A stretch of DNA of 64,000 bases from assembly GCF_947503385.1 (NCBI RefSeq), contig NZ_CANNDO010000001.1:186001-250000 (forward strand). Reading direction: 5' to 3'. Below, piece by piece: positions 1 through 64,000 of the stretch. The translations under genes and the position numbers were made by a program. Position 1 is the stretch's first letter. Each line of letters starts with the position of its first letter. The notes under the pieces were generated by a model that saw only the letters and a list, made by a program, of their open reading frames with translations, was not told the origin of the DNA and ran no database searches. This DNA comes from an uncultured Tateyamaria sp. Lineage in GTDB: Bacteria; Pseudomonadota; Alphaproteobacteria; Rhodobacterales; Rhodobacteraceae.

Positions 1-2
1 TT

Positions 3-110
3 GACCTGTCCGGTGGCATCGGCCAATTGGCGCAGGACGCCTTTGCCGCATTGCCACGCGAAGTGTTGGAAACGTCCCTGTTCGGCCTTGCGACCTTCGA
101 CGTGCGCTAA
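3..110 (+). CDS. C-terminal fragment of an unidentified protein
   Basis: An open frame enters from the left edge and ends at a TAA at 108-110, giving the last 35 residues of a protein (ending FGLATFDVR). The stop lies three bases from the stop of the convergent kinase gene, as expected for two real genes meeting tail to tail. Nothing in these residues identifies a family. It could be the end of a neighbouring type VI gene, but that is only a guess from position. Confidence 0.45.
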   Translation, partial: DLSGGIGQLAQDAFAALPREVLETSLFGLATFDVR

Positions 111-113
111 GCG

Positions 114-2327
114 CTAGCGGTTGATCTGAACCACGCCCAGATCAACAGCACCCAGACCATCGTCAGCCAGTTCCCGCGTCATCAGTGGCAGGATGTCTGT
201 CGCGGCGGTCCCGTCCTGCATCGCGGCGGCCCGTACCAAAGCGGCTTCGGATGCTGTTGCGATCAACAGGTAGGTGCCCGGCTGCGCCGAAGGCAGGCGG
301 AACGAAAACTGCCGCTGGTCGCCAATCGGGTCTTCCAGTTGGCTCATCAGCGAAAACACCCGACCGTTAGGGGCCACCAGCGCCAGCCAGTTTTCCCGTC
401 CGGCGCTGCCGTGGATCGTACCCACGACGCCTTCGGCGCGGGTCACCGTGTTCTGGTCCAGCGCCATTTCGATGGCGTCACCGCGCGTGCCCTGAAATGT
501 GCGCGCAAACTCAAGTGCCGCGCATTGTTCGGGTGCCACGCCGCGTTCGAGCACTTCGGGCTGTGTGCCAAACTGTTCGGACCACCCCGCGGCGATGCCC
601 TGCAATGTGGACGCGTCCTGCGCAAACCCTTCGATCAGTCCGGTGTTTGGACCCTGGCCACGCCGCGCGGCATAGGTGCATCCTTCGGGCACCGCTTCGG
701 CAAGATAGGTTTCCCGACTGCCCGGCACCCGCGCCAGCCCTTCGGCAACCTCGTCCGACAACCCGTCTTCGGCATTTGGAACAGTGTTGAAGTAATACCA
801 CGCCCCCCCGCCTGCGACGCCTGCAATCAGGACCAGCGCCGCGACAAGGCCAAAGCCACCGCCGCTTTTCTCGACCACCGGTTCGCTTTGGGTGGTGCCT
901 TCGCTGCCTGCGGCGGGCACCGACGTGACAAAGGTTTCGGTGCGCCCGCTGGGGGCCGCCTGAAGACCGGGCACGGTGCGGGTCGTCGCACCCATGGTCA
1001 GTTGATAGAGGCCATCGGTATTCTGCGTGGGTTCATCGCCGCTGATCGCCTTCAGCCCGTCGATCACCTGACCCATGTTTTCAAGACGCTGCTTGGGGTC
1101 AGGTTGCAGCATGTTGTACAGCAGCGCCTGAAACGCGACCGGCAAACCGTTGAGGTCTGGCACGCCCTGACGTTTCTGCACCGCCTCGACGATGCTGTCG
1201 CCCATCGGAACCGCCTTGCCGGTGAGACAGGCAATCATCAACAGGCCGAGCGAATAGATGTCCGATGCGCCTTCGGCTTCGCCGCCATAGGCCCCCAGCT
1301 GTTCGGGCGAGACGTATTTCAGTTTGCCCGCAAATTCGTTGCCAATGGTCACATCCTTGACCTTGGACGAGCGCGAGATGCCAAAGTCGATGATCACCGC
1401 TTTGTTGATGTCATTGTCGGGCAACATCACGTTGTCGGGCGACAGGTCGCGGTGAACCACACCAATCTTGTGCGCACGCTCCAGACCGTCCGCCAGACGG
1501 GTGAACAGCGCACAGACGTCTTCCTCGCCCAGAGGACCGTCATTCTTGAGCTTGTCGCTGAGCTTGTTGCCTTCAATGAAACCCATGACAAGCGCGTGCA
1601 GGTTCAGGTTTGCATCCGGCGGCACATAGGCAAAGTAGCGGACAATCGCGTCGTGGTGCAATTGGCGCAGGGTGCGCGCCTCGCGGCGGAACATCTGCGC
1701 GACGCGGATATCCTCGGCCATTTCGGGCAGGATCACCTTGATCGCGACGCTTTCGCCGGTGCCGATCTCGACGCCCCGAAAGACGCGGCCCATACCGCCC
1801 TGATCCAGCCGTTCCTCGACGCGGTACATGTTGTTGATGACCGCCCCGGGTTCGAGGTTACGCAGGGGTTCGGGCGTGTTCGTGGTCGCCGTGCCGCCTC
1901 CGGTCAGTTGCGTTGGATCAAGGTCATCGCCTTCCAGATCGGGTGGCGGTGCTTGCGGGATCGGAGCGGCGGCAACCGTAGCGGCGGCAGCGGCAGCGGC
2001 AGGATCAACAACAGGCGCAGGCGTTTCATCGGTAAAGGGCCGGTACGTTGAACCACCTGCGTCCGGCGCAGGTTCTGCCGTCTGGGTCACCGGCATTTCG
2101 CCGATGATGGTGCGGTCCGGGTCTTCGGCTTCTGGTGCGGGCGGGGTGTCGGACACATCACCGCCCGGCATGGGCGAAATGATTGTCCGATCCGCCTCTT
2201 CTTCGGCAGCCGGTTCCTCGGTCGCAACGGGTTCGGCGGCGGGCATTGGCGCGATCAATGTCCGGTCGTCGTCCTCCTCCGGGACTTCGGGCCGCTTTGG
2301 CGGTTGGGTGTTGTCCGTGTTGCTCAC
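114..2327 (-). CDS. ppkA: Type VI secretion Ser/Thr protein kinase PpkA
   Basis: 737-residue membrane kinase expected to trigger type VI assembly by threonine phosphorylation. An acidic, proline/alanine-rich N-terminus carries three DRT motifs with threonines at 23, 48 and 73, exactly 25 residues apart. The kinase domain spans about 169-430: glycine loop DQGGMG near 175-180, AIK lysine 197, HRD 292-294, DFG 314-316, APE-like SPE near 340. A single membrane helix lies near 490-513 and about 220 residues follow, presumably periplasmic. The catalytic loop reads HRDLSPDN, with serine where Ser/Thr kinases usually have lysine. It is the last gene of the operon, overlapping the phosphatase gene by 4 bases (ATGA), so kinase and phosphatase are translationally coupled. 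Family role is established; the targets are inferred. Confidence 0.93.
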   Translation of the reverse strand: MSNTDNTQPPKRPEVPEEDDDRTLIAPMPAAEPVATEEPAAEEEADRTIISPMPGGDVSDTPPAPEAEDPDRTIIGEMPVTQTAEPAPDAGGSTYRPFTDETPAPVVDPAAAAAAATVAAAPIPQAPPPDLEGDDLDPTQLTGGGTATTNTPEPLRNLEPGAVINNMYRVEERLDQGGMGRVFRGVEIGTGESVAIKVILPEMAEDIRVAQMFRREARTLRQLHHDAIVRYFAYVPPDANLNLHALVMGFIEGNKLSDKLKNDGPLGEEDVCALFTRLADGLERAHKIGVVHRDLSPDNVMLPDNDINKAVIIDFGISRSSKVKDVTIGNEFAGKLKYVSPEQLGAYGGEAEGASDIYSLGLLMIACLTGKAVPMGDSIVEAVQKRQGVPDLNGLPVAFQALLYNMLQPDPKQRLENMGQVIDGLKAISGDEPTQNTDGLYQLTMGATTRTVPGLQAAPSGRTETFVTSVPAAGSEGTTQSEPVVEKSGGGFGLVAALVLIAGVAGGGAWYYFNTVPNAEDGLSDEVAEGLARVPGSRETYLAEAVPEGCTYAARRGQGPNTGLIEGFAQDASTLQGIAAGWSEQFGTQPEVLERGVAPEQCAALEFARTFQGTRGDAIEMALDQNTVTRAEGVVGTIHGSAGRENWLALVAPNGRVFSLMSQLEDPIGDQRQFSFRLPSAQPGTYLLIATASEAALVRAAAMQDGTAATDILPLMTRELADDGLGAVDLGVVQINR

Positions 2328-3124
2328 AGATAACCCCCGAATTCAGGGTATACGCCTGATGCTTCGAACTCCGGCAGTGGCACCTGATGGCAGGTCACGA
2401 CAACAACCGACACGTTGTCCTTGCCGCCGCGTTCCAGCGCGGTTGCAACCAACTTGTCGCACAATCCTTCGAGGTCGCCGCCGAACTGGCGCATCACGCG
2501 CTCAAGTTCATCATCGTGGAAATATTCCGTCAGCCCGTCCGAACACAGCAAAAAGGTATCCTTGTCCGCCAGCACGCCCTCAATCATTTCGCATTCGGGT
2601 TGCTGGGTGACACCGATGGCGCGGGTGATGACGTTTTTGCGGGGCCACGCCTCGGCCTCGGCGGGGGTGATGGAGCCTGCATCAAGCAGGGCCTGCACCT
2701 CGGTGTGATCGCGTGTCACCTGGCTCAGTACACCGCCGCGCAGGCGGTACACGCGGCTGTCGCCGGACCAGATACTGGCATAGTGCCCTTGGCTCACCAG
2801 CAGGGCCGCCACCGTGGACCCGATGGTGCCATTCCCCAGTTCTGCGGCGTGTTGAAGAATGCGGGCATTGGCCCGCGTCAGCCGTTCCATGAACCGCGCG
2901 CGCAGGTCGACGGCACCGCCGGGCATTCCCACGGTCTGCATCTCGCCCACGATGGACTGGCTGGCAAAATCACCAGCGGCATGGCCGCCCATACCGTCAG
3001 CCACCAGCCACAGCCCGCTGTCGGGAAGCGCCAGAAGACTGTCCTCGTTGACCTTGCGGACACAGCCCACATCGCTGAGGGTTGCCGTCTCAAAGACGAA
3101 GCTGGGTTCGTTTGTCTCACTCAT
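2324..3124 (-). CDS. pppA: Type VI PP2C-family phosphatase PppA
   Basis: 266-residue cytosolic PP2C-type phosphatase that should reverse PpkA phosphorylation and so dampen type VI firing. Metal-binding motifs are clear: NED at 27-29, DGMGGHAAGD from 43, GDSR near 121, SDGL at 195-198 and GGKDN at 233-237. I chose the ATG at 3124 (MSETNE), which overlaps the end of tagF by 8 bases. A start 21 bases further upstream (MRRETPS) is possible but lies deeper inside tagF. A purine stretch (GAGAG) precedes the chosen start. The gene sits between tagF and ppkA, the usual place for the threonine-phosphorylation module. Confidence 0.93.
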   Translation of the reverse strand: MSETNEPSFVFETATLSDVGCVRKVNEDSLLALPDSGLWLVADGMGGHAAGDFASQSIVGEMQTVGMPGGAVDLRARFMERLTRANARILQHAAELGNGTIGSTVAALLVSQGHYASIWSGDSRVYRLRGGVLSQVTRDHTEVQALLDAGSITPAEAEAWPRKNVITRAIGVTQQPECEMIEGVLADKDTFLLCSDGLTEYFHDDELERVMRQFGGDLEGLCDKLVATALERGGKDNVSVVVVTCHQVPLPEFEASGVYPEFGGYL

Positions 3125-3809
3125 TGACGGAGTCTCTCGCCTCACGGGTTCGTTCTGTCAACAGCCATCGCATGGCCGTCAGGTCCGGCAGTCCATTTGC
3201 ACCCAACCATCCCGCCGACCGTGTCGGCAGCGCCGCATGCCACCAATGACTGCGGCCAAGCTGGGCTTTTTGTGCGTCTGCGCCGCTTGCATCTGCGAAC
3301 AGTCGCGGCAGATCGCCATCATCGCGGTGGCCCCAGATCGTGCCGTCCTGACCGTCTTCGAATAGGACGCCCTGCACGGGCGGCACCTGAAATCCGTTCA
3401 GCAGGGTCGCGACACCACGTGTCCCATCCTTGGGCACTTCGAACCCTGCGATATGCGCGGCCATAGCGCGGTATGGGCTTTCGTCATGGGCGGGATGAAC
3501 CGGCGGCGGCGATACGATGCCCGTCAGCCCAAAGATCAACGGAAACCGCCGCCCCACCTTGTCCTGACTGGGCAGAAAAATCCCCGCCAGCGGCGCGCCA
3601 ATCACGTCCGGACCCAGCCAGAAATTCAGCGGCGGCGCAGCGGCCCAAGATGCCTCCCAGTCGTCAGCCAACCCTTCCTTGAGGGCGGGCAGCACCCCTT
3701 CCAGCCATGTATCAAAGTGGCTCAGCAGCGCGTGGTCCAATCCATGGGCAAGGAAATCCCCGTAGGCGGGATGTTTGCCGTAGATGACCACCGTTGCTTC
3801 GTCGCTCAT
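3117..3809 (-). CDS. tagF: Type VI secretion regulator TagF
   Basis: 230-residue protein of the TagF family, a post-translational regulator that represses type VI assembly in the systems where it has been studied. The family hallmark near the N-terminus is present (YGKHPAYGDFL, about residues 9-19), followed by the W/F-rich middle (FWLGPDVIGAPLAG) and a GRSHWW segment near the C-terminus. In some species TagF is fused to PppA; here the two are separate genes overlapping by 8 bases, which keeps them coupled. Five bases separate it from tssM upstream. Confidence 0.93.
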   Translation of the reverse strand: MSDEATVVIYGKHPAYGDFLAHGLDHALLSHFDTWLEGVLPALKEGLADDWEASWAAAPPLNFWLGPDVIGAPLAGIFLPSQDKVGRRFPLIFGLTGIVSPPPVHPAHDESPYRAMAAHIAGFEVPKDGTRGVATLLNGFQVPPVQGVLFEDGQDGTIWGHRDDGDLPRLFADASGADAQKAQLGRSHWWHAALPTRSAGWLGANGLPDLTAMRWLLTERTREARDSVNE

Positions 3810-3814
3810 GGGCC

Positions 3815-6800
3815 TTACTCGATCGTGGTGGGACAGGAGAAATCGGACAGTTCCCGCATCAGGAACGGAATGGCGATGCTGTCGAATTCGAGCCGCAGGG
3901 TCACCGACCGACCGCCCACCTGATAGGTCACATCCGCGCGCGTGCCGGACGTCTTGTTGCGCCCGCGCGAGATGAATTCGGATAGCGCCCAGCGGCCCCC
4001 GCCAAAGCGCAGCGCGTTTTCCGTGGTCTCTGACCGGGGCAACAACGTCACCAGAATGTCCGCCGTGTCGTCCGGCCAGGTAAAGCTGGCCCCGGACGAG
4101 TTCAGAAACAACTGCACCTCACGCCCGCTCATGTTGATCGACGTGCTTTCAACGGTGGGAGAGGACGCAACCTGCGACACCGAGAATGACACCGACGGTG
4201 CCGCGCTGTCCGGCGGAAAGAAGGCCTGCCGGATACGTTCGGCGCGGGCAAACTGGCTCAGCGTGGCGCTGCTCAGCCGTGCGCCCAGCGGGCTGCCTTC
4301 GCGGGCAACGATCCGGCCATCGGCTTCGCGCTGGGTATGTTCACGCAGATACGTCTCGTAGAATGTCTGCATCCGGCCGCCGTAGCCAAAGAACTCACCA
4401 AAGACAGAGGTCGAGATGTGCCGCGCACCGCGTCCCGCAAACGGAAACGCGGACGAGACATTTTGCGTGCAATAGGCGGCCACTTCTTCGGCCAGTGCCC
4501 GCTGCAACTCGCCCATGGAGGCATTGGCCGACACCGTCAGGAATTCGGATTCGATGGAGTTGACGAAGCCCACAACCGGTTCGGGATAGAACGGCACCCC
4601 TTGGCTCAGGGTGTTCAGGGCGTCCTGCATCCCGCGCTGATCCAGCAACGTATTGCCACCGCGACCAGCCAGTTGGCGGTTGGTCAGCAGTTCCTGCATC
4701 CCCGCCAGCAACACATCGACCGGGCGCGCGTTCTGCTCACCGCGGACAAAGGCGTGCCATTTTTCGAACCGCTGTTCGATGGTTTCCAATTGCCGCCGCT
4801 GCGACGGTGCCGATGCATTTGTTACCGCGCGTTCCTGGAACTTGGCCTTGTCGCGCAGCAGGTTGAGGAAGATGCGCTGGATCGCGCCCGACCGCCGCTG
4901 CACCTCGGTAAAGCCGACATCCGCCATTTGCGAGCCGACGTCGCCACCGCTGGCGATAATCGCTGCGGGGTTGTCGATCCCTTCGACCGCGTCGAGGAAC
5001 CGCGTCAGCCGCGTTTCCTTGTCCACCGCTTCGGCCAGCTTGAGGATGGGCGAGGCAAAGGGCGCAGATGCCACGGCGAGGCCGGGATATTGCGGCGCGC
5101 CCGCAGACATCGGCACCAGTTCGATCCGGCCCAGCATGTCGTTCCACTTTTCCGCAAAATCGGATCGGTAAAAGGCGTGCAGATCGCGGTTCAGCCCCAA
5201 AAGCTGGCCTTGATAATCCACACCCTCGCCGGGGGCACCCAGCACCCAACGTTCTTCTTCCAGCCGTTCGGCAGCATTGGCGACCGCATCCTGAAAGAAC
5301 GACCAGTACCCGGTGAAGGTGAACAGTCCCGGCACTTCGAGGCTTTCGAGCGGTTTGCCATCAGTGGTCCGAAACACAACATCTGCCTGCACGTCGGCCA
5401 GTTCGTCCGTCAGGCGGAATGGGGTCAGCGTTGCGCCTTGGCTCAGGATCGAACTGTAGGCCTGCTGGGCAAGGCTTAGCGTCGCGATTTCCTTTTGCGT
5501 CCGTTCGACCAGATCCTTGTCCGGTTTGAGCGACGGTTCGATCCGGTCATCCAGTTCCAGCATTGCCGCCAGATGTTCGTTGATCTCGCGATATTCGCCA
5601 TCCAGACCGGGCTCGGAATATTCCGGCCCCCATGCTTCGGCGAAATAGGCTTGAATGGCCACGTCGTCTGATTTGCCGTCCTGCTCTTTGGCCAGCAGGA
5701 TATAGACCTTGAGCGCACGGTAGGCTTCTTCGGTGTTGTTCTCGGCCAGCAGTCGCGGCAGCCGGTTTTCAAGATACAGCATCATGCGCGGACGCAAGAG
5801 CCGTTCGAGCGAGTCCGAATAGGATTGCAGCGCCGCCGACCGGATAGAGGCACGGCGCGACAGGCCGACCTTTTCCGCGAATTGCTGTTCGCGCGGATCA
5901 GCGTAGCCTGCGGGAATGTCCCGCGCCAGCGCCAGCGCTTGCAGGATGGGCCGCGTGCTGGGATCGTCGATGATGCTTTGGGTCAGAAGGCCCTGCGCCT
6001 CGACCTGATAGCTGTCGGTGGCCGCCGCCGCCTCGCGGATCAGCGACGCGTTCTGCCAAAAACTGTAGCCAAAGAGGCCAAAGGCCCCGATCACCGCCGC
6101 CGCGATCAGACCGGTCACACCGGTGCGAAAGATCGCCTTGCGCCGCATCGCCTTGAAGTCGTAGCCAACCCAGTCCCGTTCCGCAAAAATGACCTGTTTC
6201 AGCAAGTCATGCAGGAAATAGCTACGCCCCTTGCCGGACATGAAACTGGGCTGGAACCCACCTTGGTTCTCGGACATCGCGCCCAGAACCTGATCGATGG
6301 GCGTGCCTTCCTGTGTGCCGGAGGTGAAATAGAACCCGCGCAGGATCGCGTGCAGGTCGGTCGATTTCTGGAACACCCGGCGGAGGAAATCCGACACGTT
6401 GCGCTGCAACAGCACCAATTGCCCCGGAAAGCCAAACATGGCGATGCGCGCCACGGTGTCGGGTTCGTCATTCATCCGGTCCGTGACCTCGTCACTGAGG
6501 CGGCTGATCAGTTGATCGAACTCGGATGATACGTGCCGATAGGTCTCTTCCTTGCGGTCCTTGGTCTGGAACGTGATGCCCCAGACCGAGCGGCGGCGAT
6601 CCTCGCCATAGTGACCAAAGAATTCGCGGAAACCCGAAATCAGATCGGCCTTGGTGAACAGCACATAGACCGGCACGTCGATGCGCAGCGTCTCATGCAA
6701 TTCTTCGAGCCGTTTGCGAACGGCCAGCGCGTGGGTGTCCAGCGTGTCATCGGTCGCGGTCATCATGTCTTCGCAAGAGAATGCGAGGATCACACCGTTG

Positions 6801-7423
6801 ATCGGCTGGTTTGGCCGCGCCTTCTTCAGCTGGTCCAGAAAGGCCTGCCAGCTCATCTTATCGGCGCGTGCGTCACTGTCCTGCGTGGTGTAGCGGCCCG
6901 CCGTGTCGATCAGCACCGCCTCTTCGGAAAACCAGAAATCACAGTTCTTGGTGCCGCCGAAACCGGCCACGGCACTTGCGTCAGTGCCCGGAAACTCAAG
7001 ACCCGAATGGACGAGCGCCGTGGTCTTGCCCGCACCCGGAGGTCCGATGATCACGTACCACGGCATGTCATAGAGATAGGTGGATTTGCCGCCCTTGCGC
7101 AGCTTGCCAAGCGCCTCTTGCATCCGGTCGTGCAGGATCGCGCCGTCGCCGACGGGTTGTTCCATCAACGACTCTTCGAGCTCCTGCGCGGCCTTGCGGC
7201 GCTTGCGATAGCGCAGACCGCTGACAATCGCGATGGGCGACAGGATCAGGGCGATCAACAGCACCCGGAACCACACGGACGCCAGCCACTCGATCCCAAA
7301 GATCGGCAGACCAAACCAGACGGCGGCGCAGATGCACAGAATACCCAGCGCAATCACCACCCAGCGGAACCATTTGAACCGCCAGTAGGTCACCGGGTTC
7401 AGCCATTTGAGAACACCCCTCAC
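3815..7423 (-). CDS. tssM: Type VI membrane complex ATP/GTP-binding protein TssM (IcmF)
   Basis: 1202-residue inner-membrane protein that with TssL (and TssJ, not seen here) forms the trans-envelope complex of the secretion system. Two membrane helices lie near residues 20-40 and 52-70, then a cytoplasmic NTPase domain with an intact Walker A motif GPPGAGKTT at 127-135, then a third helix near 430-455 leading to a large periplasmic part. The length is normal for the family. The Walker A motif is lost in some TssM proteins but complete here, so nucleotide binding is expected. The gene overlaps the end of tssL by 4 bases and precedes tagF by 5. Confidence 0.95.
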   Translation of the reverse strand: MRGVLKWLNPVTYWRFKWFRWVVIALGILCICAAVWFGLPIFGIEWLASVWFRVLLIALILSPIAIVSGLRYRKRRKAAQELEESLMEQPVGDGAILHDRMQEALGKLRKGGKSTYLYDMPWYVIIGPPGAGKTTALVHSGLEFPGTDASAVAGFGGTKNCDFWFSEEAVLIDTAGRYTTQDSDARADKMSWQAFLDQLKKARPNQPINGVILAFSCEDMMTATDDTLDTHALAVRKRLEELHETLRIDVPVYVLFTKADLISGFREFFGHYGEDRRRSVWGITFQTKDRKEETYRHVSSEFDQLISRLSDEVTDRMNDEPDTVARIAMFGFPGQLVLLQRNVSDFLRRVFQKSTDLHAILRGFYFTSGTQEGTPIDQVLGAMSENQGGFQPSFMSGKGRSYFLHDLLKQVIFAERDWVGYDFKAMRRKAIFRTGVTGLIAAAVIGAFGLFGYSFWQNASLIREAAAATDSYQVEAQGLLTQSIIDDPSTRPILQALALARDIPAGYADPREQQFAEKVGLSRRASIRSAALQSYSDSLERLLRPRMMLYLENRLPRLLAENNTEEAYRALKVYILLAKEQDGKSDDVAIQAYFAEAWGPEYSEPGLDGEYREINEHLAAMLELDDRIEPSLKPDKDLVERTQKEIATLSLAQQAYSSILSQGATLTPFRLTDELADVQADVVFRTTDGKPLESLEVPGLFTFTGYWSFFQDAVANAAERLEEERWVLGAPGEGVDYQGQLLGLNRDLHAFYRSDFAEKWNDMLGRIELVPMSAGAPQYPGLAVASAPFASPILKLAEAVDKETRLTRFLDAVEGIDNPAAIIASGGDVGSQMADVGFTEVQRRSGAIQRIFLNLLRDKAKFQERAVTNASAPSQRRQLETIEQRFEKWHAFVRGEQNARPVDVLLAGMQELLTNRQLAGRGGNTLLDQRGMQDALNTLSQGVPFYPEPVVGFVNSIESEFLTVSANASMGELQRALAEEVAAYCTQNVSSAFPFAGRGARHISTSVFGEFFGYGGRMQTFYETYLREHTQREADGRIVAREGSPLGARLSSATLSQFARAERIRQAFFPPDSAAPSVSFSVSQVASSPTVESTSINMSGREVQLFLNSSGASFTWPDDTADILVTLLPRSETTENALRFGGGRWALSEFISRGRNKTSGTRADVTYQVGGRSVTLRLEFDSIAIPFLMRELSDFSCPTTIE

Positions 7424-9240
7424 AGGCGCTGCTCCTTCTGCAACAGGATTTCAACGCGCCGGTTCTTGGCCCGCGCTTCGCGCGTGTTGGCCGTGTCCAG
7501 CGGTTTGGCGGGGCCGACGCCCTCGACCGTCATGCGGCCCGGGTTAGACAGGTGCGGCTCTAGCAGTGCGCGCACGGTTTCGGCGCGCGCCTCAGACAGC
7601 GCCTCGTTCGTCTTGTAGCGGCCACGCCCGCTGGGCGGGATATTGTCCGAATGGCCTTCCACGATGATATCGCCCGGCTCGCCTTCCAGCACTTCGGCAA
7701 TGCGCTTGCCCAGACCGGACACGTCCGTCGTCAACTCGGCAGAGCCAGAGCCAAAGCGCAGCGCATCCCGCAGCCGGACCGAGATATAGTCACCCGCTTC
7801 TTCAACCTCGACATCGCCTGCCTCGATCTCGGCGGCAAGTCGACCCTGTATGCGCTCAAGCTGACCAGTGGGCGGCGCTTCGTATTCGATCACATTCTCG
7901 CTGCGTTCGATCACCACCTCGCCAAGGTTGGTGTGGAGCCCGATAATGTCGTCCTGCGCGGCCTGCGCATCCCCGGACAAGAGCCATGACAACGTAATGA
8001 ACAGGGCCACGACCATGGCCGACGCAACACCACCCACAACCCAAAGCGGCATACCGCCGGACTGGCGGCGACCACCCAGAAGGACGGGAATCCACTTGTG
8101 GCTCAACTCTTCGGGTGGGCGTGCATTTGCGGAACGGAAGCGCTGGTAAACCTCGGTGCGCAACCGGCTGAGCATCACTTGTCCATTCGGCTCTGTCCGA
8201 TACTTGCCCTCAAACCCCAGCGCGAGACAGGTCAGCATCAACTCCAGCACATGTGCGCGCTGACCGGGCAGGCCGATGACCTGCTCAAGCCGCGCGAAAA
8301 AGCCGATACCGGCAGAGCGGTCGGCCAGCAATTCAGCCGCCATGGAGAACTGCTGCCAATATTGCGGGTCGTTGCCGGGGATCGTCTGTACGATGTCGTC
8401 GGATGTCGCGGCCAGCGCATAGCGGGCCACGTCGATATCCTCGGGCGGCACGCCCGCCTCCTGACATTTCTGCACAAAGCTGGCGATTTCGCGCATCACG
8501 TGATCGCGCAGCGGAATGGCCTGCATCTCGACCATGCCGGTGCGCAAACGGCCCAGAAGAACCAGCAAGTCAGAGGCTGCGGCAATGATCGGGTTCGACG
8601 ACGACCCCACATCCAGCCCCGATCCGCGCAACGCGTCGGTAAAGGCAATCTTGGGCCCGGTGCGTTGTGGCTGTGGTTGCGGCTGCGCGCCGGCAACGGG
8701 GAACTGCCCGTCCGCAGGCGGCGATGCAGGTGTCCAACCTGGGTGTGGCTGCCCGGCATAGGGGTCCGGGTAGTGCGGTGGATACTGCCCGGCGGGCTGT
8801 TGCGCCGGATAGGGCTGCTGTGCCGGGGGGTAGGGTTGTTGCGGTGCCGCGGGTGGCGGCGGCGGGTAATACGGTTGCTGCGGCGGAGCCGCCTGCGGAG
8901 GTGGCAGCGGCGCGCCGGGAGTGGGCGTCAGCGCGCCGCCCAGCCACGTATCCTCGCCGCCGCGCGGCGGCGCGGCAGGCGGATGCGCCGGCGGCTGGCC
9001 ATATTGCGGTGGCTGCTGCGGTGCAGGTTGTTGGGGCGGATACGGGGCCGCAGGCTGCTGCGGCGGCAGCCGCTGGCCAAACACGGTGTTTTCCCCTTGG
9101 GCGGGTGGTGCCGCCTGCGGCGTGGGTGGGGGTTGCTGCCCCTGCGCCGGGGGCGGCAGCGCAGGCTGCGCCGCCGGTTTGGCCGGTTGTGGTGGCAGCT
9201 TTTGCCCAAAGACTGTGCGGTCTTCGTCGTCAGACGCCAT
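7420..9240 (-). CDS. tssL: Type VI membrane protein TssL with OmpA-like peptidoglycan-binding domain
   Basis: 606-residue extended TssL. Residues 1-about 200 are a disordered Pro/Gln/Ala-rich tail with three related boxes (DRTVFGQKL, ENTVFGQRL, EDTWLGGAL; threonines 9, 52, 98). About 205-390 is the cytoplasmic DotU domain, a single helix (MPLWVVGGVASAMVVALFI) follows near 400-425, and the C-terminus is an OmpA-like domain (GHSDNIPPSGRG...LSEARAETV) that should anchor the complex to the cell wall. In Agrobacterium, PpkA phosphorylates an N-terminal TssL threonine to recruit an FHA protein; the DRT boxes here are candidates for that role. Five bases separate it from tssK. Confidence 0.95.
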   Translation of the reverse strand: MASDDEDRTVFGQKLPPQPAKPAAQPALPPPAQGQQPPPTPQAAPPAQGENTVFGQRLPPQQPAAPYPPQQPAPQQPPQYGQPPAHPPAAPPRGGEDTWLGGALTPTPGAPLPPPQAAPPQQPYYPPPPPAAPQQPYPPAQQPYPAQQPAGQYPPHYPDPYAGQPHPGWTPASPPADGQFPVAGAQPQPQPQRTGPKIAFTDALRGSGLDVGSSSNPIIAAASDLLVLLGRLRTGMVEMQAIPLRDHVMREIASFVQKCQEAGVPPEDIDVARYALAATSDDIVQTIPGNDPQYWQQFSMAAELLADRSAGIGFFARLEQVIGLPGQRAHVLELMLTCLALGFEGKYRTEPNGQVMLSRLRTEVYQRFRSANARPPEELSHKWIPVLLGGRRQSGGMPLWVVGGVASAMVVALFITLSWLLSGDAQAAQDDIIGLHTNLGEVVIERSENVIEYEAPPTGQLERIQGRLAAEIEAGDVEVEEAGDYISVRLRDALRFGSGSAELTTDVSGLGKRIAEVLEGEPGDIIVEGHSDNIPPSGRGRYKTNEALSEARAETVRALLEPHLSNPGRMTVEGVGPAKPLDTANTREARAKNRRVEILLQKEQRL

Positions 9241-9245
9241 CTCGC

Positions 9246-10580
9246 TTACCGCTCCTCCGGTATCGCCCAGAGCTCAAGTTCCAGCCCCGGCCACGCCCCG
9301 GCAAAGTGCATCCCCATCGCAGGCGCGTTGGAAAAATCGCGCCACAGCGGGCTTTGCTTGTCCACGATGAAATAGACGTGGTTGGCCACGACGCGGATTT
9401 GCGGTGGCGGGTTCGGGACATGGACCAGCTGGATGCCGGGCATATTGTTGACGATGATTTCCTTCATCCGGGTGGATGGTGCCACTTTGCACAGCTGCGG
9501 GAACTGCTGTTGTATCTGCGTCAGCGGCAGCGCTGCGGCGACCTCGATGATAAAGGTTGCGTTGGCAAAAAGGTTGGGGTCCTCGACCATCGCAAGGAAG
9601 CTGTTTTCGCGCCGCTGTTCCAACGTCAGACGCAGGGCACGGCCCACATCACGGCTTAGTAGGCGACGGATGTCGTCCACCAGCGGCTTGAACGTCTCTT
9701 TCGGCTGGTCATGCCGGTAGCGGCCATAATCGCGCACGCGACGGTCGCGCTCTTCGAACGTGGTCAACTCGCCCGCGAGCGAAATCAGCACTTCGTAAAG
9801 GCGCTCGGGATGCACCGATGGCAGGCGGCGCAGATGGCGCAGCACGGGCAGGACCCGGTTCAGCACCATTAACATCAGGTAATCCTTGTCCTGCATCCCA
9901 CCGCCCGACGTGGGATCCGCGGCATAGCGTTCCAGCACCTCAAGCCGTGCCTCAACTGATCCGGTGACCGCCTTCAGGTAGCCTTCGTAGGCACGGTGGA
10001 CGCTGAGGACGAGACCCGTGGGCGGTGCCGCCTGATCCAGCGTCACAACCGTGCCATCGCTCACATCAGCCACACGGCCCAGACAAATGCACTGGTATCC
10101 TTCGCGCGGACGGTCGCGCAGCGTCAGTTCCAGCCGGGGCACCGCAATCTCGACGGACTCTTCGATCCGGGAGGCGGCTGTGGTATCCGCCACGCCACGC
10201 TCTTCGGACAGGACAAAGCGCAAACTGGCGTCGTCACCCACGCCGACATCGCGGTCATTCTGCGCCTGATTTGGCAGGGTCAGCCAGATCATTTTGCCCA
10301 CGGCATCCTCAGGCACGTCGATCTCGCGCGGAAGCGGGCTGGTGTGCGGCGCATCAAAGGGCGTGCCATCGGGCATGATGCCCGACACCTGCTCAAGCTC
10401 CAGACGACCCTGCCGCAACTGCCCCTGATCAAAGGACAATTCGGCGATACCCCATGGAAACGGCGTCATATGCGCAGTGCGCGCAATCACCGTGCGCTCC
10501 ATATACCGGTCTGCCTGCTGCAGATGCTGGGGCTTGATGAACAGCCCTTCTTTCCAGGCAACCTTGCTGAAACGCGACAT
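9246..10580 (-). CDS. tssK: Type VI baseplate protein TssK
   Basis: 444-residue TssK, the baseplate component that links the baseplate to the membrane complex. The N-terminus (W-KEGLFIKPQHLQQADRY) and length are typical for the family, as are GIAELSFDQ near residue 45 and the C-terminal strand-rich part. It is the first gene of the minus-strand operon tssK-tssL-tssM-tagF-pppA-ppkA. A GGAG lies about 10 bases before the ATG. The promoter should lie in the roughly 316-base gap shared with the divergent adhesin gene. Confidence 0.94.
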   Translation of the reverse strand: MSRFSKVAWKEGLFIKPQHLQQADRYMERTVIARTAHMTPFPWGIAELSFDQGQLRQGRLELEQVSGIMPDGTPFDAPHTSPLPREIDVPEDAVGKMIWLTLPNQAQNDRDVGVGDDASLRFVLSEERGVADTTAASRIEESVEIAVPRLELTLRDRPREGYQCICLGRVADVSDGTVVTLDQAAPPTGLVLSVHRAYEGYLKAVTGSVEARLEVLERYAADPTSGGGMQDKDYLMLMVLNRVLPVLRHLRRLPSVHPERLYEVLISLAGELTTFEERDRRVRDYGRYRHDQPKETFKPLVDDIRRLLSRDVGRALRLTLEQRRENSFLAMVEDPNLFANATFIIEVAAALPLTQIQQQFPQLCKVAPSTRMKEIIVNNMPGIQLVHVPNPPPQIRVVANHVYFIVDKQSPLWRDFSNAPAMGMHFAGAWPGLELELWAIPEER

Positions 10581-10896
10581 GTCTTAAATGGCTCCAATAT
10601 TCCGTGTCGCAGACCCGCCCGGCTGCGACGCCATGACTTTGCGATTATGTGACAGAAGGGTCAAGCGATACGCGCCTTTCCAAGGGTTTATCCCGCATTA
10701 CACAGAACAAACACCCGAGCAGGCGATTGCATTCGCACGATCACTGCGGGGCAGGTCCGCAGCAGACACCAAATTGGGCCATGTGTTTCTGCCACAGTTC
10801 TTAAACTATTGTGCATCCACACTTCACGCGCATTTGAACAGGCGGCGAAAAAATGCTCATGTCTCGGTAACGGGATTCTAACTTTTGGGTATTGTC
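10581..10896. promoter_or_regulatory. Divergent intergenic region between tssK and adhesin gene
   Basis: This 316-base gap separates the divergent type VI operon and the adhesin gene, so it should hold both promoters. I see no convincing operator dyad or riboswitch. Open frames across it have no homology or ribosome site that I can recognise. Confidence 0.4.
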
Positions 10897-13800
10897 ATGG
10901 CAGTTCAATCTTCTGCAGTCCGGGGACGCCGCGCAACGGGGTATCGCGCGGTCGCTCTGAGCACCACTATTTTGATTACGATGATGGCCGTTCCAGGCGC
11001 CGCGCAAGACACGCTTGTCTGGGATCCGGGCAATGGTGGCAATGCGACCGGCACAGCAGACAATGGCATCTGGGATCAGGATCCCGGCGGCACAGCGAAC
11101 TGGTTCAACGACAGCTTCGGCACACCGGATGATGTGTTTGAGGCAGGCGACAATGCGGAATTCAACGCAACCGTCGGCGTGGGTGAGGGCAATGTGAACG
11201 TGTCCGAAAACATCACCACGGGCACAATCACATTCAACGAGGACGGCTACAACGTCATCGGTTCGGGCGATATCAACGCCACCGGCGACATCAACGTCAC
11301 CAATGATGGCGACACAGCGACCATTTCGAACGAGTTCAGTGCGGCAGGCGTGACCGCGAACGGCGCAGGCGATCTGAACCTGACCGGGGCCAACGCAGGC
11401 GGCCTGACCGTCAACGGCGTGGCGACAACCACCGTCACCGTGAGCAACACGGTTGCAAACGATCTCGACAGCAACAACGGAACCACCATTGTCACCGGTG
11501 GCGGCAACATTCAGGGCACAACCTCGATCACCAACAGCACGGTTAACGTGATCAACACTGGTATCCTGACTGGTGCCACGACAGTTGGCAGCGGCGGTAC
11601 GCTGGATGTTGACAACGGCATGGTCGGCGCGGTGGAGAATACAGGCGGCGGCACCGTGGATATTTCCGGCGGTACGGTCGCCACCCTCGACAACACGGCT
11701 GGCAACACCACGATGACCAACGGGGCCATCAGTGGCCTGACAAATGTGGATTCCGGGCTCGTCACTGTGCAGGGCGGCAACCTGAACGGCAACGTGACCG
11801 TCCAAGGCGGAGAGTTGAATACGACCGGCGCATCGACAGTTATTGCTGGCAGCACAACGGTCAGCGCAGGCGGTACACTTGACGTCGACAATGGCGACAT
11901 TGCCGCAGTCGAGAACACCGGCGGCATCGTCGAGATGTCCAACGGCAGCATTGACAGCCTCGACAACACGGCCGGGACAACGACCATCACAAACGGCACG
12001 GTCGAGACGACGACGAATATCGACGCCGGAACCATCAACCAATCGGGTGGCACCCTGACCGGCGCTGTAACGATCAACGGCGGCGAGATCAATACATCGG
12101 GTGCCGCGATCATCACCGGGCCCACAACAGTGTCCGCGGGCGGTACGCTTGACGTGGACAATGGCGACATCGGCGACGTCGAAAACACCGGAGGTATCGT
12201 CGAAATCGGCGGCGGCAACGTAAACAGCCTCGACAACACCACCGGCAATACAACCATGACCGGCGGCACCATCGACACCACCACGAATATCGACGCGGGC
12301 CTGATCACTCAGTCTGGCGGCACCATGACCGGCGCTGTGACAATCAATGGCGGCGAGATCAACGTGACCGGCGCTACGGCGGTCATCACCGGCGCCACGA
12401 CAGTGTCCGCAGGCGGTACCCTTGATGTGGACAATGGCGACATTGGCGACGTCGAAAACACCGGCGGTATCGTCGAGATTGCCAATGGCAACGTCAACAG
12501 CCTCGACAACACGTCGGGCACTACGACCATCGCAAGCGGCACCATCGACACCACGACCAATGTGGACGGAGGCAGCGTCACCCAATCCGGCGGGACACTC
12601 ACCGGCAATGTGACCATCACCGGCGGGACATTGAATACGACAACCGGTGCTGCAATCATTGCAGGGTCCACAACCGTGACCGGCGGGACCTTCGACGTGG
12701 ATGCGGGCGACATCGCCGATGTGGAAAACAACGGTGGAACGGTCGACATCGCGGGCGGGAACGTCAACAGCATCGACAATACATCGGGCAACACGTTCAT
12801 CTCGGGCGGCTTTGTCGACACGACAACCAATCTGGATGCCGGTTCGATCACCCAATCCGGGGGCACGCTGACTGGCGACGTCACCGTGGGTGGCGGCACG
12901 CTGACCACGACGGCTGGCACGATCCAAGGGTCGCTGACCTCCAGCGGGGGCATCACGAACCTCGGCAACACCGTGCTGGGCGATGCGACCAACAATGGCG
13001 GCACGTTCAACTTGGGCGGCACAGGTTCGGTCTTGGGCACGTTCAACAACAACAACGCATTCACCTTTGCAGGCGGCAGCCTGAACGACGTGACCAACAC
13101 ATCGACCTTTGATGTGACGGGCGCGCAGACAATGACGGGTGATTTCACCAACTCGGGCGGGACACTCATCATTGATCCTGCCGATCAACTGACTGCCACG
13201 TCTTTTGCCAACACCGGCGCGGGCAGCACCATCAACCTTGGCGGGACGCTGGTGGGATCGGTGACCAACGGCACCGGCGGCACGCTCAACGCCCTTGGGA
13301 CAACGGGCGCCATCACTGGTGACCTGAACGTGGGCACCGGCGGCACCGTTTCGCTGCAAGACACGCCCAACGTCTACACTCCGTCCACATTGACAGTGAG
13401 CGGCGGCGGTGACCTGAATGGCGGGACACTGGCCTTTGACGTCGGCACCAACGGCGGCGGTGGCGTTGACAGCGACACGATCAGCTATGGCGGTGCCATT
13501 ACCGGTCAGGTCAACTTCGATTTCAACATCGACAGCGGCCTCGACACCGAAACCGGGACAACCACCCTGATCACGGCAGGCAGTTCTGCCCTGACATTCG
13601 GAACAATCACGGCAAACCAAGACGCAAGCAGCGTGTCTGTCTCCGGCACGAGCACATTTACGTTGGGCGCGTTGCAATACAACCTGACAGACACCGGCAC
13701 TGGTGTGGATATGACTGTCGGGCTTGACGGTGGCATCGGTAACCTTGCTGCGGGTATCGGCCTGACCCAATCGGTCGTCGGCTCGATTGTGAACCGCCCA

Positions 13801-14859
13801 ACCAGCCCCTACGTGACCGACTACGTCGGCTATACCGGCGACAGCCGCAAACGTCTCAAGCGTCAGGCGGCGTCTGACGATCCTTGTGGCATTGGCGGCT
13901 GGGCGCGTGTCAGCGGCGGTGACGCGGATGTGGACGGCTCGTTCTCGTTCAACGGCGGCGAGGCCACAGCCTCTACGCAGAGCCTGAACTACTACAGCAT
14001 CCAGACCGGTGGCGACATCGCCTGTTTCGACGATCGCTTCAACGGGTTCGACATGGCGTTTGGTGTGATTGCGGGTTACAGCACCGGCGACACCAACAGC
14101 ACGGCGTTCCTGCTGGGCAGCACAACGGCGGATACGGTCCTCGACACCGATTTCTCGCAGACCTATGCGGGTGTCTATGCCACCGCATCGCGGGGATCGT
14201 TCTTTGCCGACCTGCAACTGCGCTTCGAAAATCTGGATTACGAGGTCGGCATCACCAACGTGACGCTTGAGAACGGGACACTGGAAAACGTGACCGACTT
14301 CTCCAGCTCGACGACGACCTTGTCCGGGGCGGTTGGCTACTCGTGGCAAATTCCATCGGTTGACGGGCTGAACTTTGTCGGGACGGCGGGCTTCTCTTAT
14401 ACCGAGTTCGACACAGACAGCGTGACCATCACATCCGACTCGACCTCACGCGATTCCACCACTGGAGCGGTTCTGACACCCGGCACCGTGACAGATAGCG
14501 TCCTTCAACTGGACGACTCGAGCATCGAGCTTGGCTTTGTGTCGGGGACATTGTCCCGGTCGCGTGTCCTGCCGGACGAGATCAGCGCGATCAACTATTT
14601 CGGGACGGTCACCTACTACAACGACTTTGCAGACGCACCGACGGCGACGCTGTCGGACGGCGGAAGTGTCGGTAACCTCGCGCTGTCCAACCTTGGCTCT
14701 TACGGCGAGGTCAGCCTTGGCGTGAACTATATCCGCCTGCTGAACACCGGCAGTGACGGCAAGGCGCGCCAGCTTTCGGCAGCCGCCCGTGTCGACTACC
14801 GGTCGGGCAGCAATGTGGACAGCTACGGCATCACCGGACAGCTGCGCATTCAGTTCTGA
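10897..14859 (+). CDS. Repeat-rich autotransporter-like outer-membrane adhesin
   Basis: 1320-residue secreted protein. The N-terminus has a long signal peptide (basic RGRR, then a hydrophobic run ending VPGAAQ). Residues of about 40-1000 are a Gly/Thr/Asn-rich passenger of beta-helix character, including five imperfect 90-92-residue units. The last roughly 300 residues look like an autotransporter beta-barrel: a GGWARVSGG start, alternating strands, and a final phenylalanine (LRIQF), the usual C-terminal signature of outer-membrane barrels. I chose the ATG at 10897; a TTG 12 bases upstream is the only nearby alternative. It is divergent from the type VI operon, and a strong terminator follows. 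Ligand unknown; adhesion or biofilm role is inferred from architecture. Confidence 0.85.
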   Translation: MAVQSSAVRGRRATGYRAVALSTTILITMMAVPGAAQDTLVWDPGNGGNATGTADNGIWDQDPGGTANWFNDSFGTPDDVFEAGDNAEFNATVGVGEGNVNVSENITTGTITFNEDGYNVIGSGDINATGDINVTNDGDTATISNEFSAAGVTANGAGDLNLTGANAGGLTVNGVATTTVTVSNTVANDLDSNNGTTIVTGGGNIQGTTSITNSTVNVINTGILTGATTVGSGGTLDVDNGMVGAVENTGGGTVDISGGTVATLDNTAGNTTMTNGAISGLTNVDSGLVTVQGGNLNGNVTVQGGELNTTGASTVIAGSTTVSAGGTLDVDNGDIAAVENTGGIVEMSNGSIDSLDNTAGTTTITNGTVETTTNIDAGTINQSGGTLTGAVTINGGEINTSGAAIITGPTTVSAGGTLDVDNGDIGDVENTGGIVEIGGGNVNSLDNTTGNTTMTGGTIDTTTNIDAGLITQSGGTMTGAVTINGGEINVTGATAVITGATTVSAGGTLDVDNGDIGDVENTGGIVEIANGNVNSLDNTSGTTTIASGTIDTTTNVDGGSVTQSGGTLTGNVTITGGTLNTTTGAAIIAGSTTVTGGTFDVDAGDIADVENNGGTVDIAGGNVNSIDNTSGNTFISGGFVDTTTNLDAGSITQSGGTLTGDVTVGGGTLTTTAGTIQGSLTSSGGITNLGNTVLGDATNNGGTFNLGGTGSVLGTFNNNNAFTFAGGSLNDVTNTSTFDVTGAQTMTGDFTNSGGTLIIDPADQLTATSFANTGAGSTINLGGTLVGSVTNGTGGTLNALGTTGAITGDLNVGTGGTVSLQDTPNVYTPSTLTVSGGGDLNGGTLAFDVGTNGGGGVDSDTISYGGAITGQVNFDFNIDSGLDTETGTTTLITAGSSALTFGTITANQDASSVSVSGTSTFTLGALQYNLTDTGTGVDMTVGLDGGIGNLAAGIGLTQSVVGSIVNRPTSPYVTDYVGYTGDSRKRLKRQAASDDPCGIGGWARVSGGDADVDGSFSFNGGEATASTQSLNYYSIQTGGDIACFDDRFNGFDMAFGVIAGYSTGDTNSTAFLLGSTTADTVLDTDFSQTYAGVYATASRGSFFADLQLRFENLDYEVGITNVTLENGTLENVTDFSSSTTTLSGAVGYSWQIPSVDGLNFVGTAGFSYTEFDTDSVTITSDSTSRDSTTGAVLTPGTVTDSVLQLDDSSIELGFVSGTLSRSRVLPDEISAINYFGTVTYYNDFADAPTATLSDGGSVGNLALSNLGSYGEVSLGVNYIRLLNTGSDGKARQLSAAARVDYRSGSNVDSYGITGQLRIQF
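11578..12942 (+). repeat. Five tandem ~90-residue coding repeats in the adhesin passenger
   Basis: Five in-frame units begin at 11578, 11854, 12124, 12397 and 12670, with spacings of 276, 270, 273 and 273 bases. Each begins T-T-V-x-x-GGT-L/F-DVD-x-G and contains a VENTGG-like turn, a DNT-x-G-x-T turn and QSGGTLTG-like ends. Units 2-4 are the closest in sequence, suggesting recent duplication or gene conversion. Confidence 0.85.
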
Positions 14860-14882
14860 TCCGAGACCACCTCACGCAAAGG

Positions 14883-14912
14883 AAAAGGGGCCCCGGAACG
14901 GGGCCCCTTTTT
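14883..14912 (+). terminator. Strong intrinsic terminator, probably bidirectional
   Basis: A run of A residues, a GC-only stem GGGGCCCC / GGGGCCCC around the loop GGAAC, and a run of T residues lie just after the adhesin stop codon. Because the A-run and T-run flank the stem symmetrically, it can also stop the minus-strand effector operon ending at the PAAR gene. Confidence 0.9.
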
Positions 14913-14933
14913 CGTTCCCGTCTTGAGGTGGAG

Positions 14934-15188
14934 TCAGACCAGCATCTTGGGCGATCCGGTGACGATGGTGCCGCCATGACTGGTGGGCGAGCCAATATGC
15001 GCAACGGGTTTGTTGTCCACGATACACACGGGGCTGCCCACAAGGATCGTCGCGCCGCAGGCGGTCATGTCACCAACCCGCGCAATGGGCAGACCCTCGC
15101 AGGTGGACGCGGTGGAGACGCCCACAATGGCGTTTGGTCCGTGTATGGGACATGCGTGTTTGTCAGTCAGACGTGCTGCGGGTTTCAT
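14934..15188 (-). CDS. PAAR-domain type VI spike tip protein
   Basis: 84-residue PAAR protein expected to cap the VgrG spike. Typical features are the N-terminal AARLTD, the CPIHGPN-like early turn, LPIARVGDMTACG in the middle, and a C-terminal VAHIGSPTSHGGTIVTGSP. The conserved histidines and cysteines that coordinate the tip zinc are present (H11, C13, H16 region; C54; H67, H74 approximate). It has no toxin extension, so it is a bare tip. A good ribosome site (AAGGAG) precedes the ATG by about 6 bases. It is the last gene of the effector island, 25 bases after candidate immunity A. Confidence 0.92.
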   Translation of the reverse strand: MKPAARLTDKHACPIHGPNAIVGVSTASTCEGLPIARVGDMTACGATILVGSPVCIVDNKPVAHIGSPTSHGGTIVTGSPKMLV

Positions 15189-15213
15189 GTCAATCTCCTT
15201 GCGTTGGCTGCGG

Positions 15214-16236
15214 TCAGTGGATCACGCGCCACTGCCCGTTTCCGTCTTTCCAGTAGTAAAGGTACATGGTCGTGAGCCATCCTTCGTTCTCCTGATCGGC
15301 AAAACGGTGTGGCAATGGGACGAACGTGGCCAGACGGCCATTTCCGAACAAGCGCAGTTCGGCGTCCGTCACATCAAACGGGAGGATTTTGCTGTCCGGG
15401 TCGTCAATAATGGTGGCCACGGAATGCTCATAATACACATCCGCAGGTGCGCCCAATGCCGTTGCGTTGCGCGACGTGAACCCCTCCAGATACGGCCTTG
15501 CAGCCCCGGCTCCTACCGCCATTGCAGAGTGGACTTCGCGCATTGCCTGCACAAGTGACCGGCGCATTTCTGGGGTGTCCTGAAGGATCTCGCCGTTCAT
15601 CCACGCCATCTCTGGTAGATCAACCTCTACGTTGACATCAAATCGATACAGCACCCAACCATCTGCATCCTCGCTCACTCGGGCCGGTTCGTTCGCGCCC
15701 ATAAGCGGCTGGGTTTCGACATTCGAGGACATGACCTGCACGGCCGTACCACCGGCTTCCGGTGTCACAAGTTTGACCTGCATACGCACGGACATCGGGC
15801 GGCCATCAAAGCTTGATGGAAAGGACAGGAACTCCCAATAGCCCAGATCAATCCTGAAAAACGGCTCCATGCCATATTCGCCATCAGGCAACATGCGCAC
15901 CATTACGGACAAGGTGTTGCGGCCCTTGCGGAACGCACCATTCAACCGGATCCCGGTATCGATTTCGGCACTGCCCCCGAATGGCTCTGACGGGTCAAAG
16001 ACAGGCACATCGTTCACCAAAAGATGCATCTCTGCCGCCCGAATATTTATATCAATCCCGACTGCTGAAAACTCGGGATTTTTCAGATCCGCCACTGCAA
16101 TTCCTCCGGCAAATACCAAAATCAGCGAATAAACAAGGACACTACATCGTGCCCTTATAAAGCTCGACAGCCTCGAAAATCGGGATTTTCTGGGATGCGG
16201 ACGATCCAACCTTGTGATTGCTCGTCCCCATTTCAT
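15214..16236 (-). CDS. Exported protein, candidate periplasmic immunity protein A
   Basis: Unrecognised family. About 340 residues with a basic stretch followed by a hydrophobic export segment (VLVYSLILVFAGGIAVA), then a soluble beta-rich domain, so a periplasmic location is predicted. It resembles the 336-residue product at 20996-22006: a strand with LxVND/NGxP, a later NTL/NSLVL strand, and a TPE-R helix with (V/L)HSA(M/Y). Both follow candidate effector genes of one family, which is the position of type VI immunity genes. The start is uncertain: in-frame ATGs at 16284 and 16236 lie inside the upstream gene, which ends at 16142, and no ATG sits close to the signal segment; a CTG or TTG start is possible. 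Immunity function is inferred. Confidence 0.72.
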   Translation of the reverse strand: MKWGRAITRLDRPHPRKSRFSRLSSFIRARCSVLVYSLILVFAGGIAVADLKNPEFSAVGIDINIRAAEMHLLVNDVPVFDPSEPFGGSAEIDTGIRLNGAFRKGRNTLSVMVRMLPDGEYGMEPFFRIDLGYWEFLSFPSSFDGRPMSVRMQVKLVTPEAGGTAVQVMSSNVETQPLMGANEPARVSEDADGWVLYRFDVNVEVDLPEMAWMNGEILQDTPEMRRSLVQAMREVHSAMAVGAGAARPYLEGFTSRNATALGAPADVYYEHSVATIIDDPDSKILPFDVTDAELRLFGNGRLATFVPLPHRFADQENEGWLTTMYLYYWKDGNGQWRVIH

Positions 16237-17833
16237 ATGCCGCCTTGACTTCAATCGCCACACCCGACCAATCGACAAGTACATTCAGCTTTGCCTCCGG
16301 ATTTGCTTGTTTTTCCTCGCGCGACAGACCGCTCAGAGTGCCCTTGACGGATGACGACGCCTCACCGCTGGCCGAGAATGTGGCTTCGACGATCCAGGCT
16401 TTGCCCTTGACGTTCAAGTTCAAAGTGAGCTTGACGCCAATCTCGGTGGAGGCCGATCCGGTCACATCCCAAGTATCGCTGCTGATCGCGCGTTTCAGCG
16501 TCACGTCTTCTGTCTTGGCCCACGTGTCGGCATCTGAACTGATATCCCGACCAACGGATGTTTTGGCAAAGAACTCCAGATCACACACCGCACTTGCCAT
16601 CAGGTAGACTGCGGCGGATTCATCCGGCTTGCGTGCCATCCAGTCCCGCGCGTCTTTGACGGCCTCGACAAATTTCCGGGGCACGCTCGGGTGCGCCTGA
16701 GCTGCCGTGAGCAACATGTCGATAACTTCGAACTTGGCCGTGATGCCGATCAGGGGCTGAAAACCCATGGTGATGTCTGCCGCAACACCAACCTTGGAAT
16801 GATCATCGCCCCGCTCCGCCAATTTCAGGGTCGCTTTGGACATGATCATCTTGTGTTCGGTTTTGATCTCTGACCGGATCGAGCGATCCGGTGTGGCACC
16901 GCTGTTGCCTGCGCGCGATTTCAGGCGCTGCATGGCGGCATCGAGAAACGGCACCGCCGATTTGGACTGCTGTGTGGGGTCCGTTTCCGAACCTGCGGAA
17001 ATTTCAAACTCTGAAGCGCCGTAGGTGCCCTTCAGCGATCCCGCAAAGGTAAACTTGGATTCAAAGTTGAAACTGCTGTCATAGGTGCCTTCGAGACCAA
17101 ACTCGAATGCCGACGCTTCCCACTCAAGTTTCGGAAAGGTGCGCACGATTGCGCCCCATTGCGCGCCACCGCCACAGGCGCAGACCTCGAAACTGTTGTC
17201 GCGCCCCAGACTGTTGACCCCTGACCAGATCGACTTGCCCGTGCATTTCATGAACAGCTCGAGATCGGTGCCAGACATGCTTTCACCGGCAAAGTCATAT
17301 TGCAATTTGGTTTCGAGTTTTATGCCGTTTTCCGCCACCGGCGGTGTGCTGTTCAGCTTCAGGGTCGGCACTTGACCTGTCATGCAGCAATTGGCGTTGG
17401 GCTCGTGGGTGACTTCGATTGTCACTGTGTCGACGGTCGGGTTCGTTTCTTTGTCGCATACGACGGCAAGAACACGGTCCTTAGAGTCATCCTTTAATGG
17501 AAGCGTCATGCGGTTTTGCGCATGTGCACAATGGAATGTGATGCCCTTGATGCAGCACCCGCCAGCAGCGGCACAAACCGCACACGCCCCGCCAAATTCC
17601 TGATCGCTGGCCGCAGGCGCAGTGGACGGCATCTCACCATTGGGACCAATGGGCGTGCCGCCTTTGCTGATGTAGTCGCCATATTGCGCCTGCGCCGTGA
17701 TGTCTTCGACCACAGGCCCCTGCCGCCGCGCATTTGCAATCGACCGGCGGGTTTGCAACGCGCTCGAGAACTTGTCGGGCTGGTTCGTGACCAACGTCTC
17801 GATATCGTCCAGCGTGGGGCGATAGTCGTTCAT
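16142..17833 (-). CDS. Candidate type VI effector A (Cys-Cys, beta-rich, unrecognised family)
   Basis: 563-residue protein with no family I recognise. Coupling to the upstream DUF4123 adaptor is exact: stop and start overlap as ATGA at 17830-17833, so I chose MNDYRP as the start. The N-terminal 80 residues are polar and helical. A cysteine-rich patch follows (GACAVCAAAGGCCIKG, then HCAH, NCC, and CAC further on), and from about residue 200 onward there are repeated strand-like segments with alternating hydrophobic residues (FEFGLEGTYDSSF, FAGSLKGTYG, KAAYEMGTS). It is a full-length paralogue of the 591-residue product at 21987-23762. Adaptor before it, exported protein after it, and VgrG/PAAR in the same run suggest a cargo effector acting on the cell envelope; that function is inference. 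Confidence 0.75.
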   Translation of the reverse strand: MNDYRPTLDDIETLVTNQPDKFSSALQTRRSIANARRQGPVVEDITAQAQYGDYISKGGTPIGPNGEMPSTAPAASDQEFGGACAVCAAAGGCCIKGITFHCAHAQNRMTLPLKDDSKDRVLAVVCDKETNPTVDTVTIEVTHEPNANCCMTGQVPTLKLNSTPPVAENGIKLETKLQYDFAGESMSGTDLELFMKCTGKSIWSGVNSLGRDNSFEVCACGGGAQWGAIVRTFPKLEWEASAFEFGLEGTYDSSFNFESKFTFAGSLKGTYGASEFEISAGSETDPTQQSKSAVPFLDAAMQRLKSRAGNSGATPDRSIRSEIKTEHKMIMSKATLKLAERGDDHSKVGVAADITMGFQPLIGITAKFEVIDMLLTAAQAHPSVPRKFVEAVKDARDWMARKPDESAAVYLMASAVCDLEFFAKTSVGRDISSDADTWAKTEDVTLKRAISSDTWDVTGSASTEIGVKLTLNLNVKGKAWIVEATFSASGEASSSVKGTLSGLSREEKQANPEAKLNVLVDWSGVAIEVKAAYEMGTSNHKVGSSASQKIPIFEAVELYKGTM

Positions 17834-18780
17834 GCCAATGCTCCCGGAGCTACTGTTTTGCCACGCGCACGCTTGGCCGCGCGCGCCTGTTCGAACCAAT
17901 CGCGCAGCGCCGTCGCCTTGGTCAGGCTGACCGGTTCAGCGCGGTTCAGGATCGCGGCGGCTTCGGCCTCGCGCGTGTCGAATTCCGGCCCGAACACCAT
18001 CATCGCATCCGCGAAATAGCCGATATGCTTGAGCGATTGAAGACCGTAAGCAGGCGCTTTCTCGGGTGCAAGCTGCGCGCAGGTCATCACCACCTGTTCC
18101 GGCGCGTTGGGAAACCGCGTGTGCAAATCGCGCGCAAGCTTGCGGCGGCTGCGCACGCCATGCAGGCGTGTCATCTCGGCATAGGCCGCCTCCAGAACGC
18201 TGAAGGCCTTGGGATGCGCGGGCGCAGGCCCCTCGGGCATCGCCAGTTCAAGAAAATGGCCACGGAATACGTCCGGGGCCGCCAGCGGTGTCAGGCCGGT
18301 CCATCCCCCCAGCAACGGCGACACAGGCACCCACAACCGCAGCACCGGCGCCAGCAGATGCGCAAGGTGATCGGCGTCCAACGCCTGCATTGCGTCGCCC
18401 AGAACGCGGGGATCATAAAACCGGAAATAGACCGGCGCATGTTCGTCCGCTGGCGTCCACAGCATCGTGAATTTGCGAAAATGATTGCGCAATTCCCGTT
18501 CGCTCGCGTCAGAGGCAAAGACGATACCCCAATGTTCGATATTGCCCAGCACGTCCAAATCGTCCGCGATCGGCGTGTCCGGCAACACCGGGATCAGCCA
18601 AGGCGCGTGGGGCGCGTCTTCCGGCGTGTCAGCGCGGTAAAGGCACACGCCGCCATTGTCGTGAACCAGTTGCGGCATTTCCGGACAGGACGCACCGTCA
18701 ATGATCGTCCATAGCGGCGCTCCGGCATCCTTGAGGATGTCTGCGCTGGATACAGGACCTGCCCCGGCGGCAAGAACCAT
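17830..18780 (-). CDS. DUF4123 type VI effector adaptor A
   Basis: 316-residue DUF4123-family protein. Members act as cytosolic adaptors (Tap/TEC) that load a cognate effector onto VgrG. The central signature HAPVYFRFYDPRVL near residues 113-126 is clear, preceded by the HFRKFTMLW strand. The C-terminal third (RLHGVRSRRKLARDLHTRFPNAPEQV) is helical. Its start ATG shares one base with the VgrG stop (TGATG), and its stop overlaps the effector start, an arrangement that couples VgrG, adaptor and cargo. Paralogue at 23759-24985. Confidence 0.88.
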   Translation of the reverse strand: MVLAAGAGPVSSADILKDAGAPLWTIIDGASCPEMPQLVHDNGGVCLYRADTPEDAPHAPWLIPVLPDTPIADDLDVLGNIEHWGIVFASDASERELRNHFRKFTMLWTPADEHAPVYFRFYDPRVLGDAMQALDADHLAHLLAPVLRLWVPVSPLLGGWTGLTPLAAPDVFRGHFLELAMPEGPAPAHPKAFSVLEAAYAEMTRLHGVRSRRKLARDLHTRFPNAPEQVVMTCAQLAPEKAPAYGLQSLKHIGYFADAMMVFGPEFDTREAEAAAILNRAEPVSLTKATALRDWFEQARAAKRARGKTVAPGALA

Positions 18781-20735
18781 CAGCCGTCATCCTGCATCGG
18801 GCAGTGCGAGACAAAGGGCGCGCCCTCACCCGCTGCCGCTTGCAACACGGCGGGCACCGCAGGGATCGCCGACGCACCGGGGGACGCGCTGCCAACGCGC
18901 AGCATCGGTGCGATGTCGACCTTGCCGCCCTGCACCACGACCGCTGCGGCACCGGACACCAGCGTCACCTTATTGGCGTCCAACACGATGTTGCTGGCCT
19001 TGATGGTCAGATCGCCGCCCGCCTTGATCTTGTAGTCTCCCGAAACGTCCGTGTTCCAGTCCGCATCGGTCTTTTCCTTGACCTCACCGGTCACGGTCAG
19101 GTCGCGCTTGCCCTCAATGCTTTCCGTCCGGTTGGCCGCCACGTCGAGGTTGGAGTCATTGCCCACGGACACGTTGTCATCAAATTCCACCCGCCGCTTG
19201 GCCGAGTTCTTGACATGCATGTCGAGGTTCTTCTGGGCGTGCATGTAGATGAATTCTTCGCCCGCCTGATCCTCAAAGGTCAGCTCATTGAACCCTTCGC
19301 CCTCGTGGCTTTTGGTTTTGAACACCGACCGGCTCTTGTTGTCGGGCAGTTCATGCGGCGGCATGTTCACCGCGTTGTATACACAGCCGGTGACGATGGG
19401 CTTGTCCGGGTCGCCTTCGAGATGTTCGACGATCACCTCCATCCCGATGCGCGGCACAACCATGCCGCCCCACCCACGCGCGGCCCAGTTCTGGCTCACT
19501 CGGCACCGCATGGAAAACGCGTTCTCAAGATCCCAGTGGTAGCAGACGAGGATGCGGCCAAATTCGTCGCAGTCAATCTCGCCATCACCCACAACAAAGG
19601 CTGTTTGCGGCCCCTGAATGCGGGGGATGCGCGTGCGCTGTTCCGGGCGCAGAGGCGTGTCGTCCGGCATCAGCACATAGTCCGCCGAAAACGGCATCTC
19701 GTCGCCGCCCGTGTCGCCAGAGCGGTAGGCCTGCGCGCGGAACCGATGCCGCGTCTCGATGCAGATATAGCGTTTGCCGGTCGCACCTGCGACCTCGTCC
19801 CCTTTGAGCGTCACGCACCAGCCAGCCCCCAGAACGGGGATGTCGCCAGTTGCCTTGTGGCGCGGCCCCTGCCCCGCCTCCAGCTCTTGGCGGCGCTTGA
19901 CCATCAGGTCGCCCTCACCGCTTTCGAGATAGTCGCCGGGATAGTCATAGCTTTCGATGTCACCTTGGGCGTAGGCAGCATCGCCCGCCTGATCCACCTC
20001 TTGGGTGGCGTTGGGCATCTTGAAGTTAAACTCGTTGAGGCGCACCGACCCGGTGGTGACACGGGCACCGCCTTCCCAGTGCCAGAAATGCTCCTCGTCG
20101 TGCATGTTGTGGCCCTGCACACCCCAGAACGACCGCGATCCGCCCGGCACCTCGGGCAGCGAGGCGGGGTAATCGACCAGCACCAGCGTGTGGTTGCCAT
20201 TGGTATGCTCATAGCACCACGTGATCCCAAACCGTTCCATCAGGCGGGCAACGAAATCCGCATCGCTTTCGCCATATTGGACGGTGTATTCCAGCTCTGG
20301 GTAGCTGTCGGACAGGTTGATCTTGTAATGCGGGCTGCCAAGATCGGCATAGGCACCCAGCACCTCTTCGATGATATCGACGACCGTCATCTCGTGGAAA
20401 ATCTTGTGGTTTCGGCGCAGACCGGCCACGTGCATCCACGGACGCAGCACCAGATGATAATGCGCACCCCCATCGGCGATGCCGCCATTGGTCGCCTCGC
20501 ACACGATCCCGTCATAGTACCGCTTGCCCTCGGACATCTCGATCTCGACCGTGGCGTGGGTGCCCAGCAGTTGGTTGAGGTCAATCGCAGCATCATCCGC
20601 CAACGCCTCGACCCGCCATTCAAACGGACGTGACAGGGTTTCGACACCGTCCATGCGCAACATGACCAGCGCGTTGCCACCCAAGGCGGTTGTCAGGCTC
20701 GCCCGGCGTTCACTCTGACTGAAGGACGCGTTCAT
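18780..20735 (-). CDS. vgrG: Type VI spike protein VgrG
   Basis: 651-residue VgrG, the trimeric spike that pierces target cells and carries cargo. The N-terminal gp27-like part begins SQSERRASLTTALGGNALVMLRMDG; a gp5-like OB fold follows (WDLENAFSMRCRVSQNWAARGWGGMVVPRIGMEVIVEHLEGDPDKPIVTGCVYNA region, about residues 400-460), and then the repeat-type beta-helix (KSRSVFKTKSHEGEGFNELTFEDQAG). The C-terminal tail after about residue 610 is short, alanine/proline-rich and ends CPMQDDG, with no catalytic extension. A GGAGC ribosome site lies 8 bases before the ATG. A 260-base gap upstream may hold its own promoter. Confidence 0.94.
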   Translation of the reverse strand: MNASFSQSERRASLTTALGGNALVMLRMDGVETLSRPFEWRVEALADDAAIDLNQLLGTHATVEIEMSEGKRYYDGIVCEATNGGIADGGAHYHLVLRPWMHVAGLRRNHKIFHEMTVVDIIEEVLGAYADLGSPHYKINLSDSYPELEYTVQYGESDADFVARLMERFGITWCYEHTNGNHTLVLVDYPASLPEVPGGSRSFWGVQGHNMHDEEHFWHWEGGARVTTGSVRLNEFNFKMPNATQEVDQAGDAAYAQGDIESYDYPGDYLESGEGDLMVKRRQELEAGQGPRHKATGDIPVLGAGWCVTLKGDEVAGATGKRYICIETRHRFRAQAYRSGDTGGDEMPFSADYVLMPDDTPLRPEQRTRIPRIQGPQTAFVVGDGEIDCDEFGRILVCYHWDLENAFSMRCRVSQNWAARGWGGMVVPRIGMEVIVEHLEGDPDKPIVTGCVYNAVNMPPHELPDNKSRSVFKTKSHEGEGFNELTFEDQAGEEFIYMHAQKNLDMHVKNSAKRRVEFDDNVSVGNDSNLDVAANRTESIEGKRDLTVTGEVKEKTDADWNTDVSGDYKIKAGGDLTIKASNIVLDANKVTLVSGAAAVVVQGGKVDIAPMLRVGSASPGASAIPAVPAVLQAAAGEGAPFVSHCPMQDDG

Positions 20736-20774
20736 TCAAAAAGCTCCGCAAATAGATGTCGCATCCCATGTACG

Positions 20775-20797
20775 CCAGCCTGAAAGCGGACATGGAA
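20775..20797 (+). repeat. Intergenic dispersed repeat copy 1
   Basis: A 23-base segment matching 22 of 23 bases of 37161-37183, including a 17-base identical core TGAAAGCGGACATGGAA. Both copies lie in intergenic DNA in unrelated contexts, here upstream of vgrG. It may be a small dispersed element of this genome. Confidence 0.5.
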
Positions 20798-20995
20798 TGT
20801 ATTGGCATTTGCAGCAGCCTGCCACGTCGCCGCGGAACAGGAAAGGCAGGAATTCCATACGTTTAAACTCTGGCCCACACCGGGAGACGGGACGGGGGAC
20901 AAACCCGACGCGATGGGCAGCGCTACTGATATACGCATGGCATTTCGGTCCGATGCGGCACCGCGACATTGTCGGCAATCATCCGCCACAGGGGG

Positions 20996-22006
20996 TCAGA
21001 ACGTCAGTTGCTGCGTGTGGCACACGAAAACGCCGGCTGGCAGAGCGCAAAAATAGACGCGGACCGTGCGGGGGCGTTGTGCGTCTGGCACCATGAACCG
21101 GATCGGTGCTTGCCGAAATGTGACCAGCCGGTCGTCCGGTCCGCTGCGCAAGGGTACGCTGGCCGCCTCTTGCGGGGACAGAAGCGGCATCAGTTGCGCC
21201 CCGTCAGGCCCCGACAGCGGACTGCGGTCAAGAACGGCGCTGACCAGTTCGGGTATTGTATCGTACCCACGGGCACGGCGCAGTCGCTCAAGATGCGGGC
21301 CGAGGATCGTGCTCCACGCCTCAACATCGCCCTCCGCATAGGCGCTGTGCAGTGCCGCGCTCGCCTCGTAAAGAACCGTGCGGTTCTCCGGCGTGTCGGC
21401 GAGCGGTATGGCATCTGCCCACGGCACTTGCGTGAGGGCCGGATCGTTCAGGTCAAACGAAACCGTGATCCGCCGTGCCGCCGCGTCCGACACCCGGTTG
21501 CCGTAAACGATCTGCGTTTCCTCGATACGAATGGCAGAGGTGGGTGCAAAACTTTGGGCGTTGGCACCGTCATCCACCTGAACAAAGCGGCCTTCTCCCA
21601 CGTCATAACGCAAGGTCAGCAAGACCGACTGGCCCACGGGCGCTCCGCGCAGCTGTGTCAGGCCGATCTGGATGTAGACGCCCGCATGTGGCGTGAATGC
21701 CTGCGCATCAAGATCGAAAGGTTCAACATCAAGGACAAGACTGTTTGGCCCGTGCTGCAATGCCATCTCGACGGGCACCGTCAGCACCTGGTTTTCCAGC
21801 CGCAAGTGCTGTGCCATGGGCGCACCGTTCACCGACAACTGAAAGAAGGCGTTATCGGTGATGACGTTTGCACTATAGGTGTGCTGAAAATGGGACGTGG
21901 TCACGGCGGTCTCCTCAGACGATGCGGTCACTGGCAGGGCCAAAAGCGCGACACAGGCGAACAGTGCGCGGAGCAGTGCAAGCGGTTCAAATCTCGATCC
22001 ATTCAT
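20996..22006 (-). CDS. Exported protein, candidate periplasmic immunity protein B
   Basis: 336-residue protein of unrecognised family with a clear signal peptide (LLRALFACVALLALPVTASS), so periplasmic. Its body resembles the product at 15214-16236: a LSVNGAPM strand, GPNSLVL, a RITVSFDLNDP strand, then TPENRTVLYEASAALHSAYAEGD and a helical C-terminus. The ATG lies 20 bases inside the end of candidate effector B, so the two are translationally coupled. Effector followed by coupled exported protein is the usual order for a periplasm-acting type VI toxin and its immunity protein. Immunity role is inferred. Confidence 0.78.
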   Translation of the reverse strand: MNGSRFEPLALLRALFACVALLALPVTASSEETAVTTSHFQHTYSANVITDNAFFQLSVNGAPMAQHLRLENQVLTVPVEMALQHGPNSLVLDVEPFDLDAQAFTPHAGVYIQIGLTQLRGAPVGQSVLLTLRYDVGEGRFVQVDDGANAQSFAPTSAIRIEETQIVYGNRVSDAAARRITVSFDLNDPALTQVPWADAIPLADTPENRTVLYEASAALHSAYAEGDVEAWSTILGPHLERLRRARGYDTIPELVSAVLDRSPLSGPDGAQLMPLLSPQEAASVPLRSGPDDRLVTFRQAPIRFMVPDAQRPRTVRVYFCALPAGVFVCHTQQLTF

Positions 22007-23762
22007 CTTCGCTTCCTTCCGGGACCATCAATACACGTCGCCATCGACCCTCGCCCATATTTGACTGGGCCGATGCCCCGCTTGTTGTTTCGCTTGTACC
22101 AAACGTTTCGGCGTTGCCCGTGTCAAAGGTCTGTGTGTCGTCATCCTCGACAGATGCGCCCATTTCGGCTGTGGCGTAAGCCTCCAGTTCGATGCCTTGG
22201 AAAATTCGCTGCTTTTCGAATTTGACGGTGCCGTCGGACATGTCCGTCGCCCGCCCCCGGAACCGCCAGCCGGTGCTGACCGAACCACCCACAGCGGCTG
22301 AGGCCGAGATGAACCACGTTTCAAGGTCGATCCGCGCGGACGCGACGAGCGATCCGGTGAATTCCACGCCAGCCTCAAATTGCTGTTGCAGGTTGCTGAA
22401 CGCCTGTTCCCAACCGGGCGTGTTCGAAATCGTCACCTGAACCGCTTGCTGAATCCGGTAGGCGACATCGCCTGATCCGCGCAAGGTCAGCGTACATTGC
22501 GCACTGGCCCGCAGCACATTGCCCGGCTGCGCAATGTAGGCGGCTATTTCCCGCCCGCGCGGAATGCGCGACAGCATCAACTGAAGTAGGTCGACCGACC
22601 CCGTCACCGACGGGTTCATCGACAGCGAAAACGGATCGACATTCACCTCCAGATCAGGGCTGCCCGATTTGCCCTTCACCTCGATGGACGGAATGCTGAC
22701 CGTGACGGCAAAGGCCAGCGTCAGCGACACAGGCTGCGGCAGGGTGGGCAGGGTGTAGTCAAATGACGGCGGCGTGGATTCGTTCGACAAACCGCTCATC
22801 GCAGACTGAACAGCGTCCACGACCGCGAACAGCGGGTGGCGCTGAATAGGGCCTTGCGGCTGGTCGACGCGCGGCGCTGTTGTGACTGTCTGTCCGGCGG
22901 TCAACTGAAGGGTCTGGTTGCCCACCTCGCCCGTGACCTCGCCCGACAGGCCCGCGCTGAGCGTGGGCAGCCGCGTGATGGTAAAGGTCGCGGACACCTG
23001 ACCGGTCAGCGATGCGCTGGCCTTGATGTGCGGGATCGCGAATATTTCGAGGCCCTGCGCCCGTGGCACCATGCACTGATACGGGTTGACCGTCGCCGGT
23101 TGCGCGTTTCGGTACGACGATGCGCTGACCACCACACCGGACAGATACATCACCGCCAAAGCCTCGGGCGGCAGAATGTTCGATGAAAAGGCGGGCATCT
23201 GGAACGGCGAGGTTACTGTCACCTCTCCTGAATCCATAATTGCCTCGGGACCGGCGGCATGGCGCCGCGGATTGACCGACGGGCGGGCGAAATTCATTTT
23301 GCACGCCTCCTTGTCAGTCAATGTCACCTTGGCCTTGGCCGACGGTTGACCGCCCACCGGGTCTTTGGCGATCACATACAGACGGTTTGGCCCATCCTGC
23401 GGGACCGGCCACGCAACCTTGCGCGATCCATCCGACGAATCCTCGACCTCGAACGCCCGCAGACAACACGGCTCGCCTGCCACGCAATCACAGGCCGCAG
23501 CGGCAAATTCCGGGTCATTCATGGCCCGGGACGTGGTGGCATCCGCAATTTCCGCATCCGCCTGTTGCATATAGCTCTGCGCCGCCGCTTCCGAACTGGC
23601 ATAGCTGGGCATTCCGGGCAGGTTTGACGCCACACCACTGCGCGTCTGCTGGAGCGAGGTAAAGACATCGCCACCTTGCAAGCCGTTCTCGATCATCCGC
23701 CCAAGCGTGCCGTCAATTTCGCTCAGAAGGTCCGCTTGTTGCGTGTAGGGGTCGGTGCTCAT
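21987..23762 (-). CDS. Candidate type VI effector B (paralogue of effector A)
   Basis: 591-residue protein, family not recognised. It aligns by eye along its length with the product at 16142-17833: an LQQTRS-like helix, a DPEF-xx-A-CxC-x4-CCLR cysteine patch, and a C-terminal end with WFISASAAVGGSV and LEAYATAEMGAS against ATFSASGEASSSV and VKAAYEMGTS. The middle (about 200-450) is rich in strand-like segments (ASASLTGQVSATFTITRL, AGLSGEVTGEVG). No transmembrane helix or known catalytic motif is obvious. The start overlaps the adaptor stop by ATGA, exactly as in cassette A. A pore-forming or envelope-damaging role is possible given the exported partner, but is inference. Confidence 0.76.
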   Translation of the reverse strand: MSTDPYTQQADLLSEIDGTLGRMIENGLQGGDVFTSLQQTRSGVASNLPGMPSYASSEAAAQSYMQQADAEIADATTSRAMNDPEFAAAACDCVAGEPCCLRAFEVEDSSDGSRKVAWPVPQDGPNRLYVIAKDPVGGQPSAKAKVTLTDKEACKMNFARPSVNPRRHAAGPEAIMDSGEVTVTSPFQMPAFSSNILPPEALAVMYLSGVVVSASSYRNAQPATVNPYQCMVPRAQGLEIFAIPHIKASASLTGQVSATFTITRLPTLSAGLSGEVTGEVGNQTLQLTAGQTVTTAPRVDQPQGPIQRHPLFAVVDAVQSAMSGLSNESTPPSFDYTLPTLPQPVSLTLAFAVTVSIPSIEVKGKSGSPDLEVNVDPFSLSMNPSVTGSVDLLQLMLSRIPRGREIAAYIAQPGNVLRASAQCTLTLRGSGDVAYRIQQAVQVTISNTPGWEQAFSNLQQQFEAGVEFTGSLVASARIDLETWFISASAAVGGSVSTGWRFRGRATDMSDGTVKFEKQRIFQGIELEAYATAEMGASVEDDDTQTFDTGNAETFGTSETTSGASAQSNMGEGRWRRVLMVPEGSEDEWIEI

Positions 23763-24985
23763 GTTGCAGGCTCCTGCGTGCGTGCGCTGGCGACAAGCCA
23801 GTCAACGAGGGCGTTCTTCTTTTGCCACGGTTCGACGCGGGACTGGTTCAGGATTGCCCCCGCTTCGGGGTAGGTGTCCCAGAAATCCTGCCCGCGCATC
23901 ATGATGGCGCGCGCCATAATCGACACCTGCTTGACCGATTTCAGGTGAAAACGGTGGGCGGCGACCGGTGCGGCCTGTGCCGCCTTGCGATACTCGGACC
24001 AGTCGCGATTGGGAAACTCATCACTCAGTTTACGGGCGAGGCTGCGCTCTGCCTTTTTGCGTTGCAGGCGCTGGAACCGGTCGTATTCCACAGTATCAAT
24101 CCGAAACGCGCCACGGGTCTGCGCACCTTCATCAGACAACAGCCGGACCCGCGCCAGACGTCCCACGCAACTTGCCGCGGAATCAAAGGGCGTAATGGGC
24201 AGCGCCATATAGGCGTGATCCGGCAAAACCGTGCGCGGGCTGAGCGGGGCATAGACTTCGTCCATCGGTTCCATGAACCGTCCCAGCGTGGCGGGCGATA
24301 GCGCGCTGGCCATATCGAGCATCACCCGCGGATCATAAAAGCGGAAATAGACCGGCGCCTGCGCCTCGCCCGGAATGTAGGCCATGGTAAAGCGCCGCAG
24401 ATGCCGCTTGAGGACATCCATAGTGGCCGCGCTGCGCAGGAAAATCCCCACATGCGCTTCCGGGCTCTGGTCGAGAATGGCGTCCAGCATTGTGCTGCCC
24501 GGACGCAGGTGTACCAACCACGGGCCAGTGGCCAGCGTCCCTGCATCGGTGGAGGCATAAAGACATGCGTGCGCATCGCCCGACGTGGCGAGCGTTTGCG
24601 GCAATCCCGGCCACGCAACCCCGTCCAAAAGCGCCCAGAGGGACCTGTGCGGCTGCAAGGTATATGCTCCCACCTCGTCCACCTCGGACGGATAGGTCGT
24701 GTCGGCATCGCAAAGCCGCCCGAACAACAGCGGTGTTTCGCCGTCGGCATCCTTGGAAATGCTGACCAGTTCGGGGCTGCACGTGTCGGTGATGGGTGCC
24801 AGCGCTTCGACCGCCTCCAGCGCAATCCCACGCGGATCCAGTGCGGCCTTCAGCGCCGCGCGGTACCCATCCGCGGTGTCAGCGCACAGAACCAACCGGC
24901 CCATGACCTTGTCGGTCTTTGCTCCCCAGAACCGCGCCGCAGGCGTTAACGCGTGCAACCGGACATATCCGATCCACGGGGTCAC
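23759..24985 (-). CDS. DUF4123 type VI effector adaptor B with N-terminal extension
   Basis: 408-residue DUF4123 protein. The family core aligns with adaptor A (HLRRFTMAYIPGEAQAPVYFRFYDPRVM, near residues 194-221). About 115 extra N-terminal residues (GYVRLHALTPAARFWGAK ... ALAPITDTC) form a possible separate small domain absent from adaptor A, and the C-terminal helical region is longer, with a KK-rich RFQRLQRKKAERSLARKLSDEF segment. The predicted start is a GTG at 24985 with no good ribosome site; an ATG at codon 28 is an alternative. It begins the island and couples to effector B by an ATGA overlap. Its likely job is loading effector B onto the VgrG encoded downstream. Confidence 0.85.
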   Translation of the reverse strand: MTPWIGYVRLHALTPAARFWGAKTDKVMGRLVLCADTADGYRAALKAALDPRGIALEAVEALAPITDTCSPELVSISKDADGETPLLFGRLCDADTTYPSEVDEVGAYTLQPHRSLWALLDGVAWPGLPQTLATSGDAHACLYASTDAGTLATGPWLVHLRPGSTMLDAILDQSPEAHVGIFLRSAATMDVLKRHLRRFTMAYIPGEAQAPVYFRFYDPRVMLDMASALSPATLGRFMEPMDEVYAPLSPRTVLPDHAYMALPITPFDSAASCVGRLARVRLLSDEGAQTRGAFRIDTVEYDRFQRLQRKKAERSLARKLSDEFPNRDWSEYRKAAQAAPVAAHRFHLKSVKQVSIMARAIMMRGQDFWDTYPEAGAILNQSRVEPWQKKNALVDWLVASARTQEPAT

Positions 24986-25359
24986 GGACGTGCCAAACCC
25001 GTTTGGTCAAAGGCAATCACGGTCACTGGAGCCACAAAGGTAAGTCCATCAAATTGCGGTATCTTCGTCGCAACCTAGACACGCCACCAGCGAACGCAAT
25101 GGGGGAGAACCTGACCTTTACGCGACCGAATCCAACACGCAACAACTCAACACGGCATTCGGACCTATAGGGCCGCCCGCACATGCGCAGGTCCCCCGCC
25201 CTTCGGAGCGGCGTTGGCCGCCTGCATGGGCGCTTGCGTCCGATGCCCCATCACCCCGCAGCCCGTCGATAGACACGGTTTCTTAGTCCGAATCGCGCAC
25301 GCAAAAGGTCAGCACCAGAAAGGCGCGCGGATCGGACCGACGAGCGAGGCGATTGAGCA
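24986..25359. other. Intergenic region upstream of effector island and Hint gene
   Basis: A 374-base divergent gap. It should contain the promoters of the effector island (minus strand) and of the Hint-domain gene (plus strand). I found no convincing gene, tRNA or clear operator. The part near 25160-25240 is very GC-rich with several short inverted repeats (GCGCAGG/CCTGC type), so some RNA structure is possible. Confidence 0.4.
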
Positions 25360-26502
25360 ATGACAATCACGCAACAAACGATGATCTACATCGGCAACCT
25401 TGCCGAAATTGACACAAACGAAAGTGATGGGGACGGCGAGTTCGATAGCATCCCCCTCGGCACGTATGATCAGAACACGTTGCAAAATACGCTGGTCACG
25501 GGCAACGACGCTGACAGTAGCGGTCATATAAGCGATGATGAGCAAGCCTTTGAAACGGTCGAATACGACTTTGGCGGCGGGCTCATCTCTACCAACACCG
25601 ACCACACGGCGGTCTACAACATCACGGTCCTGCTTGGGGACGGCAGCACCAAGACGTTCGATGCGCTGCTGATCCAGATGACGAATGGAGACACGTTTTT
25701 AACCGATCTCCTCGACAACAGCGAATTTGACAATCTCAACATTCAGACGATCACCGTTAACTCCGTGGGCGTCGACAACTATTCCGGATGGCTCACGGGC
25801 CAGTCTGTGGACAATAGCCAGATCGTCTGTTTCACCTCCGGCACCCTGCTGTCGGGTCCCGACGGCGCGCTGCCGGTCGACGCGGTCCGGCCTGGCACTT
25901 ACCTGAACACCGCCGAGAACGGGCCGCAGCCGGTCCGCTGGATTGGCCGCGCCAAGATCGACGCAGCCAGACTGGCCGCCAATCCCAAACTGCGCCCCGT
26001 GCGGATCATGGCCGGGGCACTGGCACCGGGCCTGCCGTGCAACGATCTTGCGGTATCGCGGCAGCACCGGATGCTGGTGCGTTCTCGGATTGCCGAACGA
26101 ATGTTTGGTGAGGCAGAGGTTTTGGTGCCCGCCATCGCCTTGGTTGACCTGCCCGGTATCTTCGTCGACGACACCGTGGGCGATGTGACCTATTTTCATG
26201 TGCTCTTTGACCGACACGAGGTGATCTACGCCGAAGACGCCCCGACAGAGAGCCTTTATGCAGGACCGGGCGCGCTGCGCACGCTGAGCCCAGCAGAGAT
26301 TGAAGAGGTTCAGTCCATATTCCCTGATCTGATCGAAAAAAAGCATCTTCCCGACCCCGCGCGGTTGATGCCGTCCGGCGTAAAACGGCGGAATATGATG
26401 GCGCGCCTGACCAAAAACGGTCAGCCTGTTCTGTGCGCAAGTTTAGAATTCGGGCGCGCGCATGATGCCGACCAAACCGGTGGTATGCACAACAACAGTT
26501 GA
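25360..26502 (+). CDS. Hint-domain (Hedgehog/intein-like) protein
   Basis: 380-residue protein. Residues 1-about 150 are acidic, Asp/Asn/Thr-rich strands. From C157 (VCFTSGTLLSGPDG) comes a Hint autoprocessing-type domain: GxLPVDAVRPG, QPVRWIGR, RPVRIMAGAL, VSRQHRMLVRS, VPAIALVDLPG and YFHVLFDRHEVIYAEDAPTES. The C157 position is where Hint domains carry the catalytic cysteine. The family is common in Rhodobacteraceae and usually secreted by type I systems, though no ABC exporter gene lies nearby. The true substrate and whether it self-cleaves are unknown. A GAGG ribosome site precedes the ATG. Confidence 0.88.
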   Translation: MTITQQTMIYIGNLAEIDTNESDGDGEFDSIPLGTYDQNTLQNTLVTGNDADSSGHISDDEQAFETVEYDFGGGLISTNTDHTAVYNITVLLGDGSTKTFDALLIQMTNGDTFLTDLLDNSEFDNLNIQTITVNSVGVDNYSGWLTGQSVDNSQIVCFTSGTLLSGPDGALPVDAVRPGTYLNTAENGPQPVRWIGRAKIDAARLAANPKLRPVRIMAGALAPGLPCNDLAVSRQHRMLVRSRIAERMFGEAEVLVPAIALVDLPGIFVDDTVGDVTYFHVLFDRHEVIYAEDAPTESLYAGPGALRTLSPAEIEEVQSIFPDLIEKKHLPDPARLMPSGVKRRNMMARLTKNGQPVLCASLEFGRAHDADQTGGMHNNS

Positions 26503-27222
26503 GAATGTCAGGTGAACCAGCGTGCCCACCGCCGGTGCGTTCGAAGGCAGGTCACGGGTCCAAAACGGTCCCCCAGGGGTATTGGTCCACGGCGCCAACG
26601 CCACCAACAAAAAAACTGTGTTTGTCGGGTTTTCAGGCCGGAGAACCTCCGTTCGGCGTCGGACAGGATCACAACACCTTCATCTCTGTGAGACATGGCC
26701 AAAGCAGGTCGAACCAGATGCCGTGATAACTCGGCGATGGCATTGCATCGGAACAGTGTCCACGACCGCCTCGTCCGAACAGATGGCGATCGCTCAACAT
26801 CTGCGAGGCCGCTTTCTTTGGATAATTGCGCCAATGTTGACGGAAATGGATGTCCGCACCAATCCCGCGATTGGCTCGGCGCCCGGAAGGATGGACGGCG
26901 AAAGTGACCCTTTAGCACCGCACATCATTGGCCGCTTTGAATATCAGAGATTGAAGGCCATTGAGACCCCCCGCAGTATCGACTTTTGGCGCGCAAGCGT
27001 CGGTATTCACAACGCCACCCGCGTGAGGGTCGCGCAACCCCAATCCGCAAGTCTGGTCGAAATGATCCGGCGGATTTGGCACCCCATCACACAGCGACAA
27101 CCGGTCAAAGCGTCCATCCCGCACATCGCAGAAATACAAGCCCGCGACCGCCACGCAGCCGGGCAACGCTCCAATCTCCGGCATCTTTGCAACACGCGCA
27201 GGCACTATGCGGTCAACAAGAT
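26503..27222. other. Gene-poor stretch of about 720 bases
   Basis: Open frames occur on both strands (the longest about 234 codons on plus, 97 and 136 codons on minus) but none shows a family, a signal peptide or a good ribosome site, and their composition is Arg/Trp/Cys-rich as in out-of-frame reading. A minus-strand frame at 26912-27205 (Cys-containing, GLYFCDVRDG...) is the least unconvincing. The region may be a decayed gene or plain spacer; I cannot assign it. Confidence 0.35.
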
Positions 27223-27684
27223 CTAGGTGTGGCGCGCAAACACCTTTGTCGTGCCATCGCGCAGCACAAGCAGCGTGTCATATGCGTCGCGTTGGCTGCC
27301 CATTTCCATACCGGGCGAACCGATGGGCATTCCGGGCACGGTCAGGCCAAGGCCATTCGGGCGCTCAGCGAGCATTCGCTGGATATCCCCTGCTGGCACG
27401 TGACCTTCCACGACGTACCCGCTGATAAAGGCGGTGTGACACGAACTCAGCTCCGGCGGGACGCCCGCGCGTTCCTTCATCTCCCACAGCGTGTCCTGAT
27501 CGACATCGCGCACGACAGGATCAAAGCCTGCGCCGATTAGGTGATCGACCCACGCCGCGCAACAGCCACAGGTCGGCGATTTGAATACCTCGATTTGCGC
27601 GGACGTGGCGCGGGCCGGATGGGCGAGCAATGCCGGACCAAGGCCAGAGACGAGAGCGGTCAAGATGAAGTGTCTGCGGTTCAT
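27223..27684 (-). CDS. DUF411 family copper-associated metal-binding protein
   Basis: About 153-residue exported protein. The signal peptide contains an RRHFIL segment (MNRRHFILTALVSGLGPALLAHPARA), followed by the DUF411 signature FKSPTCGCCAAWVDHL, with cysteines likely binding copper or another soft metal, and the PPELSSCHTAFISGYVVEGHVPA and PGMPIGSPGMEMG segments typical of the family. I chose the ATG at 27684, preceded by GGGAG; a start 51 bases upstream would run into the oxidase gene. It is the last gene of the copC-copD-oxidase-DUF411 operon, so a periplasmic copper handling role is inferred from context. Confidence 0.9.
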   Translation of the reverse strand: MNRRHFILTALVSGLGPALLAHPARATSAQIEVFKSPTCGCCAAWVDHLIGAGFDPVVRDVDQDTLWEMKERAGVPPELSSCHTAFISGYVVEGHVPAGDIQRMLAERPNGLGLTVPGMPIGSPGMEMGSQRDAYDTLLVLRDGTTKVFARHT

Positions 27685-27724
27685 ATGCTGTATCTCCCAG
27701 CTTGGGTGTGTGTCGTGTGGCGCG

Positions 27725-29113
27725 TCATATGACACGCAACCAAGTCATCATTCCGCCAGCCGAATGCTCCAGCATATGGCAGTGCAGCAGCCAGTCACCG
27801 GGATTGTCCGCGACAAACGCAATCTCGACAGTCTCGCCCCGGTTCATCAGAACGGTGTCGCGCAGTGGACCCAATGAACCGTCCGCTGCGATCTGCCGGA
27901 AATGGTGACCGTGCAGGTGCATTCCGTGCGGCCAAGCGGTGTCATTGATCATGGCGATCCGCACTGTTTCTCCGATTGTTGCCTTGAGCAGCGGCGTATC
28001 AGCCATGTCGGCCATGCCGTTGAACGCCCAGACTTTGCCCTGCGCGGCCATGTCCCGAATGCCCGTCATCTGGCCGTTCATCATCGCCCCGCGCAATTCG
28101 CCCATGGCACCGCCTTCCATGCGCAACTCGGCCCGGGCCGCTGTCTCCAGCGGTCCAAGGACGGGAACCGGATTGGGCGGCAGAGCGGCAGGCGGCGTTA
28201 GTCGGGCGGCGCGGTCTGTGGGTGTGACACGGAATGCCGCGATGACATATCCGCTGTCGCGTTCGTTGCTGACAATGAAGGCTTCGTCGCCAGCATCGGC
28301 AATCACATCGACGATCAGGTCGGCACGCTGGCCGGGTACGAGGGTGAGCGTGGCGAGGGGCTGCGGTGCCTCAAGTGGCATTCCGTCAAGCGCCACAACC
28401 CAGCCTTCGAATCCGCGCGTCTCGAGCGCAAAGATCCGGGCATTGGCTGTGTTCACAAGGCGCAGACGCAATCTGGACAGGCGCGGTACGTCGCGCGTCC
28501 ACGCCCCATCGCCATTGACTGTGATCCAGTTGCCCAAACGCCCGCCATGGGACCAGTCATGCATGTTCCCAAAGCCATCCGCGACCTGCGCGTCGTCGGT
28601 CAAGCGCCAGTCGTCTAGCAACAGAACTTCGTCCAGATCAACGACCGGTGCATCCTTGGCCTCATCGACGACAAGCGCACCGTACAGCCCTCTGGCCATT
28701 TGTTCGTAGGTGCGGTTGTGCGGATGGTACCAGTAGGTGCCTGCGTCCGGCAGCGCAAAGTCGTACAGGAACGCGCCGCCCGGTTCGACGGCCTCCTGTG
28801 TCATGCCCGTGACTCCGTCCATTCCGTTGTCGATCCGGATACCGTGCCAATGCACGGTCGACGCCTGCGGGAGATCGTTGCGGAACTCCTGTGTCATCCG
28901 TTCCCCTTGGCGCGCACGCAGAAGCGGGCCGGGAACGGTGCCGTCATAACCCCAGATGCTGGTCTTGGGATATGTGTCAGGGGCAAGCTGAACCGTGCCC
29001 GGCCCCGCGCGCAGGATAGGTGAGTTCTGCGATTGCGCATGTCGCGGCAATCCCGCAACCAACGCTGCGCTTGCGCAGGTCTGGCCGAACCGGCGACGTG
29101 ACATCAACGGCAT
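27725..29113 (-). CDS. Multicopper oxidase (CueO/CopA-like)
   Basis: 462-residue periplasmic multicopper oxidase, likely oxidising Cu(I) to less toxic Cu(II). The N-terminus has a Tat-type signal (SRRRFGQTCASAALVAG). Four copper-binding motifs are intact: VHWHGIR, YWYHPHN, HGMHLHGHHF and LLHCHMLEHSAGG. A Met-containing segment (MEGGAMGELRGAMMNGQM) lies in the middle, reminiscent of the Met-rich copper-sensing loops of CueO. A GGAG ribosome site precedes the ATG. It follows copD by 12 bases in the copper operon. Confidence 0.94.
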   Translation of the reverse strand: MPLMSRRRFGQTCASAALVAGLPRHAQSQNSPILRAGPGTVQLAPDTYPKTSIWGYDGTVPGPLLRARQGERMTQEFRNDLPQASTVHWHGIRIDNGMDGVTGMTQEAVEPGGAFLYDFALPDAGTYWYHPHNRTYEQMARGLYGALVVDEAKDAPVVDLDEVLLLDDWRLTDDAQVADGFGNMHDWSHGGRLGNWITVNGDGAWTRDVPRLSRLRLRLVNTANARIFALETRGFEGWVVALDGMPLEAPQPLATLTLVPGQRADLIVDVIADAGDEAFIVSNERDSGYVIAAFRVTPTDRAARLTPPAALPPNPVPVLGPLETAARAELRMEGGAMGELRGAMMNGQMTGIRDMAAQGKVWAFNGMADMADTPLLKATIGETVRIAMINDTAWPHGMHLHGHHFRQIAADGSLGPLRDTVLMNRGETVEIAFVADNPGDWLLHCHMLEHSAGGMMTWLRVI

Positions 29114-29125
29114 GAGAAGGCTCCT

Positions 29126-30007
29126 CTACTTTGGTGACGAGATTGTCGTCAGCGTTGCGGTGACACACAAAATAGCGGTGATCAGCACCGCTTCGAGCGT
29201 GATGGAGCGTCGCAGGCGCACCCCGGCCTGTGGCATGTCGGCCAAAAGCGCGGGCGTCAGCGACAATTTGTTGATGGCAGCGAGGGACAAAACGCCGACA
29301 AAGAGGGCGATCTTGGCCGCAAACATCTGGCCGTAGGGCGTGGACAATGCGGCTGGGCTGGCCGCGCCGAAAAGCGCCAATGTGATCCCACCTGCAAGGA
29401 CAAGCAGACCGACACTCCAGAGTGCGCGGCCTCCGAATTCATGGGCCAAGGCGCCAGCACGGATCGGCGGCTCTGACCGCGCGGCCTGTGCAAGCGGTGC
29501 AAGGCCTCCGATCCAAAAGGCGAGGCACAGGATATGCAGCGTTACGAGTGCGCCAAGTATCACCTGTGGTTCACCAAGCGCATGACCGCGAAGGGCAAAG
29601 GATGCTGACGCGAGGACTGCCCCCACAATCGCGATGACTTGACCAGAACGCGCACGCCAGAACACAAACAGAATGAGCGCAAGCCCAACCAGCCGCAGCG
29701 CGGCGCTGGGTCCAAGCGGGCTTTGCGCCACCATTCCTAGGATCGTGGGGTCCATTGCGCCATCCCAAGTCCCACCCATGAGAAAGCTGGCGCGCACAGG
29801 CAACCTCAGCACAGTAAAGACGGCTCCGACACAGGCCGCGAGGACCGTAATCCGACGAAGTGAGGTGCGCCCGCGCGCGTCCACTTCGCGCAAGGCGACC
29901 AGCACCAGAACGCTGCCGACAGCAATCAGCGTCCCGGCATAGGCGATCACCTTTACGATGATCGACACCCACGTGACAGTATCGGCAGAGGCAAGAGAGG
30001 CGAGCAT
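29126..30007 (-). CDS. copD: CopD family copper transport/resistance membrane protein
   Basis: 293-residue integral membrane protein with about eight hydrophobic helices, matching the CopD family that works with CopC in periplasmic copper handling or import. Helices include VSIIVKVIAYAGTLIAVGSVLVLVAL at the N-terminus and the C-terminal LEAVLITAILCVTATLTTISS. Conserved-looking helix motifs include LVTLHILCLAFWIGGLAPL, with a membrane histidine, and GQMFAAKIALFVG. It lies 6 bases after copC, with a GAGG ribosome site, and precedes the oxidase gene. Confidence 0.9.
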   Translation of the reverse strand: MLASLASADTVTWVSIIVKVIAYAGTLIAVGSVLVLVALREVDARGRTSLRRITVLAACVGAVFTVLRLPVRASFLMGGTWDGAMDPTILGMVAQSPLGPSAALRLVGLALILFVFWRARSGQVIAIVGAVLASASFALRGHALGEPQVILGALVTLHILCLAFWIGGLAPLAQAARSEPPIRAGALAHEFGGRALWSVGLLVLAGGITLALFGAASPAALSTPYGQMFAAKIALFVGVLSLAAINKLSLTPALLADMPQAGVRLRRSITLEAVLITAILCVTATLTTISSPK

Positions 30008-30013
30008 TCGACC

Positions 30014-30361
30014 TCAGTCGGTCAGTTCGAAAGAAAAGCTGCCCTGCATCGCGTGCCCATCGGCGGCCAACCCGCGCCACTCCACGGTATAGAGCCCCGG
30101 CTCCAACGGCTCGGGCTCTGCACGGAACTCAAGGGATGGTTCCAACCCGGTGCCACGCTCCACGGGCATCTCGGCACCAGCTGCATTCAGCAGCCGCACC
30201 ATGGTGATGCGCATGGGGTCGTTAAACACCATGTGGATCATCTCGGGCGTTTCCGCCAACCGCGCGCCGTCTGCTGGCGTTGTGCCTTCCTTTTCGGAGT
30301 GCGCCAGCGCCGCAGAGCACATGGATACAAAAGTGGCGATCGTTGCGATCACGTTTTTCAT
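30014..30361 (-). CDS. copC: CopC periplasmic copper-binding protein
   Basis: 115-residue CopC. After a signal peptide (IATIATFVSMCSAALA) the mature protein starts with His, as required for the N-terminal copper site, and the C-terminal DGHAMQGSFSF supplies the Asp and His that complete that site. The central strand SPADGARL-type turn is here TTPADGARLAETPEMIHMVFNDP. First gene of the minus-strand copper operon, expressed from the MerR-type promoter at 30434-30464. Confidence 0.93.
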   Translation of the reverse strand: MKNVIATIATFVSMCSAALAHSEKEGTTPADGARLAETPEMIHMVFNDPMRITMVRLLNAAGAEMPVERGTGLEPSLEFRAEPEPLEPGLYTVEWRGLAADGHAMQGSFSFELTD

Positions 30362-30433
30362 TGTTCACCTTTTTTCTTCATCGGCGCAGGACACACGTGC
30401 GGTGTTCATGTGCAAATCGACTCTCTCATTCGG

Positions 30434-30464
30434 CTGATACAACTTCCAGCAACTGGAAGGTAAA
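30434..30464 (-). promoter_or_regulatory. MerR-type (CueR/HmrR-like) copper promoter for copC operon
   Basis: On the minus strand a TTTACC -35 element (30464-30459) and TATCAG -10 element (30439-30434) are separated by 19 bases. The long spacer contains a perfect dyad CTTCCAG-CAA-CTGGAAG (30443-30459). Overlong spacer plus centred dyad is the hallmark of MerR-family copper sensors. The -10 lies about 73 bases before the copC start. Confidence 0.85.
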
Positions 30465-30478
30465 CACCAGAAAGACGC

Positions 30479-30509
30479 TTGACCTTCCAGTCGCTGGAGA
30501 CCGCATTTT
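30479..30509 (+). promoter_or_regulatory. MerR-type (CueR/HmrR-like) promoter for cytochrome c gene
   Basis: A TTGACC -35 element (30479-30484) is followed after 19 bases by CATTTT (30504-30509), with the dyad TCCAG-TCG-CTGGA (30486-30498) in the spacer. It faces the cytochrome gene starting at 30650 and resembles the divergent copC operator, implying joint copper control. Confidence 0.8.
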
Positions 30510-30649
30510 TGGAAAGGTCTGATTTCTGAATGCTAACCGGGAGAGCGCGACGTGACGTCCGAAACCACAATCCATCGCGTGGGGTGCGGGCCATCGTGCC
30601 AAGCTGCCGGTGGAATTGTCCAACCAGATCGTATTGGGGACACCGCTGG

Positions 30650-31108
30650 ATGAGAATGTGGCTTGTTCTTGCTGGCGCTGCGGCGTCGCTCGTCTTGCTC
30701 GCGGGGCTGCTCTGGAATGTCGGGGCTGACGTGCAAGCCGCGCCCGATCAACGTGATTTGTCCCGCGGCAAGGTGGTCTATGCCGAGGCCTGCGCCGCCT
30801 GTCACGGCGCCAATCTGGAGGGTCAGCCAAACTGGCGCATTCCCGGTCCGGACGGTATGCTGCCCGCACCCCCGCACGATGCCTCCGGGCATACGTGGCA
30901 CCACCCCGACCGGATCTTGATGGACATCACCGTCCGTGGCACGGCGGCCGTTGTGGGCGGCGGCTATGACAGCAACATGCCGGGTTTCGGCGACAGCTAT
31001 TCCGAGGATGAACTGCGCGACGTGCTGGAATGGATTAAGAGCCAGTGGCCGGAACGCGAACGCGCGCACCAAGCGCAAATCACTGCTCAGGACGTCGCAG
31101 CGCAATAG
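30650..31108 (+). CDS. Membrane-anchored or exported cytochrome c
   Basis: About 152-residue class I cytochrome c. An N-terminal hydrophobic segment (MWLVLAGAAASLVLLAGLLWNVG) serves as signal or anchor. The haem motif CAACH appears in YAEACAACHGANLEGQPNW, and a downstream NMPGFGDSYSEDELRDVLEWIKSQW supplies the methionine ligand and C-terminal helix. I start at ATG 30650, with GGGG 8-10 bases upstream; an upstream in-frame start at 30530 would add arginine-rich sequence with no signal character. Copper promoter upstream suggests an electron partner linked to the copper oxidase. It converges with the Crp/Fnr gene. Confidence 0.88.
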   Translation: MRMWLVLAGAAASLVLLAGLLWNVGADVQAAPDQRDLSRGKVVYAEACAACHGANLEGQPNWRIPGPDGMLPAPPHDASGHTWHHPDRILMDITVRGTAAVVGGGYDSNMPGFGDSYSEDELRDVLEWIKSQWPERERAHQAQITAQDVAAQ

Positions 31109-31113
31109 CCCGG

Positions 31114-31653
31114 TCAGCGTTGCGGGCCATCTGCGCGGCGGCGGGCAATCTCACGGTAAAGTGCTTCGCGCGTGACCGCCAACTCATGTGCCACGTTCTG
31201 CCAGTGCCCCTTTTCTGGCAGCGCTCCGTTATGATCCATCCAGGCATTCAAACGCTGCTCAACCGTTTTGAGCCCTCTGATTTCAGCAAGGAGGCGAGTG
31301 GCTTGAACTGTGCGCGCCAAACGAGCCGCCCACGCCCTTGATAGTCCGGGATCAGAAACCAGCCGCGCAAGCAGATGCCCGATCTGAACCGTTCGGATAT
31401 GCGCCGGTTCCATGACCCTTGCATCGCAATGATAAGCCTCTGCGTAGATCGACGCCTCTGCCAGAATGTCACCCTGCACGGCACGTTGAAAGCACATCAC
31501 CTGGCCATCAAGCTGCGTCCGTTCGAGGTGGACAGACCCAAATTCGATGCGATGCACGTATCGCACCGGGTCACCGGCATGAAACAGATACGTGCCCGCC
31601 TCTTTATGCCGGGCATCCCCATCCACGAACAGCGCGTCCAGAACATCATCCAT
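31114..31653 (-). CDS. Crp/Fnr family transcriptional regulator
   Basis: 179-residue regulator with an N-terminal cyclic-nucleotide-binding-like beta roll (EAGTYLFHAGDPVRYVHRIEFGSVHLER ... GDILAEASIYAEAYHCDARV) and a C-terminal helix-turn-helix (NVAHELAVTREALYREIARRR). No N-terminal cysteine cluster, so it is not an iron-sulfur FNR. It is slightly shorter than typical members because the N-terminus before the beta roll is brief. A CATGAT-CATA-ATCATG dyad sits just 5' of its start codon, suggesting autoregulation. It is divergent from the Spy-like gene, which is a likely target. Confidence 0.9.
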   Translation of the reverse strand: MDDVLDALFVDGDARHKEAGTYLFHAGDPVRYVHRIEFGSVHLERTQLDGQVMCFQRAVQGDILAEASIYAEAYHCDARVMEPAHIRTVQIGHLLARLVSDPGLSRAWAARLARTVQATRLLAEIRGLKTVEQRLNAWMDHNGALPEKGHWQNVAHELAVTREALYREIARRRADGPQR

Positions 31654-31655
31654 GA

Positions 31656-31671
31656 CATGATCATAATCATG
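31656..31671. promoter_or_regulatory. Palindrome in Crp/Fnr divergent promoter
   Basis: CATGAT-CATA-ATCATG is a perfect 16-base dyad whose inner ATGAT-N4-ATCAT has the same 5-4-5 geometry as Fnr-type boxes (TTGAT-N4-ATCAA). It lies two bases upstream of the regulator start codon and 49 bases before the divergent gene, so it could act as an autoregulatory operator. Confidence 0.65.
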
Positions 31672-31719
31672 TGCGGAATGCCCTGACTATGGGAGGCACT
31701 TTGATGAAAGGAACTTTTT

Positions 31720-32301
31720 ATGCGCAGGCACTGTATTTTTGTATTTCCACTGATCTTTGCAGGTCATGCTGGCTTGGCCGAACAAGCGCACACACCGTAC
31801 GCCGGATTGGAGGCCCGCGAGATTGCGACGCTTTCTGACAGTGACATGGCCGATCTCAGCGCAGGGCGCGGCTGGGGCCTTGCCCTTGCCGCTGAACTGA
31901 ACGGGCATCCGGGTCCGGCCCATGTGCTGGAACATGCCGTCGAACTTGAACTGTCCGCAGATCAGGTCGCGCGGGTGCAACGGATTTTCCAAGACATGCA
32001 GCGCGCTGCCATCGCCGGGGGAGAGGCATTCATCGCCGCAGAACGCGCGCTCAATTCAGCCTTTGCAGCAGGTGACCTTGACACAATCGCGTTGCAGGAC
32101 CTTGTGCAGGGCGCCGGTGAGGCGCGCAGCGCTTTGCGCTTTGTGCATCTGTCGCGTCATCTTGAGACATTGGACGTCCTGAATGCTGGCCAAGTCGCAC
32201 GGTACAACGCGCTGCGTGGCTACACCGATGATCCCTGCAACAGCGTTCCAGAAGGTCACAACGCCCAGATGTGGCGCAGCCACAACGGATGTGATGGTTA
32301 G
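31720..32301 (+). CDS. Spy/CpxP-like periplasmic protein
   Basis: 193-residue exported protein (signal peptide to about residue 20, IFVFPLIFAGHAGLA). The rest is helical; LELSADQVARVQRIFQDMQRAAIAGGEAFIAAERALNSAF resembles the LTxxQ helices of Spy/CpxP/ZraP-type stress and metal-responsive periplasmic proteins, though I cannot see both LTxxQ copies clearly. A conserved-looking HxLxxLxVLNAGQVARYNALRGY follows. A good AAGGAAC ribosome site precedes the ATG. Divergent Crp/Fnr gene and adjacent copper module suggest an envelope-stress role; this is inferred. Confidence 0.65.
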   Translation: MRRHCIFVFPLIFAGHAGLAEQAHTPYAGLEAREIATLSDSDMADLSAGRGWGLALAAELNGHPGPAHVLEHAVELELSADQVARVQRIFQDMQRAAIAGGEAFIAAERALNSAFAAGDLDTIALQDLVQGAGEARSALRFVHLSRHLETLDVLNAGQVARYNALRGYTDDPCNSVPEGHNAQMWRSHNGCDG

Positions 32302-32454
32302 GCTGGGACCAACCGGATGCAAGACGCGCAACGGGAACGGTGGCTGCGGCGTGGGTCAAAGACCGGAGATGCGTTGAAAGAGGTCGTCGCCCGGGCCAAC
32401 GGGGTCATCCACCCCAAACCCGACATGACGAACCGTGCCTTGCGCGCGCACCCG

Positions 32455-33009
32455 TCATTGGCCGATCAATAGCTGCGCAACCTGTTTTGCATCGCGCGCA
32501 GGCTTTGCCGAGTGGGACATCGCCGCAATGACAATGGCCCCTTCCTTCAACAGCAAAAACTGGCGGGCCAACACATCGGGTTCTGCTACTCCGGCAGCTT
32601 TGGCCAATGCGTGAAAATGGTCCAGCAGCAGACGTTTGTGCGCATAGGATTGCACGTTGATCGCGTCATCTGGATCTTGGAATTCAGCGCTGGCTTTGAT
32701 GAACATGCAGCCCTTGTAACCATCTTCAAGAAACCACTCCCCAAGCGCGTCGAACATGGCCAGCAACTGACCTTGTGGTGTGGCTGACAACTCTTCCATG
32801 CGTCGGAACAGCCAATTCCGAAAATTCTCATCCCGCAGGCGCAACACAGCGAGGATCAATTCATCCTTGGTGCGAAAATGTTTGTAGATCGAGGTTTTCG
32901 AAACCCCGGTCTCGCGCGCAACAAGGTCCATGCCCGTCGCGTGAAACCCGTTTCGATAGAACAGCAAGAGCGCCTTTCGAATCAGCTCTGCGCGTTTGTT
33001 CTGGCTCAT
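32455..33009 (-). CDS. TetR family transcriptional repressor
   Basis: About 184-residue TetR-type regulator. The N-terminal helix-turn-helix is typical: RKALLLFYRNGFHATGMDLVARETGVSKTSIYKHFRTKDELILAVL. The remainder is a helical ligand-binding domain with GCMFIKASAEFQDPDD and a C-terminal HALAKAAGVAEPDVLARQFLLLKEGAIV, common to repressors of electrophile or solvent stress genes. Start chosen at MSQNKR (33009); a start four codons upstream is possible. Its own operator lies 15 bases upstream and two more copies precede the hydrolase gene, so it likely represses itself and that operon. Confidence 0.92.
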   Translation of the reverse strand: MSQNKRAELIRKALLLFYRNGFHATGMDLVARETGVSKTSIYKHFRTKDELILAVLRLRDENFRNWLFRRMEELSATPQGQLLAMFDALGEWFLEDGYKGCMFIKASAEFQDPDDAINVQSYAHKRLLLDHFHALAKAAGVAEPDVLARQFLLLKEGAIVIAAMSHSAKPARDAKQVAQLLIGQ

Positions 33010-33023
33010 GTCAGCATCCAACC

Positions 33024-33040
33024 TTTACTGATCTGTCAGT
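33024..33040. promoter_or_regulatory. TetR operator, autoregulatory copy
   Basis: TTTACTGATCTGTCAGT contains the perfect dyad ACTGA-TCTG-TCAGT (33027-33040). It matches the two copies at 33157 and 33186 in most positions and lies immediately before the tetR-like gene. Confidence 0.75.
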
Positions 33041-33156
33041 ATCTCTGAGTGAGATGCCAGTCAAGAAAGATAGCGTAATTATATTGCCTTACAGGTCATC
33101 AACTGAGCGTGAGCAGAGATTGTGATGAAGGTCATCACGAATTTTTCCTTGATTAA

Positions 33157-33202
33157 ATTTACCGATCTGTTCACCTAAACAGAACATTTACCGATCTGTT
33201 CA
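33157..33202. promoter_or_regulatory. Two TetR operator copies upstream of hydrolase gene
   Basis: The 17-base sequence ATTTACCGATCTGTTCA occurs identically at 33157-33173 and 33186-33202, 29 bases apart. It is similar to the dyad next to the tetR-like gene, so the pair probably mediates repression of the hydrolase operon starting at 33240. Confidence 0.78.
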
Positions 33203-33239
33203 TGTTGAGATCGGGAAACACGCAGAAAGGACTGAACCC

Positions 33240-34202
33240 ATGAAAAAGATCCTAACCCATTCGACCATGGCCGCCCTTCTGGCTGGCACCACGCTGTTGA
33301 CCGGAATGGTTGCAACTGTGTCAGAGGCGGCGGAAAGCCCCTTTGCTGTGTCCATGAAAAAGATGGAGATCGGCGGATTGAACATCGCCTACCGCGAAGC
33401 GGGCGATCCGGAAAATCCAACCGTTCTGCTTCTGCACGGCTTTCCGACCTCGTCGCATATGTTCCGCAACCTGATCCCGGAACTGGCAACGCACTATCAC
33501 GTCATTGCTCCAGATTACCCCGGCTTTGGCGCGTCTGACATGCCGGATGCAGCGCAGTACGATTACAGTTTTGCAAATGCGGCTGAGATCGTGACGCAAC
33601 TGATCGACGCCAAAGGCGTGGGCGATTACGCGGTCTATCTGATGGATTACGGCGCGCCCGTTGGCTACCGCATGTTCTCCGAACACCCCGAGCGTGTGAC
33701 CGGTTTCATCATCCAGAACGGCAATGCCTACGAAGAGGGGCTGCGCGAATTCTGGGACCCGATCAAAGCCTACTGGACCGATCCATCCCGTGAAAATGGC
33801 GACGCCCTGCGCGGGTTCCTGACGATGGAGGCGACCGTCTGGCAGTTTACCCATGGCGTCCGCAACGTCTCGGCGGTCAGCCCGGACAACTTCTGGCATG
33901 TTCAGTATCTGCTGGACCGCCCGGGCAATCAGGAAGTGCAGCTTGAGATGTTCCTCGACTATGGCACGAACGTGGACGAATACAGCAAGTGGCAGGCACA
34001 ATTCCGCGCGCATCAGCCGCCCGCATTGATCGTCTGGGGCAAGAATGACCAGATTTTTCCGGCCGATGGCGCACACCCCTATTTGGACGATCTGGAGGAT
34101 GTGGAATTCCACCTGTTGGATACCGGTCACTTTGCGCTTGAGGAATATGGCGACGTCATTGCCGCCGAAATCCTCGACTTTCTGCCGCGCACGCAAAAGT
34201 AA
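33240..34202 (+). CDS. Exported alpha/beta hydrolase, haloalkane dehalogenase/epoxide hydrolase type
   Basis: 320-residue alpha/beta hydrolase with an N-terminal signal peptide ([22 protein letters not shown]). The oxyanion motif HGFP is at 66-69 ([13 protein letters not shown]). The nucleophile elbow reads MDYGAPVG with Asp136 in place of serine, as in haloalkane dehalogenases and epoxide hydrolases. WGKNDQIFP supplies the acid and [10 protein letters not shown] the catalytic histidine. A good AAAGGA ribosome site precedes the ATG. It is controlled by the adjacent TetR regulator. The substrate is unknown; export to the periplasm is unusual for this class. Confidence 0.88.
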
Positions 34203-34208
34203 AACCGT

Positions 34209-34232
34209 CCTGCCCGGGTCACTTCGGGCAGG
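34209..34232 (+). other. Hairpin between hydrolase and PhzF-like genes
   Basis: Perfect 8-base inverted repeat CCTGCCCG / CGGGCAGG around an 8-base loop, between the two genes and with no T-run. It may act as an intercistronic mRNA structure rather than a full terminator. Confidence 0.5.
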
Positions 34233-34257
34233 ACAGAACCACATACGGGACCGCAAG

Positions 34258-35118
34258 ATGACCACGATGGATTTGACGCATGTGCACCGCATCGCCGCTT
34301 TTTCGGAAGGCGATACCGGCGGCAACCCCGCGGGTGTTTGGGTGGCTGACAGCCTCCCCGGCGCGGCACAGATGCAAAGCATCGCAGATGCGGTCGGATA
34401 TTCCGAAACCGCCTTTGCCGCCCCGGAAGGGGATCGCTGGCGGGTCCGATACTTTGCCCCGGAGTGTGAGGTGGATTTTTGTGGTCACGCCACCATCGCC
34501 CTTGGGGCGGTTTTGACGGAACGCACCGGGCCGGGCACCCATCACTTGCGGAGCAACGCGGGCGAAATCAGCGTTACGGGGCGGTTGGATGATACGGGCC
34601 GGGTGCAGATCGAACTGTCATCGCCACCAACCCGCAGCGGCCCTGCTGATGCAGGCCTGCTTGAACATGCGCTGGTGCTCTTTGGGTTTGGCAAAAGTGA
34701 TCTCGACCCTGCGTTACCCGCCGCGATCACACATGCGGGCAACGATCACCTTGTTCTGGCGCTGCGTGAGCGCGCGCGGCTGTCGGACATGGACTATGAT
34801 CTGGACGCGGGTCGGCGTCTGATGGAACGGCACGGGCTGACCACGATCAACCTGATCTGGGCCGCAACTGCACAACGGTTCCATTCCCGGAACGCCTTTG
34901 CGGTTGGCGGTGTGGCCGAAGACCCGGCCACCGGCGCCGCAGCGGCAGCACTTGGCGGATATTTGCGCGACACAGGCTGGCCGCACGCGGGCAGCATCAT
35001 CATCTCGCAAGGGGTCGACATGGGAATACCGTCCAAGCTGAACGTCGTCATCCCGGACCAGCCCGGAACGCCGGTTCGGGTGTCCGGGTCCACGCGCACG
35101 ATCGCTCAGGACGAATAG
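34258..35118 (+). CDS. PhzF-family isomerase/epimerase-like protein
   Basis: 286-residue PhzF-family protein. The N-terminal substrate-binding hallmarks are clear: GGNPAGVWVAD, SETAFAAPE and CEVDFCGHATIALGAVL. The C-terminal half repeats the fold with EDPATGAAAAALGGYL. Members include PhzF isomerase and other enzymes of uncertain substrate, so only the family is assigned. I start at ATG 34258; the longer open frame from 34045 lies within the hydrolase gene. It follows the hydrolase by 55 bases across a hairpin and may share its TetR control. Confidence 0.92.
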   Translation: MTTMDLTHVHRIAAFSEGDTGGNPAGVWVADSLPGAAQMQSIADAVGYSETAFAAPEGDRWRVRYFAPECEVDFCGHATIALGAVLTERTGPGTHHLRSNAGEISVTGRLDDTGRVQIELSSPPTRSGPADAGLLEHALVLFGFGKSDLDPALPAAITHAGNDHLVLALRERARLSDMDYDLDAGRRLMERHGLTTINLIWAATAQRFHSRNAFAVGGVAEDPATGAAAAALGGYLRDTGWPHAGSIIISQGVDMGIPSKLNVVIPDQPGTPVRVSGSTRTIAQDE

Positions 35119-35127
35119 GGAAAATCA

Positions 35128-35143
35128 CGCCATTGAAATGGCG
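35128..35143. promoter_or_regulatory. Palindrome upstream of AraC-family gene
   Basis: Perfect dyad CGCCATT-GA-AATGGCG located 20 bases before the AraC-family start codon. It could be an operator or a short RNA hairpin; nothing else explains it. Confidence 0.45.
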
Positions 35144-35163
35144 CAGAAGGGGGAAACATCAGC

Positions 35164-36168
35164 ATGGCATCTGTTGCATCCATCTTTGCGACCACGTTGA
35201 CGCGGGCGGCCGGGCTCAAACTGACGGCTGGCGGCGAGGTCTGCGGACATGGCGAAACGCTGTTTCGTTTGAACGGTCCCACTGCGGACAAGATCCCGGA
35301 CAGTGCGTATTTCGAATTGATCGAATGGCTCAGGTGTCACACACATGACGATCCTGCGTTGGTCTTCAGCTACGCGCATGAAATCCAGAGCAATGATCTT
35401 GGCGCGTTGGGATTGGCCGTAAAATCCGCACCAACCCTGAGAGACAGCCTTCAGCGCCTCGAACGCTACTTCCGGCTCATCACCGACACCGCTGTTTACA
35501 GTCTGACAGAAGACACCGATCCCGCGCTCTTTGCCCTTGAGACACGCACACCGGAACACCCTGCGCTTCAGCTTCGGGATGAATGTGCGCTCGCCGCCGT
35601 CGCGGAAAACGTCCGGGCCTTTGGCAGCAGCAAGGTCACATTGGACCACGTGGCGTTCCGCCATGGCTGTCGGTCAGATCCGCAACGGTTCGAAGCCTTC
35701 TTTGGATGTAAGGTCGTGTTTGGGGCACCCCACAATGCGATTGCCATCACGCCGGACAGCCTTGATCAGCCGAACAAGTTGGGCGACCGGGGCATCTCCG
35801 ACTTTCTGACGCAACATCTCGATAGGGAAATTCAGCAACTGCCTGAACCACGCTCGCTCAGAGATACGGTGCTGGATCATCTTGCATCGCGGCTGAGCGA
35901 CGGGGTGCCAAGCGCCTCAGACGTGGCGACGCGAATGGGCATGAGTGAGCGGACATTCTATCGGCGCCTTTCGGACGAAAACCTGTCCTACCGCGATGTG
36001 CTGCGCGACGCGCAATTGTCGCTGGCGCAGGACCTGTTGGCCGACAGCGACTGCTCCATTGCCGAGGTGGCCTTTCTGACCGGCTTTTCCGAACAAAGCA
36101 CGTTCAGCAGGGCATTCAAGCGTTGGGTTGGCGCAGCGCCCGCTCAATTTCGGCAGCTTTCACCCTGA
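35164..36168 (+). CDS. AraC family regulator with N-terminal arabinose-operon-regulator-like domain
   Basis: 334-residue regulator. The N-terminal about 200 residues match the ligand-sensing domain found in the AraC group with ArabinoseBD-type input (LGALGLAVKSAPTLRDSLQRLERYFRLI). The C-terminal two helix-turn-helix units are typical: ASDVATRMGMSERTFYRRLSDENLSYRDVLRDAQLSLAQDLL and CSIAEVAFLTGFSEQSTFSRAFKRWVGAAPAQFR. A GGGGG ribosome site lies near the ATG. Directly downstream are two 17-base direct repeats, so it probably activates the plus-strand operon from 36335 to 39340. Confidence 0.93.
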   Translation: MASVASIFATTLTRAAGLKLTAGGEVCGHGETLFRLNGPTADKIPDSAYFELIEWLRCHTHDDPALVFSYAHEIQSNDLGALGLAVKSAPTLRDSLQRLERYFRLITDTAVYSLTEDTDPALFALETRTPEHPALQLRDECALAAVAENVRAFGSSKVTLDHVAFRHGCRSDPQRFEAFFGCKVVFGAPHNAIAITPDSLDQPNKLGDRGISDFLTQHLDREIQQLPEPRSLRDTVLDHLASRLSDGVPSASDVATRMGMSERTFYRRLSDENLSYRDVLRDAQLSLAQDLLADSDCSIAEVAFLTGFSEQSTFSRAFKRWVGAAPAQFRQLSP

Positions 36169-36188
36169 CGCCCCGAGCGGCGCCGAGA

Positions 36189-36226
36189 TTGGCAGAGACG
36201 GCCAAACTCTTGGCAGAACCGGCCAA
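36189..36226 (+). promoter_or_regulatory. AraC-type operator: two 17-base direct repeats
   Basis: TTGGCAGAGACGGCCAA (36189-36205) and TTGGCAGAACCGGCCAA (36210-36226) differ at two positions and are offset by 21 bases, two helical turns, the usual AraC spacing. Each also has the dyad TTGGC-N7-GCCAA. A TAGATT -10-like box follows at about 36243, with the first downstream gene at 36335. Confidence 0.85.
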
Positions 36227-36334
36227 TACCCAACGCGCCCTGCTTCCTAGATTGGTGTCACCCCCCCCCGAGGGATGCCAAGTCAGAACAGTCCCTGACC
36301 ACATCACGGCAACCCTCAAACCGGAGACGCAGGA

Positions 36335-36595
36335 ATGAGACATTCAGGACAGATTGTTCGCATCCGCTGGCACCGCCTGCCAGATGTGGTTTGTCCCCCC
36401 CGCCACAGCGGACACGACATCCTGAGGTCCATCCCTGCCTCTCCGCCCCTTTGGACCAAACGCGCCGTGATTACGGGCGACGCGCCTTACTCCGAACGGA
36501 CAATCGCGGTCTTGATAGCCGGCGGTGTCTGGGTGGCCCTTGGCTGCATCGCCGAGATCATCAGGCTTGCCCAGACATCGCCGCCGCCCCTGTGA
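36335..36595 (+). CDS. Small membrane protein of unknown function
   Basis: 86 codons with one probable membrane helix near the C-terminus (RTIAVLIAGGVWVALGCIAEIIRLA). The first half is Arg/His/Pro-rich and less convincing. A GGAG lies about 12 bases before the ATG, with AGGA directly adjacent. It is the first open frame after the AraC operator and lies 56 bases before the NTF2-like gene. It could be a real small gene or a chance frame; no homologue recognised. Confidence 0.4.
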   Translation: MRHSGQIVRIRWHRLPDVVCPPRHSGHDILRSIPASPPLWTKRAVITGDAPYSERTIAVLIAGGVWVALGCIAEIIRLAQTSPPPL

Positions 36596-36651
36596 CCTTG
36601 GATACGTCCGTACATCTACGCTGAGGCAATGCACACCGAAAGGACCACGAA

Positions 36652-37116
36652 ATGACCCGGCCACCCTTGCCGCCCTTTACCCATACCACCGCCACGGAAA
36701 AGGTCCGCCTTGCCGAAGACGCATGGAATTCCAAGGACCCGGGCAGGGTCGCACTGGCCTATTCAATCGACAGTGTCTGGCGAAACCGGACCACGTTCAT
36801 CACCGGCCGTCCCGCCATTGTTGCGTTTTTGTCCGACAAATGGGCGCGCGAACGGGACTACCTGCTGATCAAGGAATTGTGGGCATTTGCCGACAATCGC
36901 ATCGCTGTCCGGTTTGCCTATGAATGGCGCGATGCGCACGACCAGTGGTTTCGATCGTTTGGAAACGAGAATTGGGAATTCGCCCCGGACGGGCTGATGC
37001 AACGGCGCATCGCCTCGATCAACGACCTGCCGATTGATGAACGACAGCGTCTGTTCCGCTGGACGGATGCGACACGGCCCCCGGATCATCGCGGCCTTAC
37101 AGTATTGGGTCTTTAG
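36652..37116 (+). CDS. NTF2-like / DUF1348 family protein
   Basis: 154-residue SnoaL/NTF2-like protein of the DUF1348 type. The start [48 protein letters not shown] is characteristic, followed by [52 protein letters not shown] and ERLFRW-like residues. The fold often makes small enzymes or binding proteins but the substrate is not known. A good AAGGA ribosome site precedes the ATG. A 10-base-stem hairpin overlaps the stop codon. Confidence 0.9.
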
Positions 37117-37131
37117 ACAACCTAAAGACCC
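37107..37131 (+). terminator. Hairpin overlapping the end of the NTF2-like gene
   Basis: Perfect inverted repeat GGGTCTTTAG / CTAAAGACCC around a 5-base loop, overlapping the gene's TAG stop. No T-run follows, so it may attenuate or protect mRNA rather than fully terminate. Confidence 0.55.
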
Positions 37132-37160
37132 GACACCCCGACGCGCAGTCCCGCGTCGGT

Positions 37161-37183
37161 CCAGCGTGAAAGCGGACATGGAA
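37161..37183 (+). repeat. Intergenic dispersed repeat copy 2
   Basis: Matches 20775-20797 in 22 of 23 bases, with the identical core TGAAAGCGGACATGGAA at 37167-37183. It sits in the gap before the isochorismatase-like gene. Confidence 0.5.
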
Positions 37184-37292
37184 CGCCAGTCACGCAGCCA
37201 CTCCGGCTGCGATCAGGAAAGGTTTGTCCGCAAGACCGCACGCTCACCGCAGAGCAATCATGCCCTGCCCCATCTGAACCAAGGAGACACAG

Positions 37293-38156
37293 ATGAAACC
37301 CGATCCCGACCACCATCACAACTGCGGCTGCGGCCACACACCTGAATCTGTCGACCTCGCCCGTCGCCGGGTGCTGGCAGGCGTGGCCGCCGCCGGTGCT
37401 GCCGGTGCTGCGTCCATCGTAGGCACCAAAACGGAAGCAGCCACTGATGCCGCCAAAGCGGCATATGCCGATCCCGAAAACCCCGGTCTGCCGCAGATCG
37501 ATATGACCATTGACCCCGCGCGCACAGCGCTGGTGGTCACCGACCCGCAGATCGACTTTCTGTCAGAGGACGGCGTGACCTGGGGTGTTGTTGGCGAAAG
37601 CGTCACCGAACAGGGAACCGTGGACAATATCGAGCGTCTGTTCATTGCCGCGAAGGCGGCGGGTATGCCGGTCTTTATCTCCCCGCACTATTACTATCCG
37701 CACGACCACAAGTGGGATTTCGAAGGCACGCTTGAAGCGACGATGCACGCCATCGGCATGTTCGACCGGCTGGGACCACTGAACCTCGACAACTTCGAAG
37801 GCTCCGGTGCCGATTGGATGCCCCAGTACAAGAAGTACATCGAAGACGGCGAAACCATCGTCTGTTCGCCCCACAAGGTCTACAGCCCGGCACAGAACGA
37901 CCTGAACCTGCAATTGCGCAAACGCGGGATCGACAAGGTGATCCTTGCGGGTATGTCGGCCAACCTGTGCACGCAGGCGCATCTCTATGAGTTGCTGGAA
38001 CTGGGCTACGAAGTTGCGGTTGTGCGTGACGCAACCGCAGGCGCGAAAGTGCCCGAAGGCGACGGATACCTCGCCGCGATCATCAACTTCCGCATGGTGG
38101 CAAACGGCGTCTGGTGGACAGACGACGCCGTCACCCGCATCGCAAACGGCGCGTGA
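37293..38156 (+). CDS. Isochorismatase-like cysteine hydrolase with Tat-type signal
   Basis: 287-residue cysteine hydrolase. The N-terminus is His/Cys-rich (HHHNCGCGH), then ARRRVLAGVAAAGAAGAAS, a probable Tat signal, so the enzyme may be periplasmic. The isochorismatase fold has the catalytic Asp in LVVTDPQIDFLS, the lysine in CSPHKVYSP and the nucleophilic cysteine in GMSANLCTQAHLYELL. HYYYPHDHKWDF is typical of a subgroup of cysteine hydrolases of unknown substrate. A strong AAGGAG ribosome site precedes the ATG. It is followed by YHS and AhpD-like genes in one run. Confidence 0.9.
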   Translation: MKPDPDHHHNCGCGHTPESVDLARRRVLAGVAAAGAAGAASIVGTKTEAATDAAKAAYADPENPGLPQIDMTIDPARTALVVTDPQIDFLSEDGVTWGVVGESVTEQGTVDNIERLFIAAKAAGMPVFISPHYYYPHDHKWDFEGTLEATMHAIGMFDRLGPLNLDNFEGSGADWMPQYKKYIEDGETIVCSPHKVYSPAQNDLNLQLRKRGIDKVILAGMSANLCTQAHLYELLELGYEVAVVRDATAGAKVPEGDGYLAAIINFRMVANGVWWTDDAVTRIANGA

Positions 38157-38194
38157 CGCCCGACACGCCTCAACCAACCCATTGGAGAAAAACA

Positions 38195-38704
38195 ATGACT
38201 TTGACCACCATGAAATCCGTCCGCCTTTGGACAAGCGCACTTGTCCTGTCTTCAGTCGCCACAATGTCCCTTGTGAACCCGGCTGTGGCTGCGGACGAAT
38301 ACAACGTCACCAACAGCCTGACATTGACCGGCCAACCGCTGGGTCTGCATGGCTTTGATCCGGTGTCGATGTTTCACGACGGGACAGCCGCGCAGGGCAA
38401 CGCCGCATTCACCTCCGAACATGACGGTGTGGATTACTACTTTGCATCTGCCGCCGCCCAAGGCGAATTCGATGCCGATCCAGCCGCGCACTTGCCGCAA
38501 TTCGGCGGGTTCTGCGCCTTTGGCGTCTTTGTCGGCAAAAAGCTCGACGGCGACGTGCGCTATGCCGACATCGTTGACGGGAAGCTCTACCTTTTTGTGA
38601 ATGCCGCGATCTTCGCCAAATACCTCGAAGACCAAGCCGCCGTCATCGAAGGTGCCCACGCCAAGTGGCCCGACATCAAGTCCACCCAGATCAGCGACCT
38701 GTGA
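38195..38704 (+). CDS. Exported YHS-domain protein
   Basis: 169-residue exported protein. Signal peptide SALVLSSVATMSLVNPAVAA, then a YHS-type domain: LHGFDPVSMFHDG, NAAFTSEHDGVDYYFASAAAQGEFDADPAAHLPQFGGFCAFGV, and DIVDGKLYLFVNAAIFAKYLED. The family often binds metal or partners with metal-handling and cofactor proteins. I start at ATG 38195, preceded by GGAG; the longer upstream frame lies in the preceding gene. Its exact role is unknown; context suggests cooperation with the neighbouring isochorismatase-like and AhpD-like proteins. Confidence 0.88.
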   Translation: MTLTTMKSVRLWTSALVLSSVATMSLVNPAVAADEYNVTNSLTLTGQPLGLHGFDPVSMFHDGTAAQGNAAFTSEHDGVDYYFASAAAQGEFDADPAAHLPQFGGFCAFGVFVGKKLDGDVRYADIVDGKLYLFVNAAIFAKYLEDQAAVIEGAHAKWPDIKSTQISDL

Positions 38705-38770
38705 TCCACCACCACCCTCAGGCGGCGGCCCTCAGGTCGCCGCTACCACACATGCAATCGGAAACCTCCC

Positions 38771-39340
38771 ATGACCCCATTTGAGAAACACACCATCGAC
38801 ACCGCGCCCGAAGCGGCCAAACCAATCCTCCAGAGCGCCCTGAAAGGGTACGGGTTTGTCCCAAATCTCTACGCCGCAATGGCCACTGCACCCACCCTGC
38901 TTGAAGGTTACATGAGCCTGTCCGCCATATTTGGGAAAACGGATTTGTCGGAAACAGAACGGCAGATCATCCTGATGACCAACAACCGCCTGAATGGCTG
39001 CAAGTACTGCATGGCCGCACATACCACCTTGTCGCAGATGGCCGGTGTGGATGGCGACGTTATTGCCGCGTTGCGCAACGACACGCCCATTGCCGATGCC
39101 AAGCTTGAAGCGCTCCGCCAGTTTGCCATTGCCGTCAACGAAAGCCGGGGCTGGCCAAGCCCTGCCCAGTTGGATGCCCTCTTGGCGGCGGGTTACACGC
39201 ATCAGACGGTACTCGAAGTGATCGTGGGCACCGCGCTCAAGGTGCTGTCGAACTACACCAACCACGTCGCGGACACGGATCTCGACGATGCGTTCAAAGC
39301 AAATGCGTGGACCGCTGAGGACCGCGTGGCGGCAGCGTAA
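38771..39340 (+). CDS. AhpD/carboxymuconolactone decarboxylase family protein
   Basis: 189-residue protein with the AhpD-like redox motif CKYCMAAH (CxxC followed by His) in NNRLNGCKYCMAAHTTLSQ. The family includes peroxidase-linked reductants and carboxymuconolactone decarboxylases. Other typical segments: LSAIFGKTDLSETERQIILMTNNR before it and LEVIVGTALKVLSNYTNHVADTDLD after it. It is the last gene of the AraC-linked run and is followed at once by a hairpin. Confidence 0.9.
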   Translation: MTPFEKHTIDTAPEAAKPILQSALKGYGFVPNLYAAMATAPTLLEGYMSLSAIFGKTDLSETERQIILMTNNRLNGCKYCMAAHTTLSQMAGVDGDVIAALRNDTPIADAKLEALRQFAIAVNESRGWPSPAQLDALLAAGYTHQTVLEVIVGTALKVLSNYTNHVADTDLDDAFKANAWTAEDRVAAA

Positions 39341-39351
39341 TGCGGTTGGCT

Positions 39352-39377
39352 GGCGGTGATCGTTTTTGGTCACCGCC
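39352..39377 (+). terminator. Hairpin after AhpD-like gene
   Basis: Perfect 8-base stem GGCGGTGA / TCACCGCC with a T-rich 10-base loop, 11 bases after the stop codon. No terminal T-run is present, so termination is likely but not certain. Confidence 0.55.
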
Positions 39378-39529
39378 CGTCACCCAGGCGCAACAAAGAC
39401 CGATAATGGCACTGCAAACGCAGCGGTCAGGCTGCGTGTTCTCGGGGTTCCCGGAGCACGTCAGTCTGAATTTTCGTGCCTGAAAAACGTCCTCTTACAA
39501 AAGGGGCACCCAGAGCAGAACAAAACCGG

Positions 39530-40423
39530 CTACGGCAGCCGCGAGGCGATGTGATCGCACCACAGGTCGGTACGGCCCGAGATGACGTAAACGGACGCAT
39601 CCGCAACCAACGCCTCCAAGCTGCGTTCTTCCGCATCGGTATCCTCTCCGGCGTCGGTGCGCCGTTGCAGATCAATTGCGTAATCTTCCAGCGGAATGCA
39701 GCGAAACAGGTGAAACGTTTCGGATGTCGCCCCGTGCGCCATGAGGTTTTCGGTCAGATCATCGAACCCGCCGGATGACGACGTCGCGGCGACCGAAGGA
39801 CAATCACCGAGGCTCTGCGCAACATCCGCGCAAAAACTGGCGTACGTCTCTGGCGTGTAGCCGAGGCGCGTCATGTCATCTTCCACCACGCGGATGTCGC
39901 CTTCGGCAAAGCACTGCACAAGTTCGCTGCACAGCAGATCGCTTGCGATGGTACGGGATCGGTCCTGATCCTGGTCAAGCTGCGCATGAGCAGTTAACGA
40001 AGGCGCTATTGCGGCATACCTATGCACGCCAACCACGGCCCTAAGAGGGGGGGCCGCAGCCATGTACCCATCTGGTTGAAGGACAACCTGGAAACCGGGC
40101 GCGGCGGCGCGAAACCTGTGGGTTTCGGTGGTGGCCCGCAATGTCGGGGCGCTGGCGCGGTAGCCATCCGATCGAATGACGGCGCGCAATACGGGGGCCT
40201 GCGCGCGGTATCCATCCGACAGCGTGACCGCGCGAACACGTGGTGCAGCGGCTTGGTAAACACTTGGCGCCGTCGATGCACTGAGGGTCGGGGCTGACGC
40301 GCGATAGTTATTGCTGCTCGACATGAGCGTGATGGATGGGGCCGCACGGAAATCATCGGCGAGGACCGCTTGCCCCGCACAGACGGCAAGCCATGCCATC
40401 GCCCCGGCCCGCAAACCCGTCAT
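39530..40423 (-). CDS. Exported protein with seven 16-residue YRAxAP repeats
   Basis: 297-residue exported protein. After a signal peptide (AMAWLAVCAGQAVLA) come seven exact 16-residue repeats with aromatic residues at 40, 56, 72, 88, 104, 120 and 136, consensus YRAxAPxLRAVxxSDG; a partial copy begins at 25. Four cysteines follow in a helical C-terminal domain (LLCSELVQC, FCADVAQSLGDC) and another near the end (RTDLWCDH). The family is not recognised. The last gene of the VWA operon, overlapping its neighbour by 4 bases (ATGA). Confidence 0.82.
   Translation of the reverse strand: MTGLRAGAMAWLAVCAGQAVLADDFRAAPSITLMSSSNNYRASAPTLSASTAPSVYQAAAPRVRAVTLSDGYRAQAPVLRAVIRSDGYRASAPTLRATTETHRFRAAAPGFQVVLQPDGYMAAAPPLRAVVGVHRYAAIAPSLTAHAQLDQDQDRSRTIASDLLCSELVQCFAEGDIRVVEDDMTRLGYTPETYASFCADVAQSLGDCPSVAATSSSGGFDDLTENLMAHGATSETFHLFRCIPLEDYAIDLQRRTDAGEDTDAEERSLEALVADASVYVISGRTDLWCDHIASRLP
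39971..40306 (-). repeat. Seven in-frame 48-base coding repeats
   Basis: Codes the seven 16-residue units with no length variation (unit starts exactly 48 bases apart). The protein consensus is clear, while third positions vary, so the array is old or has been re-coded. Confidence 0.8.
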
Positions 40424-41049
40424 TCACCTTGCAGTATGGTCTGCAACGACTGTAGCCCCGGCGACACTGTCGGAACGCTGGCTGTTGCGGTCTGGCCTGT
40501 CGTTGACGCACGCGCGGTGTTGTCTTCTGCGCCGAATGTTGCGGAAAATCTGGTCACCGTCACAGCCGGATCAAGGTAGTACCTGCCCTGTTCCTTCGCA
40601 GACGCACCGGCTGTCCATCCCGCAGCGATTGCCGGGCTGCTTGAATCGCCAAAGACGAACATCTGACCGGCAGTCTCGTGCTGAAACTCCTTCACATTGC
40701 ATCGCAAATTCAACGCAAAGCCCCGCTGGCTGGTAATCCGTCTCAGTATGTCCGTTTGTTCTGCGGTCAGCAGAACAAAGTCATCGGTGGGCCCCAGATT
40801 GCTGTAGCCAAGCTGGAGCGTGCCGCGCGCTTGTCCGTTTTCAAGCAGAAACGCGCGTTCAAAGTTGAAGTCATCGTTCGGATTTTGGCCAGACACGGTG
40901 CAATGAATGGCAACGCTCGTAAACGCCGACGGCACGGAAAACGCGTATGGCAAGTCGATGACAAAGGCGTTGTAACCCTGTGCGAAGGTTGCGGTGGCAA
41001 GACCCGAGGCCGCGATGCCAAGCGCCATGTTGTGAAAAATCCTTCGCAT
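40420..41049 (-). CDS. Exported protein of unknown function
   Basis: 209-residue protein with a signal peptide (MALGIAASGLATATFAQ). The body is beta-rich with two cysteines (IHCTVSG, LRCNVKEF) and a C-terminal Ala/Thr/Ser-rich tail (TARASTTGQTATASVPTV). Start chosen at MRRIFHN (41049), with a strong AAGGAGAGA ribosome site. Family not recognised. It sits in a run of exported proteins downstream of the VWA gene and overlaps the repeat-protein gene. Confidence 0.75.
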   Translation of the reverse strand: MRRIFHNMALGIAASGLATATFAQGYNAFVIDLPYAFSVPSAFTSVAIHCTVSGQNPNDDFNFERAFLLENGQARGTLQLGYSNLGPTDDFVLLTAEQTDILRRITSQRGFALNLRCNVKEFQHETAGQMFVFGDSSSPAIAAGWTAGASAKEQGRYYLDPAVTVTRFSATFGAEDNTARASTTGQTATASVPTVSPGLQSLQTILQGE

Positions 41050-41118
41050 GTCTCTCTCCTTGGTTTGGGCCGCTGGGTGCTCAGGGGTATGCGTATTCGG
41101 CGGCGACAACCGATGCCG

Positions 41119-41505
41119 TTATCGCGTGGGCCGCCTGCGCAATACGGCGATTGTGTCCATGTTGAATTCGATGAACTCGACCTTGTCTCCGCCGCCGATG
41201 ACCTTGACGTCAAAGCGTGCATCGTCGTGCAAGTATTCCTCCAGCGGCAGGACCGAACCCGCAATCGCGTGGGTGTAGGTCCCTCCATCCGCCAACTGCG
41301 CCGTGACAGCGGCGCAGCCCTTGCCGCATTGCCGGATTTCGGTGATCTGTGCTTTGAACCGCTCGGGTTTGACCTCGGCTCCTGATGCCTCGACCACATC
41401 CGCAAAGAATGTAGCAAGCGCCTGACACGGCGAAGCCTGTGACATTTGGCTGCTGGCAAGCAGTACCCCGGTGGCAAACAGGAATGTGCGTGTGTTGATC
41501 TTCAT
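41119..41505 (-). CDS. Small exported protein of unknown function
   Basis: 128-residue protein with signal peptide (FLFATGVLLASSQMSQA). The mature part has three or four cysteines (SPCQAL, RQCGKGCAAV) and an LPLEEYLHDDARFDVKVIGGGDKVEFIEF strand segment. No known family. Same operon as the VWA and SH3-like genes. Confidence 0.75.
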   Translation of the reverse strand: MKINTRTFLFATGVLLASSQMSQASPCQALATFFADVVEASGAEVKPERFKAQITEIRQCGKGCAAVTAQLADGGTYTHAIAGSVLPLEEYLHDDARFDVKVIGGGDKVEFIEFNMDTIAVLRRRPTR

Positions 41506-41528
41506 CGCGGACCTGCTTTGTGTGTGTT

Positions 41529-42113
41529 TCAGTTGATCGGAGTGACGGCACCGTCCGTCAGTTCAAAGGGCATGACCGCGCCAGATGCGAAATCGCCGGT
41601 GACGGGGATATTTTGGTTTGGCAACTCAAGCTCCAGCTTGCGCAGGTCGCGCGACACCAGCGCCCGGACGTAGCCGTCTTGTGACACGCGCAATCCTGTG
41701 CTGCCCATCGACACATCCGATTCAAACCGGAGTGAGACCGGCCCGTCGCGTGCATCTTCATCAAGTTTGATTTCCACCAGCGCGGCGTCCAGTTGGGCCA
41801 GAACCTCACCGCCTTGCCCTTCGCCCAGCGTGGCCTCTGCCGTGAACGGAGCGCCGCCCAGAATGTCGAACTCCGCCGTATAGATGCCGGGAACAGCAAC
41901 CGATACGGTGTCGACATCCGGACCCAGCCACGCATCGTCGCGCTCAAGAAACCACTCCACCTTGTTGGTGACGTCCACGCCGCCCTCCACCAGCATCGCG
42001 CGCAGGCGAAGCGCGGGCGGTTCTTCCTGCGGAAGCGCCCAAATCGCCGCGATGCCCGCCGCGCCCAGAACCCCAACGGCCAGAACGGTCAGTACAATTT
42101 TCCTCATCGTCAT
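41529..42113 (-). CDS. Membrane-anchored exported protein of unknown function
   Basis: 194-residue protein with one N-terminal hydrophobic helix (IVLTVLAVGVLGAAGIAAIWAL), then a soluble beta-rich domain (VEWFLERDDAWLGPDVDTVSVAVPGIYTAEFD). No family recognised. It follows the SH3-like gene by 9 bases. Start may be the first or third codon (MTM). Confidence 0.75.
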   Translation of the reverse strand: MTMRKIVLTVLAVGVLGAAGIAAIWALPQEEPPALRLRAMLVEGGVDVTNKVEWFLERDDAWLGPDVDTVSVAVPGIYTAEFDILGGAPFTAEATLGEGQGGEVLAQLDAALVEIKLDEDARDGPVSLRFESDVSMGSTGLRVSQDGYVRALVSRDLRKLELELPNQNIPVTGDFASGAVMPFELTDGAVTPIN

Positions 42114-42122
42114 CGTCCCTTT

Positions 42123-43175
42123 CTAGCGCTTAAGCGCGGCCTTGATCTCGGCGCAGTGTTTCGGGTTGGCGGGGTCAATCGAGGTGATCCCGAGCGACAC
42201 CATGGTCGCCAGAACCGCGCGTTTCTGTTCACTTTGTGGGCCGCGCAGGATGGGTCGAAGTTTGTCCGCCAGCGTCTCACAGGTGGTTGCCGGTGCCTCA
42301 GCCGGGCCACCAAGACCCATCGCAGGCAAGCCACCCATTTCAAGCGCGGTCAAAAGGTCGAGGCATTGCGCCTCGGTCCTCGCATCCCAGTCGGTTATGC
42401 CTGCCGCTGTCACAGCCGCGTAAAAGGCGTCGATCTGTGCCTGCTGTCCGTACTGACCGACCAAGTGCGCGATATCGTGGCTTCTGTCGCAGGCGGTCTC
42501 TGCGTCCGGCTGAGGCGCGGCGTCAACGCGGGGCACATCGGGCCCGCTGCCCAGCCGGGCCAGTGTCAGGCGCATATCCATCGTGAGCATCTGATGTTCG
42601 GCAATCAATTCGAGCGTGGCGACGTCCGCGCTGAGCCGGTCGAGATAGACCGTGACAGGTACAGGCACACCAACCCAATCGGGCATAACCGCCTCCCACC
42701 CGGAAGACCCGGTGCTGGTCAGGCGGATGTTTTTGGGCAGCGGGTCAGGCAGGCTCAGGACCACATGATCGGCGGCAGGTGTAATGCGGATGGTATCGTT
42801 CCCGGACACCTCAAACCGCTGACTTTGCCCCATAAAGCGCAGGCTGCCACCAACCGCGTCGACGCGGTATTCAAACGTGACAGGGGGTGGCCCGATCGTA
42901 CCGCTCGCAAGGCCTGATACCCCAATGTAACCGCTCAACCCATCAAGAAAGGCAAGGCAGCGCCCATTGGCGCAGAAATCCGTCACTTCGATCCCGCACT
43001 GATTGGCGCTGATGCCGCCAATCACCGCCGACGACATCGCATCGGCGTAGACGTTCAGCACCCCACGACCGGGCAGATCGTTGGTGCAGGCGGCTTGGGC
43101 AATGCCCGGCAACGCCAGCGCGGCAAGCGCGCTGAGCAGGCGCGGCACCCGGTTGATCCGGCGTTTCGCCCTCAT
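42123..43175 (-). CDS. Exported protein with N-terminal SH3-like domain
   Basis: 350-residue exported protein (signal peptide LLSALAALALPGIAQA). Residues of about 30-90 resemble a bacterial SH3 domain (VLNVYADAMSSAVIGGISANQCGIEVTDFCANGRCLAFLDGLSGYIGVSGLA), often involved in peptidoglycan or ligand binding. Several cysteines and a helical C-terminus follow (KHCAEIKAALKR). Overlaps the VWA gene by ATGA. Overall role unknown. Confidence 0.8.
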   Translation of the reverse strand: MRAKRRINRVPRLLSALAALALPGIAQAACTNDLPGRGVLNVYADAMSSAVIGGISANQCGIEVTDFCANGRCLAFLDGLSGYIGVSGLASGTIGPPPVTFEYRVDAVGGSLRFMGQSQRFEVSGNDTIRITPAADHVVLSLPDPLPKNIRLTSTGSSGWEAVMPDWVGVPVPVTVYLDRLSADVATLELIAEHQMLTMDMRLTLARLGSGPDVPRVDAAPQPDAETACDRSHDIAHLVGQYGQQAQIDAFYAAVTAAGITDWDARTEAQCLDLLTALEMGGLPAMGLGGPAEAPATTCETLADKLRPILRGPQSEQKRAVLATMVSLGITSIDPANPKHCAEIKAALKR

Positions 43176-44644
43176 GGCGTCACCTCTTGCAAGGCGGCGG
43201 CTGGGTCGGCGGGCATGACAACCCGCAGCACGTTCTGCTCGCCGGGTTTGACCGTGTGTGGGCGGGTGATCTTGCGTTTGCCCCCCTTGGCTATTCCCCA
43301 GTCTTCGATGACCAGGACATAGTCGCCCGGCAGTGCCAGCAACGCATCCCGTGTGCCGTTTGCGTTGAACACCATGCGGTCCGGCGTTCCGTCATCCATT
43401 GCCGACCACAGGCTGAACCGCAGAAAACTGTCGGGCAGCGTGTTGCCCGCTGCATCAATGGCAGTGATGCGCACAGCGCCATGCGGCAGCAGGATCTCAC
43501 CCTCGCGGACATCACCTGCTGCAATCGTGACCTTTACCGGGGCGGGCGCCGTCTGTTGTTTGCGCCCCAACACGGCTCTGACCTCGTAGCGGCCCGCTGC
43601 AAAAACCGACCGCAGCTTTGGCTCAAAACGCCCCATTTTGCGACCGGACTCGAGATGTGTGACCTCCCAAGAGATCACCCGCGGGTCGATCAGGTCGGGC
43701 GCTAGGGGGATGGCCTGAAAGTCCACCACGCCAGCGTCGAGCACCATGGTGGCGTGGGCGGTATCGAACCGCTCGACCGTGACCGGCACATCGACGCTGC
43801 CGCCTTCGTAACCCGCACGCACGATATAGTCGCCTTCCTCCAGCTTCAGAGCCACAAAGGGTTCATAAGAGATGCGGCGCGACACCCCGTCGCTTTGGCG
43901 GATCAGGTCCAGCGACAGTTTGTCGATCTGACCATCCTCTAGCGGAGAACTGTCGGCGGAAAGCTGAACATTGATTTGCAGGTTATGCTTGGGCTCCACC
44001 TGCGGCGGACGGTCAATCACGGCATCCTGCGGGACGTTTTGCGTGACCACCATGGACAATGCCGACGCCAGCTCTCCCTTGTTGCCCGCGTCAAAGTAGC
44101 GGCCACCGGTTTCCTCGGCGATGCAGGACACGGCTGCGCCCTGCGCCCTGGACAGACCAAACCCCACAACATGCGCGGTGAAATCCACACCTGTCCGCTC
44201 AAGTTCACGCGCAAGGGCGCAGGGGTCGGCCCCGCAGGTTTCAAGACCGTCGGTCACCAGCACAACGGTTGCGCGGGTTTCACTGTACCGCAGGGCGATT
44301 GCAGCCTGCCGCACGGCTTCGGTGAGCGGCGTTTTGCCCTTTGGGTCGATGGTGTCTACCGCCGCCGCAACCGCCACGGCGCTGTCTGGGGCCGGTGGGA
44401 CAAGCAATTCGATGTCGCTACATGCGCCTTTGCGATTGTGCCCGTAGGCCATCAGCCCAAGGGACCGTCCCGGCAGTGGCGTAGCGAGGCTTTGGCGCAC
44501 AACCTCGCGGGCCAAGACAATCTTGTTGACCCCATCGATTTGTCCCCACATCGACCCTGACGCATCAAGAACAATCATCGTGGTGTCTTGGGCGTGTGCA
44601 ATCGTTGCGGCACTGAGGGCGGAGGCAAGCAGGAAGGAACGCAT
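43172..44644 (-). CDS. Exported VWA (von Willebrand A) domain protein
   Basis: 490-residue exported protein. Signal peptide LLASALSAATIAHA, then a VWA domain with a MIDAS motif DASGSMWGQIDG and TDGLETCGADPC, plus GLMAYGHNRKG. The C-terminal 280 residues contain repeated beta-sandwich-like segments (LQINVQLSADSSPLEDG, YEVRAVLGRKQQ, AVRITAIDAAGN). Start chosen at MRSFLL (44644). Second gene of the operon, 7 bases after its small first gene. The partner bound by the VWA domain is unknown. Confidence 0.9.
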   Translation of the reverse strand: MRSFLLASALSAATIAHAQDTTMIVLDASGSMWGQIDGVNKIVLAREVVRQSLATPLPGRSLGLMAYGHNRKGACSDIELLVPPAPDSAVAVAAAVDTIDPKGKTPLTEAVRQAAIALRYSETRATVVLVTDGLETCGADPCALARELERTGVDFTAHVVGFGLSRAQGAAVSCIAEETGGRYFDAGNKGELASALSMVVTQNVPQDAVIDRPPQVEPKHNLQINVQLSADSSPLEDGQIDKLSLDLIRQSDGVSRRISYEPFVALKLEEGDYIVRAGYEGGSVDVPVTVERFDTAHATMVLDAGVVDFQAIPLAPDLIDPRVISWEVTHLESGRKMGRFEPKLRSVFAAGRYEVRAVLGRKQQTAPAPVKVTIAAGDVREGEILLPHGAVRITAIDAAGNTLPDSFLRFSLWSAMDDGTPDRMVFNANGTRDALLALPGDYVLVIEDWGIAKGGKRKITRPHTVKPGEQNVLRVVMPADPAAALQEVTP

Positions 44645-44651
44645 GTGACGG

Positions 44652-44918
44652 TTACTGGGTCTTTGGGAACAGCGCGAGCATGGCGCCGCACTCTTCGTTG
44701 GTTGGATTTTCGGACATGACCTCTGCACGCGCCTGACCGGCGGTGATCACCTGACCGGACCGCTCGGCAAGCTCGATATACAGCTGGATAAGCTCCTCGC
44801 AGGCCGGTGGCGGAGATTGCGCGCCGGATGGTGTTGCCACCATCAGCACAGCACAAAGCGAGCAGATCACTGGAAATCCGCGCACGTGCAGGCGGGTCCA
44901 AGGGGGGCATGGCATCAT
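44652..44918 (-). CDS. Small exported protein, first gene of the VWA operon
   Basis: 88-residue protein with a probable signal peptide (VICSLCAVLMVATPSGAQ) and a mature helical part (ACEELIQLYIELAERSGQVITAGQARAEVMSENPTNEECGAM) holding two cysteines. I chose MMPCPP (44918, or 44915), preceded by AAAGG; a longer frame upstream adds arginine-rich sequence. Family unknown. It begins the run that includes the VWA gene. Confidence 0.65.
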   Translation of the reverse strand: MMPCPPWTRLHVRGFPVICSLCAVLMVATPSGAQSPPPACEELIQLYIELAERSGQVITAGQARAEVMSENPTNEECGAMLALFPKTQ

Positions 44919-45208
44919 CGCAGGAAACCTTTGGAAGACAGGTGAAAATGGCGCGCGTCGTCCAGGGCAGATCGCCACGCGCGCGCGGGTGCCGCCGGGT
45001 ACAAAAGCCAGCCAGGTCGCGGCGAAAAAGAAGAATTTTTGGCAACTGGAATAGATTGAATAAATGTCATGCGCTCTGTGCTGACACAGTGGCAAACTCT
45101 GATCTATCATCAACATTGATGAAAATTTGCGGTGCTTTCAGGTCAGACGCACCAGAAGTGAAAGAATTTCGTGCCAGTCGCCGGTGGTGACATATTGAAA
45201 GACGATGA
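44919..45208. promoter_or_regulatory. Divergent promoter region between VWA operon and LuxR-hydrolase gene
   Basis: 290-base gap facing both ways. It contains the 16-base dyad TCATCA-ACAT-TGATGA at 45107-45122, the best operator candidate, about 87 bases before the regulator start. Confidence 0.5.
45107..45122. promoter_or_regulatory. Palindrome upstream of LuxR-hydrolase regulator
   Basis: Perfect 6-4-6 dyad TCATCA-ACAT-TGATGA. Its place between the regulator gene and the VWA operon makes it a candidate operator for both; no other evidence. Confidence 0.5.
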
Positions 45209-46858
45209 ATGACGTCGAACGCCAAAGACAGGATGCTCAATTTCGTTTCCTCAGCTTACGGGGTTGCGATCCGGCCTGATCGCTTTGACGACTATCTTGA
45301 GGCTTGGGACGAATGGTTTGATGCAATCATAGACGACGCAGAGGCCGCCTTGACCGAGGTCTCGCCGGTCATTGCCGACGCGTTGGAGCACTCTGATCAT
45401 CTGCAAACGACGATGCCGGGCACGGCGCTCGAACGTATCCTTGTCCCTGTGGTGCTGCTCGACGCGGCTGGCACGGTGCTGGCGCTGAATTCTGCGGCGA
45501 CGAACCTATTTTCCAAAGAGGGGTTAGACGGGCATCGCATTCTGTCCGCGCGCACGCCGATCCTCGACGCTCAAAGCAACAGCAGACACGATGTGTTCAG
45601 GATCGGCGGCGGATCGCAGCAAAGAAGTTTCTTGGCCATTGAGACATCGGTAAAGGCCGCCGTCGCCGCCGCGTATCCAGCCGCGCAAAAGGCGCTGTAC
45701 CTGTCCCTGATGGATTGGAGCCCGACCTTTGCAGGCGAGCTTGCGGATCGCTTCAACCTCACCGAGGCGGAATTGCGAGTCGCACGCGGACTGTTCGAGG
45801 GCCGCACGGCGCAAGAAATCTCGGGGGACGTGGACAGAAGCCTGCCAACGATCCGCAGTCACATCAAATCGCTGCTGCAAAAGACAGGCACCAAGCGGCA
45901 GGTGGAACTGGTCCAGTTCCTGTCGCTTCTGCGGCAAGTCCTGGATGTGGTGCCGACAGCTGAAGATACGCAAGGCGGCGCGGGATTTGAGCAGATAGAG
46001 CTGAACGGACCAACCGGCACCTTGCAGGTTGTGCGATACGGTCGTGGCCGCCCCTTGCTCTATTTCACGACCTCCTCTTGCCCCGAAGAAACCGAGGGGT
46101 TTCGCGCAGCATTGGTCACGCAGGGATTTGCCGTCACAGCCCCGGTCCGCCCGGGGTTCAGAAAAAGCAGTCTTGCAGGCGACGACGCATCGGACGAAAT
46201 GCTGGACGCATGGCTGGATATGCTGTTGGCGGTGAGCGGTCCGAACCCTCTTGTGGTCGGACACCGCGAGGGGGGCATCATTGCGGCCCGCGCCGTCGAA
46301 CGCCTCGCAGCACGGGGCGAAACGGTGGCTGGGCTAGCCCTGTTGTCGACCGGGGCACCGGTCACCGCATTGACGCAGTTTGACAACACTCCTGCCAGCA
46401 TCCGCCGTTCATTCGTCGGCGCACATGTCGCAACGCCAGCGCTGCGCTTGGGCTATCAGGCCGCGCGCCGGCTGTTTCACGCTGGCGCCGTCGGGCAAGA
46501 TCACATTATCCGGTTCTTTCACAAGGACAGCCCCGCAGATCGGGCCCGACTGTCCGATCTCGCGTTTTATGAAACCACGCGGGATCTGCTAACCTTTTGC
46601 TTTGAGAATACTGATCAGATTGTCCGGGACGTGGCCCTGTGGGGCAGCGATTGGTCGACGACCCTAAAGGCCGCTCGTGATGCAGCGCCGGTCTTGTTTG
46701 TACACGGAACAGCGCATGTGTTTCATCCGATCAAAGACATCAGCGCACTGGCCGACACGCAGGGCAATCTACGACTTCTGGCCTTGCCGGATGCTGGGCA
46801 AATGGCGATTTACGAGCAGCCACAAGCCGTCGCCGAAGCCTTGGGCGCAATGACCTAG
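45209..46858 (+). CDS. LuxR-type regulator fused to a catalytically degenerate alpha/beta-hydrolase domain
   Basis: 549-residue fusion. N-terminal about 75-165 resembles a PAS-like sensor (PVVLLDAAGTVLALNSAATNLF). The LuxR helix-turn-helix spans about 183-238 (LTEAELRVARGLFEGRTAQEISGDVDRSLPTIRSHIKSLLQKTGTKRQVELV). From about 262 onward is an alpha/beta-hydrolase fold (RPLLYFTT, VTAPVRPGFRKS, LVVGHREGG, VLFVHGTAH). The nucleophile elbow reads GHREG with Arg353 instead of Ser, and the usual catalytic His is Gln531 (PDAGQM), so the domain should not hydrolyse and may instead bind a ligand. Converges with xylA. Confidence 0.88.
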   Translation: MTSNAKDRMLNFVSSAYGVAIRPDRFDDYLEAWDEWFDAIIDDAEAALTEVSPVIADALEHSDHLQTTMPGTALERILVPVVLLDAAGTVLALNSAATNLFSKEGLDGHRILSARTPILDAQSNSRHDVFRIGGGSQQRSFLAIETSVKAAVAAAYPAAQKALYLSLMDWSPTFAGELADRFNLTEAELRVARGLFEGRTAQEISGDVDRSLPTIRSHIKSLLQKTGTKRQVELVQFLSLLRQVLDVVPTAEDTQGGAGFEQIELNGPTGTLQVVRYGRGRPLLYFTTSSCPEETEGFRAALVTQGFAVTAPVRPGFRKSSLAGDDASDEMLDAWLDMLLAVSGPNPLVVGHREGGIIAARAVERLAARGETVAGLALLSTGAPVTALTQFDNTPASIRRSFVGAHVATPALRLGYQAARRLFHAGAVGQDHIIRFFHKDSPADRARLSDLAFYETTRDLLTFCFENTDQIVRDVALWGSDWSTTLKAARDAAPVLFVHGTAHVFHPIKDISALADTQGNLRLLALPDAGQMAIYEQPQAVAEALGAMT

Positions 46859-46941
46859 GGGACCTTTGCGCGCACCAAGAACATACCGCAGCTGCGCGGA
46901 TCGACACCTCGGAAAAATTTTAACCCGTAGGCCGGAGCTCA

Positions 46942-48243
46942 TTACACGAAACGATTGACCAAGTTTTCAAGACGTTCCTGCCTGCCGGATTTTGGACGCG
47001 GATTGATCGCCCTTTGTCTGGTCAGAGTTTCAATCTCTGACAAATCCGATTGCATCAGGGTTCTGCCAAACTCGGTATCCCACACTCCGTACCGGTCGGT
47101 ACGTGCGTCCTCCAATGCACCATCTTCCAGCAATGCAGCGGCAGCCTTGAAGCCCGCGGCGCAGGTGTCCATCCCCCCGATATGCGCAAGGATCAGGTCT
47201 TCGGGGTCCAGCGACTGGCGTCGCAGTTTTGCATCAAAATTCGTACCGCCGGTGGCAAACCCGCCAGCTTTGAGTACCTCGTAATAAGCCAGCGCCACTT
47301 CGGGAACGTTGTTGGGGAACTGATCAGTGTCCCAGCCGGATTGGTAGTCATTGCGGTTCATGTCGATGGACCCAAAGATGCCCAATTCCCGCGCCATGGC
47401 CAACTCGTGCTCGAAACTGTGCCCGGCAAGGATCGCATGGCCTTGTTCGATGTTTACCTGCACTTCGCCTTCCAGCCCAAATTCCTTGAGAAAGCCGTAA
47501 ACCGTCGCGACGTCATAGTCATATTGGTGCTTGGTGGGTTCCTGCGGCTTGGGTTCGATCAGGATTGCGCCCTCAAAGCCGGTCTTGTGCTTGTAATCCA
47601 CAACCATCTGGAGCATCCGGCCTGCCTGCTGGCGTTCGCGTCCCAAATCCGTATTCAACAGGGTCTCATACCCTTCGCGCCCACCCCAGAGGACGTAATT
47701 TTCTCCGCCCAGTTTGATCGTCGCATCCATACAGGTTTTGATCGTGGCGGCGGAGAAGGCGAACACCTCCGGGTCTGGATTTGTCGCGGCACCCGCCATG
47801 AACCGACGATGCGAAAAAAGGTTCGCCGTGCCCCAAAGCAGTCTGACCCCGGTCGCCTCCATCTTTTCGGCGAAGTGGTCGACCATCTCTTCCAGATTGC
47901 GGGTGTTTTCGGCGAAATCCGTGCCTTCGGGACGAACATCGGCGTCGTGGAAACAAAAGAACGGGATGCCCAGCCTCTGAAACATATCAAACGCCACGTC
48001 CGCCTTTATCCGGGCCAGATCCATCGTGTCGCCAAACCAAGGACGGTCAAAGGTCTGTCCGCCAAACGGGTCGCCGCCGGGCCACGCAAACGAATGCCAG
48101 TAGGCCGCAGAAAAGCGCAGATGCTCTTTCAGGGTCTTTCCCAACACCACCTCATCCGGGTTGTAGTGGCGAAACGCAAATTCGTTTTTTGTGTGCGGCC
48201 CCTCAAAGGCAATTGGCGAGATGTCCTTGAAAAAATCTGTCAT
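46942..48243 (-). CDS. xylA: Xylose isomerase XylA
   Basis: 433-residue xylose isomerase, converting D-xylose to D-xylulose (and other aldoses at lower rates). Key motifs: catalytic His99 in [11 protein letters not shown], metal-binding Glu230 in [40 protein letters not shown] and [11 protein letters not shown]. Length is normal for the class II type. It is the last gene of the 13-gene operon, 31 bases after the ferredoxin reductase gene. Confidence 0.96.
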
Positions 48244-48274
48244 GTGCGGCTCCTGTGATGTGTCTGGCGGCGGC

Positions 48275-49486
48275 TCAGCGGCGTTTCAGAATGGCTTTCA
48301 GGGGTGTGTCAGGGTCGGACAGCAGCGTCGGATCGGCCACAACGCCGCCGTCCATGAGTCTTTGGATGATCTTGATGTCGCGACCAACGGCATTGCCCGG
48401 CGCAAAGCCCGCAGCATATGCAATTTGCCCGTCTGCCCGCGTTTCGATTGCGATCATTCCGCCTTGGGGAAGTCGGCGCAGCACGGTTTGCGTACCCATT
48501 GACGGCTGACCGACAACTTGCAGTGAATGGCCGAACTGATCCGACCAGAACCAGGGCGGCGACAGCGGGTCAGGCCTTGCCCCTGCCATGACCTGCCCGG
48601 CAAAACGCCCCTGATCCCCGGCCACTTGCCAGGATTCAAACCGCGCCCGCCCCGCACCTGCGATCGGTACATTGCAGCAATCACCAGCGGCAAAGATATC
48701 GGGATCTTGGGTAACAAAACGCTCGTTAACCGAAATCCCGTTGTCCGCCCTCAGACCCGCATCCACAGCGAGGTCGGTGTTGGGTACGGATCCGATGCCG
48801 ACAATCACATGTTCGGCCCGAACGCTTTGCCCGGACGACAGGAACGCGACGCCGTTATTGATGGCGTCAACGGCGGTGCCCGTGTGGACTGTCACACCCC
48901 GGTCCAAATGCAAATCCAGCACCATTTTGGAAATGTCAGACGGAACGGCGCGGGCCAGTATCCGGTCCTGTGCTTCGACCACATGAACAAAAGCCTTGCG
49001 CGCGGCAAGGGTGGCCGCCAGTTCCAACCCGATGAAGCCGCCCCCGATGATCAAGACATCTGCACCGGCTGAAATACCCTGCGCCAACATCTGCGCGTCG
49101 GAGTAACTGCGCAGGTAGCTGGGGCGCGCACCCGGCACGGCATTGGCGTGCAAGCGACGTGGGGATGCACCCGTGGCAAGCAGGAGGTGCGCGTATTGCA
49201 GAACCTCGCCCGTGCCCAGCGCGACGGTTCGTGCCGCGCGGTCGATGCCGGTGACGCGTATGCCGCGTCTGAGATCAACGTTGTTCCCGGCATACCAATC
49301 CTCCGCAAAGATTGGCTGGAGGCGCGGCGCCACACCGTCCCATTTCGACAAGGGCGGGCGCTCATAGGGCCATTCTGGGTCATCCCCGATCACTGTGATC
49401 TGGCCATCATAGCCGGCCTCGCGCGCAGCACGGGCCGCGCAGACGCCACAGTAACCCGCCCCGGCAATGACAATCCCCGGTGTCAT
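48275..49486 (-). CDS. FAD-dependent ferredoxin reductase
   Basis: 403-residue flavoprotein of the rubredoxin/ferredoxin reductase group. FAD-binding GAGYCG at 9-14, second dinucleotide motif [14 protein letters not shown] and FAD motif [10 protein letters not shown]. Its partner is most likely the Rieske ferredoxin in the same operon, supplying electrons for the membrane desaturase-like oxygenase. Overlaps the DUF4432 gene by 4 bases. Confidence 0.93.
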
Positions 49487-50658
49487 CCCCGGCCCGGAAT
49501 GGCTCTGAAATCGCCGGAGGGCACCGGAAACGGATCGGCCGGTTGCGGCTGGGTTGCCGTGATTGCGGCTTCGCTGCGCTGGATTTCATCCGCGTTTGTC
49601 AGGACTTTGAACCCGACGCGGTAGTGGCGGCTGTCGCCATGATCCAGCCAGATCATCTCGCCCCTCTCGCGGGCAAAGCCATTGCCCAGAACGTGATGGG
49701 TTGATGGTTCGATACCAAAGGCATAGCCGCCCGATTGCAGGTGCTGCCATTCATAGGCGCAAGGCAATTCGGCCTTGTATGTCGTGACCTCCAACCCCAG
49801 CGGCAAGGCATCGTTGATCAGGGCGACAGCGACATTGCCTGCCGCGTCGGCCTTCATCTCGTGCTGCCAGACCTGTTCGCGAAACGTATCAGCGGGACCG
49901 GATGGGCGGGCATATCCGACGCCCTGATCCTTGTAACTGTCCGCATGGGCGGCCCAAACCACGTCTTCGATGGGGGCCACATACCGCGCGCCATCAGCAA
50001 GAACCGGGTGGCCTATGTTGATATGATAGCACAGCATATGCGGCGTGCGGTTAAAGCCGCGGTTGCGCACCTCGTCGCTGAGCGCGATGTCATTGGTGCC
50101 AACCTCAACCTCGACGCGGCGGATCAGCTCAAGGTCTTCGGCAAAGACCGCCGCCTGCCGAACACACCCCTCGGCCCAAAGAAAGCATCGATCACCCTCC
50201 CAGCGTTCGCCATAGCCCGTCAGCCGGGCTGGCAACATGCCGATGCGCCCGTGTATGCCGTATGATGCGGTGGGGCGACCGGGATAATTGTACTCCGGCA
50301 CCTCTGCCTCATACCCGCCAAGGATGTGATCCAGACCGCAGGTCATCACAAGGCCCGAGAATGAACGCATGAACCCCAAACCACCTTCGCCTTCGGCCTC
50401 GTGCAGGGCCGGGTTGCGGAACCCCGCGGAAGAGTTCCAGCCAATGGCCATTCCGTTGTAGTCGCAACTGCCGATATCGAGGCACCGGTCCACCATCAAA
50501 GTGAAACGCAGGCCTGTTCCGGTGCGAAACTCCAGCGCCCTTTGGCCAGCTTCCGCACCGTCAGACAGCACCATCTGCCGGACACCGGCAAACTGGGACA
50601 GATCACCGGACAAGGCCGCAACCTCGCGCCGGGTCAGGTCTTGCCCATAAAGCCTCAT
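49483..50658 (-). CDS. DUF4432 family aldose-epimerase-like protein
   Basis: 391-residue protein of the DUF4432 group, distantly related to aldose 1-epimerases. Recognisable segments: NGMAIGWNSSAGFRNPALHE, GLVMTCGLDHILGGYEAE, GIHGRIGMLPARLTGYGERW, MLCYHINIGHPVLADGARY and GIEPSTHHVLGNGFARERGEMIWLDHGDSRHY. The histidines in the last segments may be active-site residues. Sugar anomer mutarotation or recognition is likely but the substrate is unknown. Four bases overlap on each side with reductase and PanB-like genes. Confidence 0.85.
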   Translation of the reverse strand: MRLYGQDLTRREVAALSGDLSQFAGVRQMVLSDGAEAGQRALEFRTGTGLRFTLMVDRCLDIGSCDYNGMAIGWNSSAGFRNPALHEAEGEGGLGFMRSFSGLVMTCGLDHILGGYEAEVPEYNYPGRPTASYGIHGRIGMLPARLTGYGERWEGDRCFLWAEGCVRQAAVFAEDLELIRRVEVEVGTNDIALSDEVRNRGFNRTPHMLCYHINIGHPVLADGARYVAPIEDVVWAAHADSYKDQGVGYARPSGPADTFREQVWQHEMKADAAGNVAVALINDALPLGLEVTTYKAELPCAYEWQHLQSGGYAFGIEPSTHHVLGNGFARERGEMIWLDHGDSRHYRVGFKVLTNADEIQRSEAAITATQPQPADPFPVPSGDFRAIPGRG

Positions 50659-51467
50659 GTGGCTGCATCCAGTTCCGAGAGGAATGTCGCCAACTCGCTT
50701 GGGTCCATTTTGACGATGTGGCGGTCTTCTGGATAGGCGCGGCTGTCTACGTCGGCCTTGAACTCACTGAATGCCGCAATCCGCTGGTCCTGAAGGCGTG
50801 CGAATTCGGCGTTGAAATCGCGGTAGACCTTGCCATGGCGGGGCATTTTTCCCTGCGTCTGGCCCAGAATGTCATCGGCAAACAGGTATTGCGCGTCACA
50901 CCCCGTTCCTGCGCCCATGGAAATTAGGAACAGCGACGTGCGTTTGCAGATCTCCTCCGCCACCTCGACCGGGACCACCTCTATCTCTGCCCCGAAAGCT
51001 CCGGCGGCTTCGTATCTGCGCACCGCTTCCATAATCTCCATCGCGGACCGGGCGGTTTTGCCAACGGCCTTGAATCCCCCGGTCCAAGTGGCGCGGGACG
51101 GGATCAGCCCCACATGGCCGATCACCGGGATCGCTTCATCCGCCATCTTTTTCACCGTGCCAAAACCTGCACTGCAATAGACCGCATCGGCACCCGCCCG
51201 GTACATCTGGAACGACCAGCGCAGAAAATCATCCGGGCCGCCGATCTCATAGAAATTATCGCCGGGCATGGAAAACAGGCTGGGCGCTGCATCGCGGTAT
51301 TCGCGGTTCAGCATCAGGTCCGGCGGGATCGAAACGATGTCGATGCCCGCTTTCTCCGCCGCTTCCGCCTCTTGCAGGGTCAGCACCCGCAGCATGGTCA
51401 ACTGGCGCGTGCCGCGGATTGCGCGCAGGTCTGCAATGGTGGGTCTGGTTCGGGGCATCGGGGTCAC
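50655..51467 (-). CDS. PanB-like (ketopantoate hydroxymethyltransferase family) protein
   Basis: 270-residue TIM-barrel protein of the PanB superfamily. Motifs resemble PanB: KAGIDIVSIPPDLM, DAVYCSAGFGTVKKMADEAIPVIGHVGLIPSRAT, EIEVVPVEVAEEICKRTSLFLISMGAGTGCDAQYLFADDILGQTQG. True PanB makes ketopantoate from 3-methyl-2-oxobutanoate and a C1 donor; here the gene is in a sugar operon beside oxygenase genes and may perform a related aldol or retro-aldol step. Substrate not known. Overlaps its neighbours by 4 bases. Confidence 0.88.
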   Translation of the reverse strand: MTPMPRTRPTIADLRAIRGTRQLTMLRVLTLQEAEAAEKAGIDIVSIPPDLMLNREYRDAAPSLFSMPGDNFYEIGGPDDFLRWSFQMYRAGADAVYCSAGFGTVKKMADEAIPVIGHVGLIPSRATWTGGFKAVGKTARSAMEIMEAVRRYEAAGAFGAEIEVVPVEVAEEICKRTSLFLISMGAGTGCDAQYLFADDILGQTQGKMPRHGKVYRDFNAEFARLQDQRIAAFSEFKADVDSRAYPEDRHIVKMDPSELATFLSELDAAT

Positions 51468-51781
51468 TCACTCAGTTGGATTTGAACGCGGTCACCCTCA
51501 ACGCGCACCGGATAGGTGCCCAGATGATCACAGGCGGGCAGGCGCGTGGCCTTGCCGGTTGTGTAATTGAACTGGCCATTGTGCTTGGGGCATTCGATGA
51601 TGTGATCCATCACCAACCCGTCGGCCAGATGCACCTGTTCGTGGGTGCAGAGACCGTCGGTGGCAAAGAATTCCCCTTCGGGCGAATGGTAAATGGCAAA
51701 GCTGCGCGCCCCATGATCAAAGCGAATGACATCCTCTTCCTCGATGTCGTCGGTGGCGCATACGTCAATCCAGTCAGACAT
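51464..51781 (-). CDS. Rieske-type [2Fe-2S] ferredoxin
   Basis: 105-residue ferredoxin with Rieske ligands CTH at 45-47 and CPKH at 64-67 (spacing of 16 between pairs). Similar proteins feed electrons to Rieske oxygenases or di-iron monooxygenases. Adjacent ferredoxin reductase and membrane desaturase genes make a three-component electron chain likely. Overlaps the PanB-like gene by 4 bases; 9 bases after the desaturase gene. Confidence 0.94.
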   Translation of the reverse strand: MSDWIDVCATDDIEEEDVIRFDHGARSFAIYHSPEGEFFATDGLCTHEQVHLADGLVMDHIIECPKHNGQFNYTTGKATRLPACDHLGTYPVRVEGDRVQIQLSE

Positions 51782-51790
51782 CAGGGCCTC

Positions 51791-52870
51791 TCAAATCTCG
51801 TGAAGGTCTTCGCGGTATGGTTTCGCGGTCGGCGGCAAGGCGCGCCGGACATAGTAATCCTCATTGCGCAACTGCCGCAGAAACGCGGGGATCATCTCGC
51901 GGTAGCCGTCCCAGATCGACGGGTTCGGTGCGGGCAGGTCGTGTTTGATCAACGCGTGCAATTGCGGCAGCGCATGGAACGGCACCATCGGGAACATGTG
52001 ATGTTCGACATGGTAGTTCATGTTCCAATAGATGAAGCGGCTGACCGGGTTCATCAGCACCGTGCGCGAGTTTAACCGGTGATCCGTGACATTGTCTGCC
52101 AGCCCGCCGTGCTGCAAGAGTCCGGTCATCAGCATATGCCAGCACCCATACATACGCGGGCCACCAATGAGCACCAGCGGCAGCCAGGACCCGATGGCAA
52201 TCGCCGTCGCAATCGTTGCCGCATAGATGACGACATGCACGCGCGCTGCGGCAACGGCCTTGCCGTGCTCAGCCTCGGGGACGAAACTCCGCTCGTGTTC
52301 CTGCAACACACCCGCCGCATTCAGCAACAGCGCCTTCATCGAATACCAGACATCAAAGATGCCGACGAAGTTCAGCACAACCTTGAGCAAGTCCGGCGGG
52401 CGCATCACCGCGATCTCGGCGTCCCGCCCCACGATCACGGTATCGGTGTGGTGGCGTGCGTGGCTCCACCGCCATGTCACCGGATTGCGCATCACAAGAA
52501 AACTCGCAAAGTGATAAACTGCATCGTTCATCCACGCCGTCTTGAACGCGGTGCCGTGACCACATTCATGCCAGCGTGCGTCGCAGGCGGACCCGTAAAG
52601 CACGCCGTAAATCAGTACAAAGGGCAAAACCCACCACGACCCCCAAAGGGCGATGACGGCCAAACCTGACACCCCCAACAGGCCAAGCCAGATAAGCGTG
52701 TCCCGGATCGCGGGCCCGTCGTGACGCTTCATCAACGCCTTGATCGCCTTGCGGTCCACGTCGGTGTGATACCACTCGGCCGAGGCCAGTCCGCGCGCAA
52801 AAGCCAGCTGCGCGTTCTCGTCAGACAGTCGATAGTCGCGTGGCGGAATGTTGGTTGTCACAGTGGTCAC
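51791..52870 (-). CDS. Membrane fatty-acid-desaturase family di-iron oxygenase
   Basis: 359-residue integral membrane enzyme of the desaturase/hydroxylase superfamily. Three histidine boxes that bind two irons are present: HECGH (about 101-105), HARHH (about 137-141) and HVEHH further on (about 295). Several hydrophobic helices lie between. I chose the GTG at 52870, with AGGAG 6 bases upstream; an in-frame ATG 33 bases further up lacks this site. Grouped with Rieske ferredoxin and reductase it probably forms a monooxygenase acting on a sugar-derived or lipid-linked substrate; substrate unknown. Confidence 0.9.
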   Translation of the reverse strand: MTTVTTNIPPRDYRLSDENAQLAFARGLASAEWYHTDVDRKAIKALMKRHDGPAIRDTLIWLGLLGVSGLAVIALWGSWWVLPFVLIYGVLYGSACDARWHECGHGTAFKTAWMNDAVYHFASFLVMRNPVTWRWSHARHHTDTVIVGRDAEIAVMRPPDLLKVVLNFVGIFDVWYSMKALLLNAAGVLQEHERSFVPEAEHGKAVAAARVHVVIYAATIATAIAIGSWLPLVLIGGPRMYGCWHMLMTGLLQHGGLADNVTDHRLNSRTVLMNPVSRFIYWNMNYHVEHHMFPMVPFHALPQLHALIKHDLPAPNPSIWDGYREMIPAFLRQLRNEDYYVRRALPPTAKPYREDLHEI

Positions 52871-52933
52871 GTTCGGCTCCTGTTCTGAGGGTTGGAGAGG
52901 CACCCGGACCCGCCAAGGTCCGGGCGCGGCGTG

Positions 52934-53848
52934 TCAGAGACCGTTTTCAGACAGCTTCTGATCCAGAAACGCCTTGGCGCGCGGCACATCGCTTTCGTCC
53001 AGATGCTCGATGATCATGGAGATGTTGGGATGCTTTTTCGCCAACCTCTGCAAATACAGATCGTAGTTCAGCACACCCAAGCCCGGCGCGGGCAGTTCGA
53101 TGGCCCCAACACCGCGGAATGTGTGGCTTTCGGCGGCATCATCATCGCCGATATCGGCGTGTTTTTCCGCACCGTCATCTTCGGCGCGGGCGACATCCTT
53201 GGCGTGCGCCAGATAGATCTTGTCCGACAGGGCATCAAAGACATGGTTCAGCGTCGCGTCCATCTTGTCGATGTTGTGATCCTCAAAATAGTTGGTGGGA
53301 TCCATGATCAGACCGAGGCCAGGATGATCGACCTCTGCAAACATGCGCAAGGTTTCTTCGACCGAGCCGACGACGTTGTTCACATAGGTTTCCAGCAGGA
53401 ACACCGCCCCGTGGTCATAGGCATATTGCGCCAGTTCCGCGATGACCGTGCGGCAGTCGTCCCAGCCCTCTTCGGTCTTGTTTTTCGGGTGGTGCACCCA
53501 GTCGCTTTCGGTATCGAAGGTCCCCGTTTCAGAGCAGACATAGGGCGATCCCAGATACTGCGCGTGCCGCAGGATTTCCTTGAACCGATCCAGCAGAACC
53601 TTTCGCTTGTCGAGGTCGGGATTGATGATGTTGGTGTAGCATGAGATGGCCGAAACCGGCAGGTGATGGCGTCGAAACGTCTCGCGCACCTGAACACATT
53701 TGTCTTTGGTGATCTGGCCGTCCGTGACATCCAGGTCTTTGAAATGCATATCCAGTTGCACACAATTGAAATTGTGCGACCGGATGACCTTGGCTGTTTC
53801 TTCCAAGGTGTAGGGAAAATACCCCGAGAATATACCTGTCTGCATCAT
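52934..53848 (-). CDS. Sugar phosphate isomerase/epimerase family TIM-barrel protein
   Basis: 304-residue member of the xylose-isomerase-like TIM-barrel family (IolE/hydroxypyruvate-isomerase type). Visible segments: VFLLETYVNNVVGSVEETLRMFAEVDHPGLGLIMDPTNYFEDHNI and MIIEHLDESDVPRA with metal-binding Glu and Asp/His residues. Expected to isomerise or dehydrate a keto sugar. Overlaps the dehydrogenase gene by 4 bases, so the two may act in sequence, as in inositol and 3-keto-sugar pathways. Confidence 0.9.
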   Translation of the reverse strand: MMQTGIFSGYFPYTLEETAKVIRSHNFNCVQLDMHFKDLDVTDGQITKDKCVQVRETFRRHHLPVSAISCYTNIINPDLDKRKVLLDRFKEILRHAQYLGSPYVCSETGTFDTESDWVHHPKNKTEEGWDDCRTVIAELAQYAYDHGAVFLLETYVNNVVGSVEETLRMFAEVDHPGLGLIMDPTNYFEDHNIDKMDATLNHVFDALSDKIYLAHAKDVARAEDDGAEKHADIGDDDAAESHTFRGVGAIELPAPGLGVLNYDLYLQRLAKKHPNISMIIEHLDESDVPRAKAFLDQKLSENGL

Positions 53849-54951
53849 GTTGTTGTTCCTCCCGTTCCGTGTTTGATGTCGTTCATGCGCACGGTTTTTC
53901 CGTGTTCGATGGATTGATAGGCGGCCTCGACCAGCGCCATGGTCCGGACATTGTCAGCCACGTTCAGCGCAGGTTCCGTCCCGGTTTCTGCCGCGTATTG
54001 CAGCTGTTCCATCACGCCGATGAAGGCGTGCGGAAACCACATCGTGTCCCATTCGGGTGTGACCCATTTGCCGTTCGAGTGTGTTGCGCTGGCATAGCTG
54101 AGGGTGGAGGGCGCGCCTGTGGGCCAGCCGATGCTGCCCTTGGCGACACCCTTTGTGCCCTCGACACGCCACGTGATCACCTGATCGTCCTCAAACCCGT
54201 CTTGCCGTGGTCCGGCCCATACGTCCTCCAGCGACAGCGCCAACACACCCGAGGCAAAGCGCAATGTCGTGGCGACAATGCCGTCGTCATGGTCAAAGCT
54301 GGTTCGTGGGTCCTGACGTGTGACGGACGTCACTTCTGCCACCTCCCCGAACAGGAACCGCAACGCGTCCAGATGGTGGATGCTCATATTCGCCAGCGTC
54401 AGTCGGTCATACTCGGCCAGAAACCCTTGCCAATGTGGGATGGCGTTCATGTTGATCTGTGCAAAAACAGGATCACCCAGCGCACCCTGATCCAGAAGCT
54501 GCTTGAGCACCTGCATGGACTGGTCAAACCGCATGTTCTGGTTGACCGACAGGATCTTGCCCGCTGCGACGGCTTCATCGCGCAGGGCAATCGCCTCTTC
54601 CAGCGTCAATGCCAGCGGCTTTTGGGCGAGGATCGCTTTGACGTTGGGGGCGGCCAGCGCCGCGCGGATCAGTGCAGGCTGTTGGTCGGGTGGATAGGCG
54701 ATGTCCACAATCTCGACATCTGGATCTGTGATCAGAGCGGCGGGCGTGTCGTGGACCACCGGGATCGACCAGCGTTTGGCCACTTCTGCCGCGCGGGATG
54801 CAGTGCGTGAGGCAATGGCGACAACGTCAAACCCGGCCTCGGCATACGCCGCCAGATGGCATTCCGCCATGATCATGCCAGCACCGATGCAGCCGATCTT
54901 GAACTTGTTTACCCGGATATCCGGGTCTGGCTTCAACTCCAGTTGTGTCAT
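53845..54951 (-). CDS. Gfo/Idh/MocA family NAD(P)-dependent oxidoreductase
   Basis: 368-residue oxidoreductase. The Rossmann start is clear (FKIGCIGAGMIMAECHLAAYAEAGFDVVAIASRT), and the substrate domain has AQKPLALTLEEAIALRDEAVAAGKILSVNQNMRFDQ, with the AQKP lysine (EKP equivalent). Such enzymes oxidise sugars or inositols at a ring hydroxyl. Start at MTQLEL (54951), preceded by AAAGG; the longer frame lies in the ATPase gene. The partner TIM-barrel gene follows directly. Confidence 0.92.
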   Translation of the reverse strand: MTQLELKPDPDIRVNKFKIGCIGAGMIMAECHLAAYAEAGFDVVAIASRTASRAAEVAKRWSIPVVHDTPAALITDPDVEIVDIAYPPDQQPALIRAALAAPNVKAILAQKPLALTLEEAIALRDEAVAAGKILSVNQNMRFDQSMQVLKQLLDQGALGDPVFAQINMNAIPHWQGFLAEYDRLTLANMSIHHLDALRFLFGEVAEVTSVTRQDPRTSFDHDDGIVATTLRFASGVLALSLEDVWAGPRQDGFEDDQVITWRVEGTKGVAKGSIGWPTGAPSTLSYASATHSNGKWVTPEWDTMWFPHAFIGVMEQLQYAAETGTEPALNVADNVRTMALVEAAYQSIEHGKTVRMNDIKHGTGGTTT

Positions 54952-54967
54952 CTTCACACGCCTTTCT

Positions 54968-55993
54968 TCATGCCGCGGGCAGTGTATTGCCCAGCGCATC
55001 GAAACAATGCAGCCCACCGGCATCCACACTCAATTCTACCGCAGCCCCGATGTCATGCTTTGGCTGGCCGCGCAGCGCGGCCTTCCAAGTCACGCCCGCT
55101 GCCTCCACCGACAAAATCGTTGTCGCCCCCAAGGGTTCGATCGCAGTCACGCGCCCCGGTCCCGCCTTTTGCGCCACCCTGAGGTGTTCAGGGCGGATAC
55201 CAACCGTTTTTGCGCCACGATCCAGATCAGGTGCATGTGTCAGCGCACCGGCAGCTTCGGCGGTGCCCGCCATGTTCATCGCAGGCGCGCCAAGCATCGA
55301 GGCGACATATGTGCTGTTGGGTGCATCATAGAGATCATGGGGCGCACCAATCTGGCGCACGCGGCCTGCGTCCAGGATCAGCATCTGGTCAGATACCGAC
55401 ATCGCCTCTTCCTGATCGTGGGTCACGTAGATCAGCGTTTTCGCCATGTCTTGCTGCATCCGGCGCAGCTCTACCCTTGTTTCCTCGCGCAACCGCGCAT
55501 CCAGCGCCGAGATCGGATCATCCATCAGATAGGCCACCGGGTCGCGCACCAACGCACGCGCAATCGCCACGCGCTGACGCTCGCCACCCGACAGCTGGGC
55601 GGGCGGTTTGTGCAGAATGTGGGCCATATGCAGCTTTTCCGTCACCTCCGCGACACGGGCGGTGATCGTGGCCGCGTCGATCTTGCGCTCCACCAGCGGA
55701 AAGCGCACGTTTTCCAGCGCCGTCATGTGTGGAAACAGGGCAAGGTTCTGGAACACCATCGCGACGTTCCGGTCCGGCGGGCTGACGTCGTGCATGGGCT
55801 GCCCATCAAAAAAGATCTCACCGCTGTCAGGTGTTTCCAGCCCCAAGATGAGCTTCAGGATTGTGGACTTCCCCGACAAGGGCGGGCCAAAAAAACAGAA
55901 GAACGCGTTGTCCGGCACTTCAAAGCTGACCTGATCGACCGCCACGACATCGCCATAGGACTTTGAAACGTTATCAAAACGGATGGAGGCCAT
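54968..55993 (-). CDS. Sugar ABC transporter ATPase 2 (variant Walker B)
   Basis: 341-residue MalK/UgpC-type ATPase. Walker A GPPLSGKST at 36-44, intact signature LSGGE at 134-138, but Walker B ends LMDDP (156-160), with Asp159 where the catalytic Glu normally is. C-terminal OB-type regulatory domain (VGIRPEHLRVAQKAGPGRV). Paired with the neighbouring ATPase, its intact signature should complete one active ATP site and its variant Walker B should make the other site weak. Overlaps the other ATPase gene by one base. Confidence 0.92.
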   Translation of the reverse strand: MASIRFDNVSKSYGDVVAVDQVSFEVPDNAFFCFFGPPLSGKSTILKLILGLETPDSGEIFFDGQPMHDVSPPDRNVAMVFQNLALFPHMTALENVRFPLVERKIDAATITARVAEVTEKLHMAHILHKPPAQLSGGERQRVAIARALVRDPVAYLMDDPISALDARLREETRVELRRMQQDMAKTLIYVTHDQEEAMSVSDQMLILDAGRVRQIGAPHDLYDAPNSTYVASMLGAPAMNMAGTAEAAGALTHAPDLDRGAKTVGIRPEHLRVAQKAGPGRVTAIEPLGATTILSVEAAGVTWKAALRGQPKHDIGAAVELSVDAGGLHCFDALGNTLPAA

Positions 55994-57087
55994 CAGTGCG
56001 TTCTCCCCCCAAGCGCTCGACCGGTGACGGGATCAAACAGGCGAATGGCGTCATCTGGCACGGCAAAGGTCCAGGCGTCGCCTGCCACGGGTGGCGGGAC
56101 ATCGGCAGGCAGAACAGCCTTGGCCAAGGATGCGCCTTGTTCCATATGCACGATGGTGCGCGCCCCGATCCGTTCGACAAAGGTCACCTGCATCGTAAGT
56201 CCTTGATCGGCTGCATTGATCTGTTCTGGCCGAAACCCGATTTGGACTTCGCGCGCTGCTTGCAGTGCAGCTGCGCCTTGCATCGCCGGTGACAGTGTCA
56301 CTGATCCCAATCCGGCCACCTCGGCGGAGACAGTATCGGCATGGCGGGTCAAAGTGCCTTCAAGGATGTTCATCCCCGGCGCGCCGATGAACCGGGCCAC
56401 AAAAGCGTCCGCAGGGTTGTTGTAAATCTCAAGCGGGGTGCCGACCTGCAAGAGCTTGCCGTGATCCATCACGGCGATCCGGTCGGCCATCGTCATGGCT
56501 TCCAATTGGTCATGGGTCACATAAACCATGGTCTGCCCAAACTGACCCTGAAGGCTTTTCAACTCGGACCGCATGACCGCACGAAAGGCGGCGTCGACAT
56601 TGGACAGCGGTTCATCCAGCAAAAAGATGGCCGGTTCCAGAATGGCAGAACGCCCAATAGCGAGGCGTTGCAGAATGTTGACCGACAGTCCGGCGGCCGG
56701 GCGGTCCAGCATCGTCTCAAGTTGCAGGAGTTCGGCAAATGCCTGCACGCGCTTGGTGATCTCTGCCGCTGCGACACCTTGCGCCCGCGGACCATAGGCG
56801 AGGTTTTCGCGCACCGACATATGCGTGAATATCGCATAATTCTGAAAGACGAACCCGACGCCGCGCTTGGCCATGGGCACGTCGACAATGTCCCGCCCAT
56901 TGAACCGGATCGCCCCGGTTGACGGGCGCAACATGCCCGCAATCATGTTCATCGTCGTCGATTTGCCGCAGCCCGACGGGCCAAGCAAAGCCATGAATTC
57001 CCCGTTTGCAATGGTCAGGTTCATGTCCGCAAGGGCCGTGAAATCGCCAAAGGTCTTGCCGAGGTTTTCCAACACAATCTCGCTCAT
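55993..57087 (-). CDS. Sugar ABC transporter ATPase 1 (degenerate signature)
   Basis: 364-residue MalK-type ATPase with Walker A GPSGCGKST at 36-44 and Walker B FLLDEP with the catalytic Glu (156-160), but the signature reads LSVNI instead of LSGGQ (134-138). H-loop TYVTHDQLEAM region present. C-terminal regulatory domain follows. It thus complements the partner ATPase, whose signature is intact but Walker B varies. This gives one consensus and one degenerate ATP site in the heterodimer. Confidence 0.92.
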   Translation of the reverse strand: MSEIVLENLGKTFGDFTALADMNLTIANGEFMALLGPSGCGKSTTMNMIAGMLRPSTGAIRFNGRDIVDVPMAKRGVGFVFQNYAIFTHMSVRENLAYGPRAQGVAAAEITKRVQAFAELLQLETMLDRPAAGLSVNILQRLAIGRSAILEPAIFLLDEPLSNVDAAFRAVMRSELKSLQGQFGQTMVYVTHDQLEAMTMADRIAVMDHGKLLQVGTPLEIYNNPADAFVARFIGAPGMNILEGTLTRHADTVSAEVAGLGSVTLSPAMQGAAALQAAREVQIGFRPEQINAADQGLTMQVTFVERIGARTIVHMEQGASLAKAVLPADVPPPVAGDAWTFAVPDDAIRLFDPVTGRALGGRTH

Positions 57088-58022
57088 GTGCCCTGCCCCC
57101 GCTGCATCCGCTTGATGGCAAAGACGGACACCACCGACAGCACGATCAGGATCGCCAGCGCGATGGCCGCGACATAGCTCCAGATCAGTTCCTGTTGCGT
57201 GACCTTGTAGATGTAGACAGAGATCGTTTCGGTCGCGACGCCGGGGCCGCCGCCGGTCATGATGAACAGCGTGTCGAAAATCTTGAAAATCTCAATGACC
57301 CGGATCGCCAATGCGATAATGATGATCGACTTCATCCGGGGCAGCACGATGGTAAAGAACCGCCGCCACCACGAAGCCCCCAGCAAAATCGCCGCCATCT
57401 GTTGATCTTGGGGCACGCTGATCATGCCAGCCAGCAGGATCAGAAACATCAGCGGCGTCCACTGCCAGATGTCCGCGACCATCACCGCAATCAGGGCAAG
57501 GTCGGGGTCAGACAGCCACGCAATCCGCACCGGGTCACTGGTGAACAACGACAACAGATCGTTCACCGGCCCGCCCGACTGGAACAGCATGAAGAACATG
57601 TATCCGGCCACCGCAGGCACCACCATCATCGGCACCAGCAATGTGGAATAGAGCACCCGCTTGCCATGAAAGTCGTCAACAAAGAGGACAGCCAAACCAA
57701 GGCCCAAAAGGAACTGAACAGGCACGCAAACCGCCATGACAAACATGGTCCGCCACAGCGCACCCCAGAACCGGCTATCCGCCATCAAGTCTGTATAATT
57801 CAGCAGACCAATCCAAAGCTCGTGCGCCCGCCACCATGGGATGCCATCCAGTGGCGACCAGTCCGTCAAAGAGATGTAGACCTGCATCAGGATCGGAAAC
57901 AGCGCAATAAAGAGGACCAACAACTGCGCTGGCAACGTCAGCCACAGGCCCAATCCCGCGCCGGTCGATGCAGACGCGGCTGGCCGTTCGGCAACCGGTT
58001 CCATGGTCGACGCGTTTGTCAT
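57084..58022 (-). CDS. Sugar ABC transporter permease 1
   Basis: 312-residue MalF/UgpA-type permease with six predicted helices ([27 protein letters not shown] at the N-terminus). The EAA-like coupling region is [25 protein letters not shown]. Start at MTNASTMEP (58022), overlapping the second permease gene by ATGA; a longer frame upstream is not supported. Forms the membrane channel with permease 2. Confidence 0.93.
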
Positions 58023-58879
58023 TCTTTCAGCGCTCCGAATGTCAGGCCGCGCACAAGGTGCTTTTGGATCGCGATGCCCATGATGATCGGCGGCACGGCT
58101 GCAATCACACCCAATGCGGCCTTGGCCCCATAAAGCTGGCCCGTCATGGAGGATGAAAGCGAGGCCATATAAACAGGAATTGTCGCCCAATCGCGTGTCG
58201 TCAGCAGCAACGCGATCAGATAGTCGGACCAGTTCAGGATAAAGACAAAGAGCGCAGAGGACGCCAGCGCAGGCCGCATCATCGGCAACGTGACCCGTAC
58301 AAACACACGCCAGCGTGTGCAGCCCTCGACCAACGCCGCATCCTCAATCTCGCGCGGCATGTCGTCAAAAAAGGTCTTCATCAGCCAAAAGGCAAAGGGC
58401 AGCGTTACGATCCCATAAATGAGCGACAGCCCGAACCAGTTGTCGATCAGACCCAAAAACGACCACATGATCATGACCGGGATCATCACCGCCATCGGTG
58501 GAAACAGGCGCAACTGAATCAGCGCTAGGGGCAGATTGCCGCCCTGTCCGAACCGCGACAAACCGTAGGCCGCCGCTGTGCCAGCCGTCATCGCAATCAG
58601 CGTTCCGAATGTGGCCGTCAACAGCGAGGCAAGGATCGGACGCCCCGCCGTGCGCTCCAGCGCCACGATCAAATCGGTCGAGGATTGGCCAAAGATGAAC
58701 CTGAAATTGTCCAGTGTCGGGTTGCGCGGCCACCATGTCAGGTCGGCACCGGCAGCAGACCATTCGGCAATCGGCTTGAACGCCATGGAAACCATCCAAA
58801 GGGTCGGCACGAGCGAAATCGCGACGATGCCAAGGATCACGGCGTATCTGAAAATCTCGAAAGGGATCGCGCGTTGCAT
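58019..58879 (-). CDS. Sugar ABC transporter permease 2
   Basis: 286-residue MalG/UgpE-type permease with about six helices. N-terminal [23 protein letters not shown] and coupling loop [37 protein letters not shown] with the EAA-type glycine. First permease gene after the solute-binding gene, separated from it by a strong hairpin at 58908-58937. Confidence 0.93.
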
Positions 58880-58907
58880 GGATCATCCATCAGTCGGAAA
58901 CAGGCGG

Positions 58908-58937
58908 GAAGAGGCAGGCGGGAGCCCCTGCCTCTTC
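58908..58937 (-). other. Intercistronic hairpin between solute-binding and permease genes
   Basis: Perfect 11-base stem GAAGAGGCAGG / CCTGCCTCTTC with an 8-base loop, just after the solute-binding gene on the minus strand. No T-run. Such hairpins often raise binding-protein mRNA levels relative to membrane genes by protecting the upstream mRNA. Confidence 0.7.
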
Positions 58938-58952
58938 TCTCGGGGTGCGGGC

Positions 58953-60554
58953 TCAGACCGGATCAATCAGGTCCGGCCAGGCCGCCTTGTTTGCACGCAC
59001 AGCTTCGACCAGCTTGTCCTCGCCGACACGGCGGGCGATGCGTTTCCACTGGCGTTCGGTATTAGCCATGGCGTCCTCGGGCGACATGGAACCGGTCAGC
59101 GCCGCGGTCAGGTTTTCGTCCAGCGCGTTGTGGAACGCCGTTGCCCCCGGATAGTTGATGGTCGGCACCGTCCGGCGCACGGATTCGCGCACGATATCCA
59201 TGTGGTAGTCGTGATAAGTCTGGCGCACCAACGGGTCAGAGAAGTTGGCCAATTGGAACGGGTCAAAGAACCCGCCCGGATTTGCCGTCATCCACGAATA
59301 GATCCGCGACGAACCCAGCCATTGCAGGAACAGATAGCACAGCTCGGGATGCTCCGACTGGGTCGAGACCGAGGCCGACAGATTGAACCACAGCACAGTC
59401 CGGCTGATACGCCCATCGGCATGGTCCCTGCCGGGCGGCAGGTGCGACCCGACTTTGCCCGTCACGGTCGAGCCGTCATTGCCGGGATTGTCGAGGAACT
59501 TTGGCAGGTTGGAAAATGCGCATGTCATCGCGGCACCCCCCGTGGCAAAGTTGCCGTATTGCTCCGGCCAGCCCCACGAAATCGCGTCCGCCGAGTGATG
59601 CGACAACGACGCGACATATTCGGTCGTTGCCTGCACCCCTTGTTCAGAGTTGATCAATGCCGTGCCATCGTCTGCAAACAGGAATTGGTTGGGCGAAGCC
59701 ATGGTGACGTATCGCTGATACCAGTTGGTGTACCCCCAGCCCTGATTGCGCAGATCGGTGCAGCCGATCAGACCGTCATCGGGGCGATGAAAGAATGCGG
59801 CAATCTCATCATGCTCTTTCCACGTCTTGGGCGGCGCCAGCGCGTAACCATGCGCATCCGCAAAGGCGGCCTGCTCCGCCGGATCACCAAACAAATCGGT
59901 CCGGTGGTTCCAGGTCTGAAAGTCACCATCAAGGCACACACCGTAGGTCGACCCACGGTAGCCGTTCAGCAGGCTGACACCCTGTGCCCCTCCGACATAG
60001 CCACGCTCGGGCATGTCCCATTCGGGCTTATGGGTTTCGACATACTCATCCAGATTGACGATACCGCCGGACTCCGCCAGATCACCCAAACGGTTCCATT
60101 CGACCGCATAGATATCAAACCCACCGCCCTTGGTAGAGATGTCCTGCATGACCTTGGTGAATTCCTGGCCGTTGGGCACGCCGACGATGTCCAGCGTGAT
60201 ACCGGTTTCCTGCTCCCACAGCTCTTTGATCGACGGCGCACCGGCCGGGAAAGGCTGTGTGATCTGACCGATGGACCCATCCGACAGGCCCAGAACAATG
60301 CGGTCTGGCGCAGAACCTGCATCTTTCATCGCACGCACCGCGTTTATCGCGCGGCCTTCGGGTGTGTCGGGGCCATACTGATAGCGTTCCGCACCGTCAA
60401 ATCCCGTGGGTCCCCCCATCATACCATCGGCAAGGTCCGTGGCGGCGCGCGCACGTTCGGGTCGCAGATACAGAGGTGTCGCAACCGCCAATGCAGCGGC
60501 TCCGGTTGATGAGGTCAAAAACGACCGTCGTGACAGTGTGGATTGATTAGGCAT
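58953..60554 (-). CDS. Tat-exported solute-binding protein of a sugar ABC transporter
   Basis: 533-residue family 1-type solute-binding protein. Signal SRRSFLTSSTGAAALAVATPLYL contains a twin-arginine motif, suggesting Tat export. The mature part has the usual family features (DRIVLGLSDGSIGQITQPFPAGAPSIKELWEQETGI near the start and multiple substrate-domain strands). It is longer than a typical MalE, similar in size and two-ATPase context to the GlpSTPQV-type glycerol systems, but ligand is not determined here. Start at MPNQST (60554), with GGGAGGG directly upstream. First gene of the operon. Confidence 0.9.
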   Translation of the reverse strand: MPNQSTLSRRSFLTSSTGAAALAVATPLYLRPERARAATDLADGMMGGPTGFDGAERYQYGPDTPEGRAINAVRAMKDAGSAPDRIVLGLSDGSIGQITQPFPAGAPSIKELWEQETGITLDIVGVPNGQEFTKVMQDISTKGGGFDIYAVEWNRLGDLAESGGIVNLDEYVETHKPEWDMPERGYVGGAQGVSLLNGYRGSTYGVCLDGDFQTWNHRTDLFGDPAEQAAFADAHGYALAPPKTWKEHDEIAAFFHRPDDGLIGCTDLRNQGWGYTNWYQRYVTMASPNQFLFADDGTALINSEQGVQATTEYVASLSHHSADAISWGWPEQYGNFATGGAAMTCAFSNLPKFLDNPGNDGSTVTGKVGSHLPPGRDHADGRISRTVLWFNLSASVSTQSEHPELCYLFLQWLGSSRIYSWMTANPGGFFDPFQLANFSDPLVRQTYHDYHMDIVRESVRRTVPTINYPGATAFHNALDENLTAALTGSMSPEDAMANTERQWKRIARRVGEDKLVEAVRANKAAWPDLIDPV

Positions 60555-60754
60555 TTTCCCTCCCAAGGGATCTGAATGTCCCTGCTGAGACCAGCCTTGA
60601 TAGGAAATGATTTCTTCGCAAACATCATTGCACTTCATTTTCCACCATTTTCCGTCGATTTGGTCATTCACGTTCCATTTTCGCGGGAATTACCTTTCCT
60701 TTCTGCAAAATGATGCTTTTTGATGGGTGATGATGGATCGCAGCGAGGCACCCC
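60555..60754. promoter_or_regulatory. Divergent promoter region, solute-binding operon and LacI gene
   Basis: 200-base gap with the 11-base dyad GAAAT-G-ATTTC (60604-60614) and repeated CATTTTC motifs (60636, 60646, about 60677). It should carry the operon promoter and the LacI operator. Confidence 0.6.
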
Positions 60755-61756
60755 ATGAAAGTCACCTTGGCAGAGATTGCGCAGGAGGCCGGCGTATCGG
60801 TTACAACCGTTGATCGCGTCCTGAACGACCGGACGGGCGTACGCGACCGTACGCGGAACATCGTGCTCGAAATCGCGCGTCGGCGGGGCTGGTTTGGTCC
60901 CGTTCAGGAAGAAGCGGCCATTCGTATGGATTTCGTTCTGCCCGCAGGCAGCAATTCGTTCATGGGATTGCTGCATCAATACCTGCTGGAAGAGGCGCGC
61001 AACTATGGCGGGATCCAACCGATGGTGCATGTGGTGGATGGTCTTGACCCGGATCACATGGCCCTGCGGCTGAATTCGTTGGTGGGCAAAACGGACGCGG
61101 TTGGTCTGGTCACGCTGGATCACCCGTCAGTGCGCGCAGCCATTGAAGCCCTGTCGGAGAAAGGGGTGCCCGTCGCCTCGCTGGTGTCCGACCTGCCGTC
61201 TTTGCAAAAGACCGGCTACATCGGCATAGACAATCGTTCCGCGGGTCGGCTCGCTGGTTTGCTCATGGGGCGGTTCCTGCACCCGGACAAAAACCACAAA
61301 GTGGTCATCGTGATCGGCTCGCTCAGCTACCGGGGCCACGAGGAACGGGAGATGGGCTTCAAGTCGATTCTGTCACAGGATTTCCGGAACCTGACGATTG
61401 TGGAAATCGTCGAAGTCAGCGACGATCGGGACCGCGCTTATACCGAAATGCGCCGCATCCTCGCCGACGACCCGCCATCCGCAATCTACAGTATCGGGTC
61501 GGGCAATCAGGGGATCGGACAAGCATTGGCCGAAGCGGGCATTCACCGCGATGTCGTCTTTATCGCGCATGATCTTACCGGTGCGACCAAGCGGATGCTT
61601 TTGGACGGAACTCTGGATGCGGTGATTGATCAAAACCCGCGGGTCGAAGCGCGCGAGGTGGTCAAGTTGCTCGCATCTGCGGTTCGGGGGGCTGCCGAAC
61701 CCCAATATCTGCCGCGCCTCCAAGTGGTCTTTGCCGAGAATATCCCGGCGCTGTGA
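60755..61756 (+). CDS. LacI family transcriptional regulator
   Basis: 333-residue LacI-type repressor. N-terminal helix-turn-helix (VTLAEIAQEAGVSVTTVDRVLNDRTGVRDRTRNIVLEIARRRGW) and periplasmic-binding-protein-like sugar sensor (GYIGIDNRSAGRLAGLLMGRFL; IYSIGSGNQGIGQALAEAG). It is divergent from the 13-gene sugar operon and likely represses it until its inducer, possibly the imported sugar or an intermediate, binds. Its own operator would lie in the gap. Confidence 0.94.
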   Translation: MKVTLAEIAQEAGVSVTTVDRVLNDRTGVRDRTRNIVLEIARRRGWFGPVQEEAAIRMDFVLPAGSNSFMGLLHQYLLEEARNYGGIQPMVHVVDGLDPDHMALRLNSLVGKTDAVGLVTLDHPSVRAAIEALSEKGVPVASLVSDLPSLQKTGYIGIDNRSAGRLAGLLMGRFLHPDKNHKVVIVIGSLSYRGHEEREMGFKSILSQDFRNLTIVEIVEVSDDRDRAYTEMRRILADDPPSAIYSIGSGNQGIGQALAEAGIHRDVVFIAHDLTGATKRMLLDGTLDAVIDQNPRVEAREVVKLLASAVRGAAEPQYLPRLQVVFAENIPAL

Positions 61757-61867
61757 ATCGCTGCCAAAAGTCGCATCCAAGAGAGGGTTCCACAGGTGAT
61801 CCACAGGGACGGTCGCGCACAGGCTGCAAGACGGCATGTGATGTCGGCGCGCAACCGTTTCTGACCG

Positions 61868-62773
61868 TCACCTGCGCCGCGGCCAACCGACCAGACCCGA
61901 GCTGAGTGCAATGGCCAAAAGGACAAGGGCCAATCCGAGAACGAGCGCGGCAGTGACCGCCTCACCCAACAGGATTGCGCCAAGCAACATGGCCGTAATC
62001 GGATTCAATGCGATGTAGATCACCGTCGTCGAGGGCGGCAACCATCGCAGTGCCCACGTGAAAAGGGCGAATTGCACGGCACCCGCAATGGTTCCGAAGA
62101 ACAAAAGCGCGCCCCAGCCGTGGGGTGTGAGCACCGGCCATGTCGGACCGCCAGACGTGACAAAAGATACGACGAACAAGGCGACCGCACCGAACATCAT
62201 CGCCAGAGCCGTGACAAAAAGTGGACCGTGCGCCCGCAAGCTGTGGCGGCTGAAGACTGAATAAAGTGCCGCGCAAAACACGCCCAAAAGCATGTAGACA
62301 TCACCACGTATCGCACCCGTTTGTACCTCACCCAGCGCAGCGGGACCGAACACCACCGTGACACCAAGGAATGCAAGTGCCACAGCGGCGATTTTGCGCC
62401 CCGTCATCGCCTCACGCCCGAACAACGCCGCAACGATCAGCGTTTGAATGGGAACAGTGGCAAGCCCCACCGCACCGCGTGCCGCCGGGATGATATCCAG
62501 CGCTGCGTTGAAACCCCACGTGAAAAGGCAAAAGAACAACACACCAAGACCCGCAATCGTCGCAACATCACGCAATGACAGGCTGTGCTTTGGCCACAGA
62601 AACGGCAGGACAGGCAGAAAACACATCGCGCCGATCAGATAGCGCCAGAACGCCAGCGACACAGGATCGACATCAGCGACGACGAACCGGGTCGCGACGA
62701 CGGCAGTTCCCGCGCTCAGCGCTGCGGTCGCGGCAGCGGCATGTGCGATGAGGGTTCGCCGTGTTTCGTCCAT
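61868..62773 (-). CDS. EamA/DMT family transporter
   Basis: 301-residue membrane protein with ten predicted helices and two EamA repeats (SLAFWRYLIGAMCFLPVLPFLW; ALSVFSRHSLRAHGPLFV and GALLFFGTIAGAVQFALFTWALRWL). Members export metabolites or amino acids, substrate not assigned. Divergent from the HxlR regulator with shared operators, so it is probably under its control. Confidence 0.9.
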   Translation of the reverse strand: MDETRRTLIAHAAAATAALSAGTAVVATRFVVADVDPVSLAFWRYLIGAMCFLPVLPFLWPKHSLSLRDVATIAGLGVLFFCLFTWGFNAALDIIPAARGAVGLATVPIQTLIVAALFGREAMTGRKIAAVALAFLGVTVVFGPAALGEVQTGAIRGDVYMLLGVFCAALYSVFSRHSLRAHGPLFVTALAMMFGAVALFVVSFVTSGGPTWPVLTPHGWGALLFFGTIAGAVQFALFTWALRWLPPSTTVIYIALNPITAMLLGAILLGEAVTAALVLGLALVLLAIALSSGLVGWPRRR

Positions 62774-62785
62774 CTCTTTGACCCA

Positions 62786-62841
62786 TCACTTTAATTCTGC
62801 AAGTGACCTCGTATCAAGGTAACTTCATCTTTGCAAGTGAC
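62786..62841. promoter_or_regulatory. Two HxlR-type operators in divergent promoter
   Basis: Two dyads ACTT-N9-AAGT lie at 62787-62803 and 62822-62838, offset by 35 bases, each extended by TGCAAGTGAC (62797-62806 and 62832-62841). They flank the space between the EamA and HxlR genes. Confidence 0.75.
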
Positions 62842-62875
62842 TGTGGTAAACTGCTTTGCGGACCCACAAGGAAAG

Positions 62876-63256
62876 GTGAACGAATTGGACGGCACGCTCG
62901 ATTTTCGCTCGCGCTGTTCCATCGCGCGCAGCCTCGAAGTGATCGGGGACAAGTGGACGCTTTTGATAGTCCGCGATCTGATGTGGCACGGCAAAGAAAC
63001 GTTTCAGGCGCTTCAGCATAGCGAAGAGCACATCCCGACCAATATCCTGTCCAGCCGGCTCAAGCGGCTGCTGGAACTGGGTTTGGTGGAAAAGTCGCCG
63101 TATCAGAACCGCCCCGTCCGCTACCGCTATACCTTGACCGAAGCAGGCCGGTCGCTGGAGCCGGTGTTGCTGTCCCTCATGGATTGGGGGCACGCACGGC
63201 TTGGCGGCGGGCGCTACGATCCCACGACCGGGCAGACTGCGGAAAACCCGCTTTGA
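62876..63256 (+). CDS. HxlR family transcriptional regulator
   Basis: 126-residue HxlR-type winged-helix regulator if started at the GTG at 62876 (VNELDGTLDFRSRCSIARSLEVIGDKWTLLIVRDLMWHGKETFQAL), which sits just after AAGGAAAG. The domain ends with ILSSRLKRLLELGLVEKSPYQNRPVRYRYTLTEAGRSL. An ATG at 62831 would start before the ribosome site and overlap operator 2, so it is less likely. It has C-terminal SLMDWGHARL. It probably senses an aldehyde or similar effector and regulates the divergent transporter. Confidence 0.9.
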   Translation: MNELDGTLDFRSRCSIARSLEVIGDKWTLLIVRDLMWHGKETFQALQHSEEHIPTNILSSRLKRLLELGLVEKSPYQNRPVRYRYTLTEAGRSLEPVLLSLMDWGHARLGGGRYDPTTGQTAENPL

Positions 63257-63295
63257 CCGGAAAACCCTACGCCCAAATGCCGCCCGTCAGCAGCG

Positions 63296-64000
63296 TCACG
63301 CTTCCTCTGCCTGCGCAATGGGCAAAGGCTCCTTGAACGTCAGCGTCCGATACGGGAACGGAATTTCGATCTTTGCATCATCCAACGCGCGCTTGACCTT
63401 TGCCACAACCTCATCCCGCGACGCACGCACCTCGCCCGGTTTGGAACCACACCACCACGTCACTTCAAAATTGATTGAGGACGACCCGAACTCCTGTGCG
63501 AAAATCTGGATCGGCTTGTCCTGCTGGACAACGCTGTCACAATCCGCAACGGCGGCGCGGATCACGTCGCGCGCCTCGTCCACATCGACATCGTAGGCTA
63601 CGCCACAGATGACCGTCACGCGGCGCGTTGGCAGGTGCGTGCGAATGACGACGGGGTTCTTGAACAGGATCGAGTTGGGCACGATCACCAACTGTCCATC
63701 AGTTTGTTGAATATGGCTTTCGCGAATGGCGATGTGTTCCACTTCGCCCTCGATCCCTTCACACTCGATATAGTCGCCAATCCGCATTTCGCGTCGGAAC
63801 AGGATAATGATTCCGGCAAGGAAGTTTTCGAAAACATCCTTAAAAGCAAAGCCAATGGCGACAGAGCCGATGCCAAGACCTGCGAGGATGCTTGATGGTG
63901 TGAGCCCCGGAAAAACGATGACCGCCGCAATCATTAGCCCGAGAATCCAGACTAGGATCGATGACAGAAGGGAAAACAGCTCTTTGAGGCTGGGCCGCAG
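63296..64000 (-). CDS. MscS-family mechanosensitive channel, 5' truncated by window edge
   Basis: Partial gene; the frame continues past the right edge. The 235 visible residues end with the MscS core: pore-lining and beta-domain segments LAGLGIGSVAIGFAFKDVFENFLAGIIILFRREMRIGDYIECEGIEGEVEHIAIRESHIQQTDGQLVIVPNS and C-terminal YDVDVDEARDVIRAAV. It acts in osmotic pressure release. The apparent ATG at 63934 is internal; upstream codons read LLSSILVWILGLMIAA, another membrane helix. Confidence 0.92.
   Translation of the reverse strand: MRPSLKELFSLLSSILVWILGLMIAAVIVFPGLTPSSILAGLGIGSVAIGFAFKDVFENFLAGIIILFRREMRIGDYIECEGIEGEVEHIAIRESHIQQTDGQLVIVPNSILFKNPVVIRTHLPTRRVTVICGVAYDVDVDEARDVIRAAVADCDSVVQQDKPIQIFAQEFGSSSINFEVTWWCGSKPGEVRASRDEVVAKVKRALDDAKIEIPFPYRTLTFKEPLPIAQAEEA

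Follow-up and report, generated by a model that had tools for sequence, protein, structure and literature searches.

Two cassettes of a candidate type VI secretion effector family in Tateyamaria whose modules probably recombine at a conserved cysteine motif

Introduction

Rhs proteins and other polymorphic toxins combine a constant 5' part with an exchangeable 3' toxin part and a matching immunity gene, and fragments of former 3' ends are left behind. A chimeric adaptor was reportedly the subject of a paper in the EMBO Journal in 2015. Rhs is also mentioned in the part of PMC5361080 available to us, which describes the aux-1 cluster of Vibrio cholerae as composed of VgrG-1, the DUF4123 adaptor Tap-1, an effector and an immunity protein, with the 3' end of tap-1 linked to the cargo. 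According to the same portion of the text, this cluster has evolved as a mosaic, with exchanged regions of variable size and orphan immunity genes, and hot spots are predicted at tap-1 and vgrG-1, with scattered breakpoints (PMC5361080). In Agrobacterium, the vgrG loci that carry tap1 (DUF4123) are described, in the available part of PMC8546570, as having effector-immunity pairs downstream of vgrG and clusters of immunity homologues, with recombination hot spots located inside vgrG as well as 3' of vgrG or tap. The introduction of that paper further cites exchange of C-terminal toxin domains by recombination in the modular effectors of other species (PMC8546570).

Here, we describe a type VI secretion system (T6SS) locus that probably holds two anciently separated cassettes of one cargo effector family, the modules of which recombine at a seam inside the effector gene; we infer the roles in loading and immunity.

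Layout of the locus

The window, i.e., the whole stretch of DNA analysed, comprises 64,000 nucleotides of an uncultured Tateyamaria sp. (contig NZ_CANNDO010000001.1). The strand that bears the genes studied here also carries, at 114-10580, T6SS genes (TssK/VasE, DotU/OmpA, IcmF, TagF, a phosphatase and a kinase). On the minus strand, the order is AdpB-EffB-ImmB, VgrG, AdpA-EffA-ImmA and PAAR. All eight genes lie where a preliminary description made from the sequence had placed them, and two further elements of that description were recovered, namely an ATGA overlap between adaptor and effector at both joints (AdpA/EffA and AdpB/EffB) and an exported protein with a signal-like segment after each effector (ImmB after EffB, ImmA after EffA). 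The features are as follows:

23759..24985, minus strand: AdpB, DUF4123 adaptor with an N-terminal extension of ~110 aa (PF13503, E 5.7e-25, aa 116-234)
21987..23762, minus strand: EffB, candidate effector (14-protein family including itself; AlphaFold2 pLDDT 71.5; synteny)
20996..22006, minus strand: ImmB, exported candidate immunity protein with a Sec-like signal (homologues 3' of the effector in the tabulated cassettes; signal-like segment)
18780..20735, minus strand: VgrG spike (TIGR03361, E 6e-145; PF05954, PF22178)
17830..18780, minus strand: AdpA, short DUF4123 adaptor (PF13503, E 4.7e-18)
16142..17833, minus strand: EffA, candidate effector, 563 aa from its ATG (7-protein family including itself; AlphaFold2 pLDDT 72.2; same order of elements as EffB)
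17540..17557, minus strand: the seam, formed by the CC codons of EffA (17552-17557, aa 93-94) and the next four residues (aa 95-98) (alignment with the G408_X effector; GC change point)
15214..16284, minus strand: ImmA, exported candidate immunity protein, given by its ORF bounds (ImmB homologue, profile probability 99.5; signal-like segment at ORF aa 49)
14934..15188, minus strand: PAAR tip protein (PF05488, E 3.3e-19)

DUF4123 scores 66.0 and 88.3 bits in the two adaptors of the window, against a curated Pfam cut-off of 25.8, and the VgrG and PAAR families also lie above their cut-offs; for EffA, EffB, ImmA and ImmB, no Pfam or NCBIfam family reached its cut-off. Both adaptors stand directly upstream of a candidate cargo effector and near vgrG. 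EffA probably starts at the ATG at 17833 rather than at the TTG ORF start at 17899, and the start of ImmA is uncertain, its ORF from 16284 overlapping EffA at length; EffB and ImmB overlap by 20 nt. A gap of 260 nt lies upstream of VgrG, and neither promoter-like sites (1) nor terminator-like sites (8) exceeded what shuffled sequence gave.

Relatives and gene orders

Protein searches returned 14 EffB-type and 7 EffA-type proteins, the window's own counted in each; both types occur once in Tateyamaria sp. SN6-1 (P0012 and P0026). Among genomes, the EffB profile matched 3 of 295, the EffA profile 2 of 394, a combined profile 3 of 389 and a second combined profile 8 of 390, these counts including the window's genome each time and the genome samples overlapping. 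A protein search with the combined profile gave one protein, the G248 effector, which was already in the alignment. Genome contigs scanned with the EffB sequence alone yielded nothing, and with the profile three loci; no relatives were found among viral contigs, and EffA had no plasmid match. The matches that carry a name or a group code all belong to the window's family (Rhodovulum and relatives), with only some of the searches looking outside its order. Within the genus, DUF4123 of any kind occurs in 4 of 20 genomes and effectors of the EffA/EffB family in two, the window's and that of its congener G408. The effector and immunity superfamily has no name in Pfam or NCBIfam, and literature searches found no published description of the EffA/EffB family.

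A search for other genomes with the same three-gene order, proposed in the preliminary description, was successful: a DUF4123 gene is linked in 19 of the 21 tabulated cassettes and a VgrG gene neighbours 10 of them (two cut by contig ends), with VgrG pieces near one more, G081_3. The arrangement varies. The order VgrG-Adp-Eff-Imm-PAAR is found in G408 and in G694 (C23), with three Imm copies in G708 and with an Imm fragment in G248; VgrG-Adp-PAAR-Eff-Imm in G663, G604 and G598; Adp-Eff-Imm-Eff-Imm in G081; Adp-Eff-Imm-Imm-Imm in R. kholense; and Adp-Eff-Imm with no VgrG alongside in Rhodovulum and in the second G408 cassette. On Rhodovulum plasmids, the EffB-type cassette either directly follows T6SS genes or stands in a stretch without them. 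Some loci were dropped before counting: Pelagivirga L006 (whose adaptor frame is fragmented and which gave no immunity match), the fragments L015 and L053, and L049 of G694 C15, whose effector is interrupted by TAG and whose pieces were scored apart. The presence of Imm after Eff in all 21 cassettes is partly by construction, L006 having lacked such a match.

Relationship between the two cassettes

AdpA and AdpB are 32% identical over 282 aa (E 2e-37). Single-sequence comparisons of EffA with EffB (E 2e-5) and of ImmA with ImmB (E 9e-7) covered short stretches only. Profile-profile comparison related the effector bodies with a probability of 97.4 (E 1.4e-11, 401 columns; 96.9 with a smaller row set) and the exported proteins with a probability of 99.5 (E 1.4e-22, 292 columns); five column-shuffles of each gave at most 0.5 and 2.1, respectively, and six unrelated profile pairs gave 0.1. 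The N-terminal ~75 residues of the effectors are not detectably related in this comparison (probability 18.8; five shuffles, maximum 0.9), and A/B likeness at this end is restricted to 25 columns at the Cys motif (CxC...CC). Thus, of the proposal that all three members of the cassettes are related, the part on adaptors, exported proteins and effector bodies stands, whereas the part on the first ~75 residues of the effectors does not.

EffB is made up of a helical N-module (aa 1-~90), the Cys motif (91-100), Ig-like strands and a long antiparallel beta-sheet. The AlphaFold2 models of both effectors place N-terminal helices, Ig-like strands and long strands interrupted by short helices in the same order, the two models being not independent since the alignment behind the EffA model took in EffB relatives. 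At the level of sequence, the candidate effector consists of two parts joined at the conserved Cys motif.

The cassette had been called a duplicated one. If it was copied around VgrG and the copies diverged in place without exchanging parts, three gene pairs homologous outside the effector N-terminus and flanking one VgrG are what one would expect. Such a local tandem duplication is rejected, because EffA and EffB have far closer relatives elsewhere, at 65% and 73% identity, than in each other (~16-18%); moreover, A-type VgrG-Adp-Eff-Imm-PAAR units and B-type Adp-Eff-Imm units without an adjoining VgrG both exist elsewhere, and the N-module of A has no relationship to that of B. This explanation is largely refuted, and we consider it very improbable. 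The preferred reading is that of two anciently separated cassettes that now lie side by side.

The single spike and tip of the preliminary description holds locally but not genome-wide, the window's genome having four VgrG genes and six DUF4123 genes. Nor is a VgrG surrounded by several adaptor cassettes unique to the locus under study: contig C5 of this genome has three around one VgrG. In G408, there are two VgrGs for three DUF4123 genes, and one of these VgrGs has a DUF4123 of its own ~3 kb from it. Therefore, it is plausible that one VgrG carries both EffA and EffB.

Exchange of modules within the effector gene

Profiles for the two N types, the two body types and the two immunity types were scored on the 20 cassettes with both effector halves; G596, which has no N-module, was left out of all type counts, and G248 could not be typed for N (12 vs 16 bits). 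Body type equals immunity type in 20/20 cassettes, and by nearest-neighbour scores, which use no profiles, the nearest immunity protein comes from a cassette of the same body type, again in all 20. Some rows belonged to the profile training sets; in the six cassettes that belonged to none (G708, G694_A, G663, G604, G598 and G756_2), body and immunity types agree in 6/6. By contrast, N type and body type agree in 12 of 19 cassettes and disagree in seven, with all four combinations occurring; when the four Rhodovulum rows are counted as one, and G663 and G604 as one, they agree in 9 of 15 and disagree in six. The discordant cassettes join an N-module of type B to a body of type A (G408_X and G081_4) or an N-module of type A to a body of type B (G756_2, G663, G604, G598 and G081_3).

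The trees of the two halves conflict as well. AU tests were run on 27 effectors, without G248, G596 and two near-duplicates from Rhodovulum. Forcing the N-A rows into one group cost the body tree 243 log units of likelihood (p-AU 6.2e-56), and the same constraint on the body-A rows cost the N tree 32 log units (p-AU 0.0037); unconstrained, the trees recovered an N-A group (98/98) and a body-A group (100/100). Earlier tests on fewer rows had been weaker (0.053, 0.234 and 0.030). Distance correlations over 15 cassettes, from which G596, three Rhodovulum near-duplicates and the adaptor-less G081_2 and G081_4 were left out, were 0.85 for immunity-body, 0.71 for immunity-N, 0.61 for adaptor-N, 0.58 for N-body, 0.56 for adaptor-immunity and 0.43 for adaptor-body. 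In the same 15 cassettes, the partial correlation of adaptor with N given body was 0.49, that of adaptor with body given N 0.11, that of immunity with body given N 0.76 and that of immunity with N given body 0.51. The coupling of adaptor to N type is not strict: four of the five cassettes with N-A and body B have B-like long adaptors.

Judged by its alignments and trees, the clearest putative recombinant of the set is G408_X, which belongs to the congeneric genome that also carries an A cassette. It combines an AdpB-like adaptor (sister to AdpB, 97/95), a B-type N-module (nearest to a B-type effector, 61% identity), an A-type body (in the A clade, 100/100) and an ImmA-type immunity protein (in the ImmA clade, 100/99), and windowed comparison shows its effector passing from B to A identity at the CC of the motif. 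The earlier suggestion that the cassettes may exchange is thus borne out by natural recombinants, the exchange lying inside the effector gene.

Cassette A of the window shows a corresponding scar in base composition. GC content is 62.0% in VgrG, 63.4% in AdpA, 62.0% in the first 300 nt of EffA, 55.6% in the rest of EffA, 54.7% in ImmA and 61.6% in PAAR. On a 10-nt grid, the best deviant segment of the A unit runs from 15124 to 17543, and a 3-nt grid gives 15126-17552; the end away from the seam lies inside PAAR. The value of this segment was reached by 0/1000 shuffles of 30-nt blocks, 0/500 of 90-nt blocks and 1/500 of 150-nt blocks. When a single change point is fitted over AdpA-EffA-ImmA, base 17551 is the last one with low GC (17495-17687 within 2 lnL) and adjoins the CC codons of EffA at 17552-17557; the value of this fit was reached by 0/1000 shuffles of 30-nt blocks and 1/1000 of 150-nt blocks. 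The best segment of the B unit is much weaker (6.1 vs 15.3 log units in A). G708 and G694_A have their strongest GC break in vgrG. The homologous G408_A cassette shows no GC drop at the seam, which makes protein composition a poor explanation of the drop in the window. Cassette A of the window probably acquired its present body and ImmA by a crossover at the seam.

Could the conflict between N-module and body instead reflect a difference in rates or repeated loss and gain, with the recombinants being long-branch artefacts or assembly chimaeras? The N-module does offer only ~100 columns with long branches (G248, G081_3 and G081_4), and the G248 module escaped typing. We nevertheless find this improbable: the seven discordant cassettes are spread over six genomes with every effector in one open frame, the scores for the two N types are far apart in G408_X (101 vs 5 bits) and clear in G756_2 (56 vs 20), the conflict is significant in both directions, and the GC break of the window falls at the same seam. 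Recombination remains the preferred reading; the alignments, trees and type counts establish that the N-terminal ~90 residues of these candidate effectors, of which two unrelated types exist, recombine separately from the body, and that the body, in two homologous types, travels with a putative immunity protein of its own type.

The exported proteins as candidate immunity proteins

A hydrophobic signal-like segment precedes the conserved part in 20 of 21 immunity proteins (simple hydrophobicity scan, run with no control), and in the remaining one, that of G408_X, it was seen by eye outside the scanned stretch. A loose pattern flagged a Tat-like RR motif in 7/21 and the others look Sec-like, so export seems to be kept while its route changes. 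The candidate immunity genes occur as three tandem copies in R. kholense and in G708; in G081 C38 and G694 C18, they stand among unrelated genes next to what is left of effectors (158 and 190 aa). Both arrangements are typical of immunity genes, and ImmA and ImmB look like candidate periplasmic immunity proteins. At ~340 aa, the third gene is large for an immunity protein, and it has no Pfam family above cut-off, as might befit a second exported component, i.e., a co-effector or an envelope protein. Such a role is unlikely given the tandem copies, the copies beside remnants and the fact that effector and exported partner form a linked gene pair of matching type in 20/20 cassettes. Immunity thus remains our preferred role for the third gene.

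Putative function of the effector parts

Low-confidence models suggest that the effector body is a large membrane-type beta-sheet. Polar residues conserved at 85% or more in 27 effectors are D83, five Cys and R407. No Rhs repeat, PAAR, MIX, pretoxin or other marker domain was found in 14 effectors (Pfam, E 0.1), and DUF7223 matched weakly in three of the 14 (E 0.0015). Structure libraries gave no named relative, an absence that excludes nothing. As a general loading marker like MIX, the N-modules were considered and rejected, the A-type module matching only this effector family in 390 genomes and the B-type module likewise in 11 genomes.

We infer a division of labor in which the adaptor would grip the N-module when loading the effector onto VgrG, and VgrG/PAAR would deliver the effector to a rival's periplasm. 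The body would damage the envelope, the membrane being the likeliest target, and the producer would export Imm to block the body. Given the order adaptor - N-module / body - immunity, a single crossover located at the seam would replace weapon and antidote at once and leave the adaptor with its docking part.

Discussion

We are evenly divided on a broader proposal, namely that these proteins form an undescribed T6SS effector superfamily of a plug-in kind, with two unrelated N-modules, two diverged body-immunity blocks and a single seam at the Cys motif, and that one VgrG can carry both effectors. The recombinants suggest how such T6SS weapons get re-armed, the loading end being exchanged while toxin body and antidote are kept together, and they provide a testable rule for matching cargo effectors to adaptors and antidotes. 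The presumed adaptor-binding part and the antidote-recognised part are separable, as their occurrence in nature in every pairing indicates.

Modular recombination of T6SS cargo cassettes is of a known kind; in the window's family, exchange lies inside the effector gene, and literature searches found no published seam inside a DUF4123-loaded effector. Closest at hand, contig C5 of the same genome has one VgrG surrounded by DUF4123 genes, candidate effectors and their partner genes, Tli4-type or other, but two of its effectors match lipase families (PGAP1-like and Tle1-like), whereas EffA and EffB match no known family. The locus resembles Rhs and other polymorphic toxins in its swappable 3' toxin with matching immunity and in its remnants, and differs from them in having no marker domain in the 14 effectors scanned with Pfam, in having alternative types of both halves and in having bodies of one homologous superfamily. 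Like the Agrobacterium tap1 loci, it has DUF4123-linked effector-immunity pairs, recombination and clusters of immunity homologues; however, in the available part of that account the hot spots do not lie inside the tap1-linked effector, whereas the seam of the window's family is intragenic (PMC8546570). With aux-1, as far as the available part of its description goes, the locus shares the adaptor-effector-immunity order and mosaic evolution, but the seam of the window's family lies inside the effector gene, at the Cys motif between N-module and body (PMC5361080).

Related cassettes and effector fragments

One genome with relatives of the cassettes (G596) carries a differently composed set of genes:

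L054 8287-14764: adaptor, effector candidate and distant candidate immunity protein, followed on the opposite strand by PAAR and VgrG

Its effector candidate retains the cysteine motif (CxC...CC), lacks the N-terminal module of about 90 residues, and is possibly a third effector type. Elsewhere among the relatives, effector remnants occur:

L015 9773-11373: effector C-terminal fragment, 190 aa
L053 1258-2764: effector C-terminal fragment, 158 aa

In these two stretches, which represent two genera, an immunity gene follows the fragment or overlaps it, and the surrounding genes are unrelated. Separately, on contig C15 of G694, another genome with such cassettes, a TAG breaks the effector open frame (L049 320-2131).

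A further cluster lies in the same genome as the window:

Contig C5, 270-291 kb (L001/L002): one VgrG with three DUF4123 genes and two PAAR-like genes around it

The cluster also contains two lipase-type genes: a candidate of the PGAP1-like kind, accompanied by a Tli4-type protein, and a Tle1-like one with a GAD-like protein close by. A hydrophobic effector candidate without assignment has a membrane-like protein next to it.

Genes flanking the locus

Window 25360-26502, plus strand: Hint_2-domain protein, divergent from the adaptor AdpB
Window 10885-14859, plus strand: repetitive 1324-aa ORF, between PAAR and tssK and on the opposite strand to both

From its sequence, the 1324-aa ORF reads as autotransporter-like; a Pfam search with it returned no match. 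The counterpart position in a genome of the same genus (G408; L031 6013-11862) holds an ORF of 1949 aa, and a giant gene likewise precedes tssK in two Rhodovulum plasmids.
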